This document shows, one piece after another, positions 1-64,000 of a stretch of 64,000 nucleotides of DNA (the first letter of the stretch is position 1; every line of letters begins with the position of its first letter). The translations under genes and the position numbers were made by a program. The stretch comes from Flavobacteriales bacterium (lineage in GTDB: Bacteria > Bacteroidota > Bacteroidia > Flavobacteriales_E > Vicingaceae). The DNA lies in assembly GCA_002401955.1 (NCBI GenBank), contig NVUQ01000013.1, positions 1 through 64,000 on the forward strand. Direction: 5' to 3'. The notes below the pieces were generated by a model, which was given only the letters and a program-made list of their open reading frames with translations, searched no databases and had not been told where the DNA came from.

Positions 1-323
1 CCCATCTCGAATTCTTCGGCCGATGCCGCATCAAAACCGCGGGAGCGCAGATAGTCTCGCGCGGACTTACCCTGCGATTCAAGGAGCGCTTCCCGGTAGA
101 GTTCTTGCGCAATGGAATTCGCTTCGAAGATCCGCGCGCCAAGCCCGACTTCGGGAGCGCCGCGTTCTTCGGGAATTTCGATATTCAGATCTCCGGCCAG
201 CGAGCGAGCCGCTTCCGGAAACGACAGACCATCGTGTTTCATCAAGAACGCGATGACGTCGCCGCCTTCTTGGCATCCGAAACAATGAAAAATCTGTCGA
301 TCGGGATTGACGTTGAAGGACGG
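1..323 (-). CDS. dnaG: DnaG DNA primase fragment, foreign to the rest of the window
   Basis: Read on the minus strand, this stretch is open for 107 codons and gives the zinc-finger end of bacterial primase: PSFNVNPDRQIFHCFGC, then EGGDVIAFLMKHDGLSFPEA and a continuing helical region. DnaG makes RNA primers at replication forks; its CHC2 zinc finger lies at the N-terminus, and the HCFGC seen here is its second half. The first half (CPFH...KT) should lie just upstream but the sequence changes at about 323/324, directly before PSF. The DNA is visibly GC-rich with GC-ending codons, unlike everything after it. It also runs off the left edge. I read it as a piece of another genome (perhaps a high-GC proteobacterium) joined by assembly error; true transfer is less likely. 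The family call is firm, the cause is inference. Confidence 0.85.
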
Positions 324-933
324 TATTGGAGTATCTGCTGGAAAATATGGCTCGGTAAATCACAGAAGTACATGTATTGGATATGACGCCCGAAATTCAA
401 CTACTACAGATTATTCTTACAGTATGGCTCTGGGTAATGCAGCTAGGATAACAGCAACATACCAAGTAAGAGTTGGAAATACTAGTGTTACCTCAATAGG
501 CGGATATGAACCATGGACAGATTTGTCGGATAAACGATTTAAAAAGAATATTTCGGATAAGGTAGTTGGATTGAATTTCATTATGAAGTTACGTCCTGTA
601 ACCTACAATCTTGATATCGATAAGCTAGATGATTTTTTGAATGTTCCTGACTCTTCCAGAGATATTGAAGGTGTAAGAATAAAAGAAGCTATGTTAAAAA
701 CAGGGTTCCTAGCTCAAGAAGTTGAACAAGCATCTATAGAATGTGGAATTGAATTCAGTGGAGTTGACAAGCCAAAAAACGAGAACGATCACTACGGGCT
801 TAGGTATTCCATATTTGTAGTTCCATTGGTAAAAGCTGTACAAGAACAACAAAAAATAATAGAAGCTCAGGGAGAGTTCTTAAAAGAACTTAAAGCAGAA
901 ATTCAATTATTAAGGGGTAATACCGATTTGTAA
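324..933 (+). CDS. Tail-fibre-like protein with S74 chaperone domain, 5' end missing
   Basis: The AT-rich part of this frame begins at the junction with the dnaG fragment, so the N-terminus is missing and any Met before it belongs to the foreign piece. The visible protein has a repeat-like head (SMALGNAARITATYQVRVGN, TSVTSIGGYEPWTDLSD), then KRFKKNI and FIMKLRPVTYNLD, the hallmark of the Peptidase_S74 intramolecular chaperone domain of tail-spike and endosialidase proteins. It ends in a short coiled coil (VKAVQEQQKIIEAQ). In Bacteroidota such proteins are usually chromosomally encoded surface or tail-fibre-domain proteins rather than phage genes. The domain trimerises and helps fold the upstream stalk. 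Function of the missing part is unknown. Confidence 0.8.
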
Positions 934-938
934 TAAAA

Positions 939-1037
939 ATTCCCGATAATTTCGTTACACTTATTCGCAGGCTTTGAATCTCTATCGGTATTATACAAAA
1001 AAATATTGTTGGGTGTTTTTTAAATTAAATTGGTATA
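939..1037 (-). repeat. Interspersed intergenic repeat, inverted copy
   Basis: Read on the minus strand this is the same element seen on the plus strand at about 4783, 14173 and 35665: an AATTTAATTT..AAAACACCCAACAAT start, GTATAATRCCGATAGA, AATCAAAGCC, and a closing AATTATCGGG. The rest of the 316-bp gap (934-1249) contains no recognisable gene; a promoter-like site is listed separately. Confidence 0.7.
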
Positions 1038-1207
1038 AGAGGATTCTAGAACTAGATTAAAAAAGAAACTAAACTTGGCGAAAAATGATAATCTAATTGA
1101 TTACTTGAATAAACTGATTTAGTTTAAACTTCTGCAAAAAACAGCTATTTACACTTAATGATTACCATTTGTTTACGATAAAATTCGCAGATTTTTGTAC
1201 TGCAGGA

Positions 1208-1216
1208 TACATTTGC
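1208..1216 (+). promoter_or_regulatory. Candidate Bacteroidota -7 promoter element for argB
   Basis: TACATTTGC matches the Bacteroidota -7 consensus TAnnTTTGC and sits 33 bases before the argB start codon. No -33 TTTG is found at the usual spacing; the nearest TTTG (1194-1197) is too close. Tentative. Confidence 0.4.
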
Positions 1217-1249
1217 GTAATAATACTTACGTAATGAGAAAATTACTCT

Positions 1250-2026
1250 ATGAAAAATAAAATATCCATTATAAAAATTGGTGGAAACATCGTAAATGAT
1301 GAAAAAGCACTAGATACTTTTTTAGCTAACTTTTCTAAAATAGAAAACACTAAAATATTAATTCATGGTGGTGGTAAAATTGCTTCTCAGCTCAATGATA
1401 AATTGGGTATTAAAACCATTATGAATGAAGGAGGAAGAATAAGCTCTGCTGAGAATTTAGACATCGTTACAATGATTGATGCTGGGTTAATCAATAAAAA
1501 AATAGTGAGTAAACTTCAAGGGTATAACTGTAATGCTTTAGGGTTATCTGGAAGTGATGCGAATTGTATTTTAGCTAATAAGCGACCTACCTCTCCTGTT
1601 GAATATGGATTTGTTGGTGATATCAAAGCAATTAATTCCTCTACCATAAAAATGTTTCTCTCACACGGCATAACTCCAGTATTCTGTGCGATTAGTCATG
1701 ATGGAAATGGACAGTTATTGAATACAAATGGGGATATTATGGCCTCTGAAATAGCAATTGCGATGAGTAAATATATCGATACTGAATTAATTTATTGCTT
1801 TGATAAGAAAGGCGTTTTGTCGGATATAACCAATGAACATTCTACCATAGAAAATATTAATTACGAAAAGTACTTAGCATTAAAAGAAAATAAGACGGTT
1901 AATGAAGGTATACTTCCTAAAATGGAAAATTGTTTTAACGCTTTAAACAATAAGGTAAGTAAGGTTTCTATTGGTGATCATAGTATGATAAATGGAAATG
2001 AAATTTTTACCACATTAACTTTATAG
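1250..2026 (+). CDS. argB: Acetylglutamate kinase ArgB
   Basis: ArgB phosphorylates N-acetylglutamate, the second step of ornithine/arginine synthesis in the cytoplasm; some Bacteroidota use succinylated intermediates, so the acyl group is not certain. The 258-aa protein has the amino-acid-kinase fold: KIGGNIV at the N-terminus (phosphate loop), ILIHGGGKIASQL, the acyl-substrate segment NEGGRI, LGLSGSDAN, and a late NEGILPKMENC. Length is normal. It is the first gene after a repeat-bearing gap, and its stop is followed one base later by the ATG of a truncated argE, so it is the surviving member of an arg operon. If the downstream genes are not elsewhere in the genome, ArgB may be a relic enzyme. 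Confidence 0.93.
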   Translation: MKNKISIIKIGGNIVNDEKALDTFLANFSKIENTKILIHGGGKIASQLNDKLGIKTIMNEGGRISSAENLDIVTMIDAGLINKKIVSKLQGYNCNALGLSGSDANCILANKRPTSPVEYGFVGDIKAINSSTIKMFLSHGITPVFCAISHDGNGQLLNTNGDIMASEIAIAMSKYIDTELIYCFDKKGVLSDITNEHSTIENINYEKYLALKENKTVNEGILPKMENCFNALNNKVSKVSIGDHSMINGNEIFTTLTL

Positions 2027-2027
2027 G

Positions 2028-2108
2028 ATGGAAAAAGAACTCACAATAAAAGCAATTGAACTTTTAAAGCAGTTTATTCAAACATCTTCTTTTTCTGGTA
2101 AAGAATAA
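2028..2108 (+). pseudogene. argE: argE 5' stub (acetylornithine deacetylase N-terminus)
   Basis: An ATG one base after the argB stop opens a 26-codon frame reading AIELLKQFIQTSSFSGKE then TAA. This is the standard N-terminus of ArgE-type M20 deacetylases (helix followed by T/P-SFS-x-E). All catalytic parts are missing, so this is a truncated gene, lying where argE belongs in the operon. Confidence 0.7.
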
Positions 2109-2119
2109 CATTATCCACT

Positions 2120-2209
2120 CGAGAAAGAGAAATTAATCATACCCACAAAGGAAGTATAGGGAATTTGGGCTTAGATAAAATTATTACTAAATTTGAAACT
2201 GACTTTTAA
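2120..2209 (+). pseudogene. argH: argH 3' stub (argininosuccinate lyase C-terminus)
   Basis: Twelve bases past the argE stub, another frame reads EREINHTHKGSIGNLGLDKI and ends FETDF-stop. HTHxGSIGNL is the C-terminal tail typical of Bacteroidota argininosuccinate lyase. Together with the argE stub this looks like a single deletion that removed most of argE and nearly all of argH. The following ~260 bp to the next gene holds no recognised gene. Confidence 0.65.
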
Positions 2210-2473
2210 AACATAGCCTACATACAACAAAGTGTTTAGTGCATAGATACCCTACGGGATAGCTACGAAATCATACACTGAGGGTTATTAGCAACAAGCG
2301 AAAAACCTGATCTGGAAAATGGAACAGATTGTTAACGTATGCATAATAAAGGTTATAATATAAGTCTAGTTACACAGATTATACTGAGCTGGCTTACTCT
2401 GAGCTTATCGTAATGATGGGTGTTATAGGTGTTAAAATTGAATACAAATAAATGTAGAACTAAACAATTAGAA

Positions 2474-4648
2474 ATGAGAAACCTACTCTTTATAATACTT
2501 CTATTACCACTACTAGCCAGTGCTCACATCAACCTCGACAGCCTCTGGAGTGTTTGGAATGATAGTTCACAAACCGACACAAACCGACTAAAAGCAATAC
2601 AAAAAATAGCTTGGGATGGTTATCTATTTACCCAACCAGACAGTGCCTTTTATTTTGCTCAAATCCAATATGATCTAGCAGAGCAGAAAAACGAAAAAAC
2701 ACACATGGCATCTGCCCTTAATATACAAGGCGTTTCATTTCATATCCAAGGTGATTATACCAAGGCCATTAACTACTACACTAAAAGTTTAAAGATTAAT
2801 GAAGAATTGGGTAATAAAAAAGGCTATGCTGCCACCATTAATAATGTTGGGAATATTTATAAAAACCAGGGAGACTATGCAAAGGCCATTAGCTGCTTCA
2901 ATAAAAGTTTAAAGATTGATGAAGAATTGGATAATAAAAAAGGCTATGCTGCCACCATTAATAATATTGGTATTATTTATTACAACCAAGGCGATTATGA
3001 AAAATCCATTGAGTACTATTCTAAAAGTTTAAAGATTAAAGAAAAATTAGATGATAAATTAGGCATGGCTGTATCCCTTTCTAACATTGGAAATAATTAT
3101 TCTATCCAAGGCGATAATGTTAAGGCTATGGAATACTACATTAAAAGCTTAAATATTGAAGAAGAAATAGGTGATAATGTAGGTATGGCTAGCTCGCTTA
3201 CTAACATTGGAGTCATTTATTTCGATCAAGGAGACTTTGCCAAGGCTATGAGTTACTACACTAAAGGTTTAAAGATACGAGAAAAAGTGGGGAATAAATT
3301 AGGTGTAGCTATATCCCTTAATAAAATTGGAAAGGTTTATTACAAGCAAGGAAACTATATCAAGGCAAAGAATTACAGTCTAAGAGCCCTTAACACAATG
3401 CAAGAAATCGGTGCTGCCTTAGAAATTCAAAGTGCTTCAGAAGCATTATGGAAAGCGTATAACAAATTAGGGAACTATAAAGAAAGCCTTGCCATGCATC
3501 AACTCTACATTGCAACACGCGATAGTATTAATTCTGAAGAAAACCAAAAAGATGTTATTCGACAGGAGTTTAAATACAATTATGACAAAAAAGAGGCTGT
3601 AGCTATTGCAGAACATGAAGCCGCAATGCAACAACAAGAAACCGAAGCATTAGCAGAACAAAAACAGCAGAATATTATTATTGGTACTGTTAGTGGCGGG
3701 TTCATATTGATTGCCTTATTTCTGATATTTGTGTTTAACAGGTTAAGAGTAACTAGAAGACAGAAAAACGAAATCGGGAAACAAAAGGAGGAAATAGAAG
3801 GTGCACATAAAGAAACCGAAAGACAAAAGCACATTATAGAAGAGGCCCACACCGAAATAACCGATAGCATCGTCTATGCTAAGCGTCTGCAAGATGCCAT
3901 TCTCCCTTCTTTTGATGAAGTAAGCAAATACCTGCCCAATAATTTTATTCTCTTTAAGCCCAAAGATGTAGTAAGTGGAGATTTTTATTGGTTTGAACAG
4001 TTAAATGGAACTTCGTATTTAGCTGCTGCAGATTGTACAGGACATGGTGTACCAGGAGCCATGGTAAGTGTAGTTTGTTCTAATGCACTTAACAGATCGG
4101 TAAAAGAATTTGGAATTACAGAGCCTTCTAAAATACTCGATAAAACTCGAGAACTCGTGATAGAGACCTTTGCCAAAAGCGGAGAAGATGTTAAAGATGG
4201 AATGGACATTGCCATCTGTGCATTTAAAGACAATAAGGTAATTTACTCTGGAGCCAATAACCCTTTGTGGATTGTACGTAAAACCGATTTAATTACCGAA
4301 GACCAAAAACAAGAAAGAAGCACCATTATAAACAATGGTATTTCTTTAATAGAACACAAGTCTAATAAACAACCCATTGGTCTTTATGCAGGAATGAAAG
4401 GTTTTACTCAGGAAGTAATAGATCTTCACCCAGGTGACAATCTTTACTTTTTTACCGATGGCTTTGCCGATCAATTTGGTGGAAAAAAGGGGAAGAAATT
4501 CAAGTACAAACCATTTAAGCGTTTCTTGATTGACTTACACACAAAATCAATGGCTGAACAAACACAACTCATTTCTGATGCCTTCGAAAATTGGAAAGGT
4601 GAAATGGAACAAGTGGATGATGTTTGCATCATAGGTGTTAGTGTATAA
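2474..4648 (+). CDS. TPR sensor with SpoIIE/PP2C-type phosphatase domain
   Basis: A signalling phosphatase. From the chosen Met (MRNLLFIILLLPLLASAH) there is a signal peptide, then about seven TPR units of 40 residues (pattern N-x-G-x-IYxxQGDYxKA...YYxKSLKI), a membrane helix (IIIGTVSGGFILIALFLIFV), a charged coiled coil, and a C-terminal SpoIIE/PP2C domain with GDFYWF, AADCTGHGVPGAM and the final DDVCIIGV. The aspartates in GDF, ADCTGHG and DD are the usual metal ligands. Such proteins are taken to sense through the periplasmic TPRs and dephosphorylate an anti-anti-sigma factor or similar partner; no partner is next door. The frame is open 15 codons further upstream, but only this Met gives a signal peptide. 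The TPR section is an evident 120-bp tandem DNA repeat. Confidence 0.85.
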   Translation: MRNLLFIILLLPLLASAHINLDSLWSVWNDSSQTDTNRLKAIQKIAWDGYLFTQPDSAFYFAQIQYDLAEQKNEKTHMASALNIQGVSFHIQGDYTKAINYYTKSLKINEELGNKKGYAATINNVGNIYKNQGDYAKAISCFNKSLKIDEELDNKKGYAATINNIGIIYYNQGDYEKSIEYYSKSLKIKEKLDDKLGMAVSLSNIGNNYSIQGDNVKAMEYYIKSLNIEEEIGDNVGMASSLTNIGVIYFDQGDFAKAMSYYTKGLKIREKVGNKLGVAISLNKIGKVYYKQGNYIKAKNYSLRALNTMQEIGAALEIQSASEALWKAYNKLGNYKESLAMHQLYIATRDSINSEENQKDVIRQEFKYNYDKKEAVAIAEHEAAMQQQETEALAEQKQQNIIIGTVSGGFILIALFLIFVFNRLRVTRRQKNEIGKQKEEIEGAHKETERQKHIIEEAHTEITDSIVYAKRLQDAILPSFDEVSKYLPNNFILFKPKDVVSGDFYWFEQLNGTSYLAAADCTGHGVPGAMVSVVCSNALNRSVKEFGITEPSKILDKTRELVIETFAKSGEDVKDGMDIAICAFKDNKVIYSGANNPLWIVRKTDLITEDQKQERSTIINNGISLIEHKSNKQPIGLYAGMKGFTQEVIDLHPGDNLYFFTDGFADQFGGKKGKKFKYKPFKRFLIDLHTKSMAEQTQLISDAFENWKGEMEQVDDVCIIGVSV

Positions 4649-4782
4649 TGTAAAGTTTAACCTAATTATCGAAAAGAGCAATTGGGTTTAAAATTGAATA
4701 TGGGAACAAGCATTTTTAATCTATTAGCAGACCAAACAATAGCGGAAGAATTATTCAGAATACAAAACCTTGTAGTAGTTAT

Positions 4783-4905
4783 CCCAATTTAATTTCAAAA
4801 CACCCAACAATGTTTTTTGTATAAAACCGATAGATAAAAAACCCAAAATAGAGTATAACAAAATATCGGTGATTTTGATTTCAAATCGGTAGTATTGCAT
4901 ATACT
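4783..4905 (+). repeat. Interspersed intergenic repeat, plus copy
   Basis: AATTTAATTTCAAAACACCC, AACAATGTTTTTTGTATAA, then ACCGATAGAT and a closing TTTCAAATCGGT. Same family as 939-1037, 14173-14290 and 35665-35800; the middle here is diverged. It occupies most of the 304-bp gap between the phosphatase and the DoxX gene, which has nothing else recognisable. Confidence 0.65.
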
Positions 4906-4952
4906 TAGCTTAAACGATTTAACTAATGCCTCCTAAATTTTAACTTGACAAC

Positions 4953-5384
4953 ATGCAAAATAAAACTCAAACACATTGGCTAACAAAATCGTACGGAAAC
5001 GGAGCTATGTTATTAATGCGTATTTGGTTAGGAATAGCCATGGTAATACACGGATACAAATCCGTAATTGGTGGAGAAATGGCTGGATTTATTGAGTATA
5101 TTGAAAGTTTCGGTATGCCTGCTCCAGAAATAATGGCTTGGCTTGCTAAAGGGAGTGAATTTGTTGGAGGAATATTTTTAATCTTTGGGCTATTCTCTAA
5201 AGTATCAGCACTATTTATATTTATTACCATGCTTGTTGCAACACTTCTTGTACATAAAGGTCTTTTAATTGGAAGTCCTGGAGAATTAACTTGGTGTTAC
5301 TTATTAATATCTCTTGCAATAATGATTCAGGGTGCCGGAAAAATTAGTTTAGATTATTTAATCGTGAAGAAAATAAGCCAATAA
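4953..5384 (+). CDS. DoxX family membrane protein
   Basis: A 143-aa inner-membrane protein with four predicted helices. The first carries LLMRIWLGIAMVIHGYKSVI, the usual DoxX opening with R and HG; GGIFLIFGLFSKVSALFIF follows, and then LLISLAIMIQGAGKISLDYL, the typical terminal helix with the GxGxxSLD ending. DoxX proteins are poorly defined membrane proteins linked in various bacteria to redox or quinone metabolism; the substrate here is unknown. It stands alone, and its stop codon directly abuts the stop of the convergent MORN gene. Confidence 0.85.
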   Translation: MQNKTQTHWLTKSYGNGAMLLMRIWLGIAMVIHGYKSVIGGEMAGFIEYIESFGMPAPEIMAWLAKGSEFVGGIFLIFGLFSKVSALFIFITMLVATLLVHKGLLIGSPGELTWCYLLISLAIMIQGAGKISLDYLIVKKISQ

Positions 5385-7166
5385 CTACTTCATCACTTTA
5401 ACACCATTCTTAAAATGCATTTCATCAACTACTTTTCCTGCTTGTTTGGCATAAAAAGTCCACTTCCCTTCTGGTTTATTGTTTTTAAAGTTCTTTTCGC
5501 TCTGTAAAGTTCCTATAGCATACCAAGAAGTTACTTTACCTTCTTGTTTCCCTTTTACAAAAGTTTGCTCGTACATCTTATTACCAGAGTCATAATAGTA
5601 AATCCACTTGTCATCTTGTACATTATCCTTATAAGACCCTTCATCTTTTGGTTGTCCGTTTTCATACCAAGAATAGTGTGGGCCTTCTTTAACAGAAACG
5701 AACACTTCTTTAATGAATTGTGAATACTTATTTTGTGAATCTTTTAAATATGAAGTGTCAGGTTTTGCAATAATTACATAAGCATCCATCAATTCTTGTT
5801 GTCCATTGAGGTACCAGTGTTCCCAAACACCACTTTTCATTCCTCCTTGATACTCTCCTTTATAATCCTGTTGTCCATTTACAAACCAGCCTTCCCAAGA
5901 TCCATCCATAATTCCTTTAGTAAAGTTTCCTATGTCTTTTTTGGAACCATCATCATACCAAGATTTCCATTCTCCATCTTCTTTCCCATTCTTAAAATTA
6001 CCTTGCATTATTAATTGTTTAGCTTCGTTCCAATAACTCCACAAACCATCTTTAGTATCATTTAAATAGTTTCCTTTTTTCCACTCTTGTTGATTAGGGT
6101 ACCAAAATGTCCATTCTCCATTTCTTTTATCGTCTTTGTAGAATCCTGCGTAACTTTTTTTACCATTGTTTTCACTATAAAATTCCCATAAACCATCCCT
6201 TAACCCATTGTTAAAATCTCCTTCAAAATCTTTATTTCCATTTTGTAACCAAAAAATCCAGTGACCATTTTTTTCTCCTTTTAAAAAAGCTCCTTCAACA
6301 CTTATTTTTTCATCTTCAAACCATTCTTTCATTGGTCCATTTTCTAGTCCATTAGAGAAATTTACTTCTTTTAATTTTTTTCCATCTGGATAAAAATAAG
6401 TCCACATTTTATTTTTTTTACCATTTAAAACGCTTCCTGTTAATTTAGGTTGATTGCTATCGTTCCAATAATAAATGCAATCGCCATTCATTATTCCATT
6501 TTCATAATTTTCTGATGAAACAAGATTTTGGTTTTTATCATAAGTTAACCATAACCCCTCTCGTCTTCCGTTTTTATAAGTCCCTTTTATCCTTATTTTA
6601 TCTAAAGTAAAATATGCTATAAACTCTCCAGATCCATCTTTAACTTTTTCTTCCCCTTGTTCTGTAAAATAACTCTTCATCAAAACAACATCTCCCTTAA
6701 ACTCTCTTATACTTTTAATCTTATTTACATCATACCATGTTTTCCATTCACCAATTCTATTATCTCTTTTAAAATGGCCCTCTTCCTTTTTGTTTCCTGA
6801 AGGGTAAAAGAACGTCCATAAACTATCTTGGTAACCATTTTTGTTGTAACCAATCATTTCTACAACACCATTATCAGCCCATATTGTACAAACACCTTCT
6901 TTTTTCGATCGCACAAAAAAGCCTTCTTCTCTTTTTTTTCCTGCATCATTATAATTGGTGTATTTCCCCTCAAATAGTCCATCTTTATAATTTACTTCTT
7001 GTTGAATCAATCCTTCCTTACTCCAAAAAGTCCATTTCCCTTGCTCTACACCTTCCTTTACAACTCCTTCAGCCTTCTTTTTTCCGTTGGTCCATTTGTA
7101 AGTATGTAATTGAGAAAAAGCAGTAGTGCTTACAAAAAGTAATAAGGCTAATAATCGAAAATTCAT
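5385..7166 (-). CDS. Secreted MORN/YwqK-type repeat protein
   Basis: 593 aa starting with a signal peptide (MNFRLLALLLFVSTTAFSQ) and made of some two dozen repeats of about 23 residues with the pattern G-x-W-x-x-W-x-x-x-G-x-x-x-x-E-G-x-F-x-x-G-x-x-x-G. These are MORN-type beta-hairpin repeats, grouped in databases with YwqK antitoxin-like proteins; no toxin gene is near and the antitoxin name should not be taken literally. Likely an exported or periplasmic scaffold of unknown partner. There is no T9SS sorting domain. Monocistronic, convergent with DoxX and with zero intergenic bases between the two stops. Confidence 0.85.
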   Translation of the reverse strand: MNFRLLALLLFVSTTAFSQLHTYKWTNGKKKAEGVVKEGVEQGKWTFWSKEGLIQQEVNYKDGLFEGKYTNYNDAGKKREEGFFVRSKKEGVCTIWADNGVVEMIGYNKNGYQDSLWTFFYPSGNKKEEGHFKRDNRIGEWKTWYDVNKIKSIREFKGDVVLMKSYFTEQGEEKVKDGSGEFIAYFTLDKIRIKGTYKNGRREGLWLTYDKNQNLVSSENYENGIMNGDCIYYWNDSNQPKLTGSVLNGKKNKMWTYFYPDGKKLKEVNFSNGLENGPMKEWFEDEKISVEGAFLKGEKNGHWIFWLQNGNKDFEGDFNNGLRDGLWEFYSENNGKKSYAGFYKDDKRNGEWTFWYPNQQEWKKGNYLNDTKDGLWSYWNEAKQLIMQGNFKNGKEDGEWKSWYDDGSKKDIGNFTKGIMDGSWEGWFVNGQQDYKGEYQGGMKSGVWEHWYLNGQQELMDAYVIIAKPDTSYLKDSQNKYSQFIKEVFVSVKEGPHYSWYENGQPKDEGSYKDNVQDDKWIYYYDSGNKMYEQTFVKGKQEGKVTSWYAIGTLQSEKNFKNNKPEGKWTFYAKQAGKVVDEMHFKNGVKVMK

Positions 7167-7278
7167 ATCTAATCTACTTTTTATTTAATAATTTGATGTG
7201 TAAATATATCTGTAATAACACTTCTATCAACAAGTCTTTAAAAATAATGTAAACATTTTATTGTGAGTTATCGGACAT

Positions 7279-7318
7279 AAAAAAAGCTCATCCGTAAGTT
7301 ATCGAATGAGCTTTTTTT
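7279..7318. terminator. Bidirectional terminator downstream of the stress protein gene
   Basis: AAAAAAAGCTCAT and ATGAGCTTTTTTT pair across a 14-base loop, giving a strong hairpin flanked by A and T runs. It lies 19 bases past the universal stress gene stop on the minus strand, and is also upstream of the MORN gene. Confidence 0.85.
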
Positions 7319-7336
7319 ATAATTTTTCAAATTAAA

Positions 7337-8173
7337 TCAAGTTCCAAAAACACTACTTGCTATAAGTTTTTGTGTTGGATTGGTAATCAAAACAGGTATT
7401 TCTGCTTTATTAGCAATTACCTCCTGTTCATCACTACCAAAAAAGTCAGGCAATAAAGCTCCTTTTCTTGTATTTACAATAGCAATCATATCTGCATTAA
7501 TTTTAGCTGCAAATACAACAAGTTGTTGCTTAAAAGCACCAGATTTTTCAGCTAATACAATATCATAATTTACATTATGATCTCTAAAATAGGTTTTAGC
7601 AAAGGATAATTCTCTATCTAATTTTATTTGTAAAAACTGATCGTTTTCTTTTTCTGCAAAAATGTGAATTTTACTATTGAAGTGATTAGCAATACTAGCT
7701 GCTACTGTTAATTTTTGTTTTGTTACATCAGAGTAATCAATAGGTACTACAATTTCGTCATAAACATCTGTTTCACTTGGTCCTTTTTCTTGAACAATAA
7801 TAAAAGGAACTTTTGAATGTGAAATTACTTTTAATGCATGACTTCCCATTATTTTTTGCATGCCTGTTGCACCATGGGTTCCCATAACAATATATCCTGC
7901 TCCTATCTCTTTAGCAACATCACCAATATCATCAAAAATATTTCCGATTCTTACAATAACATGTGTATTAATACCATATTTATTGTCAGCTTCTTCAACT
8001 AGCTTTGTCAATTTTTCTTTAGCAGCATCTACCTCTTTAGGTCTTGATACTACATGTAATAAGTATACCTCTCCTTCAAAAGATTTAGCAATTTTTACTG
8101 CATGGCTTAACGCACAATCAGCAACCGCTGTAAAATCGTGTGGCACTAGTACTTTATATATGTTTCTGTCCAT
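7337..8173 (-). CDS. Universal stress protein, two UspA domains
   Basis: 278 aa, two tandem UspA folds. The first ends with the ATP-binding signature MGTHGATGMQKIMGSHA followed by VPFIIVQ; the second starts at IVVPIDYSD and ends NKAEIPVLI, with a weaker glycine motif (GALLPDFFGSDEQ), so nucleotide binding is expected mainly in the first half. Double-domain Usps are cytoplasmic stress-response proteins. It lies 31 bases beyond the end of accC in the same direction, so it may be partly co-transcribed with the fatty-acid genes, and it is closed by a strong hairpin terminator. Confidence 0.9.
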   Translation of the reverse strand: MDRNIYKVLVPHDFTAVADCALSHAVKIAKSFEGEVYLLHVVSRPKEVDAAKEKLTKLVEEADNKYGINTHVIVRIGNIFDDIGDVAKEIGAGYIVMGTHGATGMQKIMGSHALKVISHSKVPFIIVQEKGPSETDVYDEIVVPIDYSDVTKQKLTVAASIANHFNSKIHIFAEKENDQFLQIKLDRELSFAKTYFRDHNVNYDIVLAEKSGAFKQQLVVFAAKINADMIAIVNTRKGALLPDFFGSDEQEVIANKAEIPVLITNPTQKLIASSVFGT

Positions 8174-8203
8174 AAATATAAATTTAACGAGTCTAAAGTA
8201 ATT

Positions 8204-9547
8204 TTATTTTTCTTTGATTACAAATGTTTCCATGAATTTTGTTGTAAAATTTCCTTTTCTAAAATTCTCATCTTGCAATAATTGTTGATGAAATGGTATG
8301 GTAGATTTTATTCCTTCAATAATATATTCATCCAACGCTCTTTCCATTTTCTTTATTGCCTCTTCTCTTGTTTGCGCAACAACAATTAATTTAGAAATCA
8401 TTGAATCATAATAAGGAGGTATCACATAATTAGCGTAAACATGTGTATCTATTCTTATTCCATGTCCACCTGGCTCATGGTAAGTTGTTATTTTTCCTGG
8501 ACTTGGTCTAAAATCATTAAAAGGGTCCTCTGCATTTATTCTACATTGTATAGAGTGCCTTTTTGGTTCGTAATTTTTACCTGTCATTTTGTGCCCTGCA
8601 GCCAGTTTAATTTGTTCTTTAATTAAATCGAAATTAATTACTTCTTCAGTAATTGTATGTTCTACCTGAATACGTGTATTCATTTCCATAAAATAGAAGT
8701 TTCTATTTTTATCTACTAAGAACTCTACAGTACCTACTCCTTCATATTTTACTGCTTTTGCAGCTTTAACTGAAGCTTCTCCCATTTTTTTACGCAAGTC
8801 TTTTGTCATAAAAGGCGAAGGTGTTTCTTCAATTAATTTCTGGTGCCTTCTTTGAATAGAGCAATCTCTTTCTGACATGTGGCAAGCGTTACCAAAAGCA
8901 TCTCCTGCAATTTGAATTTCGATATGACGAGGTTCTTCAATGAATTTCTCCATATACATCCCGTCATTACCAAATGCAGCAGCAGATTCTTGTCGTGCAG
9001 AATCCCAGTGTTCTTCCATTTCATCTTCACTCCAAACAACACGCATTCCTTTACCACCACCACCGGCAGTAGCTTTAATCATTACAGGATATACCACTTT
9101 TTTTGCAGTGGCTATTGCATCAGCTAAATCTTTTAACAATCCTTTTGATCCTGGCACAACTGGAACTCCAGCTTTTTCCATGGTCGATTTAGCCGAAGCC
9201 TTATCTCCCATTCCATCAATCATATCTGGTGATGCTCCAATAAATTTTATTCCATTTTCTTCACAGATTTTTGAAAACTTAGCATTTTCTGATAAAAAAC
9301 CGTAACCTGGATGTATTGCATCTGCATTTGTTATTTCTGCAGCAGCAATGATATTTGGAATATTTAAGTATGATTCGGCACTTTTAGGTGGACCAATACA
9401 AACGGCTTCGTCTGCAAACCTTACATGTAAACTATCTGCATCTGCAGTAGAATAAACAGCAACAGTGCTTATTCCCATCTCTTTACAAGTTCTTATTACT
9501 CTTAAAGCAATTTCTCCCCTGTTTGCTATTAATATCTTTTTAAACAT
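8204..9547 (-). CDS. accC: Acetyl-CoA carboxylase, biotin carboxylase subunit
   Basis: AccC carboxylates the biotin on AccB using ATP and bicarbonate, the first half of malonyl-CoA synthesis. The protein shows [30 protein letters not shown], the ATP-grasp glycine loop [27 protein letters not shown], and the catalytic [17 protein letters not shown]. Length is 447 aa, as expected. I start it at the second Met (MFKKIL), the family norm; the frame is open two codons upstream (MTM). It follows accB and fabH in the same direction, giving a fatty-acid initiation operon. Confidence 0.96.
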
Positions 9548-9633
9548 AGTCATTAAAAAATCTTTTAAATCTTAGATAGCAAATCACAAAAATTAATTTT
9601 CGAGAATTGCCTGTTTATTGAATTTTTGATTTC

Positions 9634-10143
9634 TTATGATGGGTCAACCAAAAATAGAGGCTGATCATATTCTACTGGAGAACCGTCATCTACAAGTATT
9701 TTAACGATTTTACCTGTAATTTCTGATTCTATTTCGTTAAATAATTTCATCGCTTCAATCATACAAACAACGGAATCGTCAGCAACATCATCACCAACAT
9801 TTACAAAGTTGGCTTTATCAGGAGATGGTTTTCTGTAGAATGTTCCAATCATTGGCGATTTAACACTAACGTAGTTAGAGTTATCTGTATCATTACTCGC
9901 TGTAGGTGCTTCTGAAGCTCCTGGAACTGCCTGAACTGCAGCAGCTGCTTGAACTGGAGCTGCAAGCGGTGCAGAAACAACAACTTGCCCTTGTGCTTCA
10001 GCTTGAGCTTCAACTAAAAACTTCCCTTTTTTATGTGGTGGTGTTTTTATTGTGATTTTAAAATCTTTGTTTTCAATTTCAACTTCACTTACACCAGATT
10101 TCGCAACAAATTTTATTAAATCTTGAATTTCTAATGGCTTCAT
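9634..10143 (-). CDS. accB: Biotin carboxyl carrier protein AccB
   Basis: 169 aa. A short N-terminal helical part, an Ala/Pro/Gln-rich flexible linker (about residues 45-80), then the biotinyl domain with the [10 protein letters not shown] motif whose lysine is biotinylated, and a closing [16 protein letters not shown]. It shuttles carboxyl groups from AccC to the carboxyltransferase (accA/accD are not in the window). Placed between fabH and accC. Confidence 0.96.
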
Positions 10144-10181
10144 AATTATAATTATTTGATTTTATATCTTGTAAATTTTCC

Positions 10182-11177
10182 TTAAGAATTGTAGGCCCAT
10201 TTTAGGTAAATAGAACCCCAAGTAAATCCTCCTCCAAATGCAGCAATAATAATATTATCTCCTTTCTTTAATTGATTTTCCCATTCCCACAAACACAATG
10301 GAATTGTACCAGATGTGGTGTTTCCAAATTTTTGAATATTGAGCATTACTTTATCATCGCTAACGCCCATTCTTTTGGCTGTAGCATCTATTATTCTTTT
10401 GTTAGCCTGATGAGGCACTAACCATGCAACATCATCACTAGACAAATTATTCTTTTCCATTATTTCTGCTGAAACATCTGCCATTTTGGTAACAGCAAAC
10501 TTAAATACCGTTTTACCATCTTGGCGTGCATAATGTTCCTTTGCATCTATTGTTGCATGTGTTGGTGGAAAGGCTGACCCTCCAGCTTTTTGAGCTAAAA
10601 ATTGGGCTCCAGAACCGTCACTTTTCAAGATAGAATCTTGCACTCCTAACCCTTCTTCATTTGGTTCTAATAAAACAGCTCCACAACCATCACCAAAAAT
10701 GATACAAGTTGTTCTATCTTCATAATCAATAATAGAAGACATTTTATCTACTCCAACTACAACTACTTTTTTATGTGATCCAGACTCAATGTATTTCGAT
10801 CCAGTTGTTAATCCATAAATAAATCCTGAACAAGCAGCATTCAAATCAAATCCAAAAGCATTTATTGCTCCAACTTTATCTGTAATAATATTTGCAGTTG
10901 CAGGAAATATATGATCGGCAGTAACTGTACAACAAATTAAAAGGTCAATTTCTTCTGGAGAAATCCCTGCTTTTTTACACAACCCTTTAACTGCTTCGGC
11001 TCCCATAACAGATGAACCTTGGCCTTCTCCTTTAAGTATTCTTCTTTCTTTGATTCCTGTTCTGGTAGTAATCCACTCATCAGTAGTGTCAATCATTGTT
11101 TCTAACTCTTTGTTGTCTAAAACATAGTCAGGAACATATCCATTAACGGCTGTAATCGCGGCTGTAATTTTACTCAT
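10182..11177 (-). CDS. fabH: Beta-ketoacyl-ACP synthase III FabH
   Basis: FabH condenses an acyl-CoA primer with malonyl-ACP to start fatty acid synthesis. The 331-aa protein carries the full triad: Cys in [11 protein letters not shown], His in [11 protein letters not shown] and Asn in [10 protein letters not shown], plus TGIKERRI near the N-terminus and [11 protein letters not shown] at the end. Gene order DUF177-rpmF-fabH-accB-accC is typical of Bacteroidota; there is no plsX between rpmF and fabH, and a hairpin separates them, so fabH-accB-accC is probably its own transcript. Confidence 0.96.
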
Positions 11178-11243
11178 AAATGTTTATTAGCAATATGAAC
11201 GAACGAAAGTAAAAAATATATCGAAGCAATAAGCATATAAAAC

Positions 11244-11285
11244 AAAAAAACTCATCAATTCTTAATAAGAATCAATAAGTTTTTA
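11244..11285 (-). terminator. Imperfect hairpin between rpmF and fabH
   Basis: On the minus strand AAAAACTTATTGATTCTT pairs imperfectly with AAGAATTGATGAGTTTTTTT, followed by more T. Three mismatches in 18. A plausible terminator or attenuator after rpmF. Confidence 0.55.
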
Positions 11286-11309
11286 AGCTTTTTTACCTAT
11301 AAATTGATT

Positions 11310-11495
11310 TTATAGCGCTATTTCTTTCTCTACAGCTTGTTTACCTCTGTAAAATCCACACTCACCACAAACTCTGTGATATAATGTTGGAGCACCACAG
11401 TTTGAACAGCTTGATAATGTTGGCGCCACAGCTTTATAATGCGTTCTTCTTTTGTCTCTTCTTTGATTTGAGGTTCTTCGTTTAGGATGTGCCAT
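11310..11495 (-). CDS. rpmF: 50S ribosomal protein L32
   Basis: 61 aa, MAHPKRRTSNQRRDKRRTHY followed by a four-cysteine zinc ribbon (CSNCGA...CGECGFYRG) characteristic of zinc-binding L32. It starts two bases after the DUF177 stop, so the two are translated from one message, as in most bacteria. Confidence 0.97.
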   Translation of the reverse strand: MAHPKRRTSNQRRDKRRTHYKAVAPTLSSCSNCGAPTLYHRVCGECGFYRGKQAVEKEIAL

Positions 11496-11497
11496 TT

Positions 11498-12019
11498 TTA
11501 TTTATTTTTATTCAAATTAATATCTTTCAATCCCGACCATCTCGGATCGTTTACTATTTCTGTTTTTTGCTCTATCTTTTCTAGTTCATCAATCACTTTT
11601 TGATTGCACAAACCTTCAAAATGAACTCTTTTTTGAGGAAGATTTACGTTTATAAATTCGTAAATATATTCGGCTACATTCAATTCATATTCATGTATCG
11701 GAAGAATCAAAATCTCGTCAGATTGGTCATAATCTTCATTACCAAACTTCACAATCAGTTTTTCTTCTCCTTCAACATCAACATCAACTTCATCTAAACA
11801 TCTATCGCAAGGAACAGAAATTGTTCCTGTAAAAATAAATGTTAACACCAACATTGTTGATTGTTTTTTAAATTCTAACTCAACATTAATAGCTGATTTA
11901 TCAAACTCAAAACAATCAAATCCTGCAAAGAACTCATTATCCACAGTAAATTCATAAAAATGAATTCCCTGCTTTAATCCTTCAAACTTAATATTATATT
12001 CACTCAAATCTTTCAACAT
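11498..12019 (-). CDS. DUF177 (YceD-like) protein, 23S rRNA accumulation family
   Basis: 173 aa with the family signature CDRCLDEVDVDVEGEEKLIV near the centre and a late CNQKVIDEL. YceD/DUF177 proteins are encoded next to rpmF almost everywhere and are implicated in 23S rRNA or large-subunit maturation. Coupled to rpmF by a two-base gap. Its start region faces the OmpA gene across a short divergent spacer. Confidence 0.9.
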   Translation of the reverse strand: MLKDLSEYNIKFEGLKQGIHFYEFTVDNEFFAGFDCFEFDKSAINVELEFKKQSTMLVLTFIFTGTISVPCDRCLDEVDVDVEGEEKLIVKFGNEDYDQSDEILILPIHEYELNVAEYIYEFINVNLPQKRVHFEGLCNQKVIDELEKIEQKTEIVNDPRWSGLKDINLNKNK

Positions 12020-12197
12020 GGCAACTATTCTTAAATTTGAAAGTCTGCAAAGGTATGAATTTATTCAATACTGCAAAAAAAGACATTCTTTTTTTAATTT
12101 AATAATGGTTTTTAATAATGGCTTGTTTATAAAAAAGCGAAACGCCCTATTAACACTGATGTATTTAAGGATATTATTGTCTATTAAAACAGATCAG

Positions 12198-13202
12198 ATG
12201 AGATTAACAAAACAACACATTATCTATATTCTAATTGTAGGAACACTTTTTTCGTGCGTTCCAGCAAAAAAATACGAAGAATTAAAATCTAGACAAGATG
12301 CTTGTAGGGATGAAATTTCTGCATTAAAAACTCTTAATCAAAATTTAGAAGAAGAAAATAATGAGTTGAAATCTTCAATAGAGCTCAATAAAAAAGAGTT
12401 AGAACAACTTAAAAATGATGTTGCTAAAGATAAAGCTGATTATGATGCGATGAAAAAATCTTACAGCACTTTAAAAGAAACTTATCGCTTGTTATCTGAG
12501 CGACAAAGCGCACAATCTTCTAATGGAAAAACGGCAACTGATAAACTAATGAAACAGTTACAGGCAACACAATTAGATTTGCAAGCCCAAGAAGATGCTT
12601 TACGAACTTTAGAAACATCTTTACTAAATAAAGAAGCTGCTCTTAAAAAATTATCTACCGATTTAGAGGCTCGTGAAAAACGGGTTAACGAGTTAGAAGC
12701 CATTATTAATAAAAAAGATGCTGCATTAGCTAATCTTAAAAAGAAAGTAAAAGAAGCTTTGCTTGGTTTTGAAAACAATGGTTTAACTATTGAGCAAAAA
12801 AATGGAAAGGTCTATGTTTCTTTAGATGAAAGTTTATTGTTTGCTTCTGGTAAATACGATGTTGGCAGTAAAGGAACCGAAGTGCTTAAAAAATTAGCCA
12901 AAGTTTTAGAAACAAGTTCTGATATTGATATTGTTGTAGAAGGACACACCGATAATGTTCCTTTAAAAGGAAAGGGAGATATCGCTGATAATTGGGATTT
13001 ATCTGTAAAAAGAGCCACTTCGGTAGTTAAGATTATCACCAACAACAGTAATGTTAGTCCTAAAAGATTAACTGCTGCCGGAAGAGGGGAATACTTGCCC
13101 TTAGATTTAACCAACACTACTGAAGGAAGAAAAAAGAACAGAAGAATTGAAGTGATTTTAACTCCTAAATTAGATGAGTTATTTGAGTTGTTGGGGGAAT
13201 AA
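12198..13202 (+). CDS. OmpA-family peptidoglycan-binding lipoprotein
   Basis: From MRLTKQHIIYILIVGTLFSC the protein has a lipoprotein signal with the lipobox LFSC, then about 160 residues of coiled coil rich in E, K, L (positions ~30-200), and a C-terminal OmpA domain with SLLFASGKYDVG, VVEGHTDNVPL and AAGRGEYLPL. The aspartate and arginine of this domain bind diaminopimelate of peptidoglycan. Likely an outer-membrane lipoprotein tethering the envelope to the cell wall. The frame is open 60 codons upstream, overlapping the start of the divergent DUF177 gene; that extension has no signal character and is rejected. Confidence 0.88.
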   Translation: MRLTKQHIIYILIVGTLFSCVPAKKYEELKSRQDACRDEISALKTLNQNLEEENNELKSSIELNKKELEQLKNDVAKDKADYDAMKKSYSTLKETYRLLSERQSAQSSNGKTATDKLMKQLQATQLDLQAQEDALRTLETSLLNKEAALKKLSTDLEAREKRVNELEAIINKKDAALANLKKKVKEALLGFENNGLTIEQKNGKVYVSLDESLLFASGKYDVGSKGTEVLKKLAKVLETSSDIDIVVEGHTDNVPLKGKGDIADNWDLSVKRATSVVKIITNNSNVSPKRLTAAGRGEYLPLDLTNTTEGRKKNRRIEVILTPKLDELFELLGE

Positions 13203-13383
13203 AAACTTAAACAACACTTAACTTTTTCCTAAAAATCTGCCAACTTATTTTAACTCAAAATAAGTGGCATTGAAACGCGACCAACAGGATTGTTAGACTA
13301 TACATTAACCTCCCCAATTGTTGATAGGCTTATCCAATCATCAATTTAATACCCATTAACTTATACCAGTTTAATGTCTAAAC

Positions 13384-14172
13384 ACCCAACATTGGTTTTT
13401 GTATAATGCCGTAATGGTACATATCGTTTTTACGTCATTGCGAGGCACGAAGCAATCTTATTCCTAATAGCAAGATTGTTTTAGCTTGAAATATTTATTC
13501 TGTTTCACCAAGTAATCTCTTGCATCTAGACCCCGGATCAAGTCCGGGGAGGGGTTGAGTTGTGGTGTTGTTAATTAAGTTATGGCGAGTGTTTTGCGAA
13601 AGCAAAAGCGGGAAGCAATCTCATTCAAAATAGCCTTTTTCATTTTTTTCGTTGGTAAAAACAATTGTCCTACACACTATAAAGGGTTTTCGGATGGAGG
13701 CGGCATTCAAAAATTTGGTGTGCAGGCTGAAACGAAACCTTAGTAAGAATGGAAAGTGCTGAACTTGCCTCAGTAATCACCCAACATTGGTTTTTGTATA
13801 ATGCCGTAATGGTACATATCGTTTATACGTCATTGCGAGGCACGAAGCAATCTTATTCCTAATAGCAAGATTGTTTTAGCTTGAAAATATTTATTCTGTT
13901 CCACCAAGTAATCTCTTGCATCTAGACCCCGGATCAAGTCCGGGGAGGGGTTGACTTGTGTTGTTAATTAAGTTGTGGCGAGTGTTTTGCGAAAGCAAAA
14001 GCGGAAAGAAATCTCATTCAAAATAGCCTTTTTCATTTTTTTCATTGGTAAAAACAATTGTTCTCTGAACCTATAAAGGGTTTTCGGATGGTGGCGGCAT
14101 TCAAAAATTTGGTGTGCGGGCTGAAAAGAAACCTTAGTAAGATTGGTAAGTGCTGAGCTTGCCTCAATAATC
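13384..14172 (+). repeat. Two tandem 394/395-bp intergenic repeat units
   Basis: Units 13384-13778 and 13779-14172 are near copies. Each runs: CACCCAACATTGGTTTTTG, TAATGCCGTAATGGTAC, CGTCATTGCGAGGCACGAAG, a CAATCTT..AAGATTG hairpin, the perfect-arm palindrome CCCCGGATCAAGTCCGGGG, GGCGAGTGTTTTGCGAAAGC, CCTTTTTCATTTTTTTC, CTATAAAGGGTTTTCGGATGG, and CTGAACTTGCCTC. Neither has a long conserved reading frame on either strand. No transposase is present. Lies inside the 1.5-kb gap 13203-14725. Confidence 0.88.
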
Positions 14173-14290
14173 ACCCAACAATGTTTTTTGAATAATGCCG
14201 ATAGAGATTCAAAGCCAGAGAATGAGTGTAACGAAATTATCAGGCATTTTGATAACAAATCGGTTAATCCTTAAATGAAAAATAAACGTG
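14173..14290 (+). repeat. Third, partial unit of the interspersed repeat family
   Basis: Begins in phase with the two tandem units (ACCCAACAATG) and then follows the 35665 copy instead: GCCGATAGA, TTCAAAGCCAGAGAATGAG, AACGAAATTATC, ACAAATCGGTTAATCC, TTAAATGAAAAATAAAC. The same leader region then continues to the micro-ORF, as it does at 35.7-36.0 kb. Confidence 0.75.
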
Positions 14291-14453
14291 TATAAATACA
14301 CAATCTAATATTTTATAATACACTTCTCCAGTTAAAACTAAATGTATTTCGTTGTTATTGTAAATTATTTAGTATTATTACAATCTATTTTAAATGGCGT
14401 GCCAAAATTTAAAAAAGTTTTTGGTTTTAAATAGAAGAAGTAATAACTGAGTT

Positions 14454-14528
14454 ATGAAGACAGGTAAAATTTATAACAAGGAGCAACAACGATCCTTAAT
14501 TAATAATTTACCTAATGCAAATGTATAA
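14454..14528 (+). CDS. Conserved leader micro-ORF (24 aa), copy 1
   Basis: ATG to TAA encoding MKTGKIYNKEQQRSL plus nine residues. A related micro-ORF (MKTGEIYTKEKKQTL) lies at 35950, in the same position ahead of another T9SS gene. The first 15 codons align without gaps, with changes that keep a basic, hydrophilic peptide. Possibly a leader peptide controlling the downstream secreted-protein gene; protein expression is not shown, and the similarity could come from duplication of a regulatory DNA segment. Confidence 0.45.
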   Translation: MKTGKIYNKEQQRSLINNLPNANV

Positions 14529-14557
14529 CTCAAAAACATTATAAATACAAGGAGTTG

Positions 14558-14597
14558 AACAACTGTGTTACACACTAGTGTGCTTTAGCCGGTTGTT
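14558..14597. promoter_or_regulatory. Palindrome with CACTAGTG core upstream of the metzincin gene
   Basis: CACACTAGTGTG (14571-14582) is a perfect 12-bp palindrome, enclosed by AACAAC and GTTGTT outer arms. The same CACTAGTG centre occurs in the 32-bp palindrome at 36066, also between an MKTG micro-ORF and a T9SS gene. Operator or RNA hairpin. Confidence 0.45.
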
Positions 14598-14675
14598 GGC
14601 TACAATAGACTTGTAATAACGGAAAATATGAAAAACAGAAGAAACAGAGGCAGCCCAACACTTTCGATTTGCAAC

Positions 14676-14704
14676 TTGCATCAACCAAATAATAACTAAT
14701 TTTG
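14676..14704 (+). promoter_or_regulatory. Candidate Bacteroidota promoter for the metzincin gene
   Basis: TAATTTTG (14697-14704) matches TAnnTTTG, with TTG at 14676-14678 18 bases upstream. The start codon is 21 bases downstream. It would place transcription start after the micro-ORF and palindrome, so the leader would then act from the DNA rather than in the mRNA. Confidence 0.4.
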
Positions 14705-14725
14705 AACTTAAGTTAAATAATTAAC

Positions 14726-17392
14726 ATGAAAAAAATAAATACCCTTTTGCTCTTACTCTTGGTAAGCACACTAACAATGTTTGCACAAGAGAATAAAAAA
14801 GCAGAACAAATATTAAATGAAGCTCCCTTTATCTTTAAAGGAACAGTAATTTCTGAAACACCTTTTAAAGGGGAGCATGATAAAGATTTTTTAATCTCTT
14901 ATGAGATTAATATTGAAACAATCTACAAAGGAAATCAATTAAACTTAGGTAATATTACGTTAATTTCTAAATCTATTTTAGGATGGAATGAATCGGGAGG
15001 TTATATTATTCCTGATGTTGTTAGTGAATATACTACTAAAGAAAAAAATATGTTTAACCTTAGTGTTGGTGTATCAGGTGTATTTGCCTGTAATCAATAC
15101 AATAATAAAACATTAAGCATTCCTACAACAAAAACAGAATTGAAAAATAATATGATAATAGAGCCTATTTGTGCTACTAAATATTGTTTTTTCCGTTACG
15201 GAAGTTCTGCTAAGCACGAAAATAGGGAGTTTTATCCTCATAAATACATAAAAGGATTTAGAAAGTCTTTTGAACAAACAGGAACGATTGATAAAAAAAC
15301 AGGTGTTACTATTTGGAATGAAGAAACAACTGTGTGGGAAAAATTAGATAGCTACCTTAAAAAAATTGGTATAACTCCACAAAAAGAAACTGTAAAAAAA
15401 AAAGATGTAACTTTTTTAGAAAGAAAAAAACAGAATGAAATCCTTTATGCACAACGAGTAAAAAAATCTGAAGAACTACAACAATTTTTAGAAGGACGTT
15501 ATCAAAAAAGTTTGTTAAGCAAAGGCGCCACAAACAATAAAACCAACCATGACATAGAGTTTGAAATATTAAATGAGCAAGTTACGGGGAGTTCACCTCA
15601 ATACTTTGAATTTGATATTATAGTTTCTGGAAGTGGTAGTAGCACTACTTATCTAGATAATTCTGCCTTTGTTATTGAATACAACCCAACTATATTTGGG
15701 ACAAATATTGTACTCAACAATACTGTTACCATAACAAGGGGTACTAATTATAACACTGCAACATATACAGACCCAATGACCATTGTGACAGATGATGCTG
15801 CGAATGCTATCAGGTTTGGGATAGGGACTGCACCTTTTGTTGGTTCATGGAATAGACCTATTCTTCCTTCTTCTCAAGAACAACTTGCACATATTAAAAT
15901 AGAAATACAAAATTGTACGGGATATGCTGATTTACAATTTATTGATGTTGCTAATGTTTCTAATTTTATATTATATACAGTGAGTCCAACTATTGACCCT
16001 ATTGTTGCTCCATTTACGGCATACGATAATGTTACATATCTTCAGCCATTTAATAATTTTGTTCTTTGTCCACCACCTATTATTACTAATATGTTTCCTA
16101 ATCCAATTTCATCAGGAACAGGTTCTGTATTAACCATTCAAGGATTTGGATTTGGTAATACAAGGGGTATAGGACAAGTGTGGATGGCAGATGATAAAGG
16201 TACTAGCACTGTAATTAAACAGTTTGACCATATTGATTATGTTTCTTGGAGTGATACTGAAATAAAATTTATTGTACCTTCAATAGTTGATACTCTATTT
16301 CCTTCAGGACAAGAAAAAGGTGTTGGTTCTGGAGTTGTTGCGGTAAATAGAAATGATGGAATTAATAGTGCTGGTAGTACAGTGGCACTTGATATAATTT
16401 ATGCTAATCGAAATGTTTCTATTGCTAAAAACTCACCATCATATGAAAAAATTCCTGTAAGGGTCGTTGATATCACACCAAATGATTTAGATACAGGAAT
16501 GGTATTTTATTTAGATACAAGCATTACTAATGTTCCGATGAGAAAAGCAGCAATAGAAACAGCTTTGCATGATTGGTCTTGTGCAACCTTAATTAATTGG
16601 AAAATTAAGGGTGATACGACATTAAAACATACTGTTGACGATATTTCTGTAATATATATGGATGATAGCTTTCAGGGGACACCGTTGGCAAGAACATATC
16701 AAGGAAATGGTTCAGTTTGTACTGACGCTAATGGAGATTTGATTGTTTATTTTAAAGATGTTGATATAGGATTGACAAGAGGGTTTAATAATATTACATC
16801 AACAAGTTGGCTTATTGATACGAGTTTAACACAAAATCTTGCAACTGGAGAACAAGATTTTTATGCAGTTGCTCAGCACGAACTCGGTCATGCTCATGGT
16901 TTAAGTCATGTTAATAACAATTCTAATATTATGTACTATGCAAATCCTTCAGGACCTATAAGTGTTGCAAATCGACTTGATTTGTTATCAGCTGGCAGTT
17001 TAGATGCAATAGTCGGGGGAGACTACCTTGTTACTAAAAGTGGTTTAGCTGATACTTGTAACGGAATTTCTGCAATGGTTCCTGCTTCAGTTCAAAACTG
17101 TGTAGCAATAATTGGGTTGGATGAATTATTTAATAGGGATATCGAATTAGTAGCATATCCGAACCCTGTAAATGATATTTTGAATTTGTCATTTAAAATT
17201 GAACGGAATGCTAACATTAAGATTTCCTTATATGATTATATTGGTAAAGAAATAAAAGTCATCAATAAAGGGAAACAATACAAAGGGAAACAAAATGTTG
17301 AAATAAATGTTAAAAATTTAGCGTCAGGTTTCTATTTTTTACGAATTCATATAAACAACCGAATTGAAACGGCTAAGTTAATAGTCAGATAA
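14726..17392 (+). CDS. Secreted metzincin-type metalloprotease, T9SS type A
   Basis: 888 aa with a signal peptide (MKKINTLLLLLLVSTLTMFA). Around residues 450-560 there is an IPT/TIG-like Ig fold (PPIITNMFPNPISSGTGSVL). At about residue 717 is the zinc motif HELGHAHGLSH (HExxHxxGxxH) followed by the Met-turn SNIMYY, so it is a metzincin, closest in appearance to matrixin/M10-M57 proteases. The last ~85 residues form a T9SS type A sorting domain (VAYPNPVNDILNLSF...ASGFYFLRI...KLIVR), so the enzyme is exported across the outer membrane and either released or anchored. Likely an extracellular protease; substrate unknown. Preceded by the MKTG leader and followed by a strong terminator hairpin. Confidence 0.88.
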   Translation: MKKINTLLLLLLVSTLTMFAQENKKAEQILNEAPFIFKGTVISETPFKGEHDKDFLISYEINIETIYKGNQLNLGNITLISKSILGWNESGGYIIPDVVSEYTTKEKNMFNLSVGVSGVFACNQYNNKTLSIPTTKTELKNNMIIEPICATKYCFFRYGSSAKHENREFYPHKYIKGFRKSFEQTGTIDKKTGVTIWNEETTVWEKLDSYLKKIGITPQKETVKKKDVTFLERKKQNEILYAQRVKKSEELQQFLEGRYQKSLLSKGATNNKTNHDIEFEILNEQVTGSSPQYFEFDIIVSGSGSSTTYLDNSAFVIEYNPTIFGTNIVLNNTVTITRGTNYNTATYTDPMTIVTDDAANAIRFGIGTAPFVGSWNRPILPSSQEQLAHIKIEIQNCTGYADLQFIDVANVSNFILYTVSPTIDPIVAPFTAYDNVTYLQPFNNFVLCPPPIITNMFPNPISSGTGSVLTIQGFGFGNTRGIGQVWMADDKGTSTVIKQFDHIDYVSWSDTEIKFIVPSIVDTLFPSGQEKGVGSGVVAVNRNDGINSAGSTVALDIIYANRNVSIAKNSPSYEKIPVRVVDITPNDLDTGMVFYLDTSITNVPMRKAAIETALHDWSCATLINWKIKGDTTLKHTVDDISVIYMDDSFQGTPLARTYQGNGSVCTDANGDLIVYFKDVDIGLTRGFNNITSTSWLIDTSLTQNLATGEQDFYAVAQHELGHAHGLSHVNNNSNIMYYANPSGPISVANRLDLLSAGSLDAIVGGDYLVTKSGLADTCNGISAMVPASVQNCVAIIGLDELFNRDIELVAYPNPVNDILNLSFKIERNANIKISLYDYIGKEIKVINKGKQYKGKQNVEINVKNLASGFYFLRIHINNRIETAKLIVR

Positions 17393-17401
17393 ATAAAAGT
17401 T

Positions 17402-17440
17402 AAACCAAACGCTTTGAAAATTTCAAAGCGTTTGGTTTTT
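17402..17440 (+). terminator. Strong hairpin between the two T9SS genes
   Basis: AAACCAAACGCTTTGAAA pairs fully with TTTCAAAGCGTTTGGTTT around a two-base centre, followed by T residues. It ends 6 to 8 bases before the next ATG (17447), where a ribosome-binding region would normally be. Confidence 0.85.
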
Positions 17441-17446
17441 GCATTT

Positions 17447-19399
17447 ATGAAAACACTTAAATACATATTACTACTATTCATATCCTTAAACTGTCAATAT
17501 TCTTTTAGTCAACTTTATACTGAATACGCAAAAGGAGGAACAATTGATTCTTTAGTCCAAAGTTTGTTTGCATCACCAAGTGTTCAAATACTGAATGTAA
17601 CATTTACTGGAGATTATAATCCTTGGACAGATAATATTAAAGATATTGGGCGTTTTAACTCAACTAATTCATCTATTGGTCTTGATAGTGGAATAATTTT
17701 GACAGGAGGCTGGTTAGAGCCTCCTTTTGGTTTAGGTCAGCCCTCATTCAACAATCCTCAGTATTTAAAGACTACACCTGGAGATTCAATTTTAGATCAA
17801 ATTATTAGCCCATCGCAAACCATAGGTGCAACAGTATTAGAATTTGATTTTATCCCAAATGGAGATAGTATAAAGTTCAATTACGTATTTGCTTCTGATG
17901 AATACCCTGACCAAATTTGTTCACCTGATAAAGATGTTTTTGCTTTTCATATCTCAGGCCCAGGTATTAGTGGAATGCAGAATATAGCTTTAATTCCTAA
18001 CACTAATATATTCGTTGGAAACAATACTATAAATGATACTAATTACGTTCTAAATCCCATTATGTTGACTTGGGGTTTCTGTGAATCATTAGATTACCCA
18101 CAATACTATATAGATCATGGAGAGGATAGCTTATTAGTATTTGATGGAACAACAACTGTTTTAACCGCTAAATCAGTAACAGTTCCTTGCCAAACCTACC
18201 ATTTACGATTTGCTATTGCTAATGGCGATTTAGATATCGGTGAAAGTCCTGCTGTATTTTTAGAAGCAAACTCCTTTAATTCGGAGCCGTTAAAAATAGA
18301 ATCAAAAGTTAGTTATGGTGCTAATGATACTATCCTATATGAAGGGTGTGGTTCTGCTCAAATTATTTTCAGAAGAACATATAACATTCAGCAACCTAAA
18401 ACTTATAATATCTCTTTAACTGGTACAGCTCAAAATGGTATAGATTACAATAATTTACCAAGCTCAATTACAATGCAAGCAGGGAATTCCTATGATACAC
18501 TTATTATTTATCCAACATCTGATTTAATTATGGATAATTTGGAAAACATTATTATTACAATTGGAGATACACTTTGTAACGGACAATATTATGAAACAGA
18601 TATTGAATTAGTTATTCATGAAAAACCAAACGTTGATATTCAAATAGTTCCTGATACAGGAGCTTTTTGCACTAATGTTTTATTCTCAGCTCAAGCTCAG
18701 GGAGGATTACCCCCTTTAAGTTATAATTGGAATAATGGATTAAGTAATACTCCCATTTTTAATTTTTATCCGAGTTTTCAAAATGCTTATATTAATAAAA
18801 CAATTACTCTTAATGTAATTGATGGTTGTGGGAACTCTGCTTATGACACTACCAATATTATTTTCTCTAAATATCCAGTCGCAGCTTATAATTACTTGCC
18901 TGGCTATCTAGATATAGATAACCCTACTGTTAATCTTCAAGATTTATCTACAATAGGAGTTGTTAGTTGGTTATGGAATTTTGATGATAATACCACAACA
19001 TCAACACTTCAAAACCCAATTTATAATTATCCTGATACTGGTAATTATAATGTTATGTTAACTGTATCAAATCAATTTGGATGTACCGATTCCGTTTCAC
19101 AAATAATTAGAATAAATGATACTCCTGATTTAATTTATCCCAATACATTCTCTCCGAATAATGATGGATTAAATGATTCATTTAAGCCTCTAAAAGCTGT
19201 TGGAATTGAAACAGGAACATTAAAAATATTTAATAAGTGGGGAGGTTTGATTTATGAAAGTAATGATTTTACAGAGGGGTGGAATGGAGACTATCACAAA
19301 AGAAAATCATCAGCAGGAACATACTACTGGATTTGTACATACTCTAATGTTTACGGTAAGGAATTTGTTATAAAAGGGTTTGTTACTTTATTTAGATAA
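17447..19399 (+). CDS. Choice-anchored L, T9SS type B secreted protein
   Basis: From MKTLKYILLLFISLNC there is a signal peptide; the frame is open 11 codons upstream but that part lies in the terminator hairpin. Residues ~35-280 match the choice-anchor L domain (GIILTGG, ATVLEFDFIP, FNYVFASDEYPD, DVFAFHISGPG, LRFAIANGD). A PKD-like Ig fold follows (VSWLWNFDDNTTTSTLQNP), and the C-terminus is a gliding-type CHU_C/T9SS type B sorting domain (PNTFSPNNDGLNDSF, IFNKWGGLIYES, WNGDYH, AGTYYWICTY). Type B cargo is typically cell-surface adhesin; function is inferred. Immediately downstream lies a second, orphan CHU_C fragment. Confidence 0.88.
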   Translation: MKTLKYILLLFISLNCQYSFSQLYTEYAKGGTIDSLVQSLFASPSVQILNVTFTGDYNPWTDNIKDIGRFNSTNSSIGLDSGIILTGGWLEPPFGLGQPSFNNPQYLKTTPGDSILDQIISPSQTIGATVLEFDFIPNGDSIKFNYVFASDEYPDQICSPDKDVFAFHISGPGISGMQNIALIPNTNIFVGNNTINDTNYVLNPIMLTWGFCESLDYPQYYIDHGEDSLLVFDGTTTVLTAKSVTVPCQTYHLRFAIANGDLDIGESPAVFLEANSFNSEPLKIESKVSYGANDTILYEGCGSAQIIFRRTYNIQQPKTYNISLTGTAQNGIDYNNLPSSITMQAGNSYDTLIIYPTSDLIMDNLENIIITIGDTLCNGQYYETDIELVIHEKPNVDIQIVPDTGAFCTNVLFSAQAQGGLPPLSYNWNNGLSNTPIFNFYPSFQNAYINKTITLNVIDGCGNSAYDTTNIIFSKYPVAAYNYLPGYLDIDNPTVNLQDLSTIGVVSWLWNFDDNTTTSTLQNPIYNYPDTGNYNVMLTVSNQFGCTDSVSQIIRINDTPDLIYPNTFSPNNDGLNDSFKPLKAVGIETGTLKIFNKWGGLIYESNDFTEGWNGDYHKRKSSAGTYYWICTYSNVYGKEFVIKGFVTLFR

Positions 19400-19472
19400 T
19401 TAATATTAAAAGATAAACAAGAAAGTAATTATTCATTCTTAATTAAGCCAAAAGTTGCATTTGTGACTTGAA

Positions 19473-19676
19473 TTGAGTCGTTGGGGAGAGCAAATTTTTG
19501 AATCTAAAGATAATTCATGGGACGGAAAAGAGGTAGAAGCAGGAACTTATACTTATAAAATTAAAGTGAAATTTAAGAATAGTAAAAGAGATAAATATGG
19601 GTGGCTCACGCTTCTGTTCCAAACACATGCCATACCGCTCTTGGCTTTGGCTCAAGCCAAAGTAATGGCATAAGTT
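19473..19676 (+). pseudogene. Orphan T9SS type B (CHU_C) sorting-domain fragment
   Basis: The frame reads SRWGEQIFESKDNSWDGKEV, EAGTYTYKIKVKFKN and KYGWLTLLFQ, the central and final strands of a gliding-type sorting domain, with nothing upstream and an unrelated tail (HAIPLLALAQAKVMA) downstream. The sequence differs from the intact domain of the preceding gene, so it comes from another type B gene that has been deleted. Confidence 0.75.
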
Positions 19677-20149
19677 TTCCACCCTAACAACACACTGAAA
19701 TGAAGACACTAAACACAACAATCTATATATAATATGCCTTGTTGCGAACATTTTAACTTTGTGAAACTTGCGGTAGTTATGCCATAATTTTTGCTAGTGC
19801 TTTTTAAAAACAAATTAGCAAGCTGCTCCCGATAGTTATCGGGACTCGCTTTTTAGCTTGACAAGGTTTTCGCTACTAAGTTGGTGCGGTAACGGGGGAT
19901 TCCTCACAAAAATTATTACTTTTAAGCATTGAACCTACTAAAGCACATACATATAGTAGCGTTGTGTTTCATTCGATGAATCCGCCCACATTTTAGCACT
20001 TCCCGAAGAAAAATCGGCAAGAGCTAAAATTTCTCCAACACACCTTAGCAGAAAATGGAGTTGAATCCCTACATTTGAAAGAGTAAAAAACAAAACCATA
20101 AATGACTCTTCTTCCAACATCGATACTTAACAAGTATATTAAACTGTAA
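19677..20149. other. Intergenic stretch with small palindromes
   Basis: No gene recognised. It contains the palindrome CCCGATAGTTATCGGGA near 19828, common in Bacteroidota spacers, and GGCTTTGGCTCAAGCC just before the start. Short open frames here look non-coding. Confidence 0.5.
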
Positions 20150-20251
20150 GACCAAGAAGTCATTGATAAAACAGATATGGAAATAGACCAAATGATTTAT
20201 GCCTTCTATGGTTTAAGTGAGGATGAAATTAAAATTATGGAGGGAGAATGA
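20150..20251 (+). pseudogene. C-terminal stub of an Eco57I/type IIG-like restriction-methylase
   Basis: Directly after an in-frame TAA, 33 codons read KTDMEIDQMIYAFYGLSED, EIKIMEGE then TGA. The form (I/L)DxMVYELYGLTEEEIKIVEG is the usual last helix of Eco57I-type restriction-modification and related target-recognition proteins. The stop overlaps the ATG of the DUF2971 gene as ATGA, so the two were once translationally coupled. The enzyme body is gone from this locus. Confidence 0.6.
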
Positions 20252-21162
20252 GTGATAGAACAAAAATATTAAACCTTATTAAATTGCATTTTCCCGAATT
20301 TGACACCCCTTCTTATAATATTGATTTTGATGTAAAAGATAGATTAATCAAAGTTGAAAAACGAGAATTAGGTCAACTTTTACTCAAAACATTATTCTCA
20401 GATTTCATAAATGAGGAATATTTTAGCCAACCTAACTCTAGCTTTTTATATCATTATTTACCTGCTAAATATGTTAATAATATATTATCAGAGAATAAAA
20501 TTAGATTATACAATTTAGCCAAGTATGTTAAAAACAAAAATGACTCAAAAGAATATTCTTACCTTATTGATAGAATTGGTTTAATTATCCCTAATGCTGA
20601 AAAATATTTAAACTCAGTAATCAACGATGTTTTTATCCTTAGCTGCACAACTGAAGAAAACTCTGATAATCATTGGAATTATTACGGGAAAGAAGAAGGT
20701 GCTTGTATCCAATTTAAAGTTAGCATAAAAGAAAGTAATCATACTATTTCCGTGAAAAATGTAGTTTATGAGTCTGAATTAACAAAACTATTCTGTTTAC
20801 AACAATGCATCAAAGAAGAATTTGATTATTCATTAGATATATCGAAAGTTGCTTTAAATTCTCAATATGTAAAACGTAGTTATTACAAATGGGAAAAAGA
20901 GGTTAGAATTTGTTTTGATAATAACGCTCATCAAATAGGGAAAAAGTTAAAGTCATTCTTAACAAATGGAGAAGTTACTACATCTGAAGATGATAAATAC
21001 TTTAAAATAAAAGAGCCTGAAATACACGATAAATATATTGAAGTGTCAATAAATAATGATTATTTTGATCTAACTATTGAATCCGTTCAACTAAGTTCTA
21101 ATAAAACATCATTAGAAATAGAAAAATTTTGTACCGAAAATGAAGTTAAATTTATAAAATAA
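20248..21162 (+). CDS. DUF2971-like protein
   Basis: 304 aa, no signal peptide or membrane helix. The middle shows FLYHYLPAKYVNNILSENKI, then VFILSCTTEENSDNHWNYYG and EGACIQFKV, which follow the DUF2971 pattern (a short 'stay on the list' opening, then S-C-[FT]-x-x-x-x-x-x-x-x-W-x-x-Y-x-x-x-x-G-x-C-[IL]-x-F). The biochemical role of DUF2971 is not established; it occurs often in defence and mobile regions. Its ATG overlaps the stop of a restriction-enzyme stub, and it is followed two bases later by the AlbA_2 gene, supporting an old defence operon. Confidence 0.65.
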   Translation: MSDRTKILNLIKLHFPEFDTPSYNIDFDVKDRLIKVEKRELGQLLLKTLFSDFINEEYFSQPNSSFLYHYLPAKYVNNILSENKIRLYNLAKYVKNKNDSKEYSYLIDRIGLIIPNAEKYLNSVINDVFILSCTTEENSDNHWNYYGKEEGACIQFKVSIKESNHTISVKNVVYESELTKLFCLQQCIKEEFDYSLDISKVALNSQYVKRSYYKWEKEVRICFDNNAHQIGKKLKSFLTNGEVTTSEDDKYFKIKEPEIHDKYIEVSINNDYFDLTIESVQLSSNKTSLEIEKFCTENEVKFIK

Positions 21163-21163
21163 T

Positions 21164-22492
21164 ATGCCCGAAAGTCAAAACATAGAATGGAAAGAAAGTT
21201 GGCGAGACGAGTACCTGAAATGGATATGCGGTTTTGCCAATGCCAAAGGAGGTAAAATATACATTGGCAAGGCTGATAACGGCAATGTGGTTGGTGTGCC
21301 CAAGTTTGAGAAGTTAATGGAAGATATTCCTAACAAAATAACTAATCATTTGGGCATAGTAGCCAACGTAAATTTATTAAAAGAATCTAGCAAACACTAC
21401 ATAGAAATTGAGGTTCCATCTTATGATGTACCTATTTCGTATCACGGTAAGTATCATTTTAGAAGTGGAAGTACCAAACAAGAATTAACTGGAAATGCTT
21501 TAAATGAGTTTCTGTTACGTAAAACTGGTAAAACTTGGGATGATGTAATAGAACCCAATGCTACTTTAGAAGATATTGACGAAAAAGCCATTAAAGCATT
21601 TAAAAGAGGTGCTATAAAAAGTAATCGTTTACCACAAGTGGAAGACGAGAATGACTTGTTGCAAATTTTCAAAAATTTACGTTTAACAGATGGCGATAAA
21701 CTAAAGCGTTCTGCAGTTTTGTTGTTTGGTAAAGATCCTCGAAATTTCTACATCAACGCTTTTGTTAAAATCGGAAAATTTGGCAAAACAGACGATGAAT
21801 TATTGTCGCAAGAAGTTATTGAAGGAAATGCTTTTGAATTAGCGAATCAAACTTTAGAGATTTTAGACAAAAAGTATTTTACCAAATCTATTTCATACGA
21901 TGGTTTGCAGCGAATAGAAACTACAGAATATCCTTACGAAGCCATTAGAGAGGTTTTGCTAAACGCAATAGTTCATCGTCAATATTTGGGTGCTCCAATA
22001 CAAATTAGCATTTATGACGATAAGCTAATGATTTGGAATTATGGCACTTTACCCGAAGACTTAACGCTAGAGGATTTAAAGAAAAAACATACTTCTCATC
22101 CTCGCAATCCATTTTTAGCAGATGTTTTCTTTAAAGGCGGACTAATTGAATCTTGGGGCAGAGGAACGTTAAAAATTATTTCGGAATGTAAATCTGCTGG
22201 ACTTCCACAGCCAGAAACTAAAGTAATGAGTGGCGGAATAGCGGTTACTATTTTTAAGGATATTTACAACGAAAAACATTTACAGCAATTTGACCTAAAC
22301 GAAAGACAGCTGAAAGCTGTAATGTATGTTAAAGGAAATGGAGAAATAACCAATAAAATATATCAAGAACTTTGTGCTGTTTCTAAAGCAACTGCCACAA
22401 GAGATTTGACCGAGTTAATTGACAAACATAAATTACTAGAAAGGACTGGAGAGGTTGGTGCAGGAACAGTTTATAAAATAATTGGCTCATAA
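21164..22492 (+). CDS. AlbA_2 domain ATP-binding protein (Schlafen-like regulator family)
   Basis: 442 aa. The N-terminus (NIEWKESWRDEYLKWICGFAN, AKGGKIYIGKADNGNVVG) is an AlbA_2/Schlafen-type putative nucleic-acid-binding domain. Residues ~255-345 form a GHKL-like ATPase part (REVLLNAIVHRQYLGAPI, DDKLMIWNYGTLPEDL, GGLIESWGRGTLKI), and the C-terminus is a winged helix (NERQLKAVMYVKGNGEITNK). Such proteins are called transcriptional regulators or helicases in databases, without much direct evidence, and commonly lie in defence islands. It forms an apparent operon with DUF2971 (one base between). The stop lies inside a small 11-12 bp tandem repeat. Confidence 0.8.
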   Translation: MPESQNIEWKESWRDEYLKWICGFANAKGGKIYIGKADNGNVVGVPKFEKLMEDIPNKITNHLGIVANVNLLKESSKHYIEIEVPSYDVPISYHGKYHFRSGSTKQELTGNALNEFLLRKTGKTWDDVIEPNATLEDIDEKAIKAFKRGAIKSNRLPQVEDENDLLQIFKNLRLTDGDKLKRSAVLLFGKDPRNFYINAFVKIGKFGKTDDELLSQEVIEGNAFELANQTLEILDKKYFTKSISYDGLQRIETTEYPYEAIREVLLNAIVHRQYLGAPIQISIYDDKLMIWNYGTLPEDLTLEDLKKKHTSHPRNPFLADVFFKGGLIESWGRGTLKIISECKSAGLPQPETKVMSGGIAVTIFKDIYNEKHLQQFDLNERQLKAVMYVKGNGEITNKIYQELCAVSKATATRDLTELIDKHKLLERTGEVGAGTVYKIIGS

Positions 22493-22531
22493 TTGGCTCA
22501 AAAGACTAATAATTGGCTCATAATGGACTCA
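22479..22531 (+). repeat. Short tandem repeat ATAATTGGCTCA over the AlbA_2 stop
   Basis: Three copies of TAATTGGCTCA and one variant (TAATGGACTCA) cross the stop codon. Gain or loss of units would change the C-terminal IIGS tail. The rest of the gap to 22721 shows nothing. Confidence 0.7.
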
Positions 22532-22721
22532 CAAAAAATAATTATAACACAGTCATACACATTGGTAAGTCGCACGAACACCAACCGCACCAACCAAAAC
22601 TTACCAATAAGTATCTCTGACAGGATAAAAAAACGACAATCAACAAGATTAGAAACCAATTTAGTGTAACGTCTAATCTTTAACTTGTGTAAACCATGTA
22701 TCTTAACGTACATAAAATGAT

Positions 22722-23645
22722 ATGAGAAAAATATTCCTGACACTGATTTGTTTCGCTTCAATAGGAAGCTCGTTTGCTTGTATAAATGAGTACAGAACTC
22801 TTTTAACAGGTGAGGTTGTTTACACTGACCCATCAAGTGGAAAAGTGTGGAATAAAGAAATAGATAGCCTTGAACTTAGAAATAAATCAGTTGAATTATT
22901 GGCTGCTTACAAAAGGTCTGATTCACTAGAATATTATTCTGATTATGCTGCTGCATTAACATACCTAGGTGAATACCAAAATGCTAAAAAGATTTACGAA
23001 CAAATTGAAAGGCTATCACCAAACCTATACACTACAGCTTCTAATCTTGGAACGATATACGAACTAATTGGAAAACCAGATTCAGCTCTAATTTGGATAA
23101 AAAAATCAATAGAACTTAATCCAGAATCACATAATGGATCGGAATGGATTCATATTAAGATTTTGGAATACAAACTTTCTGAATCTGCGGACTTACAAAC
23201 CTCAATTCTTGGGTTAGACTTTGGAACTGATGTAAAGCCTTCAAATCCAAAGAATTATGATTTAGAAGAATTAAAAGAACATATTTGACATCAATTGAGG
23301 GAGCGAACAACTTTCGTTAAACCTAAAAATTCCATTGTCGGAAATATCTATTTCGATCTAGGAAATGTACTCGCTCAAACGAGAGATGTTCAAGCTGCTT
23401 TGGAAAGTTATGAAGCTGCGAAAGAATTCGGATTTAAAACTGAATTAATGGATTCGAGAATAGCTGAATTCGAATCTTTAGCGAAAAAAGCAGAACGACA
23501 GGGGAAATTCATAGACTTCATAAAGGATAATTTTAAAGAAGTCTTTTGGACAACTCTCGCTGGATTAGTCCTTTTTATCTTCCTTATAATTTGGTGGATT
23601 AGAAAACGAAAAAAACGAAAGGGTAACACTGTATATAGCAAATAG
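22722..23645 (+). pseudogene. TPR membrane protein interrupted by an in-frame TGA
   Basis: One reading frame carries both halves. The first (188 aa) has a signal peptide (MRKIFLTLICFASIGSSFAC), a run of helical TPR-like repeats (YLGEYQNAKKIYEQIERLSP, ASNLGTIYELIGKPDSALIW) and ends EELKEHI-TGA at 23286-23288. The frame continues unbroken: HQLRERTTFVKPKNSIVGN, YFDLGNVLAQTRDVQAALES, a coiled part, then one membrane helix (TLAGLVLFIFLIIWWI) and a basic tail. The natural product is one protein of ~307 aa; a single base change (to TGA) breaks it. The second half has no ATG start. Either a recent pseudogene, a sequencing error, or readthrough. Confidence 0.8.
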
Positions 23646-23779
23646 GTACTGTCTTGCTAAACTGAAACTTTTATGATTTTTTGAAACTCCGCCAAATTAA
23701 AAATTTAGCTTTATCATTTTAAACTAAAGTTTAAAACAACAAAAAACACAGATTGGGCGTTAGCACAAATAAACTATAA

Positions 23780-24682
23780 ATGATACAAGTTCAAAATCTT
23801 GATTTTTCATACCAAAAAGGAGAAAAAATAATTGATAATTTATCGTTTGATGTTCCTGAAAATTCAATATTTGGTTTTTTAGGTGCTAATGGTTCGGGAA
23901 AAACAACTGCCATCCGATTGTTACTAAACCTTTATAAACCAAGTGCTGGTGAAGTTATTATTCAGAATAAAAAAATCTCTTTAAACGCTAAAGAATTATA
24001 TAAAAATATAGGCACACTAATTGAAGACCCTACTTTTTATGGCCATCTTTCGGCAAAAGAAAATCTAAAATTATTAGCAACTTTCTATGAAGTTGATAAT
24101 TATAGGATAGAAGAAGTTCTTGATTTAGTTGGATTATTACACGCTAAAGATAAAAAAGCGAACAATTATTCACTTGGCATGAAACAAAGATTAGGAATTG
24201 CTTCAAGTATTTTACATGACCCTGAAATATTGATTTTAGATGAACCCCTCAATGGTTTAGATCCTAAAGGAATCGCTGAGATTCGCAACCTGTTTTTCAA
24301 GTTTCAAAAAGAAGATAAAAAAACAATATTCATATCAAGCCATCTGCTAAATGAAATAGAAAATACTTGCAGCGATGTTTGTATTATTGATCATGGTAAA
24401 AAATTATTTACAGGTAAAATAGAACAACTAAAATCTCAACTTTCTAAAGGTGATTCATATAAAATAAAATGTAATGATCCAAAACGAGCAGAAGCCGTTC
24501 TAAAAACACAATTAGGACTAAGTAATTTATCTGTAAATAGCTCAACATTAACAATAAATATTGATAATAAAGAAATCATTCCTTCCTGTATTAAAGCTTT
24601 AGTTAATGATGATATTCAACTTTTCGAAATATCAAAAAACGAAACCAATCTTGAAGCCTTGTACTTAACTCTTACTAAATAA
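23780..24682 (+). CDS. ABC transporter ATP-binding protein
   Basis: 300 aa with Walker A GANGSGKTTA, Q-loop region IEDPTFYGHLS, signature YSLGMKQRLGIA, Walker B ILILDEPLNGLDP and the switch His in FISSHLL. The C-terminal extra domain (~residues 215-300) is of the kind found in exporter ATPases of the bacitracin/lantibiotic-immunity group. It shares one base with the permease gene (TAATG), so they form one export system. Substrate unknown; no peptide biosynthesis gene is adjacent. The first ~60 bases are repeated as a remnant after the permease. Confidence 0.93.
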   Translation: MIQVQNLDFSYQKGEKIIDNLSFDVPENSIFGFLGANGSGKTTAIRLLLNLYKPSAGEVIIQNKKISLNAKELYKNIGTLIEDPTFYGHLSAKENLKLLATFYEVDNYRIEEVLDLVGLLHAKDKKANNYSLGMKQRLGIASSILHDPEILILDEPLNGLDPKGIAEIRNLFFKFQKEDKKTIFISSHLLNEIENTCSDVCIIDHGKKLFTGKIEQLKSQLSKGDSYKIKCNDPKRAEAVLKTQLGLSNLSVNSSTLTINIDNKEIIPSCIKALVNDDIQLFEISKNETNLEALYLTLTK

Positions 24683-25470
24683 TGATTAATTCCATTTACA
24701 AAGGACTGATTGCCGAAACTCAAAAGGTAAAAGGCACGTTTACCTTTTGGTTTACAATACTTGGTTCACTTTTAATTCCTTTTATTTTCTTCTTAGTCTA
24801 TTTTTTTAGACATCAAAGTTTTATCCCTCCTGAAACTATTAACCCTTGGGACACCTTTATACAAAGCAACCTTAAAGCTATAGCATTCTTACTTTTTCCG
24901 CTTCATATTATCTTAACTATCGCAATAAATATTAATATTGAGCATAAAGAAAATAGCTGGAAAAAACTATTTGTATTACCCATTAAAAGAGAAAGTATTT
25001 ACATTAGTAAATTACTTTTTTTACTGTTTCAAGTTTTCATATCACTTATAATTTTCTCTCTTTCAATATTCACTTTTGGCGGTATATTAGGGTTTGTTCA
25101 CAAAGAATTAAATTTTTTAAACTATTATCCAGAGGTTTCTTCTTACAGTAAATTAATCGTTCGTCTCTTTATTTCCATCCTTGGAATTTTCTCTATTCAG
25201 TATTTTTTAAGTTTGTTTTTTAAAAATATCATTATACCAATTTCTTTAGGAGTTTTTCTAACAATTGTTGCTACTATTATTGTTCAGGATTGGGAACATT
25301 CAATTTACTTTCCTTATGCATTTCCTATGTGTTTTTTCTTAAACTCAAATCAATTGGCAACAATCGATACTTTTTATGGTTTAACGATATCTGAAATCAC
25401 AAGTTTTGTAACGTTTATTACTGTGAATATTTTGGGAGTAATTATGTTTAATTCTAAAAAAATTAAATAG
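24682..25470 (+). CDS. ABC-2-type transporter permease
   Basis: 262 aa, six predicted membrane helices, starting MINSIYKGLIAETQKVKGTF, the common opening of exporter permeases of the antibiotic-immunity type (N-terminal amphipathic helix then helix 1 FWFTILGSLLIPFIFFLVYF). Includes IEHKENSWKKLFVLPIKR between helices 2 and 3, a conserved coupling segment. Works with the upstream ATPase. Substrate not inferable. Confidence 0.88.
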   Translation: MINSIYKGLIAETQKVKGTFTFWFTILGSLLIPFIFFLVYFFRHQSFIPPETINPWDTFIQSNLKAIAFLLFPLHIILTIAININIEHKENSWKKLFVLPIKRESIYISKLLFLLFQVFISLIIFSLSIFTFGGILGFVHKELNFLNYYPEVSSYSKLIVRLFISILGIFSIQYFLSLFFKNIIIPISLGVFLTIVATIIVQDWEHSIYFPYAFPMCFFLNSNQLATIDTFYGLTISEITSFVTFITVNILGVIMFNSKKIK

Positions 25471-25495
25471 CGATTTGCCAACAAAACTATACGTA

Positions 25496-25579
25496 ATAAG
25501 AGTACAAAATCTTGATTTTTCATGCCAAAAAGGACAAAAAATAATATTGAATTTATCTATAAAAATGTTGCTAAAATAA
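25496..25579 (+). pseudogene. 5' remnant of a second ABC ATPase gene
   Basis: The frame reads RVQNLDFSCQKGQKIILNLS, against QVQNLDFSYQKGEKIIDNLS at the start of the intact ATPase gene at 23780, and the DNA shares CAAAATCTTGATTTTTCAT. It ends after 27 codons, before Walker A. A second transporter cassette once followed the first and was lost. Confidence 0.75.
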
Positions 25580-25623
25580 TAGATTAAAGCAGTACTTTTC
25601 GAATCCTTTAAGGAGCGTGAACA

Positions 25624-26502
25624 ATGAGCAAAATATCAAAAATAGCAGTCGAAAATAAGACAATCTCAATTCTAAAACAGAATGAAGAAGATTACATCTC
25701 CTTGACCGACATGGTGCGAGATAAAAATGGTACTGACCACATCCGAAACTGGATGAGAAATAGAAATACCGTTGAATTTATTGGGCTTTGGGAAACTTTG
25801 CACAACCCAAATTTTAAAGGTGTCGAATTCGACACCTTTAGAAAACAAGCAGGACTTAACAATTTCAATTTAACACCTAAAAAATGGATTGAGGCAACTA
25901 ATGCCGTTGGAATTATTTCAAAATCGGGTAGATACGGAGGGACTTATGCTCATAAGGATTTAGCATTTGAATTTGGTGCTTGGATTAGCCCAATGTTTAA
26001 ATTACTTTTAATAAAAGAATTTCAACGATTAAAAGAAATTGAATCCAATCAATATAATCTTGAATGGAATGTTAAACGAATTTTGAGTAAAACAAATTAT
26101 CACATTCAAACAGATGCTATCAAAGAACACATAATTCCGCAGAAGAATTATTCAAAGGATAAAGAATGGTTAATTTATGCAGAAGAAGCTGACTTACTAA
26201 ATGTCGCAATGTATAATTGTACAGCAAAAGATTGGCGTGACGTAAATAAAGAACACTCAAAAAAAGGAATGAATATTAGAGATTTTTCGAGCATCAACGA
26301 ATTGGTTGTTTTATCAAATCTTGAAAATCTTAATGCAGTAATGATTACCGAAAATATTGACAAATCTGGACGATTTAAACAACTAACTAAAGTCGCTCAA
26401 TCTCAACTAAATACTTTAGACGGTAAAGATTTTATAAAATCATTGAAAAATCTTAATAACACAACATATTTAGACGAAAAAAATAAGCAAGAAAAAGAAT
26501 AA
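25624..26502 (+). CDS. KilA-N domain protein
   Basis: 292 aa. The N-terminal ~130 residues have the KilA-N DNA-binding pattern: YISLTDMVRDKNGTDHIRNW, WIEATNAVGIISKSGRYGGT, YAHKDLAFEFGAWISPMFKL. The C-terminal half, with a possible HIIPQKNYSKDKEWLIYAEE helical domain, is common to this Bacteroidota subgroup. KilA-N proteins are typical of phages and mobile elements, usually as regulators or antirepressors. No other phage genes surround it. An AGGAG lies shortly before the ATG, stronger than usual here. Confidence 0.88.
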   Translation: MSKISKIAVENKTISILKQNEEDYISLTDMVRDKNGTDHIRNWMRNRNTVEFIGLWETLHNPNFKGVEFDTFRKQAGLNNFNLTPKKWIEATNAVGIISKSGRYGGTYAHKDLAFEFGAWISPMFKLLLIKEFQRLKEIESNQYNLEWNVKRILSKTNYHIQTDAIKEHIIPQKNYSKDKEWLIYAEEADLLNVAMYNCTAKDWRDVNKEHSKKGMNIRDFSSINELVVLSNLENLNAVMITENIDKSGRFKQLTKVAQSQLNTLDGKDFIKSLKNLNNTTYLDEKNKQEKE

Positions 26503-26687
26503 AAAAATGCCCTAATCGAGTAGACGGCTCCGTCCATAATTGAGCGGAGTGGGCCAATACTTTAATTTGGTATTTAAAGTGAATAAATTAAAAACAAAAT
26601 ATAAACTCTTGGCTACGTGCAATTTTGAAAACCACCCTTTTCAAATCCCGTGCTACGCACAGCCTATCGCTGTGATTCATAAACAAA

Positions 26688-27311
26688 ATGAATAAAAAAA
26701 TTGCCATAGTTACATTAATTCTCATCTCAATTCTAAGTGGAATAATTTGGCGTATAGAAATTGAATATCATGGTTGGTATGGATTGACATGGATATCATA
26801 TTTTCATTTAACAATCCCTATTGGATTTCTTCTATTTATGTTCTGGGCTAACTTTTTCATACAACTCACCACATTAAAAAGAGCCCTATTAAATATATCA
26901 GCCTTAGTTTACGGACTACTTATTTACATTAGTTTGAGATATTCTTTAGTTTATTTATTTGGGGCAGGTCCAAAAATGACATTTGAATTCTTAGAAACTC
27001 CAAGATGGATATGGCACCTTAAAGGCTTTTCAACTTTTATAATCATTCCAATGATACCAGTGGGTACATTTTATATTTTCAAAGCATTTGGCAAAATAGT
27101 TCCGTTGAAATCACTTTTAATTTCGATAATTGGTCTATTAATATCTTCTCCTCTCTCAATGGTTTTTCTTGAATTAATAAATGATAAAGGAAAACCAGAT
27201 GCAATTCATACAATAAAAAGTGGCGTTATAATTCCAATTTGTATGTTTTCAATTGGACTACTCATTATAGGTCAAATGAATAACACTGGCAACAACAAGC
27301 CTGGTCATTAG
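26688..27311 (+). CDS. Unrecognised integral membrane protein
   Basis: 207 aa with about six hydrophobic segments (for example IAIVTLILISILSGIIW, YFHLTIPIGFLLFMFW, FSTFIIIPMIPVGTFYIF, SGVIIPICMFSIGLLII). I see no family motif. Standing alone after the KilA-N gene, in the accessory stretch; the spacer before it (26503-26687) has no gene. Confidence 0.7.
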   Translation: MNKKIAIVTLILISILSGIIWRIEIEYHGWYGLTWISYFHLTIPIGFLLFMFWANFFIQLTTLKRALLNISALVYGLLIYISLRYSLVYLFGAGPKMTFEFLETPRWIWHLKGFSTFIIIPMIPVGTFYIFKAFGKIVPLKSLLISIIGLLISSPLSMVFLELINDKGKPDAIHTIKSGVIIPICMFSIGLLIIGQMNNTGNNKPGH

Positions 27312-27615
27312 ACAACCCTATAATTCTCAATAAAAAGTGTTTTCCTATTGATTTTAAAGGAGGTTATCAACAAAGTTGTGCAACAGGCACAATCCCTATA
27401 TTTTATATTGTTGGCTTAGAACTGTACATTTGGCTAGACATAAACTAACCAAATAACCTTTAAAATTATCAATATCCAATCATCAATTTAATAACCGTTC
27501 CCTAATCATACATGCACATAGCAGTCCCTTTTTTACCGTTGTTTAACAGTAGATATGGACAATCGTATATTTATCCAAAGTCTGTAGAAGGGTTGAAACA
27601 CGACCAGCAAGCATT
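27312..27615. other. Gap with no clear gene
   Basis: A 54-codon open frame (27284-27448, plus strand) without a start codon is present but not recognised. ATCCAATCATCAATTTAATA (about 27475) and GAAACACGACCAGCAAG (about 27595) have close counterparts in the spacer at 13.27-13.36 kb, in opposite order. Confidence 0.4.
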
Positions 27616-28386
27616 TTAATAACTCACCAAACCCTGAAACAACAATTCAATCATAAAAATAGCTCCAAGGCATTGTAGCAATTTGTAATCATTAGGCAAA
27701 CGCACATTCAGATTATCTTCCTTTATTGCTTTTACTATAACTAAGATGGATATTGCTATAATAACCATAAGTCCAAAATGTGCTAACGCAAGCACTTTAT
27801 CCATTCCTTCAGAAAAAGGTATGATGCAACGATGTAATAAGATGCTAATTACCGAAAGGCTAACTAGGGCTATGTATTGTACTTTTAGGTTGGGTTCAGT
27901 TTGTTTTAATTGATAAGCTCTTACTAATAATAATATCACAAAGGCTATATCAAAACAGATAATAGAAATAGTTAATAGATCAAATGGAATGGGCCAATGG
28001 CTAATTTTAAACACCGAAAAAAACAATACAATAGCAGATAAAACTGGTATTATAGCGAGAACTGAGCTTCTCATACGATAGCCAAAATGAACCAAAGCTG
28101 CTGAAAACCCAAATAAAGATACAATCAAAAATTCGCCACCTAAAGGCCAGTGAATTAATATAAAAGCTAAGCCTAACGCGAGAACAATTCCCAATAGCAC
28201 GTAAATAATTTCACGTAGTAATAATTTAGTTTCTCGTTTGCGAACCAAAAACTCCACTAGGGCTATCCCCATAACAGCAAGAGAAGCAATAAATATTTCG
28301 CGGGGTCCAGGCCAATGCATAATTTTAAAAAAAACTGCAACCATGTAAATGGTACCAAGTAATGTGTATAAAGTATTTCTAAGCAT
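27616..28386 (-). CDS. Membrane protein with three GldL-like HWP repeats
   Basis: 256 aa, about eight membrane helices. Three successive segments share one motif: VFFKIMHWPGPREIFIAS, AFILIHWPLGGEFLIVS and SVFKISHWPIPFDLLTIS, each at the junction of two helices about 55 residues apart. KI-x-HWPG followed by a helix is the signature of the first membrane hairpin of GldL, the T9SS/gliding motor stator protein, and of small relatives. The protein lacks the long cytoplasmic tail of GldL, so it is a multi-hairpin relative rather than GldL. Proton or ion conduction is a guess. It follows the acyltransferase in the same direction. Confidence 0.7.
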   Translation of the reverse strand: MLRNTLYTLLGTIYMVAVFFKIMHWPGPREIFIASLAVMGIALVEFLVRKRETKLLLREIIYVLLGIVLALGLAFILIHWPLGGEFLIVSLFGFSAALVHFGYRMRSSVLAIIPVLSAIVLFFSVFKISHWPIPFDLLTISIICFDIAFVILLLVRAYQLKQTEPNLKVQYIALVSLSVISILLHRCIIPFSEGMDKVLALAHFGLMVIIAISILVIVKAIKEDNLNVRLPNDYKLLQCLGAIFMIELLFQGLVSY

Positions 28387-28415
28387 AACTAATAAATTTT
28401 CGTTTGTAATATATA

Positions 28416-29624
28416 TTATTTTTCATTATTAAGTTGAACAAGCTCCAGGTCTTTGTCACTTTCCAAAACTGGTCTACGATCATATTTTCTCCCATTTAAA
28501 AACTTGCCGATAAAAGTAGCCCTCACCAAATAATGATAGCTTACCAAACAGATTACTGCTGTTGAAGTGGTTACAATTAAGAATTTTATAAAGGCGGGTA
28601 TTGGCCAATCTACTATTAAGCCCGGAATTAAGGCGGTTAAGGGCAAATGAAGTAAATAAACCCAATAAGAAGAGTCTGAGATATACTTCATTTTAGCAGA
28701 ATATTTGCTACCATATTTAATAAATAAACCAGAAAGACCAAAAATAAACAGCCAAACCTGTATAGAATTAAAAATCATATTAATGCCTGAATCAACGTGT
28801 CCATGTAAGATACACTGAATGGTTGTTGAGATTAATCCCAAGATTGTGCAAACCCAAGCTAGTTTCATAAAAGAGTTCAACAGATGCTTCGATTTATACA
28901 CCATCCAACCTACTAGGTAGAAGTAAAAATGAAAGACATAAGCGTGTAACGTAGGAATAAAATCTATATCCGCTCCGATATTATCTGTTAGAAATGAAAC
29001 ATATATTAACAATGATATTGCGGCTAAAATCAAAACACGCAACACAGGCATCTTAATAAACCAACTAAAAGATTGACTTAATTTCCTACCTAAAACTGGC
29101 ACTTTTTGAATTAAAAGCGCTATTAATACAGCAGAAAATGTAAACAGTATTAAATAGTAAAGAAACCATAAATGGAAAGTGTTTACAGGTATCCAAAGAA
29201 ACGGATCCGAAAAATGAGCCATAACAACATCTAGTACATTTTTATCACCTTTAAAAACTGTTGAAGTATACCCGAAACTCAAAACAATCATAGGCCACAG
29301 AACTAAAAGAAAGACTATAAATGGAAGCACGAGTCTATAGAACCTATTTTTAATCATGCTTTTAGTTCCTCTTTCATAAAACAAAAGAGCACCAAAAAAA
29401 CCAGCTATTAAAAAGAATAAAGGCATTCTATACATGTGAATAAAGTGTACAATAAAATCGTGGGTTGCATTCGTTGCAAAAGGATCTTTCATTCCCCAAC
29501 CGTCTTTGTAATCTACCACTCCATAAGTTAGGGCAGAATGCAACACAACACCCAACAGCATCATTATAGCTCGTAAAGAGTCTAATGAATGTATTCGCTC
29601 AGATTTGGTTGCTAATAGGCTCAT
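28416..29624 (-). CDS. Acyltransferase family 3 membrane protein
   Basis: 402 aa with ten or so membrane helices. Starts with IHSLDSLRAIMMLLGVVLHS, the acyltransferase_3 opening whose RA and H are conserved, then FHMYRMPLFFLIAGFFGALL-like and a WFLYYLILF segment. These enzymes move acetyl or succinyl groups onto exported sugars, such as membrane-derived glucans or O-antigen. A histidine in VLHS is the likely catalytic residue. Followed after 29 bases by the GldL-like protein. Confidence 0.9.
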   Translation of the reverse strand: MSLLATKSERIHSLDSLRAIMMLLGVVLHSALTYGVVDYKDGWGMKDPFATNATHDFIVHFIHMYRMPLFFLIAGFFGALLFYERGTKSMIKNRFYRLVLPFIVFLLVLWPMIVLSFGYTSTVFKGDKNVLDVVMAHFSDPFLWIPVNTFHLWFLYYLILFTFSAVLIALLIQKVPVLGRKLSQSFSWFIKMPVLRVLILAAISLLIYVSFLTDNIGADIDFIPTLHAYVFHFYFYLVGWMVYKSKHLLNSFMKLAWVCTILGLISTTIQCILHGHVDSGINMIFNSIQVWLFIFGLSGLFIKYGSKYSAKMKYISDSSYWVYLLHLPLTALIPGLIVDWPIPAFIKFLIVTTSTAVICLVSYHYLVRATFIGKFLNGRKYDRRPVLESDKDLELVQLNNEK

Positions 29625-29639
29625 TTCTTATCTATAAAG

Positions 29640-29705
29640 TTAGCATCCAGTATTCTTTTCTCCTTGGTTTTCTCTAGGAACAAATGCGCTTCTTATTGTT
29701 TTCAT
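29640..29705 (-). CDS. Possible 21-aa leader ORF before the acyltransferase gene
   Basis: ATG to TAA encoding MKTIRSAFVPRENQG plus six residues ending in GC, 15 bases upstream of the acyltransferase ATG. The composition looks protein-like but there is no second copy here to compare. Speculative. Confidence 0.25.
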   Translation of the reverse strand: MKTIRSAFVPRENQGEKNTGC

Positions 29706-29766
29706 TGTTATTTCAATTATTAATTTCTACAGCAAATTTAGGTGATAACAAGTAGCAATTATTTCT

Positions 29767-29791
29767 GCACTAGTGCCAATTCCCGAATTGG
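29767..29791. promoter_or_regulatory. Twin palindromes in the divergent acyltransferase/AraC spacer
   Basis: GCACTAGTGC (10 bp, perfect) overlaps by one base CCAATTCCCGAATTGG (7-bp arms, two-base centre). They lie in the 458-bp divergent gap 29625-30082, a natural place for operators, perhaps of the AraC-type regulator. The rest of the gap shows no gene. Confidence 0.4.
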
Positions 29792-30082
29792 AACAAATAC
29801 ACCTAACCCAAAACCTCAACACATTAATATAGAGATGATTACAACTTAACAAATTATTCTATTAACTCTTTTAAGTACACAGTAAATATTGTTAGATTGG
29901 GTTATAATAATTGACCATAGGCTCCTAATAAAAATCTGAAAAGACCTTTATCCAATTGGGATTCACCTATTAATCGAATAATTTTAGTCAATAATTTTGG
30001 TTTCAACTTCAAATTCCTCTTTGGCAATTAGAAATTTAGAATTATAAGGTAAGTCACATTATTTTTTACACCTTTGTATTAA

Positions 30083-31219
30083 ATGGATCAATCGAACATA
30101 TCTATTGAATTGATTATACGAACCCTAACACTGTTCGTAAGTGCATTATATTTCATACAGCTTCTAATCTCAAAAGGCCTGAAAAAACTTTCTAATCGAT
30201 TAATCCTTTCCTTTTTTGGTTTTTTTACGATAATCCTATTATTCTTTAAGGTACTCGAATATGATGTAGTCTTAATCTGGATGCTCATTGTACCCTTATT
30301 TGTTTTCTCTGTATTAGCCCTAGCACCTACTATCTATCTGTATACAATTTGCATTACTGACCAGTTAAATAACCGGAAGATTGCTAAACACTATATACTA
30401 GGCGGAAGTATCGCCTTACTTAGTTTAGCAATTGAATTGTCGTTTTTTGCAGTTACTGATCATGATTATACTTTTCTTTCTGATATGCTTTTAATTGTGA
30501 GTGGATGGAGCGTTTCCATATGTTTCCTTATTCAAAACATCTATTACATCTATCATTCCATCAAAATTTACAAATCCCATACTATCAATCGAAAGAACAT
30601 TTTTTCGTACGAAGAGGATATTAAATTAAATTGGCTAAAAATCCTTATCTATGGATATGTAATATTTGTATCAGTAATTGTAGTTTTTAAGCTTCTTGGC
30701 GGTCACCCTTCTGGTTTCCTATATTATCTTATCATAATGATTTACCTAATCTACACTGGGTATAATGCTTTAAAACAAGAGAACATTTATAGCGTTATAC
30801 AACACCAAAAAGCTAAGTTAAACGAATTAAGCGACCCAATAATTGACCGCAACCAGTTGCCAACAGAAAAAGACAAAGAGCTTAAAGACAGATTACTTGA
30901 TTTAATGGAAAAGGAAAAAGTATATCTAGACCAAGAAATTAACATATTTCAATTGGCCGATCAGCTTAACTCTAACAGCAAGTACCTTTCGCAAGCCATT
31001 AATAAGGGTTTAAATAAAACTTTTATAGTGTTTATCAACGAATATCGAGTAAAGGAAGCTAAACAACTTTTACTAGACGAACAATATGATAATATCACGA
31101 TTGAAGGACTGGGACATATGGCTGGGTTTAAATCAAAAACTGCTTTTAATAGAACATTTAAGCAGTTTACCAAACAAACACCTTCGGCTTTCAAAACTGA
31201 AAATAAAAAGTTTACTTAA
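30083..31219 (+). CDS. Membrane-bound AraC-type transcription regulator
   Basis: 378 aa: seven or so membrane helices in the first ~240 residues, then a linker and a C-terminal HTH_18 domain (LDQEINIFQLADQLNSNSKY, TIEGLGHMAGFKSKTAFNRT, FKQFTKQTPSAFK). Bacteroidota have many such regulators with a membrane sensor in place of a cytoplasmic one. It is followed after eight bases by an NDH-2-like gene, so they may be co-transcribed, and it faces the acyltransferase gene. Confidence 0.88.
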   Translation: MDQSNISIELIIRTLTLFVSALYFIQLLISKGLKKLSNRLILSFFGFFTIILLFFKVLEYDVVLIWMLIVPLFVFSVLALAPTIYLYTICITDQLNNRKIAKHYILGGSIALLSLAIELSFFAVTDHDYTFLSDMLLIVSGWSVSICFLIQNIYYIYHSIKIYKSHTINRKNIFSYEEDIKLNWLKILIYGYVIFVSVIVVFKLLGGHPSGFLYYLIIMIYLIYTGYNALKQENIYSVIQHQKAKLNELSDPIIDRNQLPTEKDKELKDRLLDLMEKEKVYLDQEINIFQLADQLNSNSKYLSQAINKGLNKTFIVFINEYRVKEAKQLLLDEQYDNITIEGLGHMAGFKSKTAFNRTFKQFTKQTPSAFKTENKKFT

Positions 31220-31227
31220 TTAAAAAT

Positions 31228-32508
31228 ATGAGTTTAAACATTCCCAATATCAATTTACCTAGAGTAGTTATAATTGGTTGTGGATTTGCCGGTCTAAAAT
31301 TAGTTCAAAAAATTAGTAGCAAGCATTATCAGATAGTTCTATTGGATAGAAATAACTACCACACTTTCCAACCCTTAATGTATCAAGTTGCCAGTTCTAG
31401 TTTAGAGCCCGATTCTATTGTTTACCCAATCAGAAAAGTTTTTAAAGGTAAGGAGAACTTCCATTTTAGGATAACTGAGGTTGATAAAGTAAATACAGAT
31501 TTACAAGAACTAGAAACAAGTATTGGAACTCTTAAATATGATATTCTTGTAGTGGCAACAGGAGCTATCACTAATTTCTTTGGGTTAAAACAGATTGAGA
31601 AATTCGGCTATACCATGAAGAGCCTAACTGAATCTTTAGACTTAAGAAGCATCATTCTTCAAAATTTCGAAAAGGCCTTAAATACTTCCGACCTTAACGA
31701 AAGAAAACGGCTTATGAACTTTGTTATTGTTGGCGGAGGTGCTACAGGAGTCGAATTAGCGGGTGCTTTAGCTGAATTAAAAACGAATATTCTACCTAAG
31801 GATTATCCGGATTTAGATATTCGCCAAATGCAGATTCATGTAATTGAAGCTACTGATCGTACTCTAGCGGGTATGAGTTGTACCGCATCTAAGAAATCAG
31901 AAAAATTCTTAAAAAAATTAGGGGTTAATATTTGGTTAAATACAGTAGTTAAGGATTATGATGGAAGAATTGCCATTACCAGTGCTGCCAATTTTGAAAC
32001 TGACACTTTAATCTGGTCGGCTGGGGTAATGGGCCATCCTATTGGTAACTTAGACAACAGCCTTAATAAGAATAATAGGATTATAACCGATCAATACAAC
32101 AAGATAAAAGACCACAATAACATCTACGCAATTGGAGATGCTGCATGTGTTGAAACCGAAATGGATGGCAGAGGACATGTTATGCTGGCCTCTGTAGCAG
32201 GTCAACAAGGTGCTCAATTGGGTAAAAATTTAAACGCCATTGCTAAGAAAAAAGAGATGACTCCTTTTAAATACAAAGACAGGGGAACCATGGCTACCAT
32301 AGGTAGAAACCGAGCCGTTGTAGATCTCCCATTTTTTAAATTCTCAGGTATTTTCGCTTGGTTTGTTTGGATGTTCTTACACCTTATGCTGCTCGTTGAT
32401 TTTAGAAACAGAATTGTCGTTTTTATTAATTGGTGCTGGAGTTATTTTAATTACGATAAAGGTCTTAGATTGATTATCCGAGAGGTGAAGAAACCCGAAG
32501 ACAAATGA
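31228..32508 (+). CDS. Type II NADH dehydrogenase-like flavoprotein
   Basis: 426 aa. FAD-binding VVIIGCGFAGLKLVQKI at the N-terminus, the NDH-2 signature NYHTFQPLMYQVASSSLEPD, the NAD-binding FVIVGGGATGVELAGALAE, and IYAIGDAACVETE. A hydrophobic C-terminal segment (SGIFAWFVWMFLHLMLLVDF) anchors it to the inner membrane. NDH-2 moves electrons from NADH to quinone without pumping protons. Eight bases behind the AraC-type gene. Confidence 0.92.
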   Translation: MSLNIPNINLPRVVIIGCGFAGLKLVQKISSKHYQIVLLDRNNYHTFQPLMYQVASSSLEPDSIVYPIRKVFKGKENFHFRITEVDKVNTDLQELETSIGTLKYDILVVATGAITNFFGLKQIEKFGYTMKSLTESLDLRSIILQNFEKALNTSDLNERKRLMNFVIVGGGATGVELAGALAELKTNILPKDYPDLDIRQMQIHVIEATDRTLAGMSCTASKKSEKFLKKLGVNIWLNTVVKDYDGRIAITSAANFETDTLIWSAGVMGHPIGNLDNSLNKNNRIITDQYNKIKDHNNIYAIGDAACVETEMDGRGHVMLASVAGQQGAQLGKNLNAIAKKKEMTPFKYKDRGTMATIGRNRAVVDLPFFKFSGIFAWFVWMFLHLMLLVDFRNRIVVFINWCWSYFNYDKGLRLIIREVKKPEDK

Positions 32509-32657
32509 ATAGTATAAAATTTAACGCAGCTACCAACAGAGTGTAAAATACAGTTTAATGTATTTTACACTAAACATTCAACAAAATCAATCAAACAACG
32601 CTCCTATACTATCCTTATTAACTTCATCAAGGTAATCAAACCTGAATAAATAGATTT

Positions 32658-33374
32658 TTAATTCCCTACCCCAAAACCTGTCACACCTTTACTTTCTAGA
32701 ACCTCCATAGATACACGGTAAGGCTGTATTTGTGCTTCGAAATCTGGCATTAATTCAATTTGTATATTTTCAAAATAAATCAAAGCTCCATTAGAGAGTT
32801 TGGCTATTTCTTTTCTATTTAAAACAGGTATTTGGTTTCCTAAAACATTAACAGATTTAAAGGTATTTCCTTCTCCTTTGTAAACCACCGTAAACGATTT
32901 TACTGGCAAAACAATTTTCTTTTTTTGATATAATGAGATACCTTTTAATGTTCCTGAAACTAATAGCATATCTAACAACACATTATCGGTAGGCTTGTTT
33001 CTTAAATATGGCAAAGGTTCTGGTAAAACTAGATATTTTTTGCTCCCAACCAATATTTCATTTCCTTTTCTAATTTCATAGATATTTAAAATGGCTTCAC
33101 CTCTAGCTTCAGGTGTAATAAATGTTCCTGTATCCGTTTCATTAATAGTTCCTCCAGCTAATTTAAAAATGTAAGTATGTAAAGAATCCTGAACTACTAT
33201 TTTTATCGGATGAGCAATATTTTGATACAAATGGTTATAAGTTGGGGTAATAGCAATTTCCACTTTAGGTTTAACTACATTAAATTCTAATTCTTTATCA
33301 GTTTGGGCAATTAAGGCATTGCTCCAAATCAACAAGGATAATAGAATACAAGCTATAACTATTTGTTTTATCAT
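32658..33374 (-). CDS. GldM C-terminal-domain-like exported protein
   Basis: 238 aa with a signal peptide (MIKQIVIACILLSLLIWSNA). The body resembles the periplasmic beta domains of the T9SS motor component GldM: YNHLYQNIAHPIKIVVQ, TGTFITPEARGEAILNIYE, SKKYLVLPEPLPYLRNK. It has neither the GldM membrane helix nor its full length. It shares one base with the anti-sigma-like gene, so it is the third gene of the sigma operon. A part in sensing or modulating T9SS is possible but unproven. Confidence 0.65.
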   Translation of the reverse strand: MIKQIVIACILLSLLIWSNALIAQTDKELEFNVVKPKVEIAITPTYNHLYQNIAHPIKIVVQDSLHTYIFKLAGGTINETDTGTFITPEARGEAILNIYEIRKGNEILVGSKKYLVLPEPLPYLRNKPTDNVLLDMLLVSGTLKGISLYQKKKIVLPVKSFTVVYKGEGNTFKSVNVLGNQIPVLNRKEIAKLSNGALIYFENIQIELMPDFEAQIQPYRVSMEVLESKGVTGFGVGN

Positions 33375-35002
33375 TATAAGTTAAAAACGGTTTCTGTTGA
33401 GTAGGTTACAAATTCTTTACTACTAATTAAATTCATTTCAAAAGTAAAGCTTTCATCCGAATCTTTAATTTCTTTAAATTGATTAGCCCTAAAAATAGCC
33501 ACATTTTTTCTGTCACTCGTTACTGCCCACAACATACATTCTTCTTCGGGGTTATATCTGATGCCCTCTTTTACAATTTCAGGTGTCATACTTACAACTT
33601 CATTTCTACCTTTTAAAACAAGATACATCGTACCTAACTGTAGTTCTTTTCCGCTTTCATCAACAAAATTAGCTTTCACAATAGCTTCTGATGGTAGTTT
33701 TTGTGGGCAGTCAGAATTCCAAACACCGAAATTTTCTATTTGAAATGTTCTCGTGATTCTATTCTCAACAACTGTAGCCAAATTGACAGCTCTTTTATTT
33801 AACTCAACAATTCGTTGGTCATTTAATTCGGAACTACGTTTTGCAATTTCTTTTCTAATCGCTTTATCTCTCTTCTTTGAAGAATCTTTTTTAAGCTTAT
33901 AATCTAATAACAACTTATCGTAAAGTACCTCAGCAGTTGCAAGGTCATTTTTAGCGAAAACTGGATTGGTGATAAAGCAAACTTTCCCTTGTTGTTTATT
34001 TGTAAAACACGTGTTGTACTCTGTCCTGTTAAGACCATGAGTAATGTCAACATCATCCCAAGTTTCTTGAGCATATTCAGGCTTAAAATTCTTTGCTTTA
34101 TTACTTACTTGAAACTTCAACCCTTTGAACGATGTTAATTCTGGAAAATCCCTATAGTCAACATTAATAGTAAAATTGTATTTATTTGTATTAGCTAACT
34201 TGGGTTGAATCGGTTTGCTTTTCTTTAGCTTCTTCAGTTGACTTGAACTTCTTACCTTTTCCTCACGCAACTCTTGAATACTCATATGCGCTGGATTTTT
34301 CTTTAACTCAGCGCCCACCGCTAATATTTCTTCATTACTAAATCCTGCCTCATCTTTGCTTTTATAAACCCACTTATTATCATCAGACGAATAGTAGTAA
34401 ATATTGAAATTATTTCCTGCTTGTTTTGAAGCTAATTCTACTTGAACTGATTTTTCTGAGTTAATAAAAACTGGTTTGTTATTTTGATAAGCTAACAATT
34501 CAAACATTCCCCCTGATTCAAAGTTCATTTTAGTATCAGCAGAATCATAATTCATAGGTATTCCAGATAAAAAAATATCTTTTTGGTCTAAAAACTCTCT
34601 GTATTTAAAAGTAACAACTCCCGCAATTAAATTACCCACACTATCTACTAGTGTATTTGTAGGTATAGTTATTCGAGTTCCTGAGCTTGATGTAATTATT
34701 AACTCCTTTTCTGAATTAACTACTCCCTCTATATTTTCAAAAGCAATACTTTCATCTATAGGAGAATTATACCCTGTCGAATAAGAAGAATTACTATATA
34801 CTTTAGAAGTGTTTTTGGTAGTTGTACTAAAAATAAAGTATGATGCAATTATAAGTAAACCTATTACTCCACCTCCAAAATATGGCGACTTGTAAAATGG
34901 TGTCTTCATTGCACTATACTTGTTCATCACTTTTTCAAAATCCTTATGTTTTAAAGCCTCTTGATTGGTAATCTCTTGGTTATCTATATCTATCTTTTTC
35001 AT
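33374..35002 (-). CDS. Probable anti-sigma-like membrane protein
   Basis: 542 aa. An N-terminal cytoplasmic part of about 45 residues (EITNQEALKHKDFEKVMNKY), one membrane helix (FGGGVIGLLIIASYFIFS), and a large periplasmic region with SSGTRITIPTNTLVDSVGN, VTFKYREFLDQKDIFLSGIP and NNFNIYYYSSDDNKWVYKSK. The topology and the 11-base distance downstream of an ECF sigma gene suggest an anti-sigma factor or a sigma-coupled sensor, though the short cytoplasmic domain does not show a known anti-sigma motif. The same operon encodes a GldM-like protein. Confidence 0.6.
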   Translation of the reverse strand: MKKIDIDNQEITNQEALKHKDFEKVMNKYSAMKTPFYKSPYFGGGVIGLLIIASYFIFSTTTKNTSKVYSNSSYSTGYNSPIDESIAFENIEGVVNSEKELIITSSSGTRITIPTNTLVDSVGNLIAGVVTFKYREFLDQKDIFLSGIPMNYDSADTKMNFESGGMFELLAYQNNKPVFINSEKSVQVELASKQAGNNFNIYYYSSDDNKWVYKSKDEAGFSNEEILAVGAELKKNPAHMSIQELREEKVRSSSQLKKLKKSKPIQPKLANTNKYNFTINVDYRDFPELTSFKGLKFQVSNKAKNFKPEYAQETWDDVDITHGLNRTEYNTCFTNKQQGKVCFITNPVFAKNDLATAEVLYDKLLLDYKLKKDSSKKRDKAIRKEIAKRSSELNDQRIVELNKRAVNLATVVENRITRTFQIENFGVWNSDCPQKLPSEAIVKANFVDESGKELQLGTMYLVLKGRNEVVSMTPEIVKEGIRYNPEEECMLWAVTSDRKNVAIFRANQFKEIKDSDESFTFEMNLISSKEFVTYSTETVFNL

Positions 35003-35013
35003 GATACTTTTAA

Positions 35014-35589
35014 TTAAATGTTATTCTTTAATTTGGTTATGGATCTATGCGTTTTTATTCTTGCATTGCCCTCGGTAAGGTTTAATATCTCTGCAATTTC
35101 TTTAAAGGAACGATTCTCAAAAAATCGCAATTCTATTAATTCTAGGTCATCATCAGATAATATTTCTAATGAAGTTATTATTTGGCTGAATTTTTCTTCT
35201 TTGTCTGATTTAATTATAATTTCATCTTCTGCATTATCCAATAAATAATTCAATTGGTCTTCTGTTACTCTAACATATTTTGAGGCTTGGTTTTTTCTAT
35301 AATAATCAGTTATCTCATTACTAGAGATACGGTATAACCAACTACTAAAAGGGAATCCTTTAAATTTAAACTTTCCTATTTGAAACAGTGCTTTAGCAAA
35401 AATGTCAGACGTGATTTCAGCAGCATCATTCTCATCTTTAACCCTTTTAATCACATATTTAAATATTTGCAAATAGTATTGGTTATAGAGAGGGGCAAAA
35501 TCTTTAGGGTTTTTTTGAGATTTTTTTATCTGCTTTGCTTCATCCTCGATGTCCTTTTCTGTCTTATGATATTCTTTTGATTTAATCAT
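35014..35589 (-). CDS. ECF-type RNA polymerase sigma factor
   Basis: 191 aa. Region 2 is at FAPLYNQYYLQIFKYVIKRV to FSSWLYRISSNEITDYYRKN, and region 4 at LELIELRFFENRSFKEIAEI with helix-turn-helix TEGNARIKTHRSI. It heads the operon with an anti-sigma-like and a GldM-like gene. By analogy with Bacteroidota ECF systems linked to the T9SS (such as SigP of Porphyromonas) it may adjust expression of secretion or surface genes; the target promoters are unknown. Confidence 0.92.
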   Translation of the reverse strand: MIKSKEYHKTEKDIEDEAKQIKKSQKNPKDFAPLYNQYYLQIFKYVIKRVKDENDAAEITSDIFAKALFQIGKFKFKGFPFSSWLYRISSNEITDYYRKNQASKYVRVTEDQLNYLLDNAEDEIIIKSDKEEKFSQIITSLEILSDDDLELIELRFFENRSFKEIAEILNLTEGNARIKTHRSITKLKNNI

Positions 35590-35664
35590 CCGTTAAAAGT
35601 AGTTTTAATATCTATTCTAGCTTAATAACGTAGAAAGCGTTTTTTGTTACAAAAAAGAAATAAT

Positions 35665-35800
35665 GATATCAGTTTAATTTCAAAACACTTAACAATGGTT
35701 TTTGTATAATGCCGATAGATAATCAAAGCCAGAGAATGAGAGCAATGTAATTATCGGGCATTTTGATTACAAATCGGTTAATCCTTAAATGAAAAATAAA
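35665..35800 (+). repeat. Interspersed intergenic repeat, plus copy
   Basis: AGTTTAATTTCAAAACACTT, AACAATGGTTTTTGTATAAT, GCCGATAGATAATCAAAGCC, AATTATCGGGCATTTTG, AAATCGGTTAATCCTTAAAT. AATGCCGATA pairs with TATCGGGCATT with one bulged base, so it can fold. Another repeated pair follows: ATGTAAGATTTTGTAATAC occurs twice in 35800-35860. It lies in the 581-bp gap 35590-36170. Confidence 0.75.
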
Positions 35801-35949
35801 CAATGTAAGATTTTGTAATACCTATATTTCATAATGTAAGATTTTGTAATACAATTTTACACAGACGACTAAGTGCTTATCTATAATATTGTGCATGTAA
35901 ATAAGGGAACCCAATATTAAAAATGCTTTTGTTTTTAAATAACGGAGTT

Positions 35950-36003
35950 ATGAAGACAGGTGAAATTTATACCAAGGAGAAAAAACAAACATTAAACAAT
36001 TGA
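35950..36003 (+). CDS. Conserved leader micro-ORF (17 aa), copy 2
   Basis: ATG to TGA encoding MKTGEIYTKEKKQTLNN, aligned to the 14454 copy. The ATG is preceded in both copies by the same GTTTTTAAATA and GAGTT context. It precedes the 36171 T9SS type B gene. Confidence 0.45.
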   Translation: MKTGEIYTKEKKQTLNN

Positions 36004-36065
36004 ATTACAACATATTAAAAAATAAATCAGTTTTTTAATAGAAATTAAAGGCTGAAAACTATAAG

Positions 36066-36097
36066 GTGTATATGTGTCACTAGTGACACATATACAC
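36066..36097. promoter_or_regulatory. Perfect 32-bp palindrome upstream of a T9SS gene
   Basis: Arms GTGTATATGTGTCACT and AGTGACACATATACAC are exact complements with no spacer, centred on CACTAGTG. Shares its centre with 14571-14582, in the same position relative to an MKTG micro-ORF and T9SS gene. An operator is more likely than a terminator because there is no loop and no T-run. Confidence 0.6.
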
Positions 36098-36170
36098 TCG
36101 ATTGGTGGTAATAGATTCATAATATCATATATAACTAATTGAAAAAGTTTTTTTTGTTAAAAAAAATAAA

Positions 36171-37958
36171 ATGAAGAGAAGAATATTAGTCATAGTAATT
36201 TATCTTTTGTTATCAAACATTGCAATTTCACAAAATTTAGTCCCTAATGGCGGGTTCGAAACTTATACAAGTTTACCAAACGGATATTCACAATTCTTTA
36301 AAGCTACAGGTTGGACAAATGTAAATGGAAATACCACTGGTGCCCCTTATGGTTCTCCCGATTATTATCATACTCTAGGAAGTGTACCAACTACTTGCGG
36401 TCCTATTTTACCTAATTCAGGGAACGGACAAATGGGGTTTTTCACTTACTTCACGTATTTTGGTAATGTTGATGCTCGGGAGTACACATCCACACAATTA
36501 ACTAATCCATTAATTTCTGGTCAACAGTACCAAATTTCTTTTTACCTTACTAATGGTAATGGTGGAGCTTATACTGGAACTGTTGATAATTTTGGTATTC
36601 ATCTCTCTGTAGGCCCTTTAACACAAGCAGTAGGTGAGGTAATTCAACTAACACCAACTATTGAAGTTACAGGTATTATTTCTAATCAGAATTACTGGCA
36701 GCAGTATATTTACACTTTCGTTGCTACTAATGCAGCTACAGACATTACCTTTGGAAACTTCGAAATAGATAGTACAACTACAATAGTTGGTGGCACAAAT
36801 GCATATTATTTCATCGATGATATTGAACTGGTTACTATTGCACCTCTTCTACAAATACTAGGTGACACCTCTATATGTATGGGAGACTCAACTACCCTGT
36901 TAGCCATAAACGATAATATATTTGCATGGGCAGACAGTATTAATCCCATGGTAATTCTCTCTACCGATTCAATAATCACGGTTGCGCCTACTGTTACAAC
37001 CACTTACTTTGTTTATGGCACTAACGATAGTACTTCAATCAAGGTAAATGTTTACAATTTTCCGATGATAAACTTGAATAATAAGACATCCTTATGTCAA
37101 GGAGAAACATTAACACTAGATGTAACCACAACAAATGCAACTTATTTGTGGCAAGACAATTCTACAAACCCAACTTTTAATGTTACACAACAAGGTACTT
37201 ATTGGGTAGAAGTAACTGAGAACAATTGTACTGCAACGGATACAATTCTAGTAAACTATAATCCATTACCATCAGTGAATTTAGGCAATGACGCCACTCT
37301 ATGCCAAGGTGAAACATTAACACTTGATGCAACTACTCCGAATGCTACTTATCTATGGCAAGACGACTCTACAAGTCCAACTCTCAATGCTACTCAACAA
37401 GGTTCTTATTGGGTTGAAGTTACCGTAAACAATTGCAGTACAACAGATACAATTCTAGTAAACTATAATCCATTACCATCAGTGAATTTAGGCAATGACG
37501 CCACTCTATGCCAAGGAGAAACATTAACACTTGATGCAACTACTCCAAATGCTACTTATCTATGGCAAGACACCTCTACAAGTTCAACTTTTAATGTTAC
37601 ACAACAAGGTACTTATTGGGTAGAAGTTACTGATAACTGTGGAAGCACATCGGACACCATAATTATTGATTTAGAAGATTGCAATTGCACATTATACGTC
37701 CCAAATTCTTTCACCCCAAATACTGACGGTAAGAATGATCAATTTTCGCCAATATTTGATTGTGATATTACTGAATATACTTTCATCATTTTTAATCGTT
37801 GGGGAGAGCTAATCTTTGAGACTAATACTCAAAATAATTCATGGAGTGGAAGTTTTAAAGGAAAACTATGTCCAACAGGAGTTTATATTTATATTTTAAA
37901 ATATAGATATGAGGGAATCTATCAAAAAAAATATGGTAATGTAAATTTATTAAAATGA
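36171..37958 (+). CDS. T9SS type B secreted protein with three Ig-like repeats
   Basis: 595 aa, signal peptide (MKRRILVIVIYLLLSNIAIS), an N-terminal carbohydrate-binding-like jelly-roll domain (LVPNGGFETYTSLPNGYSQ, TGWTNVNGN, GFFTYF), a short linker, then three near-identical repeats of ~73-75 residues (LCQGETLTLDATTPNATYLW, GTYWVEVT, TDTILVNYNPLPSVNLGND), and a type B sorting domain (VPNSFTPNTDGKNDQF, IFNRWGELIFETN, PTGVYIYILKY). Likely a surface-attached adhesin. The repeat section is repeated at DNA level (about 37246-37640), so unit number can vary. Confidence 0.88.
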   Translation: MKRRILVIVIYLLLSNIAISQNLVPNGGFETYTSLPNGYSQFFKATGWTNVNGNTTGAPYGSPDYYHTLGSVPTTCGPILPNSGNGQMGFFTYFTYFGNVDAREYTSTQLTNPLISGQQYQISFYLTNGNGGAYTGTVDNFGIHLSVGPLTQAVGEVIQLTPTIEVTGIISNQNYWQQYIYTFVATNAATDITFGNFEIDSTTTIVGGTNAYYFIDDIELVTIAPLLQILGDTSICMGDSTTLLAINDNIFAWADSINPMVILSTDSIITVAPTVTTTYFVYGTNDSTSIKVNVYNFPMINLNNKTSLCQGETLTLDVTTTNATYLWQDNSTNPTFNVTQQGTYWVEVTENNCTATDTILVNYNPLPSVNLGNDATLCQGETLTLDATTPNATYLWQDDSTSPTLNATQQGSYWVEVTVNNCSTTDTILVNYNPLPSVNLGNDATLCQGETLTLDATTPNATYLWQDTSTSSTFNVTQQGTYWVEVTDNCGSTSDTIIIDLEDCNCTLYVPNSFTPNTDGKNDQFSPIFDCDITEYTFIIFNRWGELIFETNTQNNSWSGSFKGKLCPTGVYIYILKYRYEGIYQKKYGNVNLLK

Positions 37959-38302
37959 TAGAAAATACCTTCGGTATTAACAGCCTTATTCCTCGTTTTA
38001 TTCTTTCTGGTTATTATTCTAAATATAATGATTTACAAACTTAGGTCGGTATTACTCCTCTTTTTCAATTTCCGCACTACACATAGAATACTATTTTCTA
38101 GTTAAAACTAAATGTTTTTTAAAATTATTGTAACTTATTATTGTAACTTATTATTGTTTATTGTGTAGTATTGTATATTATTGACTCATATTTAAAGCGG
38201 CTTGAGATTCAAAGGGGTAGAAGCAATAACTAAACTTACGCTTACTACTAAGTAAACATAAAGAATGAATATTATTTTAACTTTTATAAAAAACTACTTG
38301 TT
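37959..38302. other. Gap before a hypothetical envelope gene
   Basis: AGTTAAAACTAAATGT (about 38100) also occurs in the leader before the metzincin gene (about 14332), and TAGAAGCAATAACTAAACT resembles that leader just ahead of the micro-ORF. Here no MKTG frame survives. TTATTGTAACTTATTATTG is a short direct repeat. No gene recognised. Confidence 0.45.
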
Positions 38303-39334
38303 ATGAGGAAAATCATATTATTTATTGTCTTAACCTTTTTTGGTTTTATAGCAAGAACACAAGTTTTAACACTTTCTGATTCAGTAGTCTTTTTAAATGA
38401 CTCTATTGATAATTTAACAACAAAAGTAGCTAATATAAAAGATACATTAGATGACTTAAAAGAAGACTTAAAGCCTATATTTGATATTCACCGTTTTAAA
38501 GATGCTTTTGCAAAGAATGGTGGAAAGGATACGAGTGGAACTATAACCATAACCAATAAACCAATTAAAGTTCATTATTGTTCTGAATTCCCTCTATACA
38601 TATTAAATAATCAATTGAAGAATAGAATAACTAATAAAATTAAATATCGTACGTTTTCTTATGAGTTAGATAGTCAAGACATCAACTTATTTAATCGATA
38701 CATTAAAAATAAAAAATTCAAATTATCCCCCAATGCCGTTTCAAGTGACAGCTTAGATATAGGTATAAAATGGGGTTTGTTCAGAAAAAATATAACGATT
38801 AAACAATATAAAACAGATACTTTAAAAAATGTAACACTAAACATCAATCAAGATAGAATACAAAATATTTCAATAAAAGTATCGGAACGAAAGCCATTTT
38901 TCACATCAAAATCGCCAATCCCATTTTATTCGTTAAAAAAATCGAAAAGCACGGATAAATTAGAGAATAAAAATCATGAATACATTTATGCAACAGATGT
39001 GCTAGAAGACTATTCTCCAACCAATTTCAAATATCAAGTTCACCTTGATTCAACCTACTCTAAAATTAAACCTGGCAGTAAGATTACGCTGTATGACACT
39101 AAAGACATTAATCACTTCATTAATTACTCAATCTACTCAGACTTACCTTCTTTATTAAACAAAGGGTCAAATGGATTGATTGAACTTAAATTTGATGGTT
39201 CATTAATTCTAAACAGAAAAAATCATAAAAATAAACGTTTATATTGGCTGAGAGATTTATCAGGTAATTTTAAATTGGCAAAAATAGATAGTGAATTTAG
39301 TGTTATAGAAAGAAAAGAAAGTAATAACAAATAA
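38303..39334 (+). CDS. Hypothetical exported protein, likely 5' half of a frameshifted gene
   Basis: 343 aa with a signal peptide (MRKIILFIVLTFFGFIARTQ), a short coiled coil (LNDSIDNLTTKVANIKDTLDDLKEDL), then a beta-rich region without recognised motifs (VHYCSEFPLYILNN, DLPSLLNKGSNGLIELKFDG, NKRLYWLRDLSGNFKL). It ends at an A-rich run (AGAAAGAAAAGAAAG, ~39308-39321). In another frame, the sequence past this run stays open into the next ORF, whose product looks like the barrel end of an outer-membrane protein; one indel would fuse the two. Confidence 0.6.
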   Translation: MRKIILFIVLTFFGFIARTQVLTLSDSVVFLNDSIDNLTTKVANIKDTLDDLKEDLKPIFDIHRFKDAFAKNGGKDTSGTITITNKPIKVHYCSEFPLYILNNQLKNRITNKIKYRTFSYELDSQDINLFNRYIKNKKFKLSPNAVSSDSLDIGIKWGLFRKNITIKQYKTDTLKNVTLNINQDRIQNISIKVSERKPFFTSKSPIPFYSLKKSKSTDKLENKNHEYIYATDVLEDYSPTNFKYQVHLDSTYSKIKPGSKITLYDTKDINHFINYSIYSDLPSLLNKGSNGLIELKFDGSLILNRKNHKNKRLYWLRDLSGNFKLAKIDSEFSVIERKESNNK

Positions 39335-39365
39335 TGATACAGTAAATGTTAAAACACCTCGTATA

Positions 39366-39818
39366 ATGGATATCTATCAACGAGCATATATTGGCGGGGG
39401 TTTTAAAATGAACCTACTTAAAAGCTACTTTAACGTTAATAACTTCTTTTATGTTTCAGTTGGAGGGGAATACAAAACAGCTAAATATACAGATATTGAT
39501 AGTCTGTCTACTAATATTGGTGTTTTCTCTGGACTGACGGAATTAGGATTACTTTTACACCCAACAGAAGCGTTTGGAACAACATTCTCTCTTGGCTGGA
39601 GTACAACCAATTTCAAGGAAATAAAGAATGTATATGACCAGAGATGGGCATCAATTACTTCTGTTAAACTCAATTTCTTTTGGAGTCCAAAAGAAAATGA
39701 AAAATACTTTTTTAATATAGAGTACCATACTGACCTTAATTCAAGAGACAACTTTGCTATATTTCAAGTAGGTTATAAAGCTGATTTTACTAAAATATTT
39801 CAGAGTGCGGAAAAATAA
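39366..39818 (+). CDS. Outer-membrane-barrel-like C-terminal portion
   Basis: 150 aa, no signal peptide. Alternating hydrophobic strands (FFYVSVGGEYKTAKYTDIDS, AFGTTFSLGWSTTNF, FFNIEYHTDLNSRDNFAIFQ, VGYKADFTKIF) suggest a small beta-barrel. The frame is open upstream to 39309 (KVITNNDTVNVKTPRI), favouring continuity with the preceding gene by frameshift. The 3' end overlaps the convergent truB gene by 29 bases. Confidence 0.5.
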   Translation: MDIYQRAYIGGGFKMNLLKSYFNVNNFFYVSVGGEYKTAKYTDIDSLSTNIGVFSGLTELGLLLHPTEAFGTTFSLGWSTTNFKEIKNVYDQRWASITSVKLNFFWSPKENEKYFFNIEYHTDLNSRDNFAIFQVGYKADFTKIFQSAEK

Positions 39819-40563
39819 ACAACTCTCCTATACTATCCATCTTAATAGCATCTTCAATTTTATAATCGCCAATTTTGGTTCTTCTTAATTGAGAAAGGTG
39901 TCCGCCAGAATTTAGTTTTTCACCAAAATCTCGAGCAATCGCTCTTATATAAGTTCCTTTAGAACAAACTATTCTAAATTTTACGTTTATACCTGTTTGA
40001 TAAGATGCTTCTTGATTTATTTTTGAATCTTCAGAACACTCAATTACAGGAGCATCACATAACTCCACATCAAATGCAGCAATGTTAATAGTATTTGATT
40101 TGATAACGACCGTTTCTCCTTCTCGAGCATATTCATAAGCCCGTTTGCCATCAATTTTTTTAGCCGAGTGTATTGGAGCAACTTGTTCTTGTTCTCCAAT
40201 AAAATTTTGAGCTGTTTCTTTTATCAATTCTTCAGTAATGTGATCTGTTGGATATTCAATGTCAATTGGCTTTTCTAAATCGTAAGAAGCCGTTGTTGCT
40301 CCCAAAGTAATAATGCCTGTATATTCTTTTTCTTGAGTCTGAATATCATTTATTTGCTTGGTAAACTTTCCTGTACAAAGAATTAGCAAACCTGTTGCTA
40401 AAGGATCTAACGTTCCCGCATGACCAACCTTAATTTTCTTAACCTTAATTTCTTGTTTAATTAACCAACGAACCTTGTTAACCACATCAAAAGAAGTCCA
40501 TGTTAATGGCTTATCAATTAAAATTATTTGTCCTGTTTGAAATTTACTTTGTTCTTGCTCCAT
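39790..40563 (-). CDS. truB: tRNA pseudouridine(55) synthase TruB
   Basis: 257 aa. TruB converts U55 in the T-loop of tRNA to pseudouridine. GQIILIDKPLTWTSFDVVNK and the catalytic KVGHAGTLDPLATGLL (Asp nucleophile) are clear, plus KKIDGKRAYEYAREGE and RIVCSKGTYIRAIARDFGE. The last gene of the ftsX-DUF3098-uppP-truB series found in Bacteroidota, though a repeat sits between uppP and truB. Confidence 0.96.
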   Translation of the reverse strand: MEQEQSKFQTGQIILIDKPLTWTSFDVVNKVRWLIKQEIKVKKIKVGHAGTLDPLATGLLILCTGKFTKQINDIQTQEKEYTGIITLGATTASYDLEKPIDIEYPTDHITEELIKETAQNFIGEQEQVAPIHSAKKIDGKRAYEYAREGETVVIKSNTINIAAFDVELCDAPVIECSEDSKINQEASYQTGINVKFRIVCSKGTYIRAIARDFGEKLNSGGHLSQLRRTKIGDYKIEDAIKMDSIGELFIFPHSEIF

Positions 40564-40587
40564 TTATCTATTGTTAAAAACTAAACT

Positions 40588-40677
40588 GTAATGCCGAGCA
40601 GGGCCAAGCTATCTTTTGGATTTGTAGTACTATTTCAAAAGATTCCTCTGTTCCGTTACTCTCCAATCGGAATGACA
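40588..40677. repeat. Hairpin-forming extragenic repeat between uppP and truB
   Basis: GTAATGCCGA and TCGGAATGAC form imperfect outer arms; ATCTTTTG and CAAAAGAT form inner ones, around TTTGTAGTACTATTT. Each half belongs to the GTCATT...AATCT sequence group also seen at 13431, 13826, 54095 and 59107. Confidence 0.6.
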
Positions 40678-40683
40678 AATCGG

Positions 40684-41469
40684 TTAAACAACAGAATAAA
40701 CGATAGCCACAACTCCAACAGCTAAACAGTAATAAGCAAAATATCTTAACTTACTTTTCTTCACGAGCTTAATCATCCAAGTACAAGCTAAAATACCCGT
40801 TACAAAAGCCGCAGCAAAACCAACTCCGTAGTTAATTAACGACCCTGAAATAACATCAAAAGCTCCATCTAAAATATCTTTAGCCATTTTTCCTAAGATA
40901 AGTGGCACCACCATTAAAAATGAAAAACGAGCCGCTTTCTCTCTATCTATTCCTAATAAAACAGAGGTAGAAATTGTTGCTCCAGAACGTGATATTCCGG
41001 GCATAATAGCAACTGCTTGAGAAACACCAATAATAATTGCTTCTTTAATCCCTACTTTTTTATCCGTGTTTTTAGCTTTGTCTGCCAGTATTAAAAGTAC
41101 TGCCGTTACCAACAACATTGTACCAACCAATAAAATTTTTCCGCCAAAAAAAGCTTCAATTTCATCATCAAATAAAACTCCTATAACTGCTGCAGGAATC
41201 ATTGATAAAACAATGTTTAAAGAGAATTTAAATTCATCATTATTTTTAAATTGAAATAAGCCTTTAAAAATTTCTGCGAGATCTTTTCGGAAAACTACGA
41301 TAGTACTTAAAGCTGTTGCTGCATGTAAAACAACCGTCATTAACATACTTTCTTCAGGTAAAGAATCATCACCTAAAATAACTTTAGCCAACTCTAAATG
41401 ACCGCTACTACTTACTGGTAAAAACTCCGTTAAACCCTGTATTATTCCTAAGATAATTGCTTCAAACAT
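40684..41469 (-). CDS. uppP: Undecaprenyl-diphosphatase UppP
   Basis: 261 aa, about eight membrane helices. Family motifs GLTEFLPVSSSGHLELAKV and MPGISRSGATISTS hold the active-site residues. It recycles undecaprenyl pyrophosphate for peptidoglycan and other envelope polymers and gives bacitracin resistance. Follows DUF3098 and ftsX in the same direction. Confidence 0.95.
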   Translation of the reverse strand: MFEAIILGIIQGLTEFLPVSSSGHLELAKVILGDDSLPEESMLMTVVLHAATALSTIVVFRKDLAEIFKGLFQFKNNDEFKFSLNIVLSMIPAAVIGVLFDDEIEAFFGGKILLVGTMLLVTAVLLILADKAKNTDKKVGIKEAIIIGVSQAVAIMPGISRSGATISTSVLLGIDREKAARFSFLMVVPLILGKMAKDILDGAFDVISGSLINYGVGFAAAFVTGILACTWMIKLVKKSKLRYFAYYCLAVGVVAIVYSVV

Positions 41470-41534
41470 AGAAGTGTTGAATTATGAATGTTGAATTATA
41501 AATACTCATAACTCACAGCACATTACTAAATAAT

Positions 41535-41783
41535 TTAGTCTTCAGATTTCTTTAAGATTCCCCAACCTACAACACCTAATCCTGCAAGAATCATTATAGG
41601 GGCAATATACATTCTTCGTGCATTAAATAACTCTTCACTAAAAACAGCAGGATCATCCGAACCTCCACCAGACATTAAAAAATAACCAATAATAGCAAGA
41701 CCTGTTCCAGCAGCTATTAAAATGTAATTTTGCTTACCAAAAGCAAGGTCGTTGTTTATTTTATTTTCGTTGTTATCACTCAT
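41535..41783 (-). CDS. DUF3098 small membrane protein
   Basis: 82 aa, two membrane helices (YILIAAGTGLAIIGYFLMSG and MYIAPIMILAGLGVVGWGIL) separated by GGGSDDPAVFSEELFNARR. A Bacteroidota-specific family encoded between ftsX and uppP; function unknown, envelope or division role inferred from the neighbours. Confidence 0.9.
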   Translation of the reverse strand: MSDNNENKINNDLAFGKQNYILIAAGTGLAIIGYFLMSGGGSDDPAVFSEELFNARRMYIAPIMILAGLGVVGWGILKKSED

Positions 41784-41803
41784 TTTGTTTCTTTTATAGC
41801 CAG

Positions 41804-42679
41804 TTAATAAAGGTCTCCAGTTTCTATTCGTAAATATTTTCGAACTGCTAAATTAGTAGAAATCCACGAAATAATAATTCCCAAGATAATTACTATCAAA
41901 AACAGTGCTCCATAAAGTTCTATATTTTTAAAATCTATTAATTCTGGTAATTGTTTTTGCAGATAGTATAAAAAAGTAACAATCAAACCAATGGCAATGA
42001 AAGCCGCAACAATTCCATTACCAATCCCTTGTAACACAAAGGGTCTTCTTATAAAAGAATGACGAGCACCAACCAATTGCATTGTTTTAATTAAAAATCG
42101 TTTAGAATAAATAGAAAGCCGAATAGTGTTATTAATTAACGCCATTGCAATAATTAATAGCAAAATACTAAACCCTAATAAATATAAACTGATTTTTTTC
42201 ATATTCGTATTTACTGCATCCACCAAATCTGCCTGATAAAACACTTCTTTAATTTTAGTGTTTTCTAATAATTCAGCTTCAATTCGTGCTAAACTATCTG
42301 GATTAGCATAAGCTGCATTTAACTTTACATCGATAGAGGGTAATAACGGGTTTTCACCAATAAACTTTACAAATTCTTCACCTAATGCCTCTTGAAATTC
42401 TGCAGCAGCAGCATCTGGATCAATAAACTCGGTACTTTTAACAAATGACTCCGTATCTAATAAATCTTTAATGTGTTTTACCTCTTGCTTTTTAATCCCT
42501 TTATTCAGAATAATAGAAAACCCAATATTTTCTTTTACATGATTAGAAATTTGCCTGGCATTTAAAATGATTAACCCCAGCACTCCCAACATAAATAACA
42601 CCAACGAAATACTAATGATAGTAGTTAAATAAGATGATCTTAACCTTCTTTTCGAGTGTTTATTTTCTGATTTTGACAT
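41804..42679 (-). CDS. ftsX: Cell division protein FtsX
   Basis: 291 aa with one N-terminal helix (YLTTIISISLVLFMLGVLGL), an external domain (~residues 50-165) and three further helices in the FtsX/MacB permease part (FSILLLIIAMALINNTIRL, GIGNGIVAAFIAIGLIV). Partner of the FtsE ATPase, which is not in this window; in Bacteroidota the two genes are usually apart. Controls cell-wall hydrolases at the septum. First gene of its series, divergent from leuS. Confidence 0.92.
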   Translation of the reverse strand: MSKSENKHSKRRLRSSYLTTIISISLVLFMLGVLGLIILNARQISNHVKENIGFSIILNKGIKKQEVKHIKDLLDTESFVKSTEFIDPDAAAAEFQEALGEEFVKFIGENPLLPSIDVKLNAAYANPDSLARIEAELLENTKIKEVFYQADLVDAVNTNMKKISLYLLGFSILLLIIAMALINNTIRLSIYSKRFLIKTMQLVGARHSFIRRPFVLQGIGNGIVAAFIAIGLIVTFLYYLQKQLPELIDFKNIELYGALFLIVIILGIIISWISTNLAVRKYLRIETGDLY

Positions 42680-42982
42680 TTTTTGGTCTCTTGTTTTTAA
42701 TTGACAGTTGATAGAAGAAAATTTCCAATTCCCATATCTAACAACTAACCACTATTAACAATGTTGCTAAAGTATTATTAAACTCCTTGATTAACAACAT
42801 AATTCTTCAAAAATACTGCTAAATATTGTTAATATTGCGGATTAAAGTTTTACGTTATAAAAGTATTTCTTAACAAGAAAACACTTATTCCCTTGTGGAG
42901 CTTTGAGATGAAATTAACAAAATAAGATATCTCTCTTACTCTCCTTTCATAGGGAGAATGAATGGACTTAAAAAATATAGTG

Positions 42983-45784
42983 ATGCAATATCAATTTAAC
43001 ACGATTGAAAAAAACTGGCAAAAGTATTGGGCCGAGAAGAAAACTTTTGCTGCTGAAGACAACAGTGTAAAACCAAAATTTTATGCTTTGGATATGTTTC
43101 CTTATCCATCAGGAGCAGGTTTACATGTAGGGCATCCCTTAGGTTATATTGCATCAGATATTTACGCTCGTTTTAAACGTCATCAAGGGTTTAATGTATT
43201 GCACCCTATGGGGTACGATTCTTTTGGTTTGCCTGCTGAACAGTATGCAATTCAAACAGGACAACACCCAGCTGTAACTACAAAAACAAATATTGAAGGT
43301 GGAACAGACAAAGATGGCAATGTAATTCCAGGCTATAGAAACCAATTGGATAAAATTGGCTTCTCGTTTGACTGGGACAGAGAAGTAAGAACTTCTGAGC
43401 CTAATTATTATAAATGGACACAATGGATATTTAAACAAATATTTAATTCGTGGTACAATAACGAATCGGATAAAGCAGAAAAAATTGACAGCTTAATTGA
43501 GAAATTTAAAGCTGAAGGAAATAGTAATATAAAAGCGACTACTGATTTTGAAGAAACATTTTCGGCTTCCGATTGGAATAGTTGGAGCGAAGAAGAGCAG
43601 CAAAAAATGTTGTTAAACTATCGTTTGGCATATTTATCTGATACTTGGGTAAACTGGTGCTCTGCCTTAGGGACCGTTTTAGCGAACGATGAAATAAAAA
43701 ATGGTGTTTCGGAAAGAGGAGGACATCCTGTTGAGCAAAAGTTAATGCGCCAATGGAGTATGAGAATTACTGCTTATGCAGAACGTTTATTAAAAGATTT
43801 AGATACGGTAGATTGGACCGATTCTATCAAAGATATTCAGAGAAATTGGATAGGAAAATCACAAGGGGCTAGTGTTATTTTTGATGTTGATGGACATGAT
43901 GGGGAAATCGAAGTCTTTACCACTCGACCTGATACTATTTTTGGTGTTTCATTTATGGTATTGGCACCAGAACATGAATTGGTTGCAAAAATTACAACTG
44001 CAGAACAAAAAGATAAAATTGAAGCCTACCAAAAAGCAGCATCACTAAAATCTGAAAGAGATAGAATGAGTGATGTAAAAACCATTTCTGGTGAATTTAC
44101 AGGGGCTTATGCGATACACCCATTCTCAGGAGATAAAATTCCTGTTTGGATTGGAGATTATGTATTAGCAAGTTACGGAACAGGAGCAGTAATGTCTGTT
44201 CCCTGTGGAGATCAAAGAGATTGGGATTTTGCCAATCATTTTAATATTGATATTCCAAACATATTTAAAGATAAAGATATTTCTGAAGCAGCTTACGCGG
44301 AGAAAGATGCTGTAATTACTAACTCTGATTTCTTAAACGATTTACCAGTTAAGAAAGCAACAAAATTAGCGATTTACGAAATCGAACAAAAAGGTTTCGG
44401 AAAAGGAAAAACACAATACAAATTAAGAAATGCGGTTTTCTCTCGTCAACGTTATTGGGGAGAACCATTCCCTGTTTATTACAACGGAGAAACGCCTTAT
44501 CTTCTAGATACTAATGATGTAGTTGAATTACCTGAAGTAGATAAATATTTACCTACAGCAGATGGAGAACCACCTTTAGCAAGAGCAAAAAAAGATGCTT
44601 GGAATGTAGATTGTCCTGGAGACAGAATGGAACATAATACTATGCCTGGTTGGGCAGGAAGTAGTTGGTACTTTTTGCGCTACATGGATCCAACTAACGA
44701 AAATGAGTTTGTTGCTAAAGACAAGGTAGACTACTGGCAAAATGTAGATTTATACATTGGTGGAGCAGAGCACGCTACAGGTCACTTATTGTATTCTCGT
44801 TTTTGGACTAAATTTTTATACGATTTAGATTACATCCCTTTTAAAGAACCCTTTAAAAAGATGATTAACCAAGGAATGATTCAAGGGAATAGTGCTTTGG
44901 TTTATAGAGATATTGATTCTGGAAAATTTGTTTCTAAAGGAAAAAAGAAGGATTACAAAACATCTTCATTACACGCTGACATCAACTTTTTAGATGGTGA
45001 CATATTAGATACAGAAAGATTCAAAAACTGGAGAGCAGAATACAATAATGCTGAATTCATTACTGAAGATAACGGAGAATTTATCTGCGGAAGAGAAATA
45101 GACAAAATGTCTAAATCGAAATACAATGTACAAACACCAGATGTATTGGTTCAAAAATATGGTGCAGACACTTTGCGTTGTTACGAAATGTTTTTAGGTC
45201 CATTAGAACAGCATAAACCATGGGATGTTCAAGGAATTACTGGCGTTCATGGTTTCTTAAAAAAAGCTTGGCGTTTATTTCATAATGATGAAGCTTTTGA
45301 AGTTTCAGATGCAGAACCAACAAAAGAAGAACTAAAAACGATACATAAAGCAATTCAAAAAGTTACTGGAGATATTGAGCGTTATTCTTTTAACACTGTC
45401 GTTTCTAACCTAATGATTTGTGTTAATGAGTTAACTGCTCATAAATGTAACAAGCGAATTATTTTAACTGATTTAGTGGTGTTAATGTCGCCTTATGCTC
45501 CACACATTGCTGAAGAGCTTTGGAGTAAACTAGGCAATAAAGAAAGCTTAACTTACCAGCCTTATCCAAAATTTGATGAGAGTCATTTAATTGAGAGTAA
45601 TCATAAGTACCCCATTTCATTTAATGGAAAAATGAAGTTTTTAATGGAATTGCCTTTAACACTTTCTAAAGAAGAAATTGAAAAAGAAGTAATGGCTAAC
45701 GAGCAAACGAAAAAATACTTGGCTGGCAGAGAACCTAAAAAAGTAATTGTTGTTCCTAAAAAGATTGTAAACATAGTAGGCTGA
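42983..45784 (+). CDS. leuS: Leucyl-tRNA synthetase
   Basis: 933 aa from the preferred start MQYQFNTIEKNWQKYWAEKK; the frame begins seven codons upstream (42962), which is also possible. Class I motifs: HIGH-type PYPSGAGLHVGHPLGY and KMSKSKYN, with a CP1 editing domain (TTRPDTIFGVSFMVLAPEHE) and a Bacteroidota-type inserted region near residues 155-215. It charges leucine to tRNA. A repeat-free 300-bp divergent gap separates it from ftsX. The stop is followed two bases later by an orphan T9SS tail. Confidence 0.97.
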   Translation: MQYQFNTIEKNWQKYWAEKKTFAAEDNSVKPKFYALDMFPYPSGAGLHVGHPLGYIASDIYARFKRHQGFNVLHPMGYDSFGLPAEQYAIQTGQHPAVTTKTNIEGGTDKDGNVIPGYRNQLDKIGFSFDWDREVRTSEPNYYKWTQWIFKQIFNSWYNNESDKAEKIDSLIEKFKAEGNSNIKATTDFEETFSASDWNSWSEEEQQKMLLNYRLAYLSDTWVNWCSALGTVLANDEIKNGVSERGGHPVEQKLMRQWSMRITAYAERLLKDLDTVDWTDSIKDIQRNWIGKSQGASVIFDVDGHDGEIEVFTTRPDTIFGVSFMVLAPEHELVAKITTAEQKDKIEAYQKAASLKSERDRMSDVKTISGEFTGAYAIHPFSGDKIPVWIGDYVLASYGTGAVMSVPCGDQRDWDFANHFNIDIPNIFKDKDISEAAYAEKDAVITNSDFLNDLPVKKATKLAIYEIEQKGFGKGKTQYKLRNAVFSRQRYWGEPFPVYYNGETPYLLDTNDVVELPEVDKYLPTADGEPPLARAKKDAWNVDCPGDRMEHNTMPGWAGSSWYFLRYMDPTNENEFVAKDKVDYWQNVDLYIGGAEHATGHLLYSRFWTKFLYDLDYIPFKEPFKKMINQGMIQGNSALVYRDIDSGKFVSKGKKKDYKTSSLHADINFLDGDILDTERFKNWRAEYNNAEFITEDNGEFICGREIDKMSKSKYNVQTPDVLVQKYGADTLRCYEMFLGPLEQHKPWDVQGITGVHGFLKKAWRLFHNDEAFEVSDAEPTKEELKTIHKAIQKVTGDIERYSFNTVVSNLMICVNELTAHKCNKRIILTDLVVLMSPYAPHIAEELWSKLGNKESLTYQPYPKFDESHLIESNHKYPISFNGKMKFLMELPLTLSKEEIEKEVMANEQTKKYLAGREPKKVIVVPKKIVNIVG

Positions 45785-45786
45785 TT

Positions 45787-45915
45787 AAGTCTGGGCAAAC
45801 TCATACTTTTTTTCTAAAACAACAAATAGATTTAAGTGATCTATCTAATGGAATTTATACACTTCAAACACTAAGCAAAACAGAAGTAAGTACTTATAAA
45901 ATAGTGAAACAATAA
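45787..45915 (+). pseudogene. Orphan T9SS type A sorting tail behind leuS
   Basis: 42 codons, KSGQTHTFFLKQQIDLSDLS then NGIYTLQTLSKTEVSTYKIV, KQ and TAA: the second half of a type A sorting domain (LSNGIY...KIVKQ). No start codon and a different frame from leuS. It is the 3' end of a deleted secreted-protein gene. Confidence 0.75.
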
Positions 45916-45925
45916 TTTTAAATAA

Positions 45926-45955
45926 AAAAAGCCGATTGAATTTCAATCGGCTTTT
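45926..45955. terminator. Bidirectional terminator after leuS region
   Basis: GCCGATTGA pairs with TCAATCGGC across three bases, with A and T runs either side. It serves leuS and the convergent T9SS gene. Confidence 0.9.
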
Positions 45956-45977
45956 AATAAAAACAAACAACTAACAA

Positions 45978-46769
45978 CTATTTGATTATTATTTTTTCGT
46001 GATGACTTTCATTGCTTCCAATAATCGACACAACATAAATTCCAGAAGGAAGTTGTGAAACATCAATTCTATTTGAACCTTTTACTAAAAAATTCGATTT
46101 TACTTTTTGTCCAGAAATGTTTGTGATATGAAAAGTATTAAAATCATTAGCAGTAATATTTAATACGTTATCAGATTGATAAACTTTAAAATTTTTATCT
46201 AATTCATTAACCATAACATCAGTTAAGATTGTCTGTCCAGCTGTAATTTGTTGATTTGGAGTAGAGTTGTAAGCCCAATCTTTAATAGTCATTTCTACTG
46301 CATTAGCTGGAATATCTATTCTCATCCAGCCATAATGTAAATTGCCACTTATTTCGAATTTAAATCCAAAATAACCATCTGTTACAGGAACGACCCATTC
46401 TGAAGAAACGCTCGTTCCTCCAGCGTAAAGAATTAGAGGTAAATCGGTCGAAAAATTTTTCCATGTAATAGTGTTATTTCCTATGCTATCTCCAAAACTC
46501 AAATTTCTGCAATTTCCTAAAGGAAGTTGTTCTAAGCCACCATTCAAACTTGAAAAAGATCCATTCGTAAAAAGACCATATCCAGCAGTAAGATCTCCCA
46601 TCATCTTAACATTAAAATCTGGCGAAGTATTTTGATCAATATCAATGTCATAGAATGAGCCTGGATTAGGACTTGTAATTAATGTTGTATCAGGATTATT
46701 AACATAAATAATTTGAGCATTTAAGTGCCCAGCAATTAATAAAATTAATAAGGTGTATAGTGTTTTCAT
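45978..46769 (-). CDS. T9SS type A secreted protein, unrecognised body
   Basis: 263 aa. Signal peptide (MKTLYTLLILLIAGHLNA), a beta-rich body with DIDIDQNTSPDFNVKMMGDL and YFGFKFEISGNLHYGWMRID (a pattern frequent in small Bacteroidota secreted proteins), and a type A sorting domain (FKVYQSDNVLNITAND, LPSGIYVVSI, HEKIIIK). The typical YPNP opening is replaced by YQSDN, so it is slightly atypical. Function unknown. Confidence 0.85.
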   Translation of the reverse strand: MKTLYTLLILLIAGHLNAQIIYVNNPDTTLITSPNPGSFYDIDIDQNTSPDFNVKMMGDLTAGYGLFTNGSFSSLNGGLEQLPLGNCRNLSFGDSIGNNTITWKNFSTDLPLILYAGGTSVSSEWVVPVTDGYFGFKFEISGNLHYGWMRIDIPANAVEMTIKDWAYNSTPNQQITAGQTILTDVMVNELDKNFKVYQSDNVLNITANDFNTFHITNISGQKVKSNFLVKGSNRIDVSQLPSGIYVVSIIGSNESHHEKIIIK

Positions 46770-46860
46770 AGTCTATCAGTTTTAATTAGGTTATAAAACT
46801 AATTAAAATTTACAAGAATAAAAAGACATAAGGTGTTGAATATAAACTTTTTCTAGATAG

Positions 46861-49296
46861 TTATAATTTGAATTTTTCAGGAATAACGAATCCTAAACTA
46901 AGTTTTACAGTAAGATTATCTTTTGTTTCGTTAAACTGATAAGGACCATATCGGTAAAAACATCCTGCACCAAAAGAAAGATAAGACCACTTTAAAATGT
47001 GATTAATTACTATTCCCGATTCATAATATCCCTTTTCCATAGTGTTAAAAGTTTCTCCACCATGAGCACCCTCATAAGACAATGCCCCAAAACCAACACT
47101 TGTAGTAATAACAAATTCGGGCTCAAACTTTTTTACTTTAAAGAGTAAAGAACCAAAGCTATGTCTAAAATGAAAGTGAACATACTCGCTAGAAAAGAAC
47201 TCGTAAGGCAACATGGTTTCAAAAGCATTTTCTGTAGATATGTTAATGTTATTATCTACGTTAAATGTTCCTAAAGAACTGTTTAGCTTATGTTGTGGAA
47301 CTCTCCCATGAATATATCCGGTTTCTAAATAAAATTTTGGGTGACCAAAATTTTTGATAAAAAACTTTTTTTCTGCTCTTAAAGTAAATCGGGTATATTC
47401 ATATTCTCCATTAAAGGTTTTAATTCCTTTTTCAATTTTACTGTATAGGATAGGATATTTGCTTGTTATAGGATATTTTCCGTTGGTAGATTTTAGAATT
47501 TTCTCCTTAAAAGCATATCGAAATTCTACACCAATTTCATTAAAAATATAATATTGATCATTCAAAATTGTTGTTGCATCAATTCGTTTTTTGTAATAAT
47601 AATCATTGGTTACTTCAACGGTTTCTTGATTGGTAAATAGGTTAACTTTTAAATAGCGTAAAGTTCTAAATTGTAAGCGAGCTTCTATTTTCTCAATATT
47701 ATTCATTCTTTCTAGGTTAAAATACTTTCTATTACTTGCTGTAGAAAATGCTGGTGTTTTATACCCAATAAAATCAACAACCCCAGGTTCAGCAAGATCT
47801 TTTTGATGAGAAATATTAAATTCAATATCGTTTCTTTGATTGATTAAAAAGTTAATATCTCCACCATATTTTTCTGTTTTATCACCAAATGCATACGCAC
47901 CATAACCACCAATAGAAAACCATTTAGAGAGGTTCTTACTGGTGTGTAATCCAACCCCAACTCGTTGCCCTTCATATTTAGTGTATTCAAGAAAACGGTT
48001 TAGGTCAAAATCGATAATTCCCCAATTTATTTTACCTGTAGATAGCCCTTCTAGCAGTTTAAATTTTTTATCAAAGTGATGTACTTTACTAATACTGTCA
48101 ATTGAATGATAAGAGCTTATTTCTTTTTGTGATAATGGATTTTCTCGATGGTTATCCCAAAAAGCATTATCTTTTTTTGTGGCATCATCATCAATTTCTG
48201 TTACTACATTGCTAAATTCTTTGGTAGAAATTTCAGGGTTTATTTCAATGTTTTTGATATAGGTTTTATTCACTCCAATTGTTTTGATTTCACCTCCCTT
48301 ATAAGGATCCATAATAATATCGGAGTTTAATTGCACAGGAAACCAACTGCCACTTATTTTTTTATAGCGTTGTTGTATTTTAATAGAAATCATTTCATCT
48401 TCAGCAAAAGGCTCTGCAATAACATTTTGTAGTGCATAACCATCGGTATTAATGTAAAGCAACCCTTTTAAAGCGTCAAAATTTTTCCCTTTTCGAGGTT
48501 TAAACGACAATACAAAAACAGTATCACTTCCGTTAAATGTGGTATCTTCTATCAAAAACAAATACTTACTAATACTGTTTTCAGAAATAGGATTGAGGTA
48601 AGAGTTTTCTAATAATTTTAATGTAGGGTTGTAAAAAGTAAAGGATTGTAATTCGGTTGCAATTAATGCAAATGAAGGGTTTTTTAAACCAGAAACTTTA
48701 GAGGCAATAACTTTTTCATAACTCTTGTCGGGTTGTTTATACTTTCGTTCGGTAACGGATTCCATCATAAAAAAGTAATGATCTTCTAACCATTTCATGG
48801 TATTTATACTACTAGAATCTTGTTCAGAATTTTCTTTATTAGTAACAGCTAAACTGTCAATCAACATCGAAAAATACATTTTGTTGTAAGATTCGTATTT
48901 AAAGTTTAAACTCTTTTCAGGATTATTTATTTTTCGGTTTTTTATTACTTCTTTAATAATACGCTCGGCAGGATTAACTCCTGGAAAGACTTTGAATTCC
49001 TCTAATGCAAAAGTGGTTTGTTGCATTTTAATAAGGATATTTTGCTTGCTAGTTACATTAATTTTTTGAGGTTTATAACCAACGTAACTCAGTGTTAAAG
49101 TTTGTATTGTATTGGGAGAGTTAAAATTAAAATTACCATCAATATCTGTTGTTGTTCCTACACGTTCATCATTAACAACAATGTTTACAAAAGCAAGTGG
49201 TTCTTTAGTGTTGCTATCAATTACTTTACCTTTTATTTGATGCTGAGCAAACAGGTAGCAAGGGAACAAACATATTAAAAGAGTTAAGATTCTCAT
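46861..49296 (-). CDS. DUF5686 outer-membrane protein with CarboxypepD_reg domain
   Basis: 811 aa. Signal peptide (MRILTLLICLFPCYLFA), a carboxypeptidase regulatory-like Ig domain (IKGKVIDSNTKEPLAFVNIV, VGTTTDIDGNFNF), then the DUF5686 body with NPAERIIKEVIKNRKINNPE and a long C-terminal set of beta strands ending LSLGFVIPEKFKL, consistent with an outer-membrane barrel. Common in Bacteroidota, role not defined. Its N-terminal architecture is repeated in the next gene upstream. Confidence 0.88.
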   Translation of the reverse strand: MRILTLLICLFPCYLFAQHQIKGKVIDSNTKEPLAFVNIVVNDERVGTTTDIDGNFNFNSPNTIQTLTLSYVGYKPQKINVTSKQNILIKMQQTTFALEEFKVFPGVNPAERIIKEVIKNRKINNPEKSLNFKYESYNKMYFSMLIDSLAVTNKENSEQDSSSINTMKWLEDHYFFMMESVTERKYKQPDKSYEKVIASKVSGLKNPSFALIATELQSFTFYNPTLKLLENSYLNPISENSISKYLFLIEDTTFNGSDTVFVLSFKPRKGKNFDALKGLLYINTDGYALQNVIAEPFAEDEMISIKIQQRYKKISGSWFPVQLNSDIIMDPYKGGEIKTIGVNKTYIKNIEINPEISTKEFSNVVTEIDDDATKKDNAFWDNHRENPLSQKEISSYHSIDSISKVHHFDKKFKLLEGLSTGKINWGIIDFDLNRFLEYTKYEGQRVGVGLHTSKNLSKWFSIGGYGAYAFGDKTEKYGGDINFLINQRNDIEFNISHQKDLAEPGVVDFIGYKTPAFSTASNRKYFNLERMNNIEKIEARLQFRTLRYLKVNLFTNQETVEVTNDYYYKKRIDATTILNDQYYIFNEIGVEFRYAFKEKILKSTNGKYPITSKYPILYSKIEKGIKTFNGEYEYTRFTLRAEKKFFIKNFGHPKFYLETGYIHGRVPQHKLNSSLGTFNVDNNINISTENAFETMLPYEFFSSEYVHFHFRHSFGSLLFKVKKFEPEFVITTSVGFGALSYEGAHGGETFNTMEKGYYESGIVINHILKWSYLSFGAGCFYRYGPYQFNETKDNLTVKLSLGFVIPEKFKL

Positions 49297-49402
49297 GATG
49301 GGTAAAACTACCTTTTTTGCGTTAGAGATATGATACTTAAAGGGAGAAAGCTTTTGATATTGTTTTTAACAAATAAAACCCTAACCCGTTTAAATACCCA
49401 AA

Positions 49403-52400
49403 TTAGTGTGAAGGAGAATTCCTATAAAGGTCAAAAATAATAGCATACTTCATCGCCAAAGCTTTATAATATGAATACCTTCCAGAATCACCTCCATGAC
49501 CAGCATTTAGATTAGTTTTTAATAGAAGCACATTATTATCCGTTTTAAATTTTCGCAATTTTGCTACCATTTTTGCTGGCTCCCAATAACCAACCCTGCT
49601 GTCGTTTATTCCTGTAAAAAAGAACATTGGTGGGTAGTCTTTTTGATCTACGTTTTCGTAAGGAGAATAAGATTTCATATAGTTGTAATATTTTTTGTCG
49701 TTGGGATTCCCCCACTCTTCATATTCTCCTGTTGTTAAAGGTAATTTGTCGTCTAACATTGTATTAACAACATCTACAAAAGGAACATCTAAAATTACTG
49801 CCTTAAACAATTCTGGACGCATATTAGCAACAGCACCCATTAATAAACCCCCAGCACTTGCACCTTGGATGGTAATATTTCCTTTAGTTACATAGTCATT
49901 TTCAATTAAATATTCGGCACAGTCTATAAAATCGGTAAACGTATTTTTTTTATTGAGCATTTTCCCATCTAAATACCATTTTTCGCCTAAATCATTTCCC
50001 CCTCTAATGTGAGCCACAGCATAAATAAACCCTCTGTTTATTAACGGAAATAAAGAAGTGTTAAACCCAACACCTTGCCCTGCACCATAGGAGCCATAAG
50101 AGGTTAATAACACTTTGTTTTTTTGAGGTTCTTTTTTATTATAAGCTCCCCATTTATTATAAAATAAAGTAATAGGTATTTTTTTGCCATCTTTTGCTGT
50201 TGCCCAAATTCTTTTTGTTTTGTAGGGAGAGTATTTGCTTATTCGCCATTTTCTACGTTTAACAATACGTTTTTCTTGAGTTTTCATATGGTAATTGTAA
50301 ACAGTTCCAGGAGTTATATAAGAGCTGTAACTAAACTGTAAAGAGTCAGTATCAAAATCTGGATTGTAACCTAATCCGATAGAATAATAATCTTCTTTAA
50401 ACTTAATATTGTGACTTTTGTTACTGGCTAAATTTAGAACACGCAACCTTGGTTGAGCATTTTCCTTTTCACTCAAGACAATGTATTTATCGAAAATTTC
50501 AAAACTACTTAACAACACTTTTTTATTATGAGGAACGAGAGTTTTCCATTTGTTTATAGCGTAATTTGAGGTGTCTGCTACTACAATTTTATTATTTAGT
50601 GCTTTTTTGTTGGTTAAAATATAAAACTGGTTTTTTGAATGGGTAACCGTATATTTATGCTTATCTTCTCTAAAATAAAAGAGCTTAGGAGTAAGGTCTG
50701 TGGCATTGGTTCTAATATAATATTGTTCTGAAGAGGTGGAACTAGCTGATTGAATAAATATAAACTTCTTCGATTTTGATTTCCATACTCTTAATTCGAA
50801 CAAAACATCCTTTTCATACTTAATTACTTTATCATTTTTCTGATTTGAGAGTAGTTGGTGAGTTGCAATCTTATTTGTTCTGTTGGTTTTCTTTTCTTGC
50901 GAAGCATATATTATAGTAGTATCATTTACCCAAACCAAATTAGATGCAAAGGTTAAACTATCTTTTAAGAGTGTATTTGTTTTGAGGTTTTTAAATTTAA
51001 TAACATAATTATCGTTTCCGGTAGTGTTTTCTGAATACGCCATTATGTTATTGTTAGGGCTAATAGTAATTCCTCCAGCATTGTAATATTGTTTGTCTTT
51101 TGCCATTTCTTGAACATCTAACAAAACCTCTTCTTTAGTACTGTTCTCTTTTTTACGATAATAAATTGGATACTCGTTTTCGCCAATGAATTTATAGTGA
51201 TAGATGTATCCATTCTTTTTTACAGGTAAGGATTTATAGTTTTTTTCGGTTGCTCTTTTTAGTTCAGAAAATAGACTTCGTTGTTGTTTTCTAAGCGGAA
51301 TAAAATAGTTGTCGAAATACTTGTTTTCGGCATTAATATATTCCATAACGGCTGTATTTTGTTTGGGTTGTGTTACATCTTTCATCCAAGCATAATTGTC
51401 AATAATTTCCTCTTTATGAAGGTTGTACCTAAAAGGGATTATATCTGCCATAGGAGCTTTTAGTGTTGTATCTCTTCTATGCTTATCAACAAATTGTTTT
51501 TCTAAAGGTTTTTTAAATTCCATATCTTTTCTGATATGGGTTGGAATATTAAATTCAGGCTTTTCTTGGCTGTATTTGGTCCAAAAAGTATCGTTATAGT
51601 ACAGCGGAAAATCAAACAACTGGTTAGCATCAGAATTGGTAAAAAGTGCTTCCTTTTTAAAGGAGTTTTTAGTGTTAGGTTTGATGTCGTGGATGGAAAT
51701 TTCTAAAGTTGCATTGTATGGAGTTACAGTGTTATTAGTAGTGTCCTTATAAATAAATTCATCTTGTTGTTTAATCGAAGTAAGGTAATACTTCCCATCT
51801 ATCAATGTATAATTTTCTTTAATCCGGTAATCGAAGTGTTTAATGTTCATTGTGGTATATGTACAGAGGTGTTTCTTTAAGTTTTTGGATATGGCGTACT
51901 CTATCGATTTAATGGCAAAAGTATTTCTATCAATAACGATTTTTCCTTCTTGGGTGTTATTTCTAAAACGCTTGTTATATCTCCATTTTTTGATTGTTGT
52001 ATCTCTTATTTCCTTAGCTGCTTTTGGGATAAAATAAAGAACATAGTTGTACTCTTTGTTAATGGTATCCAATTCTTCTTTAAGGGTATAATCAAACTCA
52101 TTAAATTTCTTTTTATCTAAAAAATCTTGTCGAAATTTCACTCGATCTTTTCCTAATAAACCTAAAGGACCCCCTTCTATGTTGGCGGTTAAGTTTCGTT
52201 GCGTTAAATTTTCGCTACTACGTGATTCGATAATTTTAAGCTGATCCTTTTTTAAGGTTTTAGACCAAAAGTGATATCGATGCAGCCGTTCTCCTGGCCA
52301 TTGTGGTAAATCACTTAAAGTGTTTGAGGATTCCCAGGTACTTATATATGCTTTGCGTTTATACTTTTTATTTTGGTAAGGAGCATAGTTAAATTCACAA

Positions 52401-52870
52401 ACGGCATCGGCATACTTAATGTGCCTACCACTTTCAGTAAGTGTTTCACGATAGTAAGCATCAAATGAAATGGTATCGGTACTGTAGTTCTTTTCTATGC
52501 TTTTTAATACTTTTTTAAGCATTTGTTTGGGCGTATAATCTTTACGAGAAACAACGGTAAACTGAGCAAGATTAGCAGCATCTTTGCTAATGTAAATGGT
52601 GTTTCCTGTTGGGTTTAGAGTCGAGATTAGAATCAGTTTTTTTGAGTATCCTAAAAAAGAGATGGTTAGTTTTTCTGCTGCATATTTTTTTGGAATGGTC
52701 AATTTAAACTTTCCATTTTCATCAGTAGCAGTTCCAAAACCTTTTCCTTCTATAAGGACTGTTGCAAATGATGCTGGTTGTTTGTCGTCATTACAAATTA
52801 TTTTTCCTGTAATAGTTTGTGCACATAAAAACTTAAACCCAATTAGGGTGAATACCAATAAATACCTCAT
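49403..52870 (-). CDS. Fusion of CarboxypepD_reg/DUF5686-like module and S9 oligopeptidase B
   Basis: 1155 aa. Signal peptide (MRYLLVFTLIGFKFLCA), CarboxypepD_reg domain (ITGKIICNDDKQPASFATVL), a region like the DUF5686 N-terminal half (TPKQMLKKVLKSIEKNYS, to about residue 460), then a complete oligopeptidase B-type S9 enzyme from PFRYNLHKEEIIDNYAWMKD, with beta-propeller and alpha/beta-hydrolase. Catalytic residues are visible: Ser in TIQGASAGGLLMG (~1005), Asp in GINDSRVGYWEP, His in NAGHGGDSGR. Oligopeptidase B cleaves after basic residues and is normally cytoplasmic or periplasmic without such an N-terminus. The fusion would place the peptidase in the envelope. No frameshift is seen. Confidence 0.85.
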   Translation of the reverse strand: MRYLLVFTLIGFKFLCAQTITGKIICNDDKQPASFATVLIEGKGFGTATDENGKFKLTIPKKYAAEKLTISFLGYSKKLILISTLNPTGNTIYISKDAANLAQFTVVSRKDYTPKQMLKKVLKSIEKNYSTDTISFDAYYRETLTESGRHIKYADAVCEFNYAPYQNKKYKRKAYISTWESSNTLSDLPQWPGERLHRYHFWSKTLKKDQLKIIESRSSENLTQRNLTANIEGGPLGLLGKDRVKFRQDFLDKKKFNEFDYTLKEELDTINKEYNYVLYFIPKAAKEIRDTTIKKWRYNKRFRNNTQEGKIVIDRNTFAIKSIEYAISKNLKKHLCTYTTMNIKHFDYRIKENYTLIDGKYYLTSIKQQDEFIYKDTTNNTVTPYNATLEISIHDIKPNTKNSFKKEALFTNSDANQLFDFPLYYNDTFWTKYSQEKPEFNIPTHIRKDMEFKKPLEKQFVDKHRRDTTLKAPMADIIPFRYNLHKEEIIDNYAWMKDVTQPKQNTAVMEYINAENKYFDNYFIPLRKQQRSLFSELKRATEKNYKSLPVKKNGYIYHYKFIGENEYPIYYRKKENSTKEEVLLDVQEMAKDKQYYNAGGITISPNNNIMAYSENTTGNDNYVIKFKNLKTNTLLKDSLTFASNLVWVNDTTIIYASQEKKTNRTNKIATHQLLSNQKNDKVIKYEKDVLFELRVWKSKSKKFIFIQSASSTSSEQYYIRTNATDLTPKLFYFREDKHKYTVTHSKNQFYILTNKKALNNKIVVADTSNYAINKWKTLVPHNKKVLLSSFEIFDKYIVLSEKENAQPRLRVLNLASNKSHNIKFKEDYYSIGLGYNPDFDTDSLQFSYSSYITPGTVYNYHMKTQEKRIVKRRKWRISKYSPYKTKRIWATAKDGKKIPITLFYNKWGAYNKKEPQKNKVLLTSYGSYGAGQGVGFNTSLFPLINRGFIYAVAHIRGGNDLGEKWYLDGKMLNKKNTFTDFIDCAEYLIENDYVTKGNITIQGASAGGLLMGAVANMRPELFKAVILDVPFVDVVNTMLDDKLPLTTGEYEEWGNPNDKKYYNYMKSYSPYENVDQKDYPPMFFFTGINDSRVGYWEPAKMVAKLRKFKTDNNVLLLKTNLNAGHGGDSGRYSYYKALAMKYAIIFDLYRNSPSH

Positions 52871-52886
52871 ACCTTTTTCTTATAAA

Positions 52887-53015
52887 TTACACTTTAAACG
52901 CAAGCTTATAAATAATTATTTCATTAGGATAATTAATTTTCCCATTAAATGTTAAATGCGCTTTATAGGTAAGTGTATCATCTTCTGTATAAGTTACATT
53001 AAAAGCCCTTAAGAG
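52887..53015 (-). pseudogene. Orphan C-terminal tail upstream of the S9 fusion gene
   Basis: After an in-frame TGA, 42 codons read AFNVTYTEDDTLTYKAHLTF, NGKINYPNEIIIYKLAFKV and stop. It has alternating beta pattern, no start codon, and ends 16 bases before the S9 gene start. I do not know the parent family. It looks like the 3' end of a deleted gene. Confidence 0.5.
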
Positions 53016-53041
53016 TCAATTTCTATACTTATTTTTGAAGA

Positions 53042-54058
53042 GTGATTACTTACGATCATATCAATTTACTTTCTAAACTTTCTGCTCAGAGAGTAGTAAA
53101 CGCTATGCGAGTTAAATGGAGTTTCCATTACTCTAAATGGGTTAAAAAACCAGTTTTAAAAGCTCAACCGATCAGCATTACAATAGAGCCTACAACGGCT
53201 TGTAATTTGGGTTGTCCGGAATGCCCAAGTGGGTTAAAAATGTTTACTAGACCCGAAGGAAATTTAAAACAAGACTTTTATAAAAAGGTAATCGATCAGA
53301 CTTATAAAAAGTCTTATTACTTAAACTTTTACTTTCAGGGAGAACCGTTTATTAATCCAAACTTTTTGGAGATGGTGAGTTATGCCAATTCTAAAAAAAT
53401 GTACACAGCAACATCTACCAACGCTCATTTTTTAAATGAAGAAAATGCTAAAAAGACGATAGAAAGTGGTTTAAGTAGACTAACCATTTCTATTGATGGA
53501 ACAACTCAAGAAACTTATGAAAGCTATCGAAAAAATGGAAGTTTAGAAAAAGTTATTGAGGGTGCCAAGAATGTCATCAAATGGAAAAAGGAGTTAAAGT
53601 CTAAAACACCTTACATCATTTTTCAGTTTTTGGTAGTGAAACCTAATGAGCACCAAATTGAAGACGCAAAAAAGTTAGCTGATGAATTAGGGGTGGATGA
53701 AATTCGTTTTAAAACCGCTCAATTGTACGATTACAAACATGGTAATGCGTTAATGCCAAGCATAGAGAAATACTCCCGTTACAGAAAAAAAGCTGATGGA
53801 ACTTATCGTTTGAAAAACAAAATGCTCAATGAGTGTTGGCGTATGTGGAGCTCCTGTGTTATTACTTGGGATGGTAAAGTAGTGCCTTGTTGTTTTGATA
53901 AAGATGCAACGCATCAATTGGGAGAGATAGCACAACAACCTTTGGCAGCAATTTGGTCCTCAAAATCTTATAACGGTTTTAGAAAAGCCCTTTTAACCAA
54001 TAGACAAAGCATAGATATATGCCAAAATTGTACCGAAGGAACTAAGGTTTGGGAGTAG
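53042..54058 (+). CDS. Radical SAM/SPASM domain protein
   Basis: 338 aa. The iron-sulphur motif CNLGCPEC (CxxxCxxC) is in IEPTTACNLGCPECPSG near residue 55, followed by NFYFQGEPFINPNF and SRLTISIDGTTQETYESYRK. The C-terminal SPASM-type part has CWRMWSSCVITWDGKVVPCC and DICQNCTEGTKVWE, giving cysteines for a further cluster. Members of this Bacteroidota group have no established substrate; there is no precursor peptide obvious nearby. The first codon recorded here is GTG; the first ATG is some 20 codons later (MRVKWSFH), also possible. Two copies of its 3' end lie downstream. Confidence 0.88.
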   Translation: MITYDHINLLSKLSAQRVVNAMRVKWSFHYSKWVKKPVLKAQPISITIEPTTACNLGCPECPSGLKMFTRPEGNLKQDFYKKVIDQTYKKSYYLNFYFQGEPFINPNFLEMVSYANSKKMYTATSTNAHFLNEENAKKTIESGLSRLTISIDGTTQETYESYRKNGSLEKVIEGAKNVIKWKKELKSKTPYIIFQFLVVKPNEHQIEDAKKLADELGVDEIRFKTAQLYDYKHGNALMPSIEKYSRYRKKADGTYRLKNKMLNECWRMWSSCVITWDGKVVPCCFDKDATHQLGEIAQQPLAAIWSSKSYNGFRKALLTNRQSIDICQNCTEGTKVWE

Positions 54059-54071
54059 GAAGCCTCCCCAA

Positions 54072-54120
54072 CCCCTCCGAAGGAGGGGCTATTTGTCATT
54101 CTCAGCTTGACTGGGAATCT
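54072..54120 (+). repeat. Extragenic hairpin and GTCATT...AATCT element
   Basis: CCCCTCCGAAGGAGGGG hairpin (54072-54088), then GTCATTCTCAGCTTGACTGG and GAATCT (54095-54120). The second part recurs inverted at 59107-59131. Hairpin may also end radical SAM transcription. Confidence 0.7.
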
Positions 54121-54216
54121 ATAATTTCATTTTAATGGTAAATTGAAAATAATGAATTTTCATTAAACAACCTATATGTTCATTTTCAGTAAAAAAATGG
54201 ACGCGTTAATAGTTGG

Positions 54217-54255
54217 TGTCCAATTTGTACTGAAGGAACTAAGGTTTGGGAGTGA
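54217..54255 (+). pseudogene. Radical-SAM gene tail remnant, copy B
   Basis: Thirteen codons CPICTEGTKVWE and TGA, matching the end of the intact gene (CQNCTEGTKVWE). The identical DNA stretch ACTAAGGTTTGGGAGT covers the stop. It lies 15 bases from the Fic gene end. Confidence 0.7.
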
Positions 54256-54270
54256 AGAAGTTTCTCGGAG

Positions 54271-55416
54271 TTAATTTTCTAATTCTCTGTGAAATATTTT
54301 AAAATATTCTTTAAATATAAACTTCCTATTCCTTTTGTAACCAGTTAATTCAGATAATATATTTAAATCAATGAGATCTTTTATTAACCTATTTGCTGTT
54401 GATGGAGAGATTTTCAAAAGCTCCGAAACTTGTTTAGAATCGGTAATAGGTACCTGAAAAAGTTGTTTGATTAATCGTTGTCCATTTTCAGTTTTGCTTC
54501 CAAGTTTTGGGAGTCGTTTAGTTTCAATATCATTTTTTAAAGTAATAATATCTTTAAACACTTGTATGGATTCTTTTGAAGTTTCAATTACCCCTACAAG
54601 GAAGAATTTTATCCATTGAGTTATGTTACTGGTTAAACGTACCGTCATTAGGTTATCATAATAGTATCCTTTATTTTTTTCAAAAAAGTCAGATAAATAG
54701 AGTGATGGCTTTTTTAAGACATCATTGCTAACCAAATAAAGAGTTATTAAGAGTCTTCCAAGCCTACCATTTCCATCTAGGAATGGGTGTATAGTTTCAA
54801 ATTGATAATGAGCAATCGCAATTTTAATTAGATGCGGAACAAAATAGTCATCATCGTTGATGAATTTTTCTAAATCACTCATTAAATCATTAACTTCTGA
54901 ATGATGAGGAGGGATAAAAATAGCATCTTTTAATGTTGCTCCTATCCAATTTTGGCTAGTCCTAAATTCTCCTGGAATTTTATGTTTTCCCCGAACACCA
55001 GAAAGAAGTGTTTTGTGCGTTTTTTTAATTAGGCGGGTTGAAATAGGGAGTTTTTCTAATTCCTTTATAGAAGTGCTAATAGCTTTTATATAGTTTTGTA
55101 CTTCTGCCCAATCATCTCGTTTTTCTGGATTAATATCTTCCTCTCTTATTAAGGCTTCTTCCATATTTGTTTTTGTACCTTCTATTCTACTCGAAGTGGT
55201 AGCTTCTTTAAGAATGTGCATGGTAATAAAAAAGTCAACATCAGGGATTATTTGGGAAAAAGCATTTAATTCACCTATTAATCTGTTAGCTTCTGCAAGT
55301 AATTTATTTACTTCAGGTGTTGATATAATCCATTCGCGATTAATTTTTTCAGGTAAAAAGGATTTGTATTCTCTTTGTTTAATGTGTTTCCCTGAATTGA
55401 ATGCTTCTAAATCCAT
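54271..55416 (-). CDS. Fic family protein, probable AMPylator with winged helix
   Basis: 381 aa from MDLEAFNSGKHIKQ; the frame is open nine codons upstream. N-terminal inhibitory helix motif SSRIEGT fits (S/T)xxxE(G/N), class II Fic. The Fic core ETIHPFLDGNGRLGRLLITL matches HPFxxGNGRxxR and keeps the catalytic His and the Arg, so it should transfer AMP (or similar) onto a protein hydroxyl; target unknown. The C-terminus has a winged helix (ISPSTANRLIKDLIDLNILS). It stands alone, opposite to its neighbours, and is flanked by radical-SAM tail remnants, suggesting insertion. Confidence 0.9.
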   Translation of the reverse strand: MDLEAFNSGKHIKQREYKSFLPEKINREWIISTPEVNKLLAEANRLIGELNAFSQIIPDVDFFITMHILKEATTSSRIEGTKTNMEEALIREEDINPEKRDDWAEVQNYIKAISTSIKELEKLPISTRLIKKTHKTLLSGVRGKHKIPGEFRTSQNWIGATLKDAIFIPPHHSEVNDLMSDLEKFINDDDYFVPHLIKIAIAHYQFETIHPFLDGNGRLGRLLITLYLVSNDVLKKPSLYLSDFFEKNKGYYYDNLMTVRLTSNITQWIKFFLVGVIETSKESIQVFKDIITLKNDIETKRLPKLGSKTENGQRLIKQLFQVPITDSKQVSELLKISPSTANRLIKDLIDLNILSELTGYKRNRKFIFKEYFKIFHRELEN

Positions 55417-55533
55417 GTTTTCAAAAATGATGTATAAATACAAATATAGTAATTTATATTTTCGTTATATTGATTTATTGAAAATATAAAATGTATTAAT
55501 TTTTATTTTTGAAGAAAATGAAAACTAAAAGGA

Positions 55534-55623
55534 TACAATGGTTTCAGAAAAGCTTTACTCACCAATCGACAAAATATAGATATTTGCCAAAATTGTACAG
55601 AAGGCACTAAGGTTTGGGAGTAA
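55534..55623 (+). pseudogene. Radical-SAM gene tail remnant, copy C
   Basis: 29 codons, YNGFRKALLTNRQNIDICQN then CTEGTKVWE and TAA, differing from the intact gene in only one residue while many codons differ synonymously. A formerly functional paralogue, cut off just before this point. Confidence 0.85.
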
Positions 55624-55746
55624 AATTTTGCTATTAAGAGTTTTAAGGAGTGTATAATGTGAGCTACTTTTTTCGTTTATTTACCTCTAAAAATTATTTA
55701 ATACTGCTCGAAAATATTGTTTATAAATTGTTTTTGCCTAGTAAAT

Positions 55747-55780
55747 GTTCCAAACTACACGTTTTTGTTCCGTATGACAT
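55747..55780 (+). promoter_or_regulatory. Direct-repeat site, copy 1 (upstream of the histidine kinase)
   Basis: GTTCCAAACTACAC, then GTTTTT, then GTTCCGTATGACAT: two 14-bp half-sites 20 bp apart, 59 bases before the kinase ATG. See copies at 58229 and 61082. Candidate LytTR-binding site. The remaining gap 55624-55839 shows no gene. Confidence 0.65.
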
Positions 55781-55839
55781 AAAAGGATTTAGTTTGTTTG
55801 CTAAAAACTTTGTTTCTTTGAAATCTAATCTGTAATTAG

Positions 55840-58215
55840 ATGAAAATGATAAAAAATATAACGGTTATACTATTAGGATTTTGCTTAACGAACCTATGTA
55901 TAGCACAGAATTCTAATTCTGCAACTATTAAGTATGCTGATAAAGAATTTTATTTAGTGGATAGTTTGGATTTGGAAGTGATTTCTGAATCGGATCGTAA
56001 ATTATTAGACAGTTGTCTAACCGTTTTTCATAAAGCAAAAGAGGACACCTCTAAAGTAGATGCTATAAACCAGATTGTGGAAGTAAGCTTAGACGAGAAC
56101 TTACGTCCAAAATACAAAATCTGGCTTTATCATTTTTTGAAAGAAAAATTAAAACAGCAACACTCCACTATCACTACTAAACGTTTAAAAATAGGTTTAG
56201 CTGTAGCCATAAATGAAATAGGGTTTATTTATATTAATCAGGGAGATTTACCCAAAGCTTTAGACTATTTCCATAAAAGTTTAGCCATTCATAAAGAGAT
56301 GGGTGATAAAAAAGGAATAGCTGGAAATTATAACAATATTGGATTTATTTATAACAGACAGGGAGACATATCTAAAGCTTTAGATTATTATCATAAAAGT
56401 ATTGCTGTGAGAGAAGAAATTGGCGATAAAGAAGGAACAACTGAAGCTTATAACAACATTGGATTAATCTCCCAGCTTCAGGGAGATATACCCAAAGCTT
56501 TAGACTATTTCCATAAAAGTTTAGCCATTCAAAAAGAGATTGGTGATAAAAAAGGAATAGCTTTAAGTTACAGTAATTTTGGGTTTCTTTATCGCGAACA
56601 GGGAGACATACCTAAAGCTTTAGACTATCACCATAAAAGTTTAGCCATTCAAAAAGAGATTGGTAATAAAAAAGGAATAGCCAGAAGTCACAACAATATT
56701 GGATTTATTTATGACAGTAAAGGAGACATACCTAAAGCTTTAGACTATTATCATAAAAGTTTAGCTGTGAGAGAAGAGATAGGTGATATAAAAGGAATAG
56801 CTGTAATTCACAACAATATTGGAGCTATATATTATGGTCAAGGAGATTTGCCCAACGCTTTAGACTATTTCCATAAAAGTTTAGTCATCAGAGAAGAGAT
56901 TGGTGATAAAAAAGGAATAGCGGGAAGTATCAACAATATTGGATTTATTTATATGAAACAGGGAGATATGCCCAAGGCTTTAGACTATTACCACAAAAGT
57001 TTGGCTAACTATGAAGAGATGGGTGATAAAAAAGGAATATCTATAACTTATAACAACATTGGTTTTATTAATGACGAACAGGGAAATTTCCCCAAGGCTT
57101 TAGACTATTACTATAAAAGTTTAGCCATTAAAGAAGAAATTGGCGATAAAGAAGGAATGGTTAAAAATTACAGCAATATTGGGAATATAGAGCTAGAGCA
57201 TGGTAGCGTTCAACAAGCTAAAGAAAATGGTTTAAAAAGTTTAAATCTCGCACAGGAATTAGGTTATCCTGATGCGATAAAAAATGCTGCCTCTTTATTA
57301 ACTAATGTGTATGAAAAACAAGGGAAAGGTATGGAGGCATTAAAAATGCACAAATTGTTTATAGTTATGAGAGACAGCATTAACAATGAGACTACACAAA
57401 AAGCAGCAATTCAGCAAAATGTTAAATATGAATACGAAAAACAAAAAGCAATTGATGATTTAAAGAATGAGCAATTGCTAACTATAGAGAAAGAAGAAAA
57501 AGATAAGCAGCGTGTTATTTTATATGGAATTGGAGCTATACTCACTTTAGTAATTGTTTTCTCTGGGTTTCTATTTAGTCGTTATCGAGTTTCTCAAAAA
57601 CAAAAATTGGTAATTGATAAAACGAACAGTGAGCTAAATATTGCCAATGAAAATTACCAAATGTTACTTGTAGAGAGTAACCATAGAATAAAAAATAATT
57701 TACAAATGATTTTATCTATGCTAGAATACAAAGCAATAAAATCGGGTAAGCGTAGCGAAGAGTTAGAAAAAATTACGGGTAACATAAAAGCAATTAGCTC
57801 CTTGCATAAACACTTATCTTTAGATATCCATAACCCTTATGTAGACCTTGTTGTGTATTTAAAAGAAATCGTATCCTTATACAAAGAGTTTTCATCCCAA
57901 AACTTTGAGGTAAAATCTGATCTTAAAGCAATAGATATACAAAGTGAACGCATTGTTTATTTTGGCTTGTTATTTAACGAAATGTTATCAAACACGATAG
58001 AACATAGCTTAAGTAAGGATACTAAAATGGAGGTTCATTTACAACAAGAAAAAGATGGCTTTTCATTTTCTTATAAAGACGGAGCTGCTTGGAATAACGA
58101 TAAAGATGCTGGATTGGGCTCTTCATTAATCCCTGAATTAGTAGAGCGAGTTGAAGGAGAAAATTACAGTTTAGATAGTACACAAGGGTTGTATTATTTT
58201 GAGTTTGAGTCGTAA
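55840..58215 (+). CDS. TPR sensor histidine kinase (HisKA_2 type)
   Basis: 791 aa. Signal peptide (MKMIKNITVILLGFCLTNLC), a helical start, then ten or so TPR units of 40 residues (YNNIGFIYxxQGDIPKALDY, YHKSLAIxEEIGDKKGIA), one membrane helix (VILYGIGAILTLVIVFSGFLF), a short coiled coil, and a kinase core with the phosphoacceptor His in ESNHRIKNNLQMILSMLEYK and ATP-binding N-box FNEMLSNTIEHSL, with GLGSSLIPEL. It should autophosphorylate and pass phosphate to the LytTR regulator encoded 87 bases downstream. TPR units are highly uniform as 120-bp DNA repeats. Copies of the direct-repeat site lie upstream of it and between it and the regulator. Confidence 0.9.
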   Translation: MKMIKNITVILLGFCLTNLCIAQNSNSATIKYADKEFYLVDSLDLEVISESDRKLLDSCLTVFHKAKEDTSKVDAINQIVEVSLDENLRPKYKIWLYHFLKEKLKQQHSTITTKRLKIGLAVAINEIGFIYINQGDLPKALDYFHKSLAIHKEMGDKKGIAGNYNNIGFIYNRQGDISKALDYYHKSIAVREEIGDKEGTTEAYNNIGLISQLQGDIPKALDYFHKSLAIQKEIGDKKGIALSYSNFGFLYREQGDIPKALDYHHKSLAIQKEIGNKKGIARSHNNIGFIYDSKGDIPKALDYYHKSLAVREEIGDIKGIAVIHNNIGAIYYGQGDLPNALDYFHKSLVIREEIGDKKGIAGSINNIGFIYMKQGDMPKALDYYHKSLANYEEMGDKKGISITYNNIGFINDEQGNFPKALDYYYKSLAIKEEIGDKEGMVKNYSNIGNIELEHGSVQQAKENGLKSLNLAQELGYPDAIKNAASLLTNVYEKQGKGMEALKMHKLFIVMRDSINNETTQKAAIQQNVKYEYEKQKAIDDLKNEQLLTIEKEEKDKQRVILYGIGAILTLVIVFSGFLFSRYRVSQKQKLVIDKTNSELNIANENYQMLLVESNHRIKNNLQMILSMLEYKAIKSGKRSEELEKITGNIKAISSLHKHLSLDIHNPYVDLVVYLKEIVSLYKEFSSQNFEVKSDLKAIDIQSERIVYFGLLFNEMLSNTIEHSLSKDTKMEVHLQQEKDGFSFSYKDGAAWNNDKDAGLGSSLIPELVERVEGENYSLDSTQGLYYFEFES

Positions 58216-58228
58216 ATAGAGCACAAAT

Positions 58229-58262
58229 ATGTCACACGGAACAAAAACGTGTAGTTCGGAAC
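58229..58262 (-). promoter_or_regulatory. Direct-repeat site, copy 2 (upstream of the LytTR regulator)
   Basis: On the minus strand GTTCCGAACTACAC, GTTTTT, GTTCCGTGTGACAT; the same geometry as copy 1, reversed relative to the gene. 40 bases before the regulator ATG. Confidence 0.65.
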
Positions 58263-58302
58263 ATTTTAAAAGTAGTTACGTTTTATCTGTTTAGATTTAC
58301 CA

Positions 58303-58959
58303 ATGATGAAAGTTGTAATTATAGAAGATGAATTTTACGTTACTAAACACTTAAGTGCTTTAGTAGAAGAGGCTGGGTATGATTGTGTAGGGATTTATCA
58401 CAGTGGCGAGGCCTTTCTTAACAAAACGGATTGGGATTTTGATGTAGCTATGGTAGATATCTTTTTATCGGTAAAACTTACTGGATTAGATATTGCAAAG
58501 GAGATTAAATCACAAAATAAATCCTTCTTTTTTTTAACAGCTAACCAGGATGAGAAAACGCTTAAAGCTGCTGCAATGCTTGCTCCAAATGCATATATTA
58601 CAAAGCCTTTTAATCCTAATGATGTAATTGCGGCTTTAAAAACAATTGAATACCAACTTCCTTCTTTTATAGAAATTATTGATACGCATGGAAAACGAAA
58701 CATAAATCCTATGGATATCGTTTTTGTAAAATCTGATCGTTCTTATATAGAAATACAAACTTTGGAGGAAAAAATTGTTCAGAGAAAATCGTTGTCTGAA
58801 ATGGCAGAAGAATTACCTGATTTCTTTATTAGAGTGCACCGCTCTTATCTTGTCAATCATCATTTAATTGATTACCAAAGCACTGTTATAGTCGCTGTAA
58901 ACGGTCATGAAATTCCTATTTCTAGAACTTATAAAGATAATTTAGGAGAGATCTCATAA
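58303..58959 (+). CDS. LytTR-family response regulator
   Basis: 218 aa. Receiver domain with acidic pair VVIIEDEF, phospho-acceptor Asp in VAMVDIFLS, Thr/Ser in FFLTANQD and Lys in YITKPFNP; then a LytTR DNA-binding domain (INPMDIVFVKSDRSYIEI, FIRVHRSYLVNHHLID). It works with the adjacent TPR kinase. LytTR regulators bind pairs of direct half-sites about two helix turns apart; such a site lies in front of its own gene, in front of the kinase gene and upstream of the LRR gene. Confidence 0.94.
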   Translation: MMKVVIIEDEFYVTKHLSALVEEAGYDCVGIYHSGEAFLNKTDWDFDVAMVDIFLSVKLTGLDIAKEIKSQNKSFFFLTANQDEKTLKAAAMLAPNAYITKPFNPNDVIAALKTIEYQLPSFIEIIDTHGKRNINPMDIVFVKSDRSYIEIQTLEEKIVQRKSLSEMAEELPDFFIRVHRSYLVNHHLIDYQSTVIVAVNGHEIPISRTYKDNLGEIS

Positions 58960-58986
58960 TTTCTTTACTTAAGTCTTAAGCAAAAA

Positions 58987-59015
58987 AATGAGGTTGAAAA
59001 CCTTCCAACCTCATT
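58987..59015. terminator. Hairpin after the LytTR gene
   Basis: AATGAGGTTG pairs with CAACCTCATT. The T-run is on the minus-strand side, so it would work best for minus-strand transcription as a second stop, but it also closes the regulator transcript. Confidence 0.6.
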
Positions 59016-59069
59016 ATAAAAAAACGAACTACTAACTCTTTTCAAATTTTTGTTATTGTTTTTTATAAA

Positions 59070-59093
59070 AGCCCCTTCAGAAATGAAGAGGCT
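59070..59093 (-). terminator. Terminator of the LRR gene
   Basis: AGCCTCTTCA, loop TTTC, TGAAGGGGCT (minus strand, one U-G pair), then TTTTAT. The same hairpin closes the HYR gene, with its loop region inverted. Confidence 0.75.
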
Positions 59094-59106
59094 TCTATTT
59101 GATTCA

Positions 59107-59131
59107 GATTCCCAGTCAAGCTGAGAATGAC
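59107..59131 (-). repeat. GTCATT...AATCT extragenic element, inverted copy
   Basis: Reverse complement of the 54095-54120 sequence (GTCATTCTCAGCTTGACTGG plus GAATCT). It lies between the LRR stop and its terminator, and is absent at the matching place after the HYR gene, so it is an insertion. Confidence 0.75.
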
Positions 59132-59139
59132 GTCTGTTC

Positions 59140-60840
59140 TTACTGTTTCACAATTCTTTGAGTAATGGTATTATCTCCATTTGTGATTTTCACAAAATAG
59201 ATTCCTTTACCATAAGCTTCTAGATTAATAATTGTTTGTTTGGAATTAAGCTGTTGGTTAATAATTACTTTACCGAGCATATCATAAACAGCAATAGAAG
59301 TATTCTTTTTTACCCCTGGTACATCAATGGATATATTTCCAGTTGTTGGGTTTGGATAGCATTTAAGGGTAGAAAAATTTTGCTCTAGGTCATTTATTCC
59401 AACAGTACAGGGGCCACAATTGGTACTAAAAGATACTCCAGCATCAACACTTGATATCCAATTAGTTGTTGCCCAAGTAACATCATCAACTTCAATACAG
59501 CTTAGATTTGGATTGTTAATCGAAGAAAAAATTGTGAAATTAGAATTATTATTGTTTCTAATATCTAAACAGCTAAGCGCATTGTTATGACACTCCAAAT
59601 CCGTTAATGCAGTGTTCAGAGTGAAATCCAATCGAGTCAATTGATTGTTATAACACTGTAAATATGTTAAAGCAGTATGTTGTGAAACATCTAAACTAGT
59701 CAATTGATTACTACTACACTCTAAATTTGTTAAAGCAGTATTTTGAGAAATATCTAAAAGAGTCAATTGATTTTGATAACACGCTAAAGATGTTAAAGCA
59801 GTATTTTGAGTAACATTTATACTTGTTAATGGGTTTTGGGCACAACGTAATTCTGTTAAAGCAGTATTTTGAGTAACATCTAAACTAGTTAATTGATTAC
59901 CAACACACGTTAAAAATGTTAAAGCAGTATTTTGAGTAACATCTAAACTAGGCAATTGATTATAACGAACCTCTAACCATGTTAAAGCAGTATTTTGGGT
60001 AACATCTAAACTAGTTAATTGATTAGCACTACACCCTAAATTTGTTAAGGCAGTATGTTGTGAAACATCTAAACTAGTTAATTGATTGTCATAACACTGT
60101 AAATATGTTAAAGCAGTGTTTTGGGTAACATCTAAACTAGTTAATTGATTAGCACCACACCCTAAATTTGTTAAGGCAGTATTTTGAGTAACAACTAAAC
60201 TAGTCAATTGATTGGTAAAACACTGTAAGTTTGTCAAAGCAGTACTTTGGGTAACATTTAGATTAGTCAATTGATTGTTATAGCATATTAAAGATGTTAA
60301 AGCAGTATTCTGAGTAAAATCTAAAAGAGTCAATTGATTTTGATAACACCCTAAAGATATTAAAGCAGTATTTTGAGTAACATCTAAAAGAGTCAATTGA
60401 TTATTACTACACCCTAAAGATGTTAAAGCAGTATTTTGAGTAACATCTAAACTAGTCAATTGATTATTACTACACCCTAAATATGTTAAGGCAGTATTCT
60501 GAGTAACATCTAAAAGAGTCAATTGATTTTGATAACACCCTAAAGATGTTAAGGCAGTATTTTGAGTAACATCTAAACTAGTCAACTGATTGGCAAAACA
60601 GTCTAAATATGTTAAAGCAGTGAAATCTTGAATTCCAGTTAAGTCTGATATCATTAAATTTGAGACATCTAAAGAAGTTATAGTGTTAATATTGGAAGTA
60701 GGTACACTACCGTCAGGAATTCCTGTGTCATAACCTAAATTAATTAAAGCCTGCTCAAAGTTTGAATCAGGTATAGCCGTTTGAGAAATACATACATTAG
60801 ATAATGCTGTAATTAATAAAAGTGATAGTGTTTTTTTCAT
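59140..60840 (-). CDS. Secreted leucine-rich-repeat protein, T9SS type A
   Basis: 566 aa. Signal peptide (MKKTLSLLLITALSNVCIS), a short cap (AIPDSNFEQALINLGYDTGI), then about 19 LRR units of 21 residues with the pattern L-T-x-L-D-V-T-Q-N-T-A-L-T-x-L-x-C-x-x-N-Q, and a type A sorting domain (LKCYPNPTTGNISIDVPG, GKGIYFVKITNGD, RIVKQ). A surface or released adhesin of BspA-like style. The repeats are near-identical as 63-bp DNA units (about 59600-60640). A direct-repeat site lies 241 bases upstream. The last ~40 codons are DNA-identical to the HYR gene's end. Confidence 0.9.
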   Translation of the reverse strand: MKKTLSLLLITALSNVCISQTAIPDSNFEQALINLGYDTGIPDGSVPTSNINTITSLDVSNLMISDLTGIQDFTALTYLDCFANQLTSLDVTQNTALTSLGCYQNQLTLLDVTQNTALTYLGCSNNQLTSLDVTQNTALTSLGCSNNQLTLLDVTQNTALISLGCYQNQLTLLDFTQNTALTSLICYNNQLTNLNVTQSTALTNLQCFTNQLTSLVVTQNTALTNLGCGANQLTSLDVTQNTALTYLQCYDNQLTSLDVSQHTALTNLGCSANQLTSLDVTQNTALTWLEVRYNQLPSLDVTQNTALTFLTCVGNQLTSLDVTQNTALTELRCAQNPLTSINVTQNTALTSLACYQNQLTLLDISQNTALTNLECSSNQLTSLDVSQHTALTYLQCYNNQLTRLDFTLNTALTDLECHNNALSCLDIRNNNNSNFTIFSSINNPNLSCIEVDDVTWATTNWISSVDAGVSFSTNCGPCTVGINDLEQNFSTLKCYPNPTTGNISIDVPGVKKNTSIAVYDMLGKVIINQQLNSKQTIINLEAYGKGIYFVKITNGDNTITQRIVKQ

Positions 60841-61081
60841 GATAATTGTGTTTTAATTATTCTAAATTAATAGTGAAGTTTTTTGCAAAAAAAGCATTAA
60901 ACGTTTTTTATTCCAAAAAAACAGCGGGTAGTTTTTCCTACCTCACACACTTAATACGCTGTTTATTAGAGTTTTAAATTTCAGTTATTTTGTTAAAACT
61001 TTCACTTTTTTATTTTTTAAGGTCATTTAATGATTGATTTTGTCCAAAAATATTAGATAGGGCTTACTTTTTTAAATTAAT

Positions 61082-61115
61082 GTTGCAGACGACATGTTTT
61101 TGTTCCGTATGACAT
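61082..61115 (+). promoter_or_regulatory. Direct-repeat site, copy 3 (upstream of the LRR gene)
   Basis: GTTGCAGACGACAT, GTTTTT, GTTCCGTATGACAT; first half-site weaker. Same reverse orientation relative to its gene as copy 2. Lies in the 344-bp gap 60841-61184, otherwise without a gene. Confidence 0.6.
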
Positions 61116-61140
61116 AAATTGGATTGTTTTCCATAATAAA

Positions 61141-61164
61141 AGCCCCTTCATTTCTGAAGAGGCT
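61141..61164 (-). terminator. Terminator of the HYR gene
   Basis: Minus strand AGCCTCTTCA, loop GAAA, TGAAGGGGCT, followed by TTTTAT. Matches the LRR terminator except that the central part is inverted. Confidence 0.75.
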
Positions 61165-61184
61165 TCTATTTGATTTAAGTTGTT

Positions 61185-64000
61185 TTATTGTTTTACAATT
61201 CTTTGCGTAATGGTATTATCTCCATTTGTGATTTTCACAAAATAGATTCCTTTACCATAAGCTTCTAGATTAATAATTGTTTGTTTGGAATTAAGCTGTT
61301 GGTTAATAATTACTGCACCAACAACACTGTAAACAATAATACTTGAATTATCATCTAATTGATCTAAACTAACCGTAAAGATTCCTTTTGATGGGTTAGG
61401 ATAAATTTTATAGTTATCAACTAATAATTGATCATTGTTTACTCCAGTAACAGTTACCGGAATACAAGCCGAAGTATCTGTACAACCATTTTGCGTTACC
61501 ACAACAGCATAAGAACCATTAACTGTAACAGTATAACTCGCATTAGTTGCTCCTGGAATCACACTCATGTTGTTGTTACAATCTAACCATTGGTAAGTTG
61601 CTCCAGTAGCATTAGCTGTAAGAGCAGGAGAAGCATTGTTTACAGTTACATCAACACTATTAATTGTTACTTGCTGATTCGTAATACTATCACAACCATT
61701 AAATGCACCAGCAAAAGAAGTATCATTGACCATAGTAGATATATAATACATTGTACCATTATAATCTAAACTATCACAACCAACTAAAGCTGTTGGGTTA
61801 GCAACAGGAATAGCATTAATAGTAATACTACTGTTAGCTGAAGCTGAAGCACAACCACCTGCAGCAGCTATATCATTAGCAACAGTATATGTTCCTGGAG
61901 TACTAGTAGCTAAATTAACCTCTCCTGAAGCAGTATTTATTGATAACCCTGTACTAGGAGTAGCAGAGAATACACCTGCACTTGCTCCAGCACCAAAAGT
62001 TACTGTTGTAGTGCCTATTGCACAATAAGGAGTTCCTGTATAACTAAATGTAGCATCTGGAGCAGTTGTAACACTCACGTTTACATTAGAACTATTAGGA
62101 CAGGTTCCGGTTGTTGTATAAGTAACTGTAAATGGACCTCCAACTCCAGTAGTTGCTAAATCAATCTCACCAGTTACTGTATTAATACTTAAACCTCCTG
62201 TACCACTAAATGATCCACTTCCTAAACCAGTAATTGTTGGAGTAGGATTTGATCCAGTTAAACAAAAAGTAGATGATGCATAGTTAAATGACGCATCATC
62301 TGCTGCATTGATAACTACATCAAAATTACAACTAGTAGTATTGCTATTTCCATCAGTAGCTAAGTAAGTAACAGTTGTAGTTCCTACATTAAATGTTGTA
62401 CCACTTGCATCTGCACTACCTGAGCCTGTTGTTACTCCAGATAAAGTATAAGTAACAGTTACTCCAGAACAATTATCACTTGCTGTTGGTGCTATACCAG
62501 TTACTACTGGATTACAAGTAGCAACATTTCCTGGGCAACTAATTGTTGGATTAGTTGCATCACTTACTACTACATCAAAGTTACAGTTCGCTGTATTTGT
62601 TGAACCATCTGTTGCTGTTAATACAATGTTTGTAGTTCCTACTCCTACAACTGTTCCTGCTGCTGGTACTTGTGTTACCACAACTCCTGAACAGTTATCA
62701 GTTGCTGTTGCCAATCCTGTGTAATCTGGTAAGCTAAAGTTACAACTAGCGTCTACTGTTCCCACTTGGTTTGCTGGACAACTAATTGTTGGATTAATTC
62801 CATCACTTACTACTACATCAAAGTTACAGTTCGCTGTGTTGCTAGAACCATCTGTTGCTGTTAATACAATGTTTGTAGTTCCTACTCCTACAACTGTTCC
62901 TGCTGCTGGTACTTGTGTTACCACAATTCCTGAACAGTTATCAGTTGCTGTTGCCAATCCTGTGTAATCTGGCAAAGAGAAATTACAACTAGCGTCTACT
63001 GTTCCCACTTGGTTTACTGGACATGATAATATAGGTGATATTGTATCAAGTACTGTAACTACTCCTACACAGTTTGATGAATTATTACTTCCATCTGTTA
63101 CGGATAGGGTTACACTGTTACTTCCTGCATCCGCACAGGTATATGTTTTTGATGTATACTTACCAAATTCTAATTGAAATGCAATATCACCCCATGCACA
63201 ACAACCTGAACTCGCATCATAATTCCAAATAAATTGGCCACCAGCATAAACATCACCAGCGTAATATATATCGGATGTGCCATCTAAAATAAACGAATAA
63301 GAATTTCCCGAGATTACTGAAAGTGGAGTAGACAATTGCACCGTAGTCCATGTTGAACCACCAGTTGCATCCACATAAGTAACCCCTGATTCTTGGTAGA
63401 TCGGTGTCCCTACAGAACCGGCAGTTCCACTTCCGCTTCCGCCATTATAGAAATGAATAGTATTTCCTGTAGAATTACCATTTACTTTAAAACTAATGCT
63501 TGTTAAATCTCCAGTTACCGGAGCAGTAAAGGACTGACCATGCCCAACTGAAGAACCATTATTATTTTGAAACGGTTGACTTAATTCTACCGGATTATCT
63601 ATAAAAATTAATGATGCGATCGAAAAACAATTATCAATTGAACCTGCATCCACATCGTTTGGAGTAATAGTAACATTTCCAGAGCCATCAAGGTAAGCCA
63701 AAATATTTTGGCAAACTACCGTTGGTGCCGTAGTATCGCTTACCACCACATCAAAGTTACAGTTCGCTGTGTTGCTTGAACCATCTGTTGCTGTTAATAC
63801 AACGTTTGTAGTTCCTACTCCCACCACTGTTCCTGCTGCTGGCACTTGTGTTACTGTTGGTGACCCAGTACAGTTATCTGCTGCTGTTGCCAACCCTGTA
63901 TAATCTGGTAAGCTAAAGTTACAACTCGGGCCTACTGTTCCCACTTGGTTTGCTGGACAACTAATTGTTGGATTAGTAATGTCCTGTATTATTGTTACAG
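61185..64000 (-). CDS. HYR-repeat secreted protein, T9SS type A, 5' end beyond window
   Basis: At least 938 aa; the frame remains open to the right edge, so the GTG at 63944 is not the real start. It contains several HYR domains of ~80 residues (SCPANQVGTVDASCNFSLPD, YTGLATATDNCSG, TQVPAAGTVVGVGTTNIVLT, ATDGSSNTANCNFDVVVSD), one interrupted by a jelly-roll insert (ISFKVNGNSTGNTIHFYNGG, ~residues 120-265), then Ig-like parts (SSTFCLTGSNPTPTITGLGS) and a type A sorting domain ending RIVKQ. A large extracellular adhesin. HYR units are repeated almost exactly at the DNA level (62.56-63.03 kb and 63.74-63.96 kb). Confidence 0.9.
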   Translation of the reverse strand, partial: VTIIQDITNPTISCPANQVGTVGPSCNFSLPDYTGLATAADNCTGSPTVTQVPAAGTVVGVGTTNVVLTATDGSSNTANCNFDVVVSDTTAPTVVCQNILAYLDGSGNVTITPNDVDAGSIDNCFSIASLIFIDNPVELSQPFQNNNGSSVGHGQSFTAPVTGDLTSISFKVNGNSTGNTIHFYNGGSGSGTAGSVGTPIYQESGVTYVDATGGSTWTTVQLSTPLSVISGNSYSFILDGTSDIYYAGDVYAGGQFIWNYDASSGCCAWGDIAFQLEFGKYTSKTYTCADAGSNSVTLSVTDGSNNSSNCVGVVTVLDTISPILSCPVNQVGTVDASCNFSLPDYTGLATATDNCSGIVVTQVPAAGTVVGVGTTNIVLTATDGSSNTANCNFDVVVSDGINPTISCPANQVGTVDASCNFSLPDYTGLATATDNCSGVVVTQVPAAGTVVGVGTTNIVLTATDGSTNTANCNFDVVVSDATNPTISCPGNVATCNPVVTGIAPTASDNCSGVTVTYTLSGVTTGSGSADASGTTFNVGTTTVTYLATDGNSNTTSCNFDVVINAADDASFNYASSTFCLTGSNPTPTITGLGSGSFSGTGGLSINTVTGEIDLATTGVGGPFTVTYTTTGTCPNSSNVNVSVTTAPDATFSYTGTPYCAIGTTTVTFGAGASAGVFSATPSTGLSINTASGEVNLATSTPGTYTVANDIAAAGGCASASANSSITINAIPVANPTALVGCDSLDYNGTMYYISTMVNDTSFAGAFNGCDSITNQQVTINSVDVTVNNASPALTANATGATYQWLDCNNNMSVIPGATNASYTVTVNGSYAVVVTQNGCTDTSACIPVTVTGVNNDQLLVDNYKIYPNPSKGIFTVSLDQLDDNSSIIVYSVVGAVIINQQLNSKQTIINLEAYGKGIYFVKITNGDNTITQRIVKQ

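Follow-up and report, generated by a model that had tools for sequence, protein, structure and literature searches.

How does a stretch of GC-rich primase sequence come to lie beside AT-rich host DNA at the very beginning of a contig? The window, that is, the whole stretch of 64,000 nucleotides that was analysed, corresponds to bases 1-64,000 of contig C49 (69,900 bases), so that its position 1 is the contig end; the draft genome to which it belongs comprises 4.19 Mb in 150 contigs and is 83% complete. GC content is 0.57 over bases 1-323 and 0.61 over 1-160 alone; by about 480 it has dropped to about 0.35. The DNA from 324 on is host-like (about 0.32-0.36), and the rest of the window (63.7 kb) is even in GC, at about 0.30-0.35. 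The joint can be placed to the base, since homology to the DnaG of relatives starts at 323 and identity to the host contig C15 starts at 324. Two lineages are thus fused at a single point that interrupts a gene on each side, and left of the breakpoint the foreign and native sequences have 0 bases in common. The abrupt junction between a GC-rich dnaG fragment and host DNA, reported in a preliminary description made from the sequence alone, is thus borne out by the profile matches, the GC step and the exact limits at 323/324. The features are listed in the Table, together with similar contig heads from the same genome.

Table. Features at the start of the window (contig C49) and foreign heads of three other contigs.
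Feature	Contig	Position	Strand	Remarks
Foreign GC-rich internal dnaG piece, CHC2 zinc finger and following region (TIGR01391 45-155)	C49	1..323	-	Both ends truncated
Chimeric joint	C49	323..324	.	No shared bases left of breakpoint; placed by homology and identity limits
103-base terminal overlap with the end of C15	C49	324..426	+	102/103 identical; marks the very probable true neighbour
Peptidase_S74-domain surface protein	C49	324..933	+	C-terminal ~202 codons and stop; first ~413 codons in C15 (L009:18660 onward)
Foreign head: aminotransferase III and SIS-domain gene pieces	C85	1-930		Locus L204
Foreign head: DegT/DnrJ/EryC1 aminotransferase piece	C99	1-267		Locus L218
Foreign head: GNAT and short-chain dehydrogenase (SDR) pieces	C140	1-775		Locus L260

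On the minus strand, 323..3 is open over 107 codons. When bases of the same composition are shuffled, 1.6% of trials remain open over an equal length, so the evidence for dnaG lies in homology and not in the open frame. The fragment matches the Pfam profile Zn_ribbon_DnaG (3.3e-18, profile 44-96) and the NCBIfam model dnaG, TIGR01391 (3.6e-28, positions 45-155 of 414), and contains the CHC2 zinc-finger domain (PF01807, 65.7 bits, partial, profile 44-96). Like other DnaG proteins it has the conserved HCFGC and GGD motifs, but its ~107 codons come without a start, a TOPRIM domain or a genomic context of their own, and with 98.6 bits against the TIGR01391 cut-off of 283.6 it falls short of a full-length primase with a TOPRIM core. 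The closest relative in the genome collection is a MAG labelled Deltaproteobacteria bacterium UBA4427 (71% amino acid and 74% nucleotide identity), followed by the unclassified MAG 'bacterium isolate Co_bin.94' (69 and 70%). In both relatives DnaG runs on upstream with ...CPFHNEKT, while the homology of the window breaks off at the joint, precisely at the CCG codon. Because the relatives' DnaG continues past this point, the fragment, cut on one side by the contig edge and on the other by the joint, has no natural end on either side. The host has an intact dnaG of its own on C100 (445.9 bits, 660-codon frame); this distant gene, 39% identical to the fragment, is the fragment's sole significant match in its own genome besides itself. 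Judged by these comparisons, 1-323 is a piece of bacterial DnaG from a lineage other than the host.

The exact donor was not found in the genome collection, where the two nearest genomes reach only 70-74% nucleotide identity, and 13 other genomes of the genus have no match to 1-323 or to the joint. No mobile element was found, nor a structured RNA at the window start. A phage or plasmid origin of the piece was considered and rejected, as phage and plasmid records hold no DNA match to 1-323. At the protein level, phage matches are mostly less than 60% identical (about 40-46% for the best-ranked), and matches in viral contigs cover mainly the short zinc-finger stretch, whereas the cellular MAG primases are 69-71% identical over the whole piece.

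On the other side of the joint, the plus-strand open reading frame that ends at 933 carries a Peptidase_S74 domain (1.2e-9). Its native upstream part is present elsewhere in the same assembly: beginning exactly at the joint, window bases 324-426 equal the last 103 bases of C15 with one mismatch. C15 ends within an open frame of 447 codons, and joining it to the window from 324 onward gives a single unbroken frame of 620 codons over the joint, beginning at a plausible start (MSFKFITTTLLFLSS...) and reaching the stop at 933; as assembled, frames crossing 323/324 attain at most 127 codons. C15 is thus very probably the true upstream neighbour of window position 324. The preliminary description had suspected that the start of the downstream gene was wrong, and it was right to do so: the TTG at 307 is spurious because 307-323 are part of the foreign piece, and the end of C15 supplies what natively lies upstream. 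It had also named the product a tail-fibre protein. The plus-strand gene from 324 stands, but the label is too specific: the signal-peptide-like N-terminus (judged by eye) and the chromosomal S74-domain paralogues on C18 and C19 of the same genome (open frames of 1067 and 1127 aa) favour reading it as a cell-surface protein or adhesin.

The same paralogues, and the single mismatch, would also fit a reading in which the 103-base overlap is a repeat shared among adhesin genes. This would leave the foreign origin of 1-323 untouched, but C15 would no longer be adjacent. Such a reading is improbable, since C15 alone in the genome gives a significant DNA match to 324-426 and the joined frame stays open all the way from a plausible start to the S74 domain; in addition, C15 and the window share arg-gene and other duplicates, which could be coincidence.

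These duplicates lie just downstream. Window 1250-2104 holds an argB-like gene and the truncated start of an argE-like gene. It shares 93% identity with a section (37891-38737) of an intact arg cluster on C15, and this cluster is very probably situated some 12 kb upstream of the window copy. From its sequence, this segment appears to be a partial segmental duplication. Adjoining the argB copy, 1050-1247 matches C15:47344-47539 at 89% identity, with the match reaching into the 3' end of a gene for a TPR/HTH regulator, and by the same comparison would be a second duplicate remnant. An interspersed repeat of ~120 bases occupies 917-1040, with more copies at about 4779-4894, 14166-14274 and 35666-35788 of the window. 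At least 35 copies, 82-92% identical, occur on many contigs and on both strands, and one copy (87%) is found in a same-genus genome. The repeat ends in short inverted repeats (AATACCGAT...ATCGGTATT); its folding is no better than that of shuffled sequence (z -0.86), and it has 0 Rfam matches.

The start of C49 is one of several of its kind. When 163 contig ends (141 starts and 22 ends) were searched for GC steps close to the edge, an abrupt step with a log-likelihood gain above 30 was seen at four (C49, C85, C99 and C140), the fifth-ranking end reaching 13.4. The starts of C85, C99 and C140 likewise consist of GC-rich foreign gene pieces fused mid-gene to host DNA (Table), and none of them holds a structured RNA. 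The host side of C140, from 776, opens with exactly the last 99 bases of C27 (100%), and the native join of the two restores a 459-codon SurA-like gene (named by eye); that of C85, from 931, opens with exactly the last 99 bases of C34 (100%), and here the native join restores a frame of at least 689 codons. At all three joints with a known neighbour (C49, C85 and C140), foreign and native sequence share 0 bases to the left of the breakpoint. The host side of C99 starts at 268 with a 35-base repeat (C99:268-302). Copies of this repeat, 32-35 bases long (TTATAACGGGTGTTTTGATTCATAATTGGTATTAC), also occur close to the ends of C24, C74, C122, C19 and C85, at a distance of about 63-109 bases, so the true neighbour of C99 is ambiguous; the repeat probably marks a boundary at which the assembly broke. 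Five further contigs (C2, C6, C79, C114 and C132) have a GC content of 0.54-0.65 throughout their first 1.5 kb, while contig starts (first 320 bases) average about 0.33; these are probably whole contigs that were wrongly binned here.

Contigs that share exactly 99 terminal bases are characteristic of a de Bruijn assembly built at k=99. The overlaps at C85 and C140 point to this value for the present assembly graph, and many other contig starts, which have terminal stretches in common with one another that extend to base 96-99, fit it as well. Taken together, the foreign heads at C49, C85, C99 and C140 and the 99-base overlaps at C85 and C140 indicate an artefact that recurs where the de Bruijn graph branches. 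At C49, a dnaG piece of an unrelated GC-rich community member was almost certainly joined to the host S74-domain gene at a branch of the assembly graph, the real upstream DNA being left over as the end of the separate contig C15; at each such branch the contig takes the foreign path, while the native path is found at the end of another contig. The joints are blunt and fall within genes from different donors, as would be expected of chimeric library molecules or reads, and such molecules or reads in the k=99 graph, rather than a scaffolding or local-extension error, are the presumed cause. One counter-point is that C49 and C15 overlap by 103 bases with a mismatch and not by an exact 99-mer as at C85 and C140; the graph step at C49 may have been slightly different.

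The same geometry, with foreign heads of different genes at C85, C99 and C140, speaks against a real horizontal transfer, insertion or rearrangement, by which a foreign dnaG fragment would lie inside the S74 gene in a subpopulation and C15 would be the unbroken allele. Such an event would look alike from the sequence alone, and the single mismatch in the 103-base overlap could mean two strains. However, the contig edge truncates the fragment, a head piece alone is seen and never a return to host DNA, and neither a mobile element nor a phage or plasmid DNA match was found; a real insertion is accordingly very improbable. That the contig derives from a GC-rich organism, with the AT-rich part as the foreign one, has nothing besides the joint itself in its favour and can practically be dismissed, being already contradicted by composition (the other 63.7 kb resemble most contig starts of the genome in GC) and by contig overlap (C15, from the same assembly, continues the AT-rich side and encodes a T9SS type B sorting domain protein).

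Bases 1-323 are therefore almost certainly chimeric sequence, due to an assembly or library error, at one end of a metagenome-type contig. The chimeric contig end proposed in the preliminary description is supported by the C15 overlap and the 620-codon frame, as well as by the same artefact at three other contigs. That contigs of prokaryotic genomes can be chimeric is a well-recognised problem, for which detection tools exist (GUNC, PMC8201837). The present case resembles chimeric MAG contigs in the one-point fusion of two lineages at a contig end, with an abrupt change of composition and lineage, without a mobile element and recurrent in the assembly. It differs in the shortness of the foreign heads (about 0.27-0.93 kb) and in that a terminal overlap of ~99 bases still allows the displaced native neighbour to be traced within the bin.

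The feature is thus an artefact and not a real biological junction, and its relevance is limited to data hygiene: bases 1-323 should be trimmed, and the start at 307 should not be used. The terminal-overlap test, in which a foreign head is followed by ~99 bases equal to another contig's end, located the true neighbour for three of the four chimeric ends seen (C49, C85 and C140) and offers a simple, read-free chimera finder for bins.

Follow-up and report, generated by a model that had tools for sequence, protein, structure and literature searches.

Orphan 3′ ends of a radical SAM gene suggest stepwise acquisition of genes behind it in a Flavobacteriales genome

Introduction

Why should the 3′ end of a conserved enzyme gene recur several times downstream of the intact gene, with unrelated genes between the copies? 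The question is raised by the locus analyzed here, which contains an intact radical SAM/SPASM gene (radSAM) and a Fic gene placed between two copies of the radSAM 3′ end. Many variable spots in bacterial genomes show no visible mobile element, and gene gain at such spots usually goes unseen. At the radSAM locus the joins have left readable scars, and they have done so at a conserved enzyme gene instead of a toxin gene. Since the scars are readable, the acquisitions become countable, probably orderable, and testable against relatives. As discussed below, a repeated gene tail need not imply a lost paralogue.

The analyzed stretch of DNA (the window) comprises 64,000 nucleotides and corresponds to bases 1-64000 of contig C49 (69,900 bases). 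The genus of the source genome (G000) includes a metagenome-assembled genome (MAG) labelled Vicingus serpentipes. The assembly of the source genome consists of 150 contigs and is 83% complete.

Results

Orphan copies of the radSAM 3′ end

As listed in Table 1, the 3′ end of radSAM (end A) recurs downstream, on the same strand, in the form of three orphan copies (tails B, C and D), all of which lack the remainder (5′ part) of the gene. These tails split approximately 13 kb of unrelated genes into (i) a 158-bp spacer, (ii) the Fic gene and (iii) a five-gene sensor/T9SS/LuxR block.

Table 1. Positions of radSAM, its orphan 3′ ends and the neighboring features (window positions, unless the contig is named).
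Feature	Position	Strand	Remarks
DUF5686 protein gene	46861-49296	-	conserved upstream neighbor marking the locus in relatives
Intact radSAM (end A)	53042-54058	+	338 aa; Pfam PF04055 and PF13186
Segment A-B	54059-54216		158-bp spacer with common intergenic repeat (approx. 54092-54125)
Orphan tail B	54217-54255	+	last 12 codons and TGA stop; reads CPICTEGTKVWE, then stop
Fic gene, SoFic-like (segment B-C)	54271-55443	-	Pfam PF02661 and PF13784; HPFLDGNGR and SSRIEG intact
Orphan tail C	55527-55623	+	31 codons and TAA stop; residues 308-338
C-D gene 1	55840-58215	+	TPR-repeat sensor histidine kinase (HisKA_2)
C-D gene 2	58303-58959	+	LytTR response regulator
C-D gene 3	59140-60840	-	leucine-rich-repeat protein, T9SS type A tail
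C-D gene 4	61185-64000, continuing to contig position 65510	-	large HYR-domain protein, T9SS type A tail
C-D gene 5	contig 65787-67166		7TMR-DISM/LuxR-type regulator; outside the window
Orphan tail D	contig C49: 67147-67224		residues 314-338 and TAA stop; beyond the window

An unprompted repeat search aligned the intact end (53962-54057) with positions 55527-55622 (82% identity over 96 nt), and identified a 40-nt family with three copies, at 54020, 54217 and 55585. In a preliminary description of the locus two repeats of the radSAM end had been reported. The first, of 13 codons including the stop (54217-54255), was recovered by this search; the second, placed at 55534-55623 (30 codons), is real, but it starts at 55527 and comprises 31 codons plus the stop. 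The further copy, D, lies outside the window and had been missed.

Each copy stops at the natural place, with TAG (A), TGA (B), TAA (C) or TAA (D). The amino acid identity to the intact end is 94% for C, 83% for B and 76% for D, and with tblastn, at a database size fixed at 20 kb, the E-values were 1.8e-18 for C, 2e-4 for B and 1.9e-10 for D. Tail D was also detected in a separate search (E = 1.6e-5), and the match between A and B has a blastn E-value of 5.5e-6 in the whole genome. The sequence set used for the E-values of the tails comprised 101 sequences, in which some contigs occur twice (e.g. L036 and L054), so that it does not represent 101 genomes; a match in L132 was dropped, being read as that locus's own gene past a frameshift. 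On sequence grounds, chance is not a serious explanation of the repeated tails.

Ends A and C differ at 10 synonymous and 2 nonsynonymous sites in 31 codons. The preliminary description was therefore right in stating that copy C differs mostly at synonymous sites, and this pattern indicates that tail C evolved in a working gene. That the tails might act as selected peptides was considered at the level of reading frames: the frame of tail C is closed by a stop codon shortly before the tail, and it contains none of the start codons ATG, GTG and TTG. The motif CxNC(T/S)EG ends the protein in 97 of 97 radSAM gene ends (some contigs counted twice), and this conserved end is a possible anchor.

A control scan covered 27 sequences of the source genome and its relatives (434,564 bases), in which 304 ORFs reached a length of 150 aa or more (E≤1e-3; matches inside other ORFs, chiefly common T9SS ends, set aside). 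More than one orphan terminal fragment was found for radSAM alone (tails C and D; tail B is too short for the threshold applied). Two other genes have one such fragment each, neither of them comparable to the radSAM tails: a 22-residue head fragment (25493-25558) derived from the gene at 23780-24682, and a T9SS-end-like fragment (19473-19616) similar to the end of the 36171-37958 gene.

Cargo between the tails

The Fic gene lies between tails B and C in the opposite orientation, just as had been described. Its product carries both a Fic domain and the Fic motif HxFxxGNGR, and it belongs to the Fic (Fido) family. It matches PDB entries named SoFic (E-values from 4.7e-36 to 3.2e-34), the sequence match with the SoFic-type adenylyltransferases 3eqx and 3zcn extending over residues 42-381. 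Since its score (175.8 bits) is below the cut-off of the NCBIfam SoFic equivalog model (550), the protein is a relative of SoFic, not SoFic itself.

The only close orthologue of this gene detected in the genus (87% identity) is in genome G002, at another genomic place with no radSAM tails. Comparison with this orthologue indicates that the likely start codon is the ATG near 55416. The homology between the two genomes covers approximately 54270-55505, which is almost exactly the interval between B and C. Segment B-C is therefore essentially the Fic gene together with its upstream region, without a mobility gene.

Beyond tail D there is a convergent T9SS protein gene, whose end lies 15 bases past the stop codon of the tail. 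Several further repeats were observed in this part of the contig. A repeat of approximately 39 nt occurs in segment C-D at 55743-55781, 58228-58266 (inverted), 61079-61116 and contig position ~65720-65753 (L034:3720-3753). Its 22-nt core, TTTTTGTTCCGTATGACATAAA, was found (with up to 2 mismatches) at 3 sites in the source genome, all within segment C-D, and at none in the other 13 genomes of the genus; it may serve the genes of the sensor, the T9SS proteins and the LuxR-type regulator as a shared operator, or may be a repeat that was co-acquired. The two neighboring T9SS genes share a 157-nt 3′ end (59140-59296 and 61185-61341; 91% identity), differ in their middle parts and have upstream regions that look alike by eye, and we read them as mosaic surface-protein genes. 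The intergenic repeat GTCATTCTCAGCTTGACTGGGAATC, present at 54092-54125 and 59106-59131, has many sites across the genomes of the genus.

radSAM and its surroundings in related genomes

A radSAM match at E≤1e-40 was obtained in 93 of 100 genomes (the source genome included), and it is a single match in 92 of these 93; the exception, G051, has a second, partial match on another contig. No full-length tandem radSAM copies were found in the relatives among these 93 genomes. The nucleotide identity between A and C (81.7%) falls within the range obtained for A and the orthologues of 12 genus members (68.8-86.0%). Since the distance between A and C equals that between species, C may simply be the allele of another species, or an earlier resident one.

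The DUF5686 gene directly precedes radSAM in 8 of the 12 genus relatives that contain the latter. A gene encoding a 1155-aa protein with a carboxypeptidase-regulatory domain and a prolyl oligopeptidase (49403-52870) is placed between the DUF5686 gene and radSAM in the source genome, and adjoins radSAM in G009. Given these two arrangements, the left side of radSAM is also variable.

On the right side, the tyrosyl-tRNA synthetase gene tyrS (family assignment confirmed) is located downstream of radSAM on the same contig in 10 of the 14 genomes of the genus. In these ten relatives the gap between both genes ranges from 76 bp (G008) to 8.7 kb (G007), and its gene content differs. The two genes are on separate contigs in the source genome, G006 and G009, and radSAM was not found in G011. 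In G005, genes of the Fic-family mobile mystery protein B and of protein A are located directly after radSAM (L043:10137-11185), so that a second, different Fic-family gene is present at the same hot spot.

The family was surveyed for additional tails with the 60-residue radSAM end (E≤0.001), and matches were obtained in 44 of 46 genomes; tail B was below the threshold. A match in G040 adjoining the full-gene match of that genome was read as its own gene past a frameshift and dropped, and 11 matches of at most 36% identity, in frames longer than 300 aa, were attributed to different radical SAM proteins. Extra short radSAM tails are present in only two of the 46 genomes, the source genome and G006. 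Displacement that leaves scars is therefore rare, although the interval is variable.

The orphan tail of the sister genome

Genome G006 contains one orphan tail on contig C15 (residue 296 onward, with one TAA inside), and tyrS follows 5.5 kb downstream. The cargo of this tail differs from that of the source genome. The intact radSAM of G006 is on contig C56, with 329 bases left to the contig end. Both gene ends of G006 align with each other across the stop codon into the end of a convergent gene, which behind the tail encodes a 1438-aa T9SS type B protein. If, as we infer, the two contigs are linked, it looks as if the orthologous radSAM-adhesin block of a donor had been stacked before the resident one. 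The nearest match of the G006 tail is the radSAM end of G006 itself (86% identity over 93 nt), which would also fit a duplication inside this genome.

Discussion

A model of serial displacement

The site after radSAM appears to be an acquisition hot spot that has grown by serial displacement through one-sided recombination, and we assign to this reading a probability of approximately 0.6. A fragment from a related bacterium, carrying a radSAM end and its own downstream cargo, would recombine within the resident radSAM, while its far end would join, with no homology needed, inside the tail of the resident gene. radSAM would stay whole with the end of the newcomer, the cargo would be placed behind it, and the old end of the resident gene would be left downstream as a scar. 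Repeated events would generate a series of scars whose age increases with the distance from radSAM, so that D would have been followed in time by C and then by B, A being the end in present use, and the Fic gene would have arrived as the cargo of one such event. Integration of a linear fragment by homology-facilitated illegitimate recombination and a single crossover with a circular one are both compatible with the data. The data show the scars and how far they have diverged, single radSAM matches for almost all relatives, an interval that varies and an orphan tail in the sister genome; the order of events, the donors and the route we infer. That D is the oldest scar is suggested by its position, and D also has the lowest amino acid identity (76%).

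We count in favor of displacement that the three tails end at the natural stop, lack the 5′ part of the gene and set apart unrelated cargo. The left edges of the tails are unequal (residues 296 in G006, 308 in C, 314 in D and 327 in B), as would be expected of non-homologous joins. The orthologue-like distance between A and C, the orphan tail of G006, the variable gap between radSAM and tyrS, the lack of a recombinase gene among the ORFs scanned and the conserved CxNC(T/S)EG end also count for displacement. The last 30 nt of tail B, stop included, are identical to the radSAM end of G010 (30/30), with 29/30 matching in G003 and 27/30 in the genome's own end A; the identity with G010 lends displacement weak support, given the near-equal match of G003. 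ComEC-type proteins (PF03772) are encoded in 13 of the 14 genomes of the genus, and DNA uptake is thus plausible; competence is not proven by this, since 10 of 14 control genomes are also positive.

Other observations weaken the case for displacement. None of the genomes searched could be identified as a donor, with this cargo following radSAM, and recognizable tails are confined to two of the 46 family genomes. Whether C is native rather than A was tested by closeness to G004 and G006, with a result that is no more than suggestive (7% of 2000 codon bootstraps contrary). This Fic gene is behind radSAM in no genus relative, as far as the contigs reach, and no homologue of the TPR kinase or of the LytTR regulator was found behind radSAM among these relatives. 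The sequence of contig C49 stops at 69900, before tyrS is reached, and the contig with the genome's own tyrS ends approximately 120 bases before this gene; since both end short of joining radSAM to tyrS, the far side of the array is out of view.

A bolder form of the model, which we consider unlikely, is an integron-like array without an integrase, in which the radSAM end would be a standing capture point and newcomers would bring replacement ends. In such an array the scars would preserve the order of events in time and would also offer short homologies through which single cassettes such as the Fic gene could be swapped or lost, which is equally doubtful. If this were true, many variable spots beside core genes of Bacteroidota may have grown in the same way.

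Alternative explanations

Insertion at the 3′ end of a conserved gene, with the gene restored and its tail displaced, is the classical outcome of site-specific integration. A tyrosine recombinase or a Tn7-like element could use the radSAM 3′ end, so that the tails would be displaced attB ends. The presence of a 16-nt block, ACTAAGGTTTGGGAGT, in all four radSAM ends of the source genome, and of TGGACGC at the left edges of both B and D, is in accordance with such integration. However, the 16-nt block is absent from the G006 tail, and the left edges of the tails from both genomes lie up to 31 codons apart (decay could blur such edges). Moreover, none of the 12 PF00589 integrase matches in the genome is located on contig C49, and the nine main ORFs that follow on this contig from 53 kb onward gave no match to an integrase, transposase or recombinase family (in one of them 919 of 1441 aa were scanned), although a recombinase gene located farther on would be missed, as the contig ends before tyrS. 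We consider this explanation improbable.

The preliminary description had proposed that a second radSAM gene was maintained and later lost, i.e. that the Fic gene entered between or into tandem paralogues whose extra copies decayed to tails. The tails do behave as the ends of real, constrained genes. A second gene is, however, not needed to account for them, since A and C are as distant as orthologues, and the search for relatives with tandem radSAM genes, which this proposal called for, returned a single match in 92 of the 93 genomes. Under this proposal, everything except the last 12-42 codons must have been lost from four extra copies, three of them in the source genome and one in G006. We reject an insertion of the Fic gene into a paralogue: the flank to its left, tail B, consists of a gene end instead of the missing 5′ part. 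What holds from the proposal is that recombination may have brought in the Fic gene, as the tails fit recombination that carries cargo; the need for a second radSAM is unsupported, and tandem paralogues are a highly doubtful explanation.

No more credible is a tandem segmental duplication within the genome, in which the gene end and the neighbor downstream of it would have been duplicated jointly, followed by divergence. The sister genome speaks for such an event, as in both G006 copies the gene end is followed by that of a homologous convergent gene, and its tail is nearest to its own gene. In the source genome, by contrast, the segments hold unrelated cargo, and the copies are as unlike as orthologues of other species.

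An assembly artefact, in which strain variants were wrongly joined in a metagenome-type assembly, is scarcely believable: the fragmented, incomplete assembly and a 38-nt block identical in C and D would allow it, but the left junctions of the tails have no long word in common with radSAM that could cause misjoining, and an independent orphan tail is present in G006.

Comparison with known systems

Integrative elements use attachment sites at gene ends, and Tn7 inserts at glmS. The radSAM locus resembles them in that insertion occurs at the 3′ end of a conserved gene, and differs from them in the lack of a PF00589 recombinase on the contig and in the non-uniform left edges.

The arrangement as such, with an intact gene followed by partial copies lacking the 5′ part, unrelated cargo between them and different alleles (81.7% identity between A and C), is that of a displacement array. 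For the displacement of Rhs C-terminal tips, homologous recombination with circular intermediates was proposed (Jackson et al. 2009, PMC2935791). There, too, partial copies that vary in length line up after an intact gene, each of them marking a displaced downstream unit. In Rhs, it is the C-terminal tip of the gene itself that is exchanged, and the cores repeated at one locus hardly differ from each other, whereas radSAM encodes a conserved enzyme that is complete up to its end, its cargo consists of separate genes, and the copies show between-species divergence.

For T6SS effector-immunity modules of Vibrio cholerae, a mechanism akin to homology-facilitated illegitimate recombination was suggested (Kirchberger et al. 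2017, PMC5361080). This system shares with the radSAM locus the one-sided homology, the non-homologous far end and the older units shifted back. The retained immunity genes of V. cholerae are thought to be protective, whereas no toxin-immunity logic is evident at radSAM.

The hallmark of the Rhs and T6SS systems, that a unit still joined to the intact gene in one strain is seen displaced in a second strain, was not found among the genus relatives, which lowers the case for counting the radSAM locus as a member of these displacement arrays; the claim that it works like them stands. It differs from these precedents in its conserved enzyme anchor, in its cargo of separate genes and in the between-species divergence of its tails.
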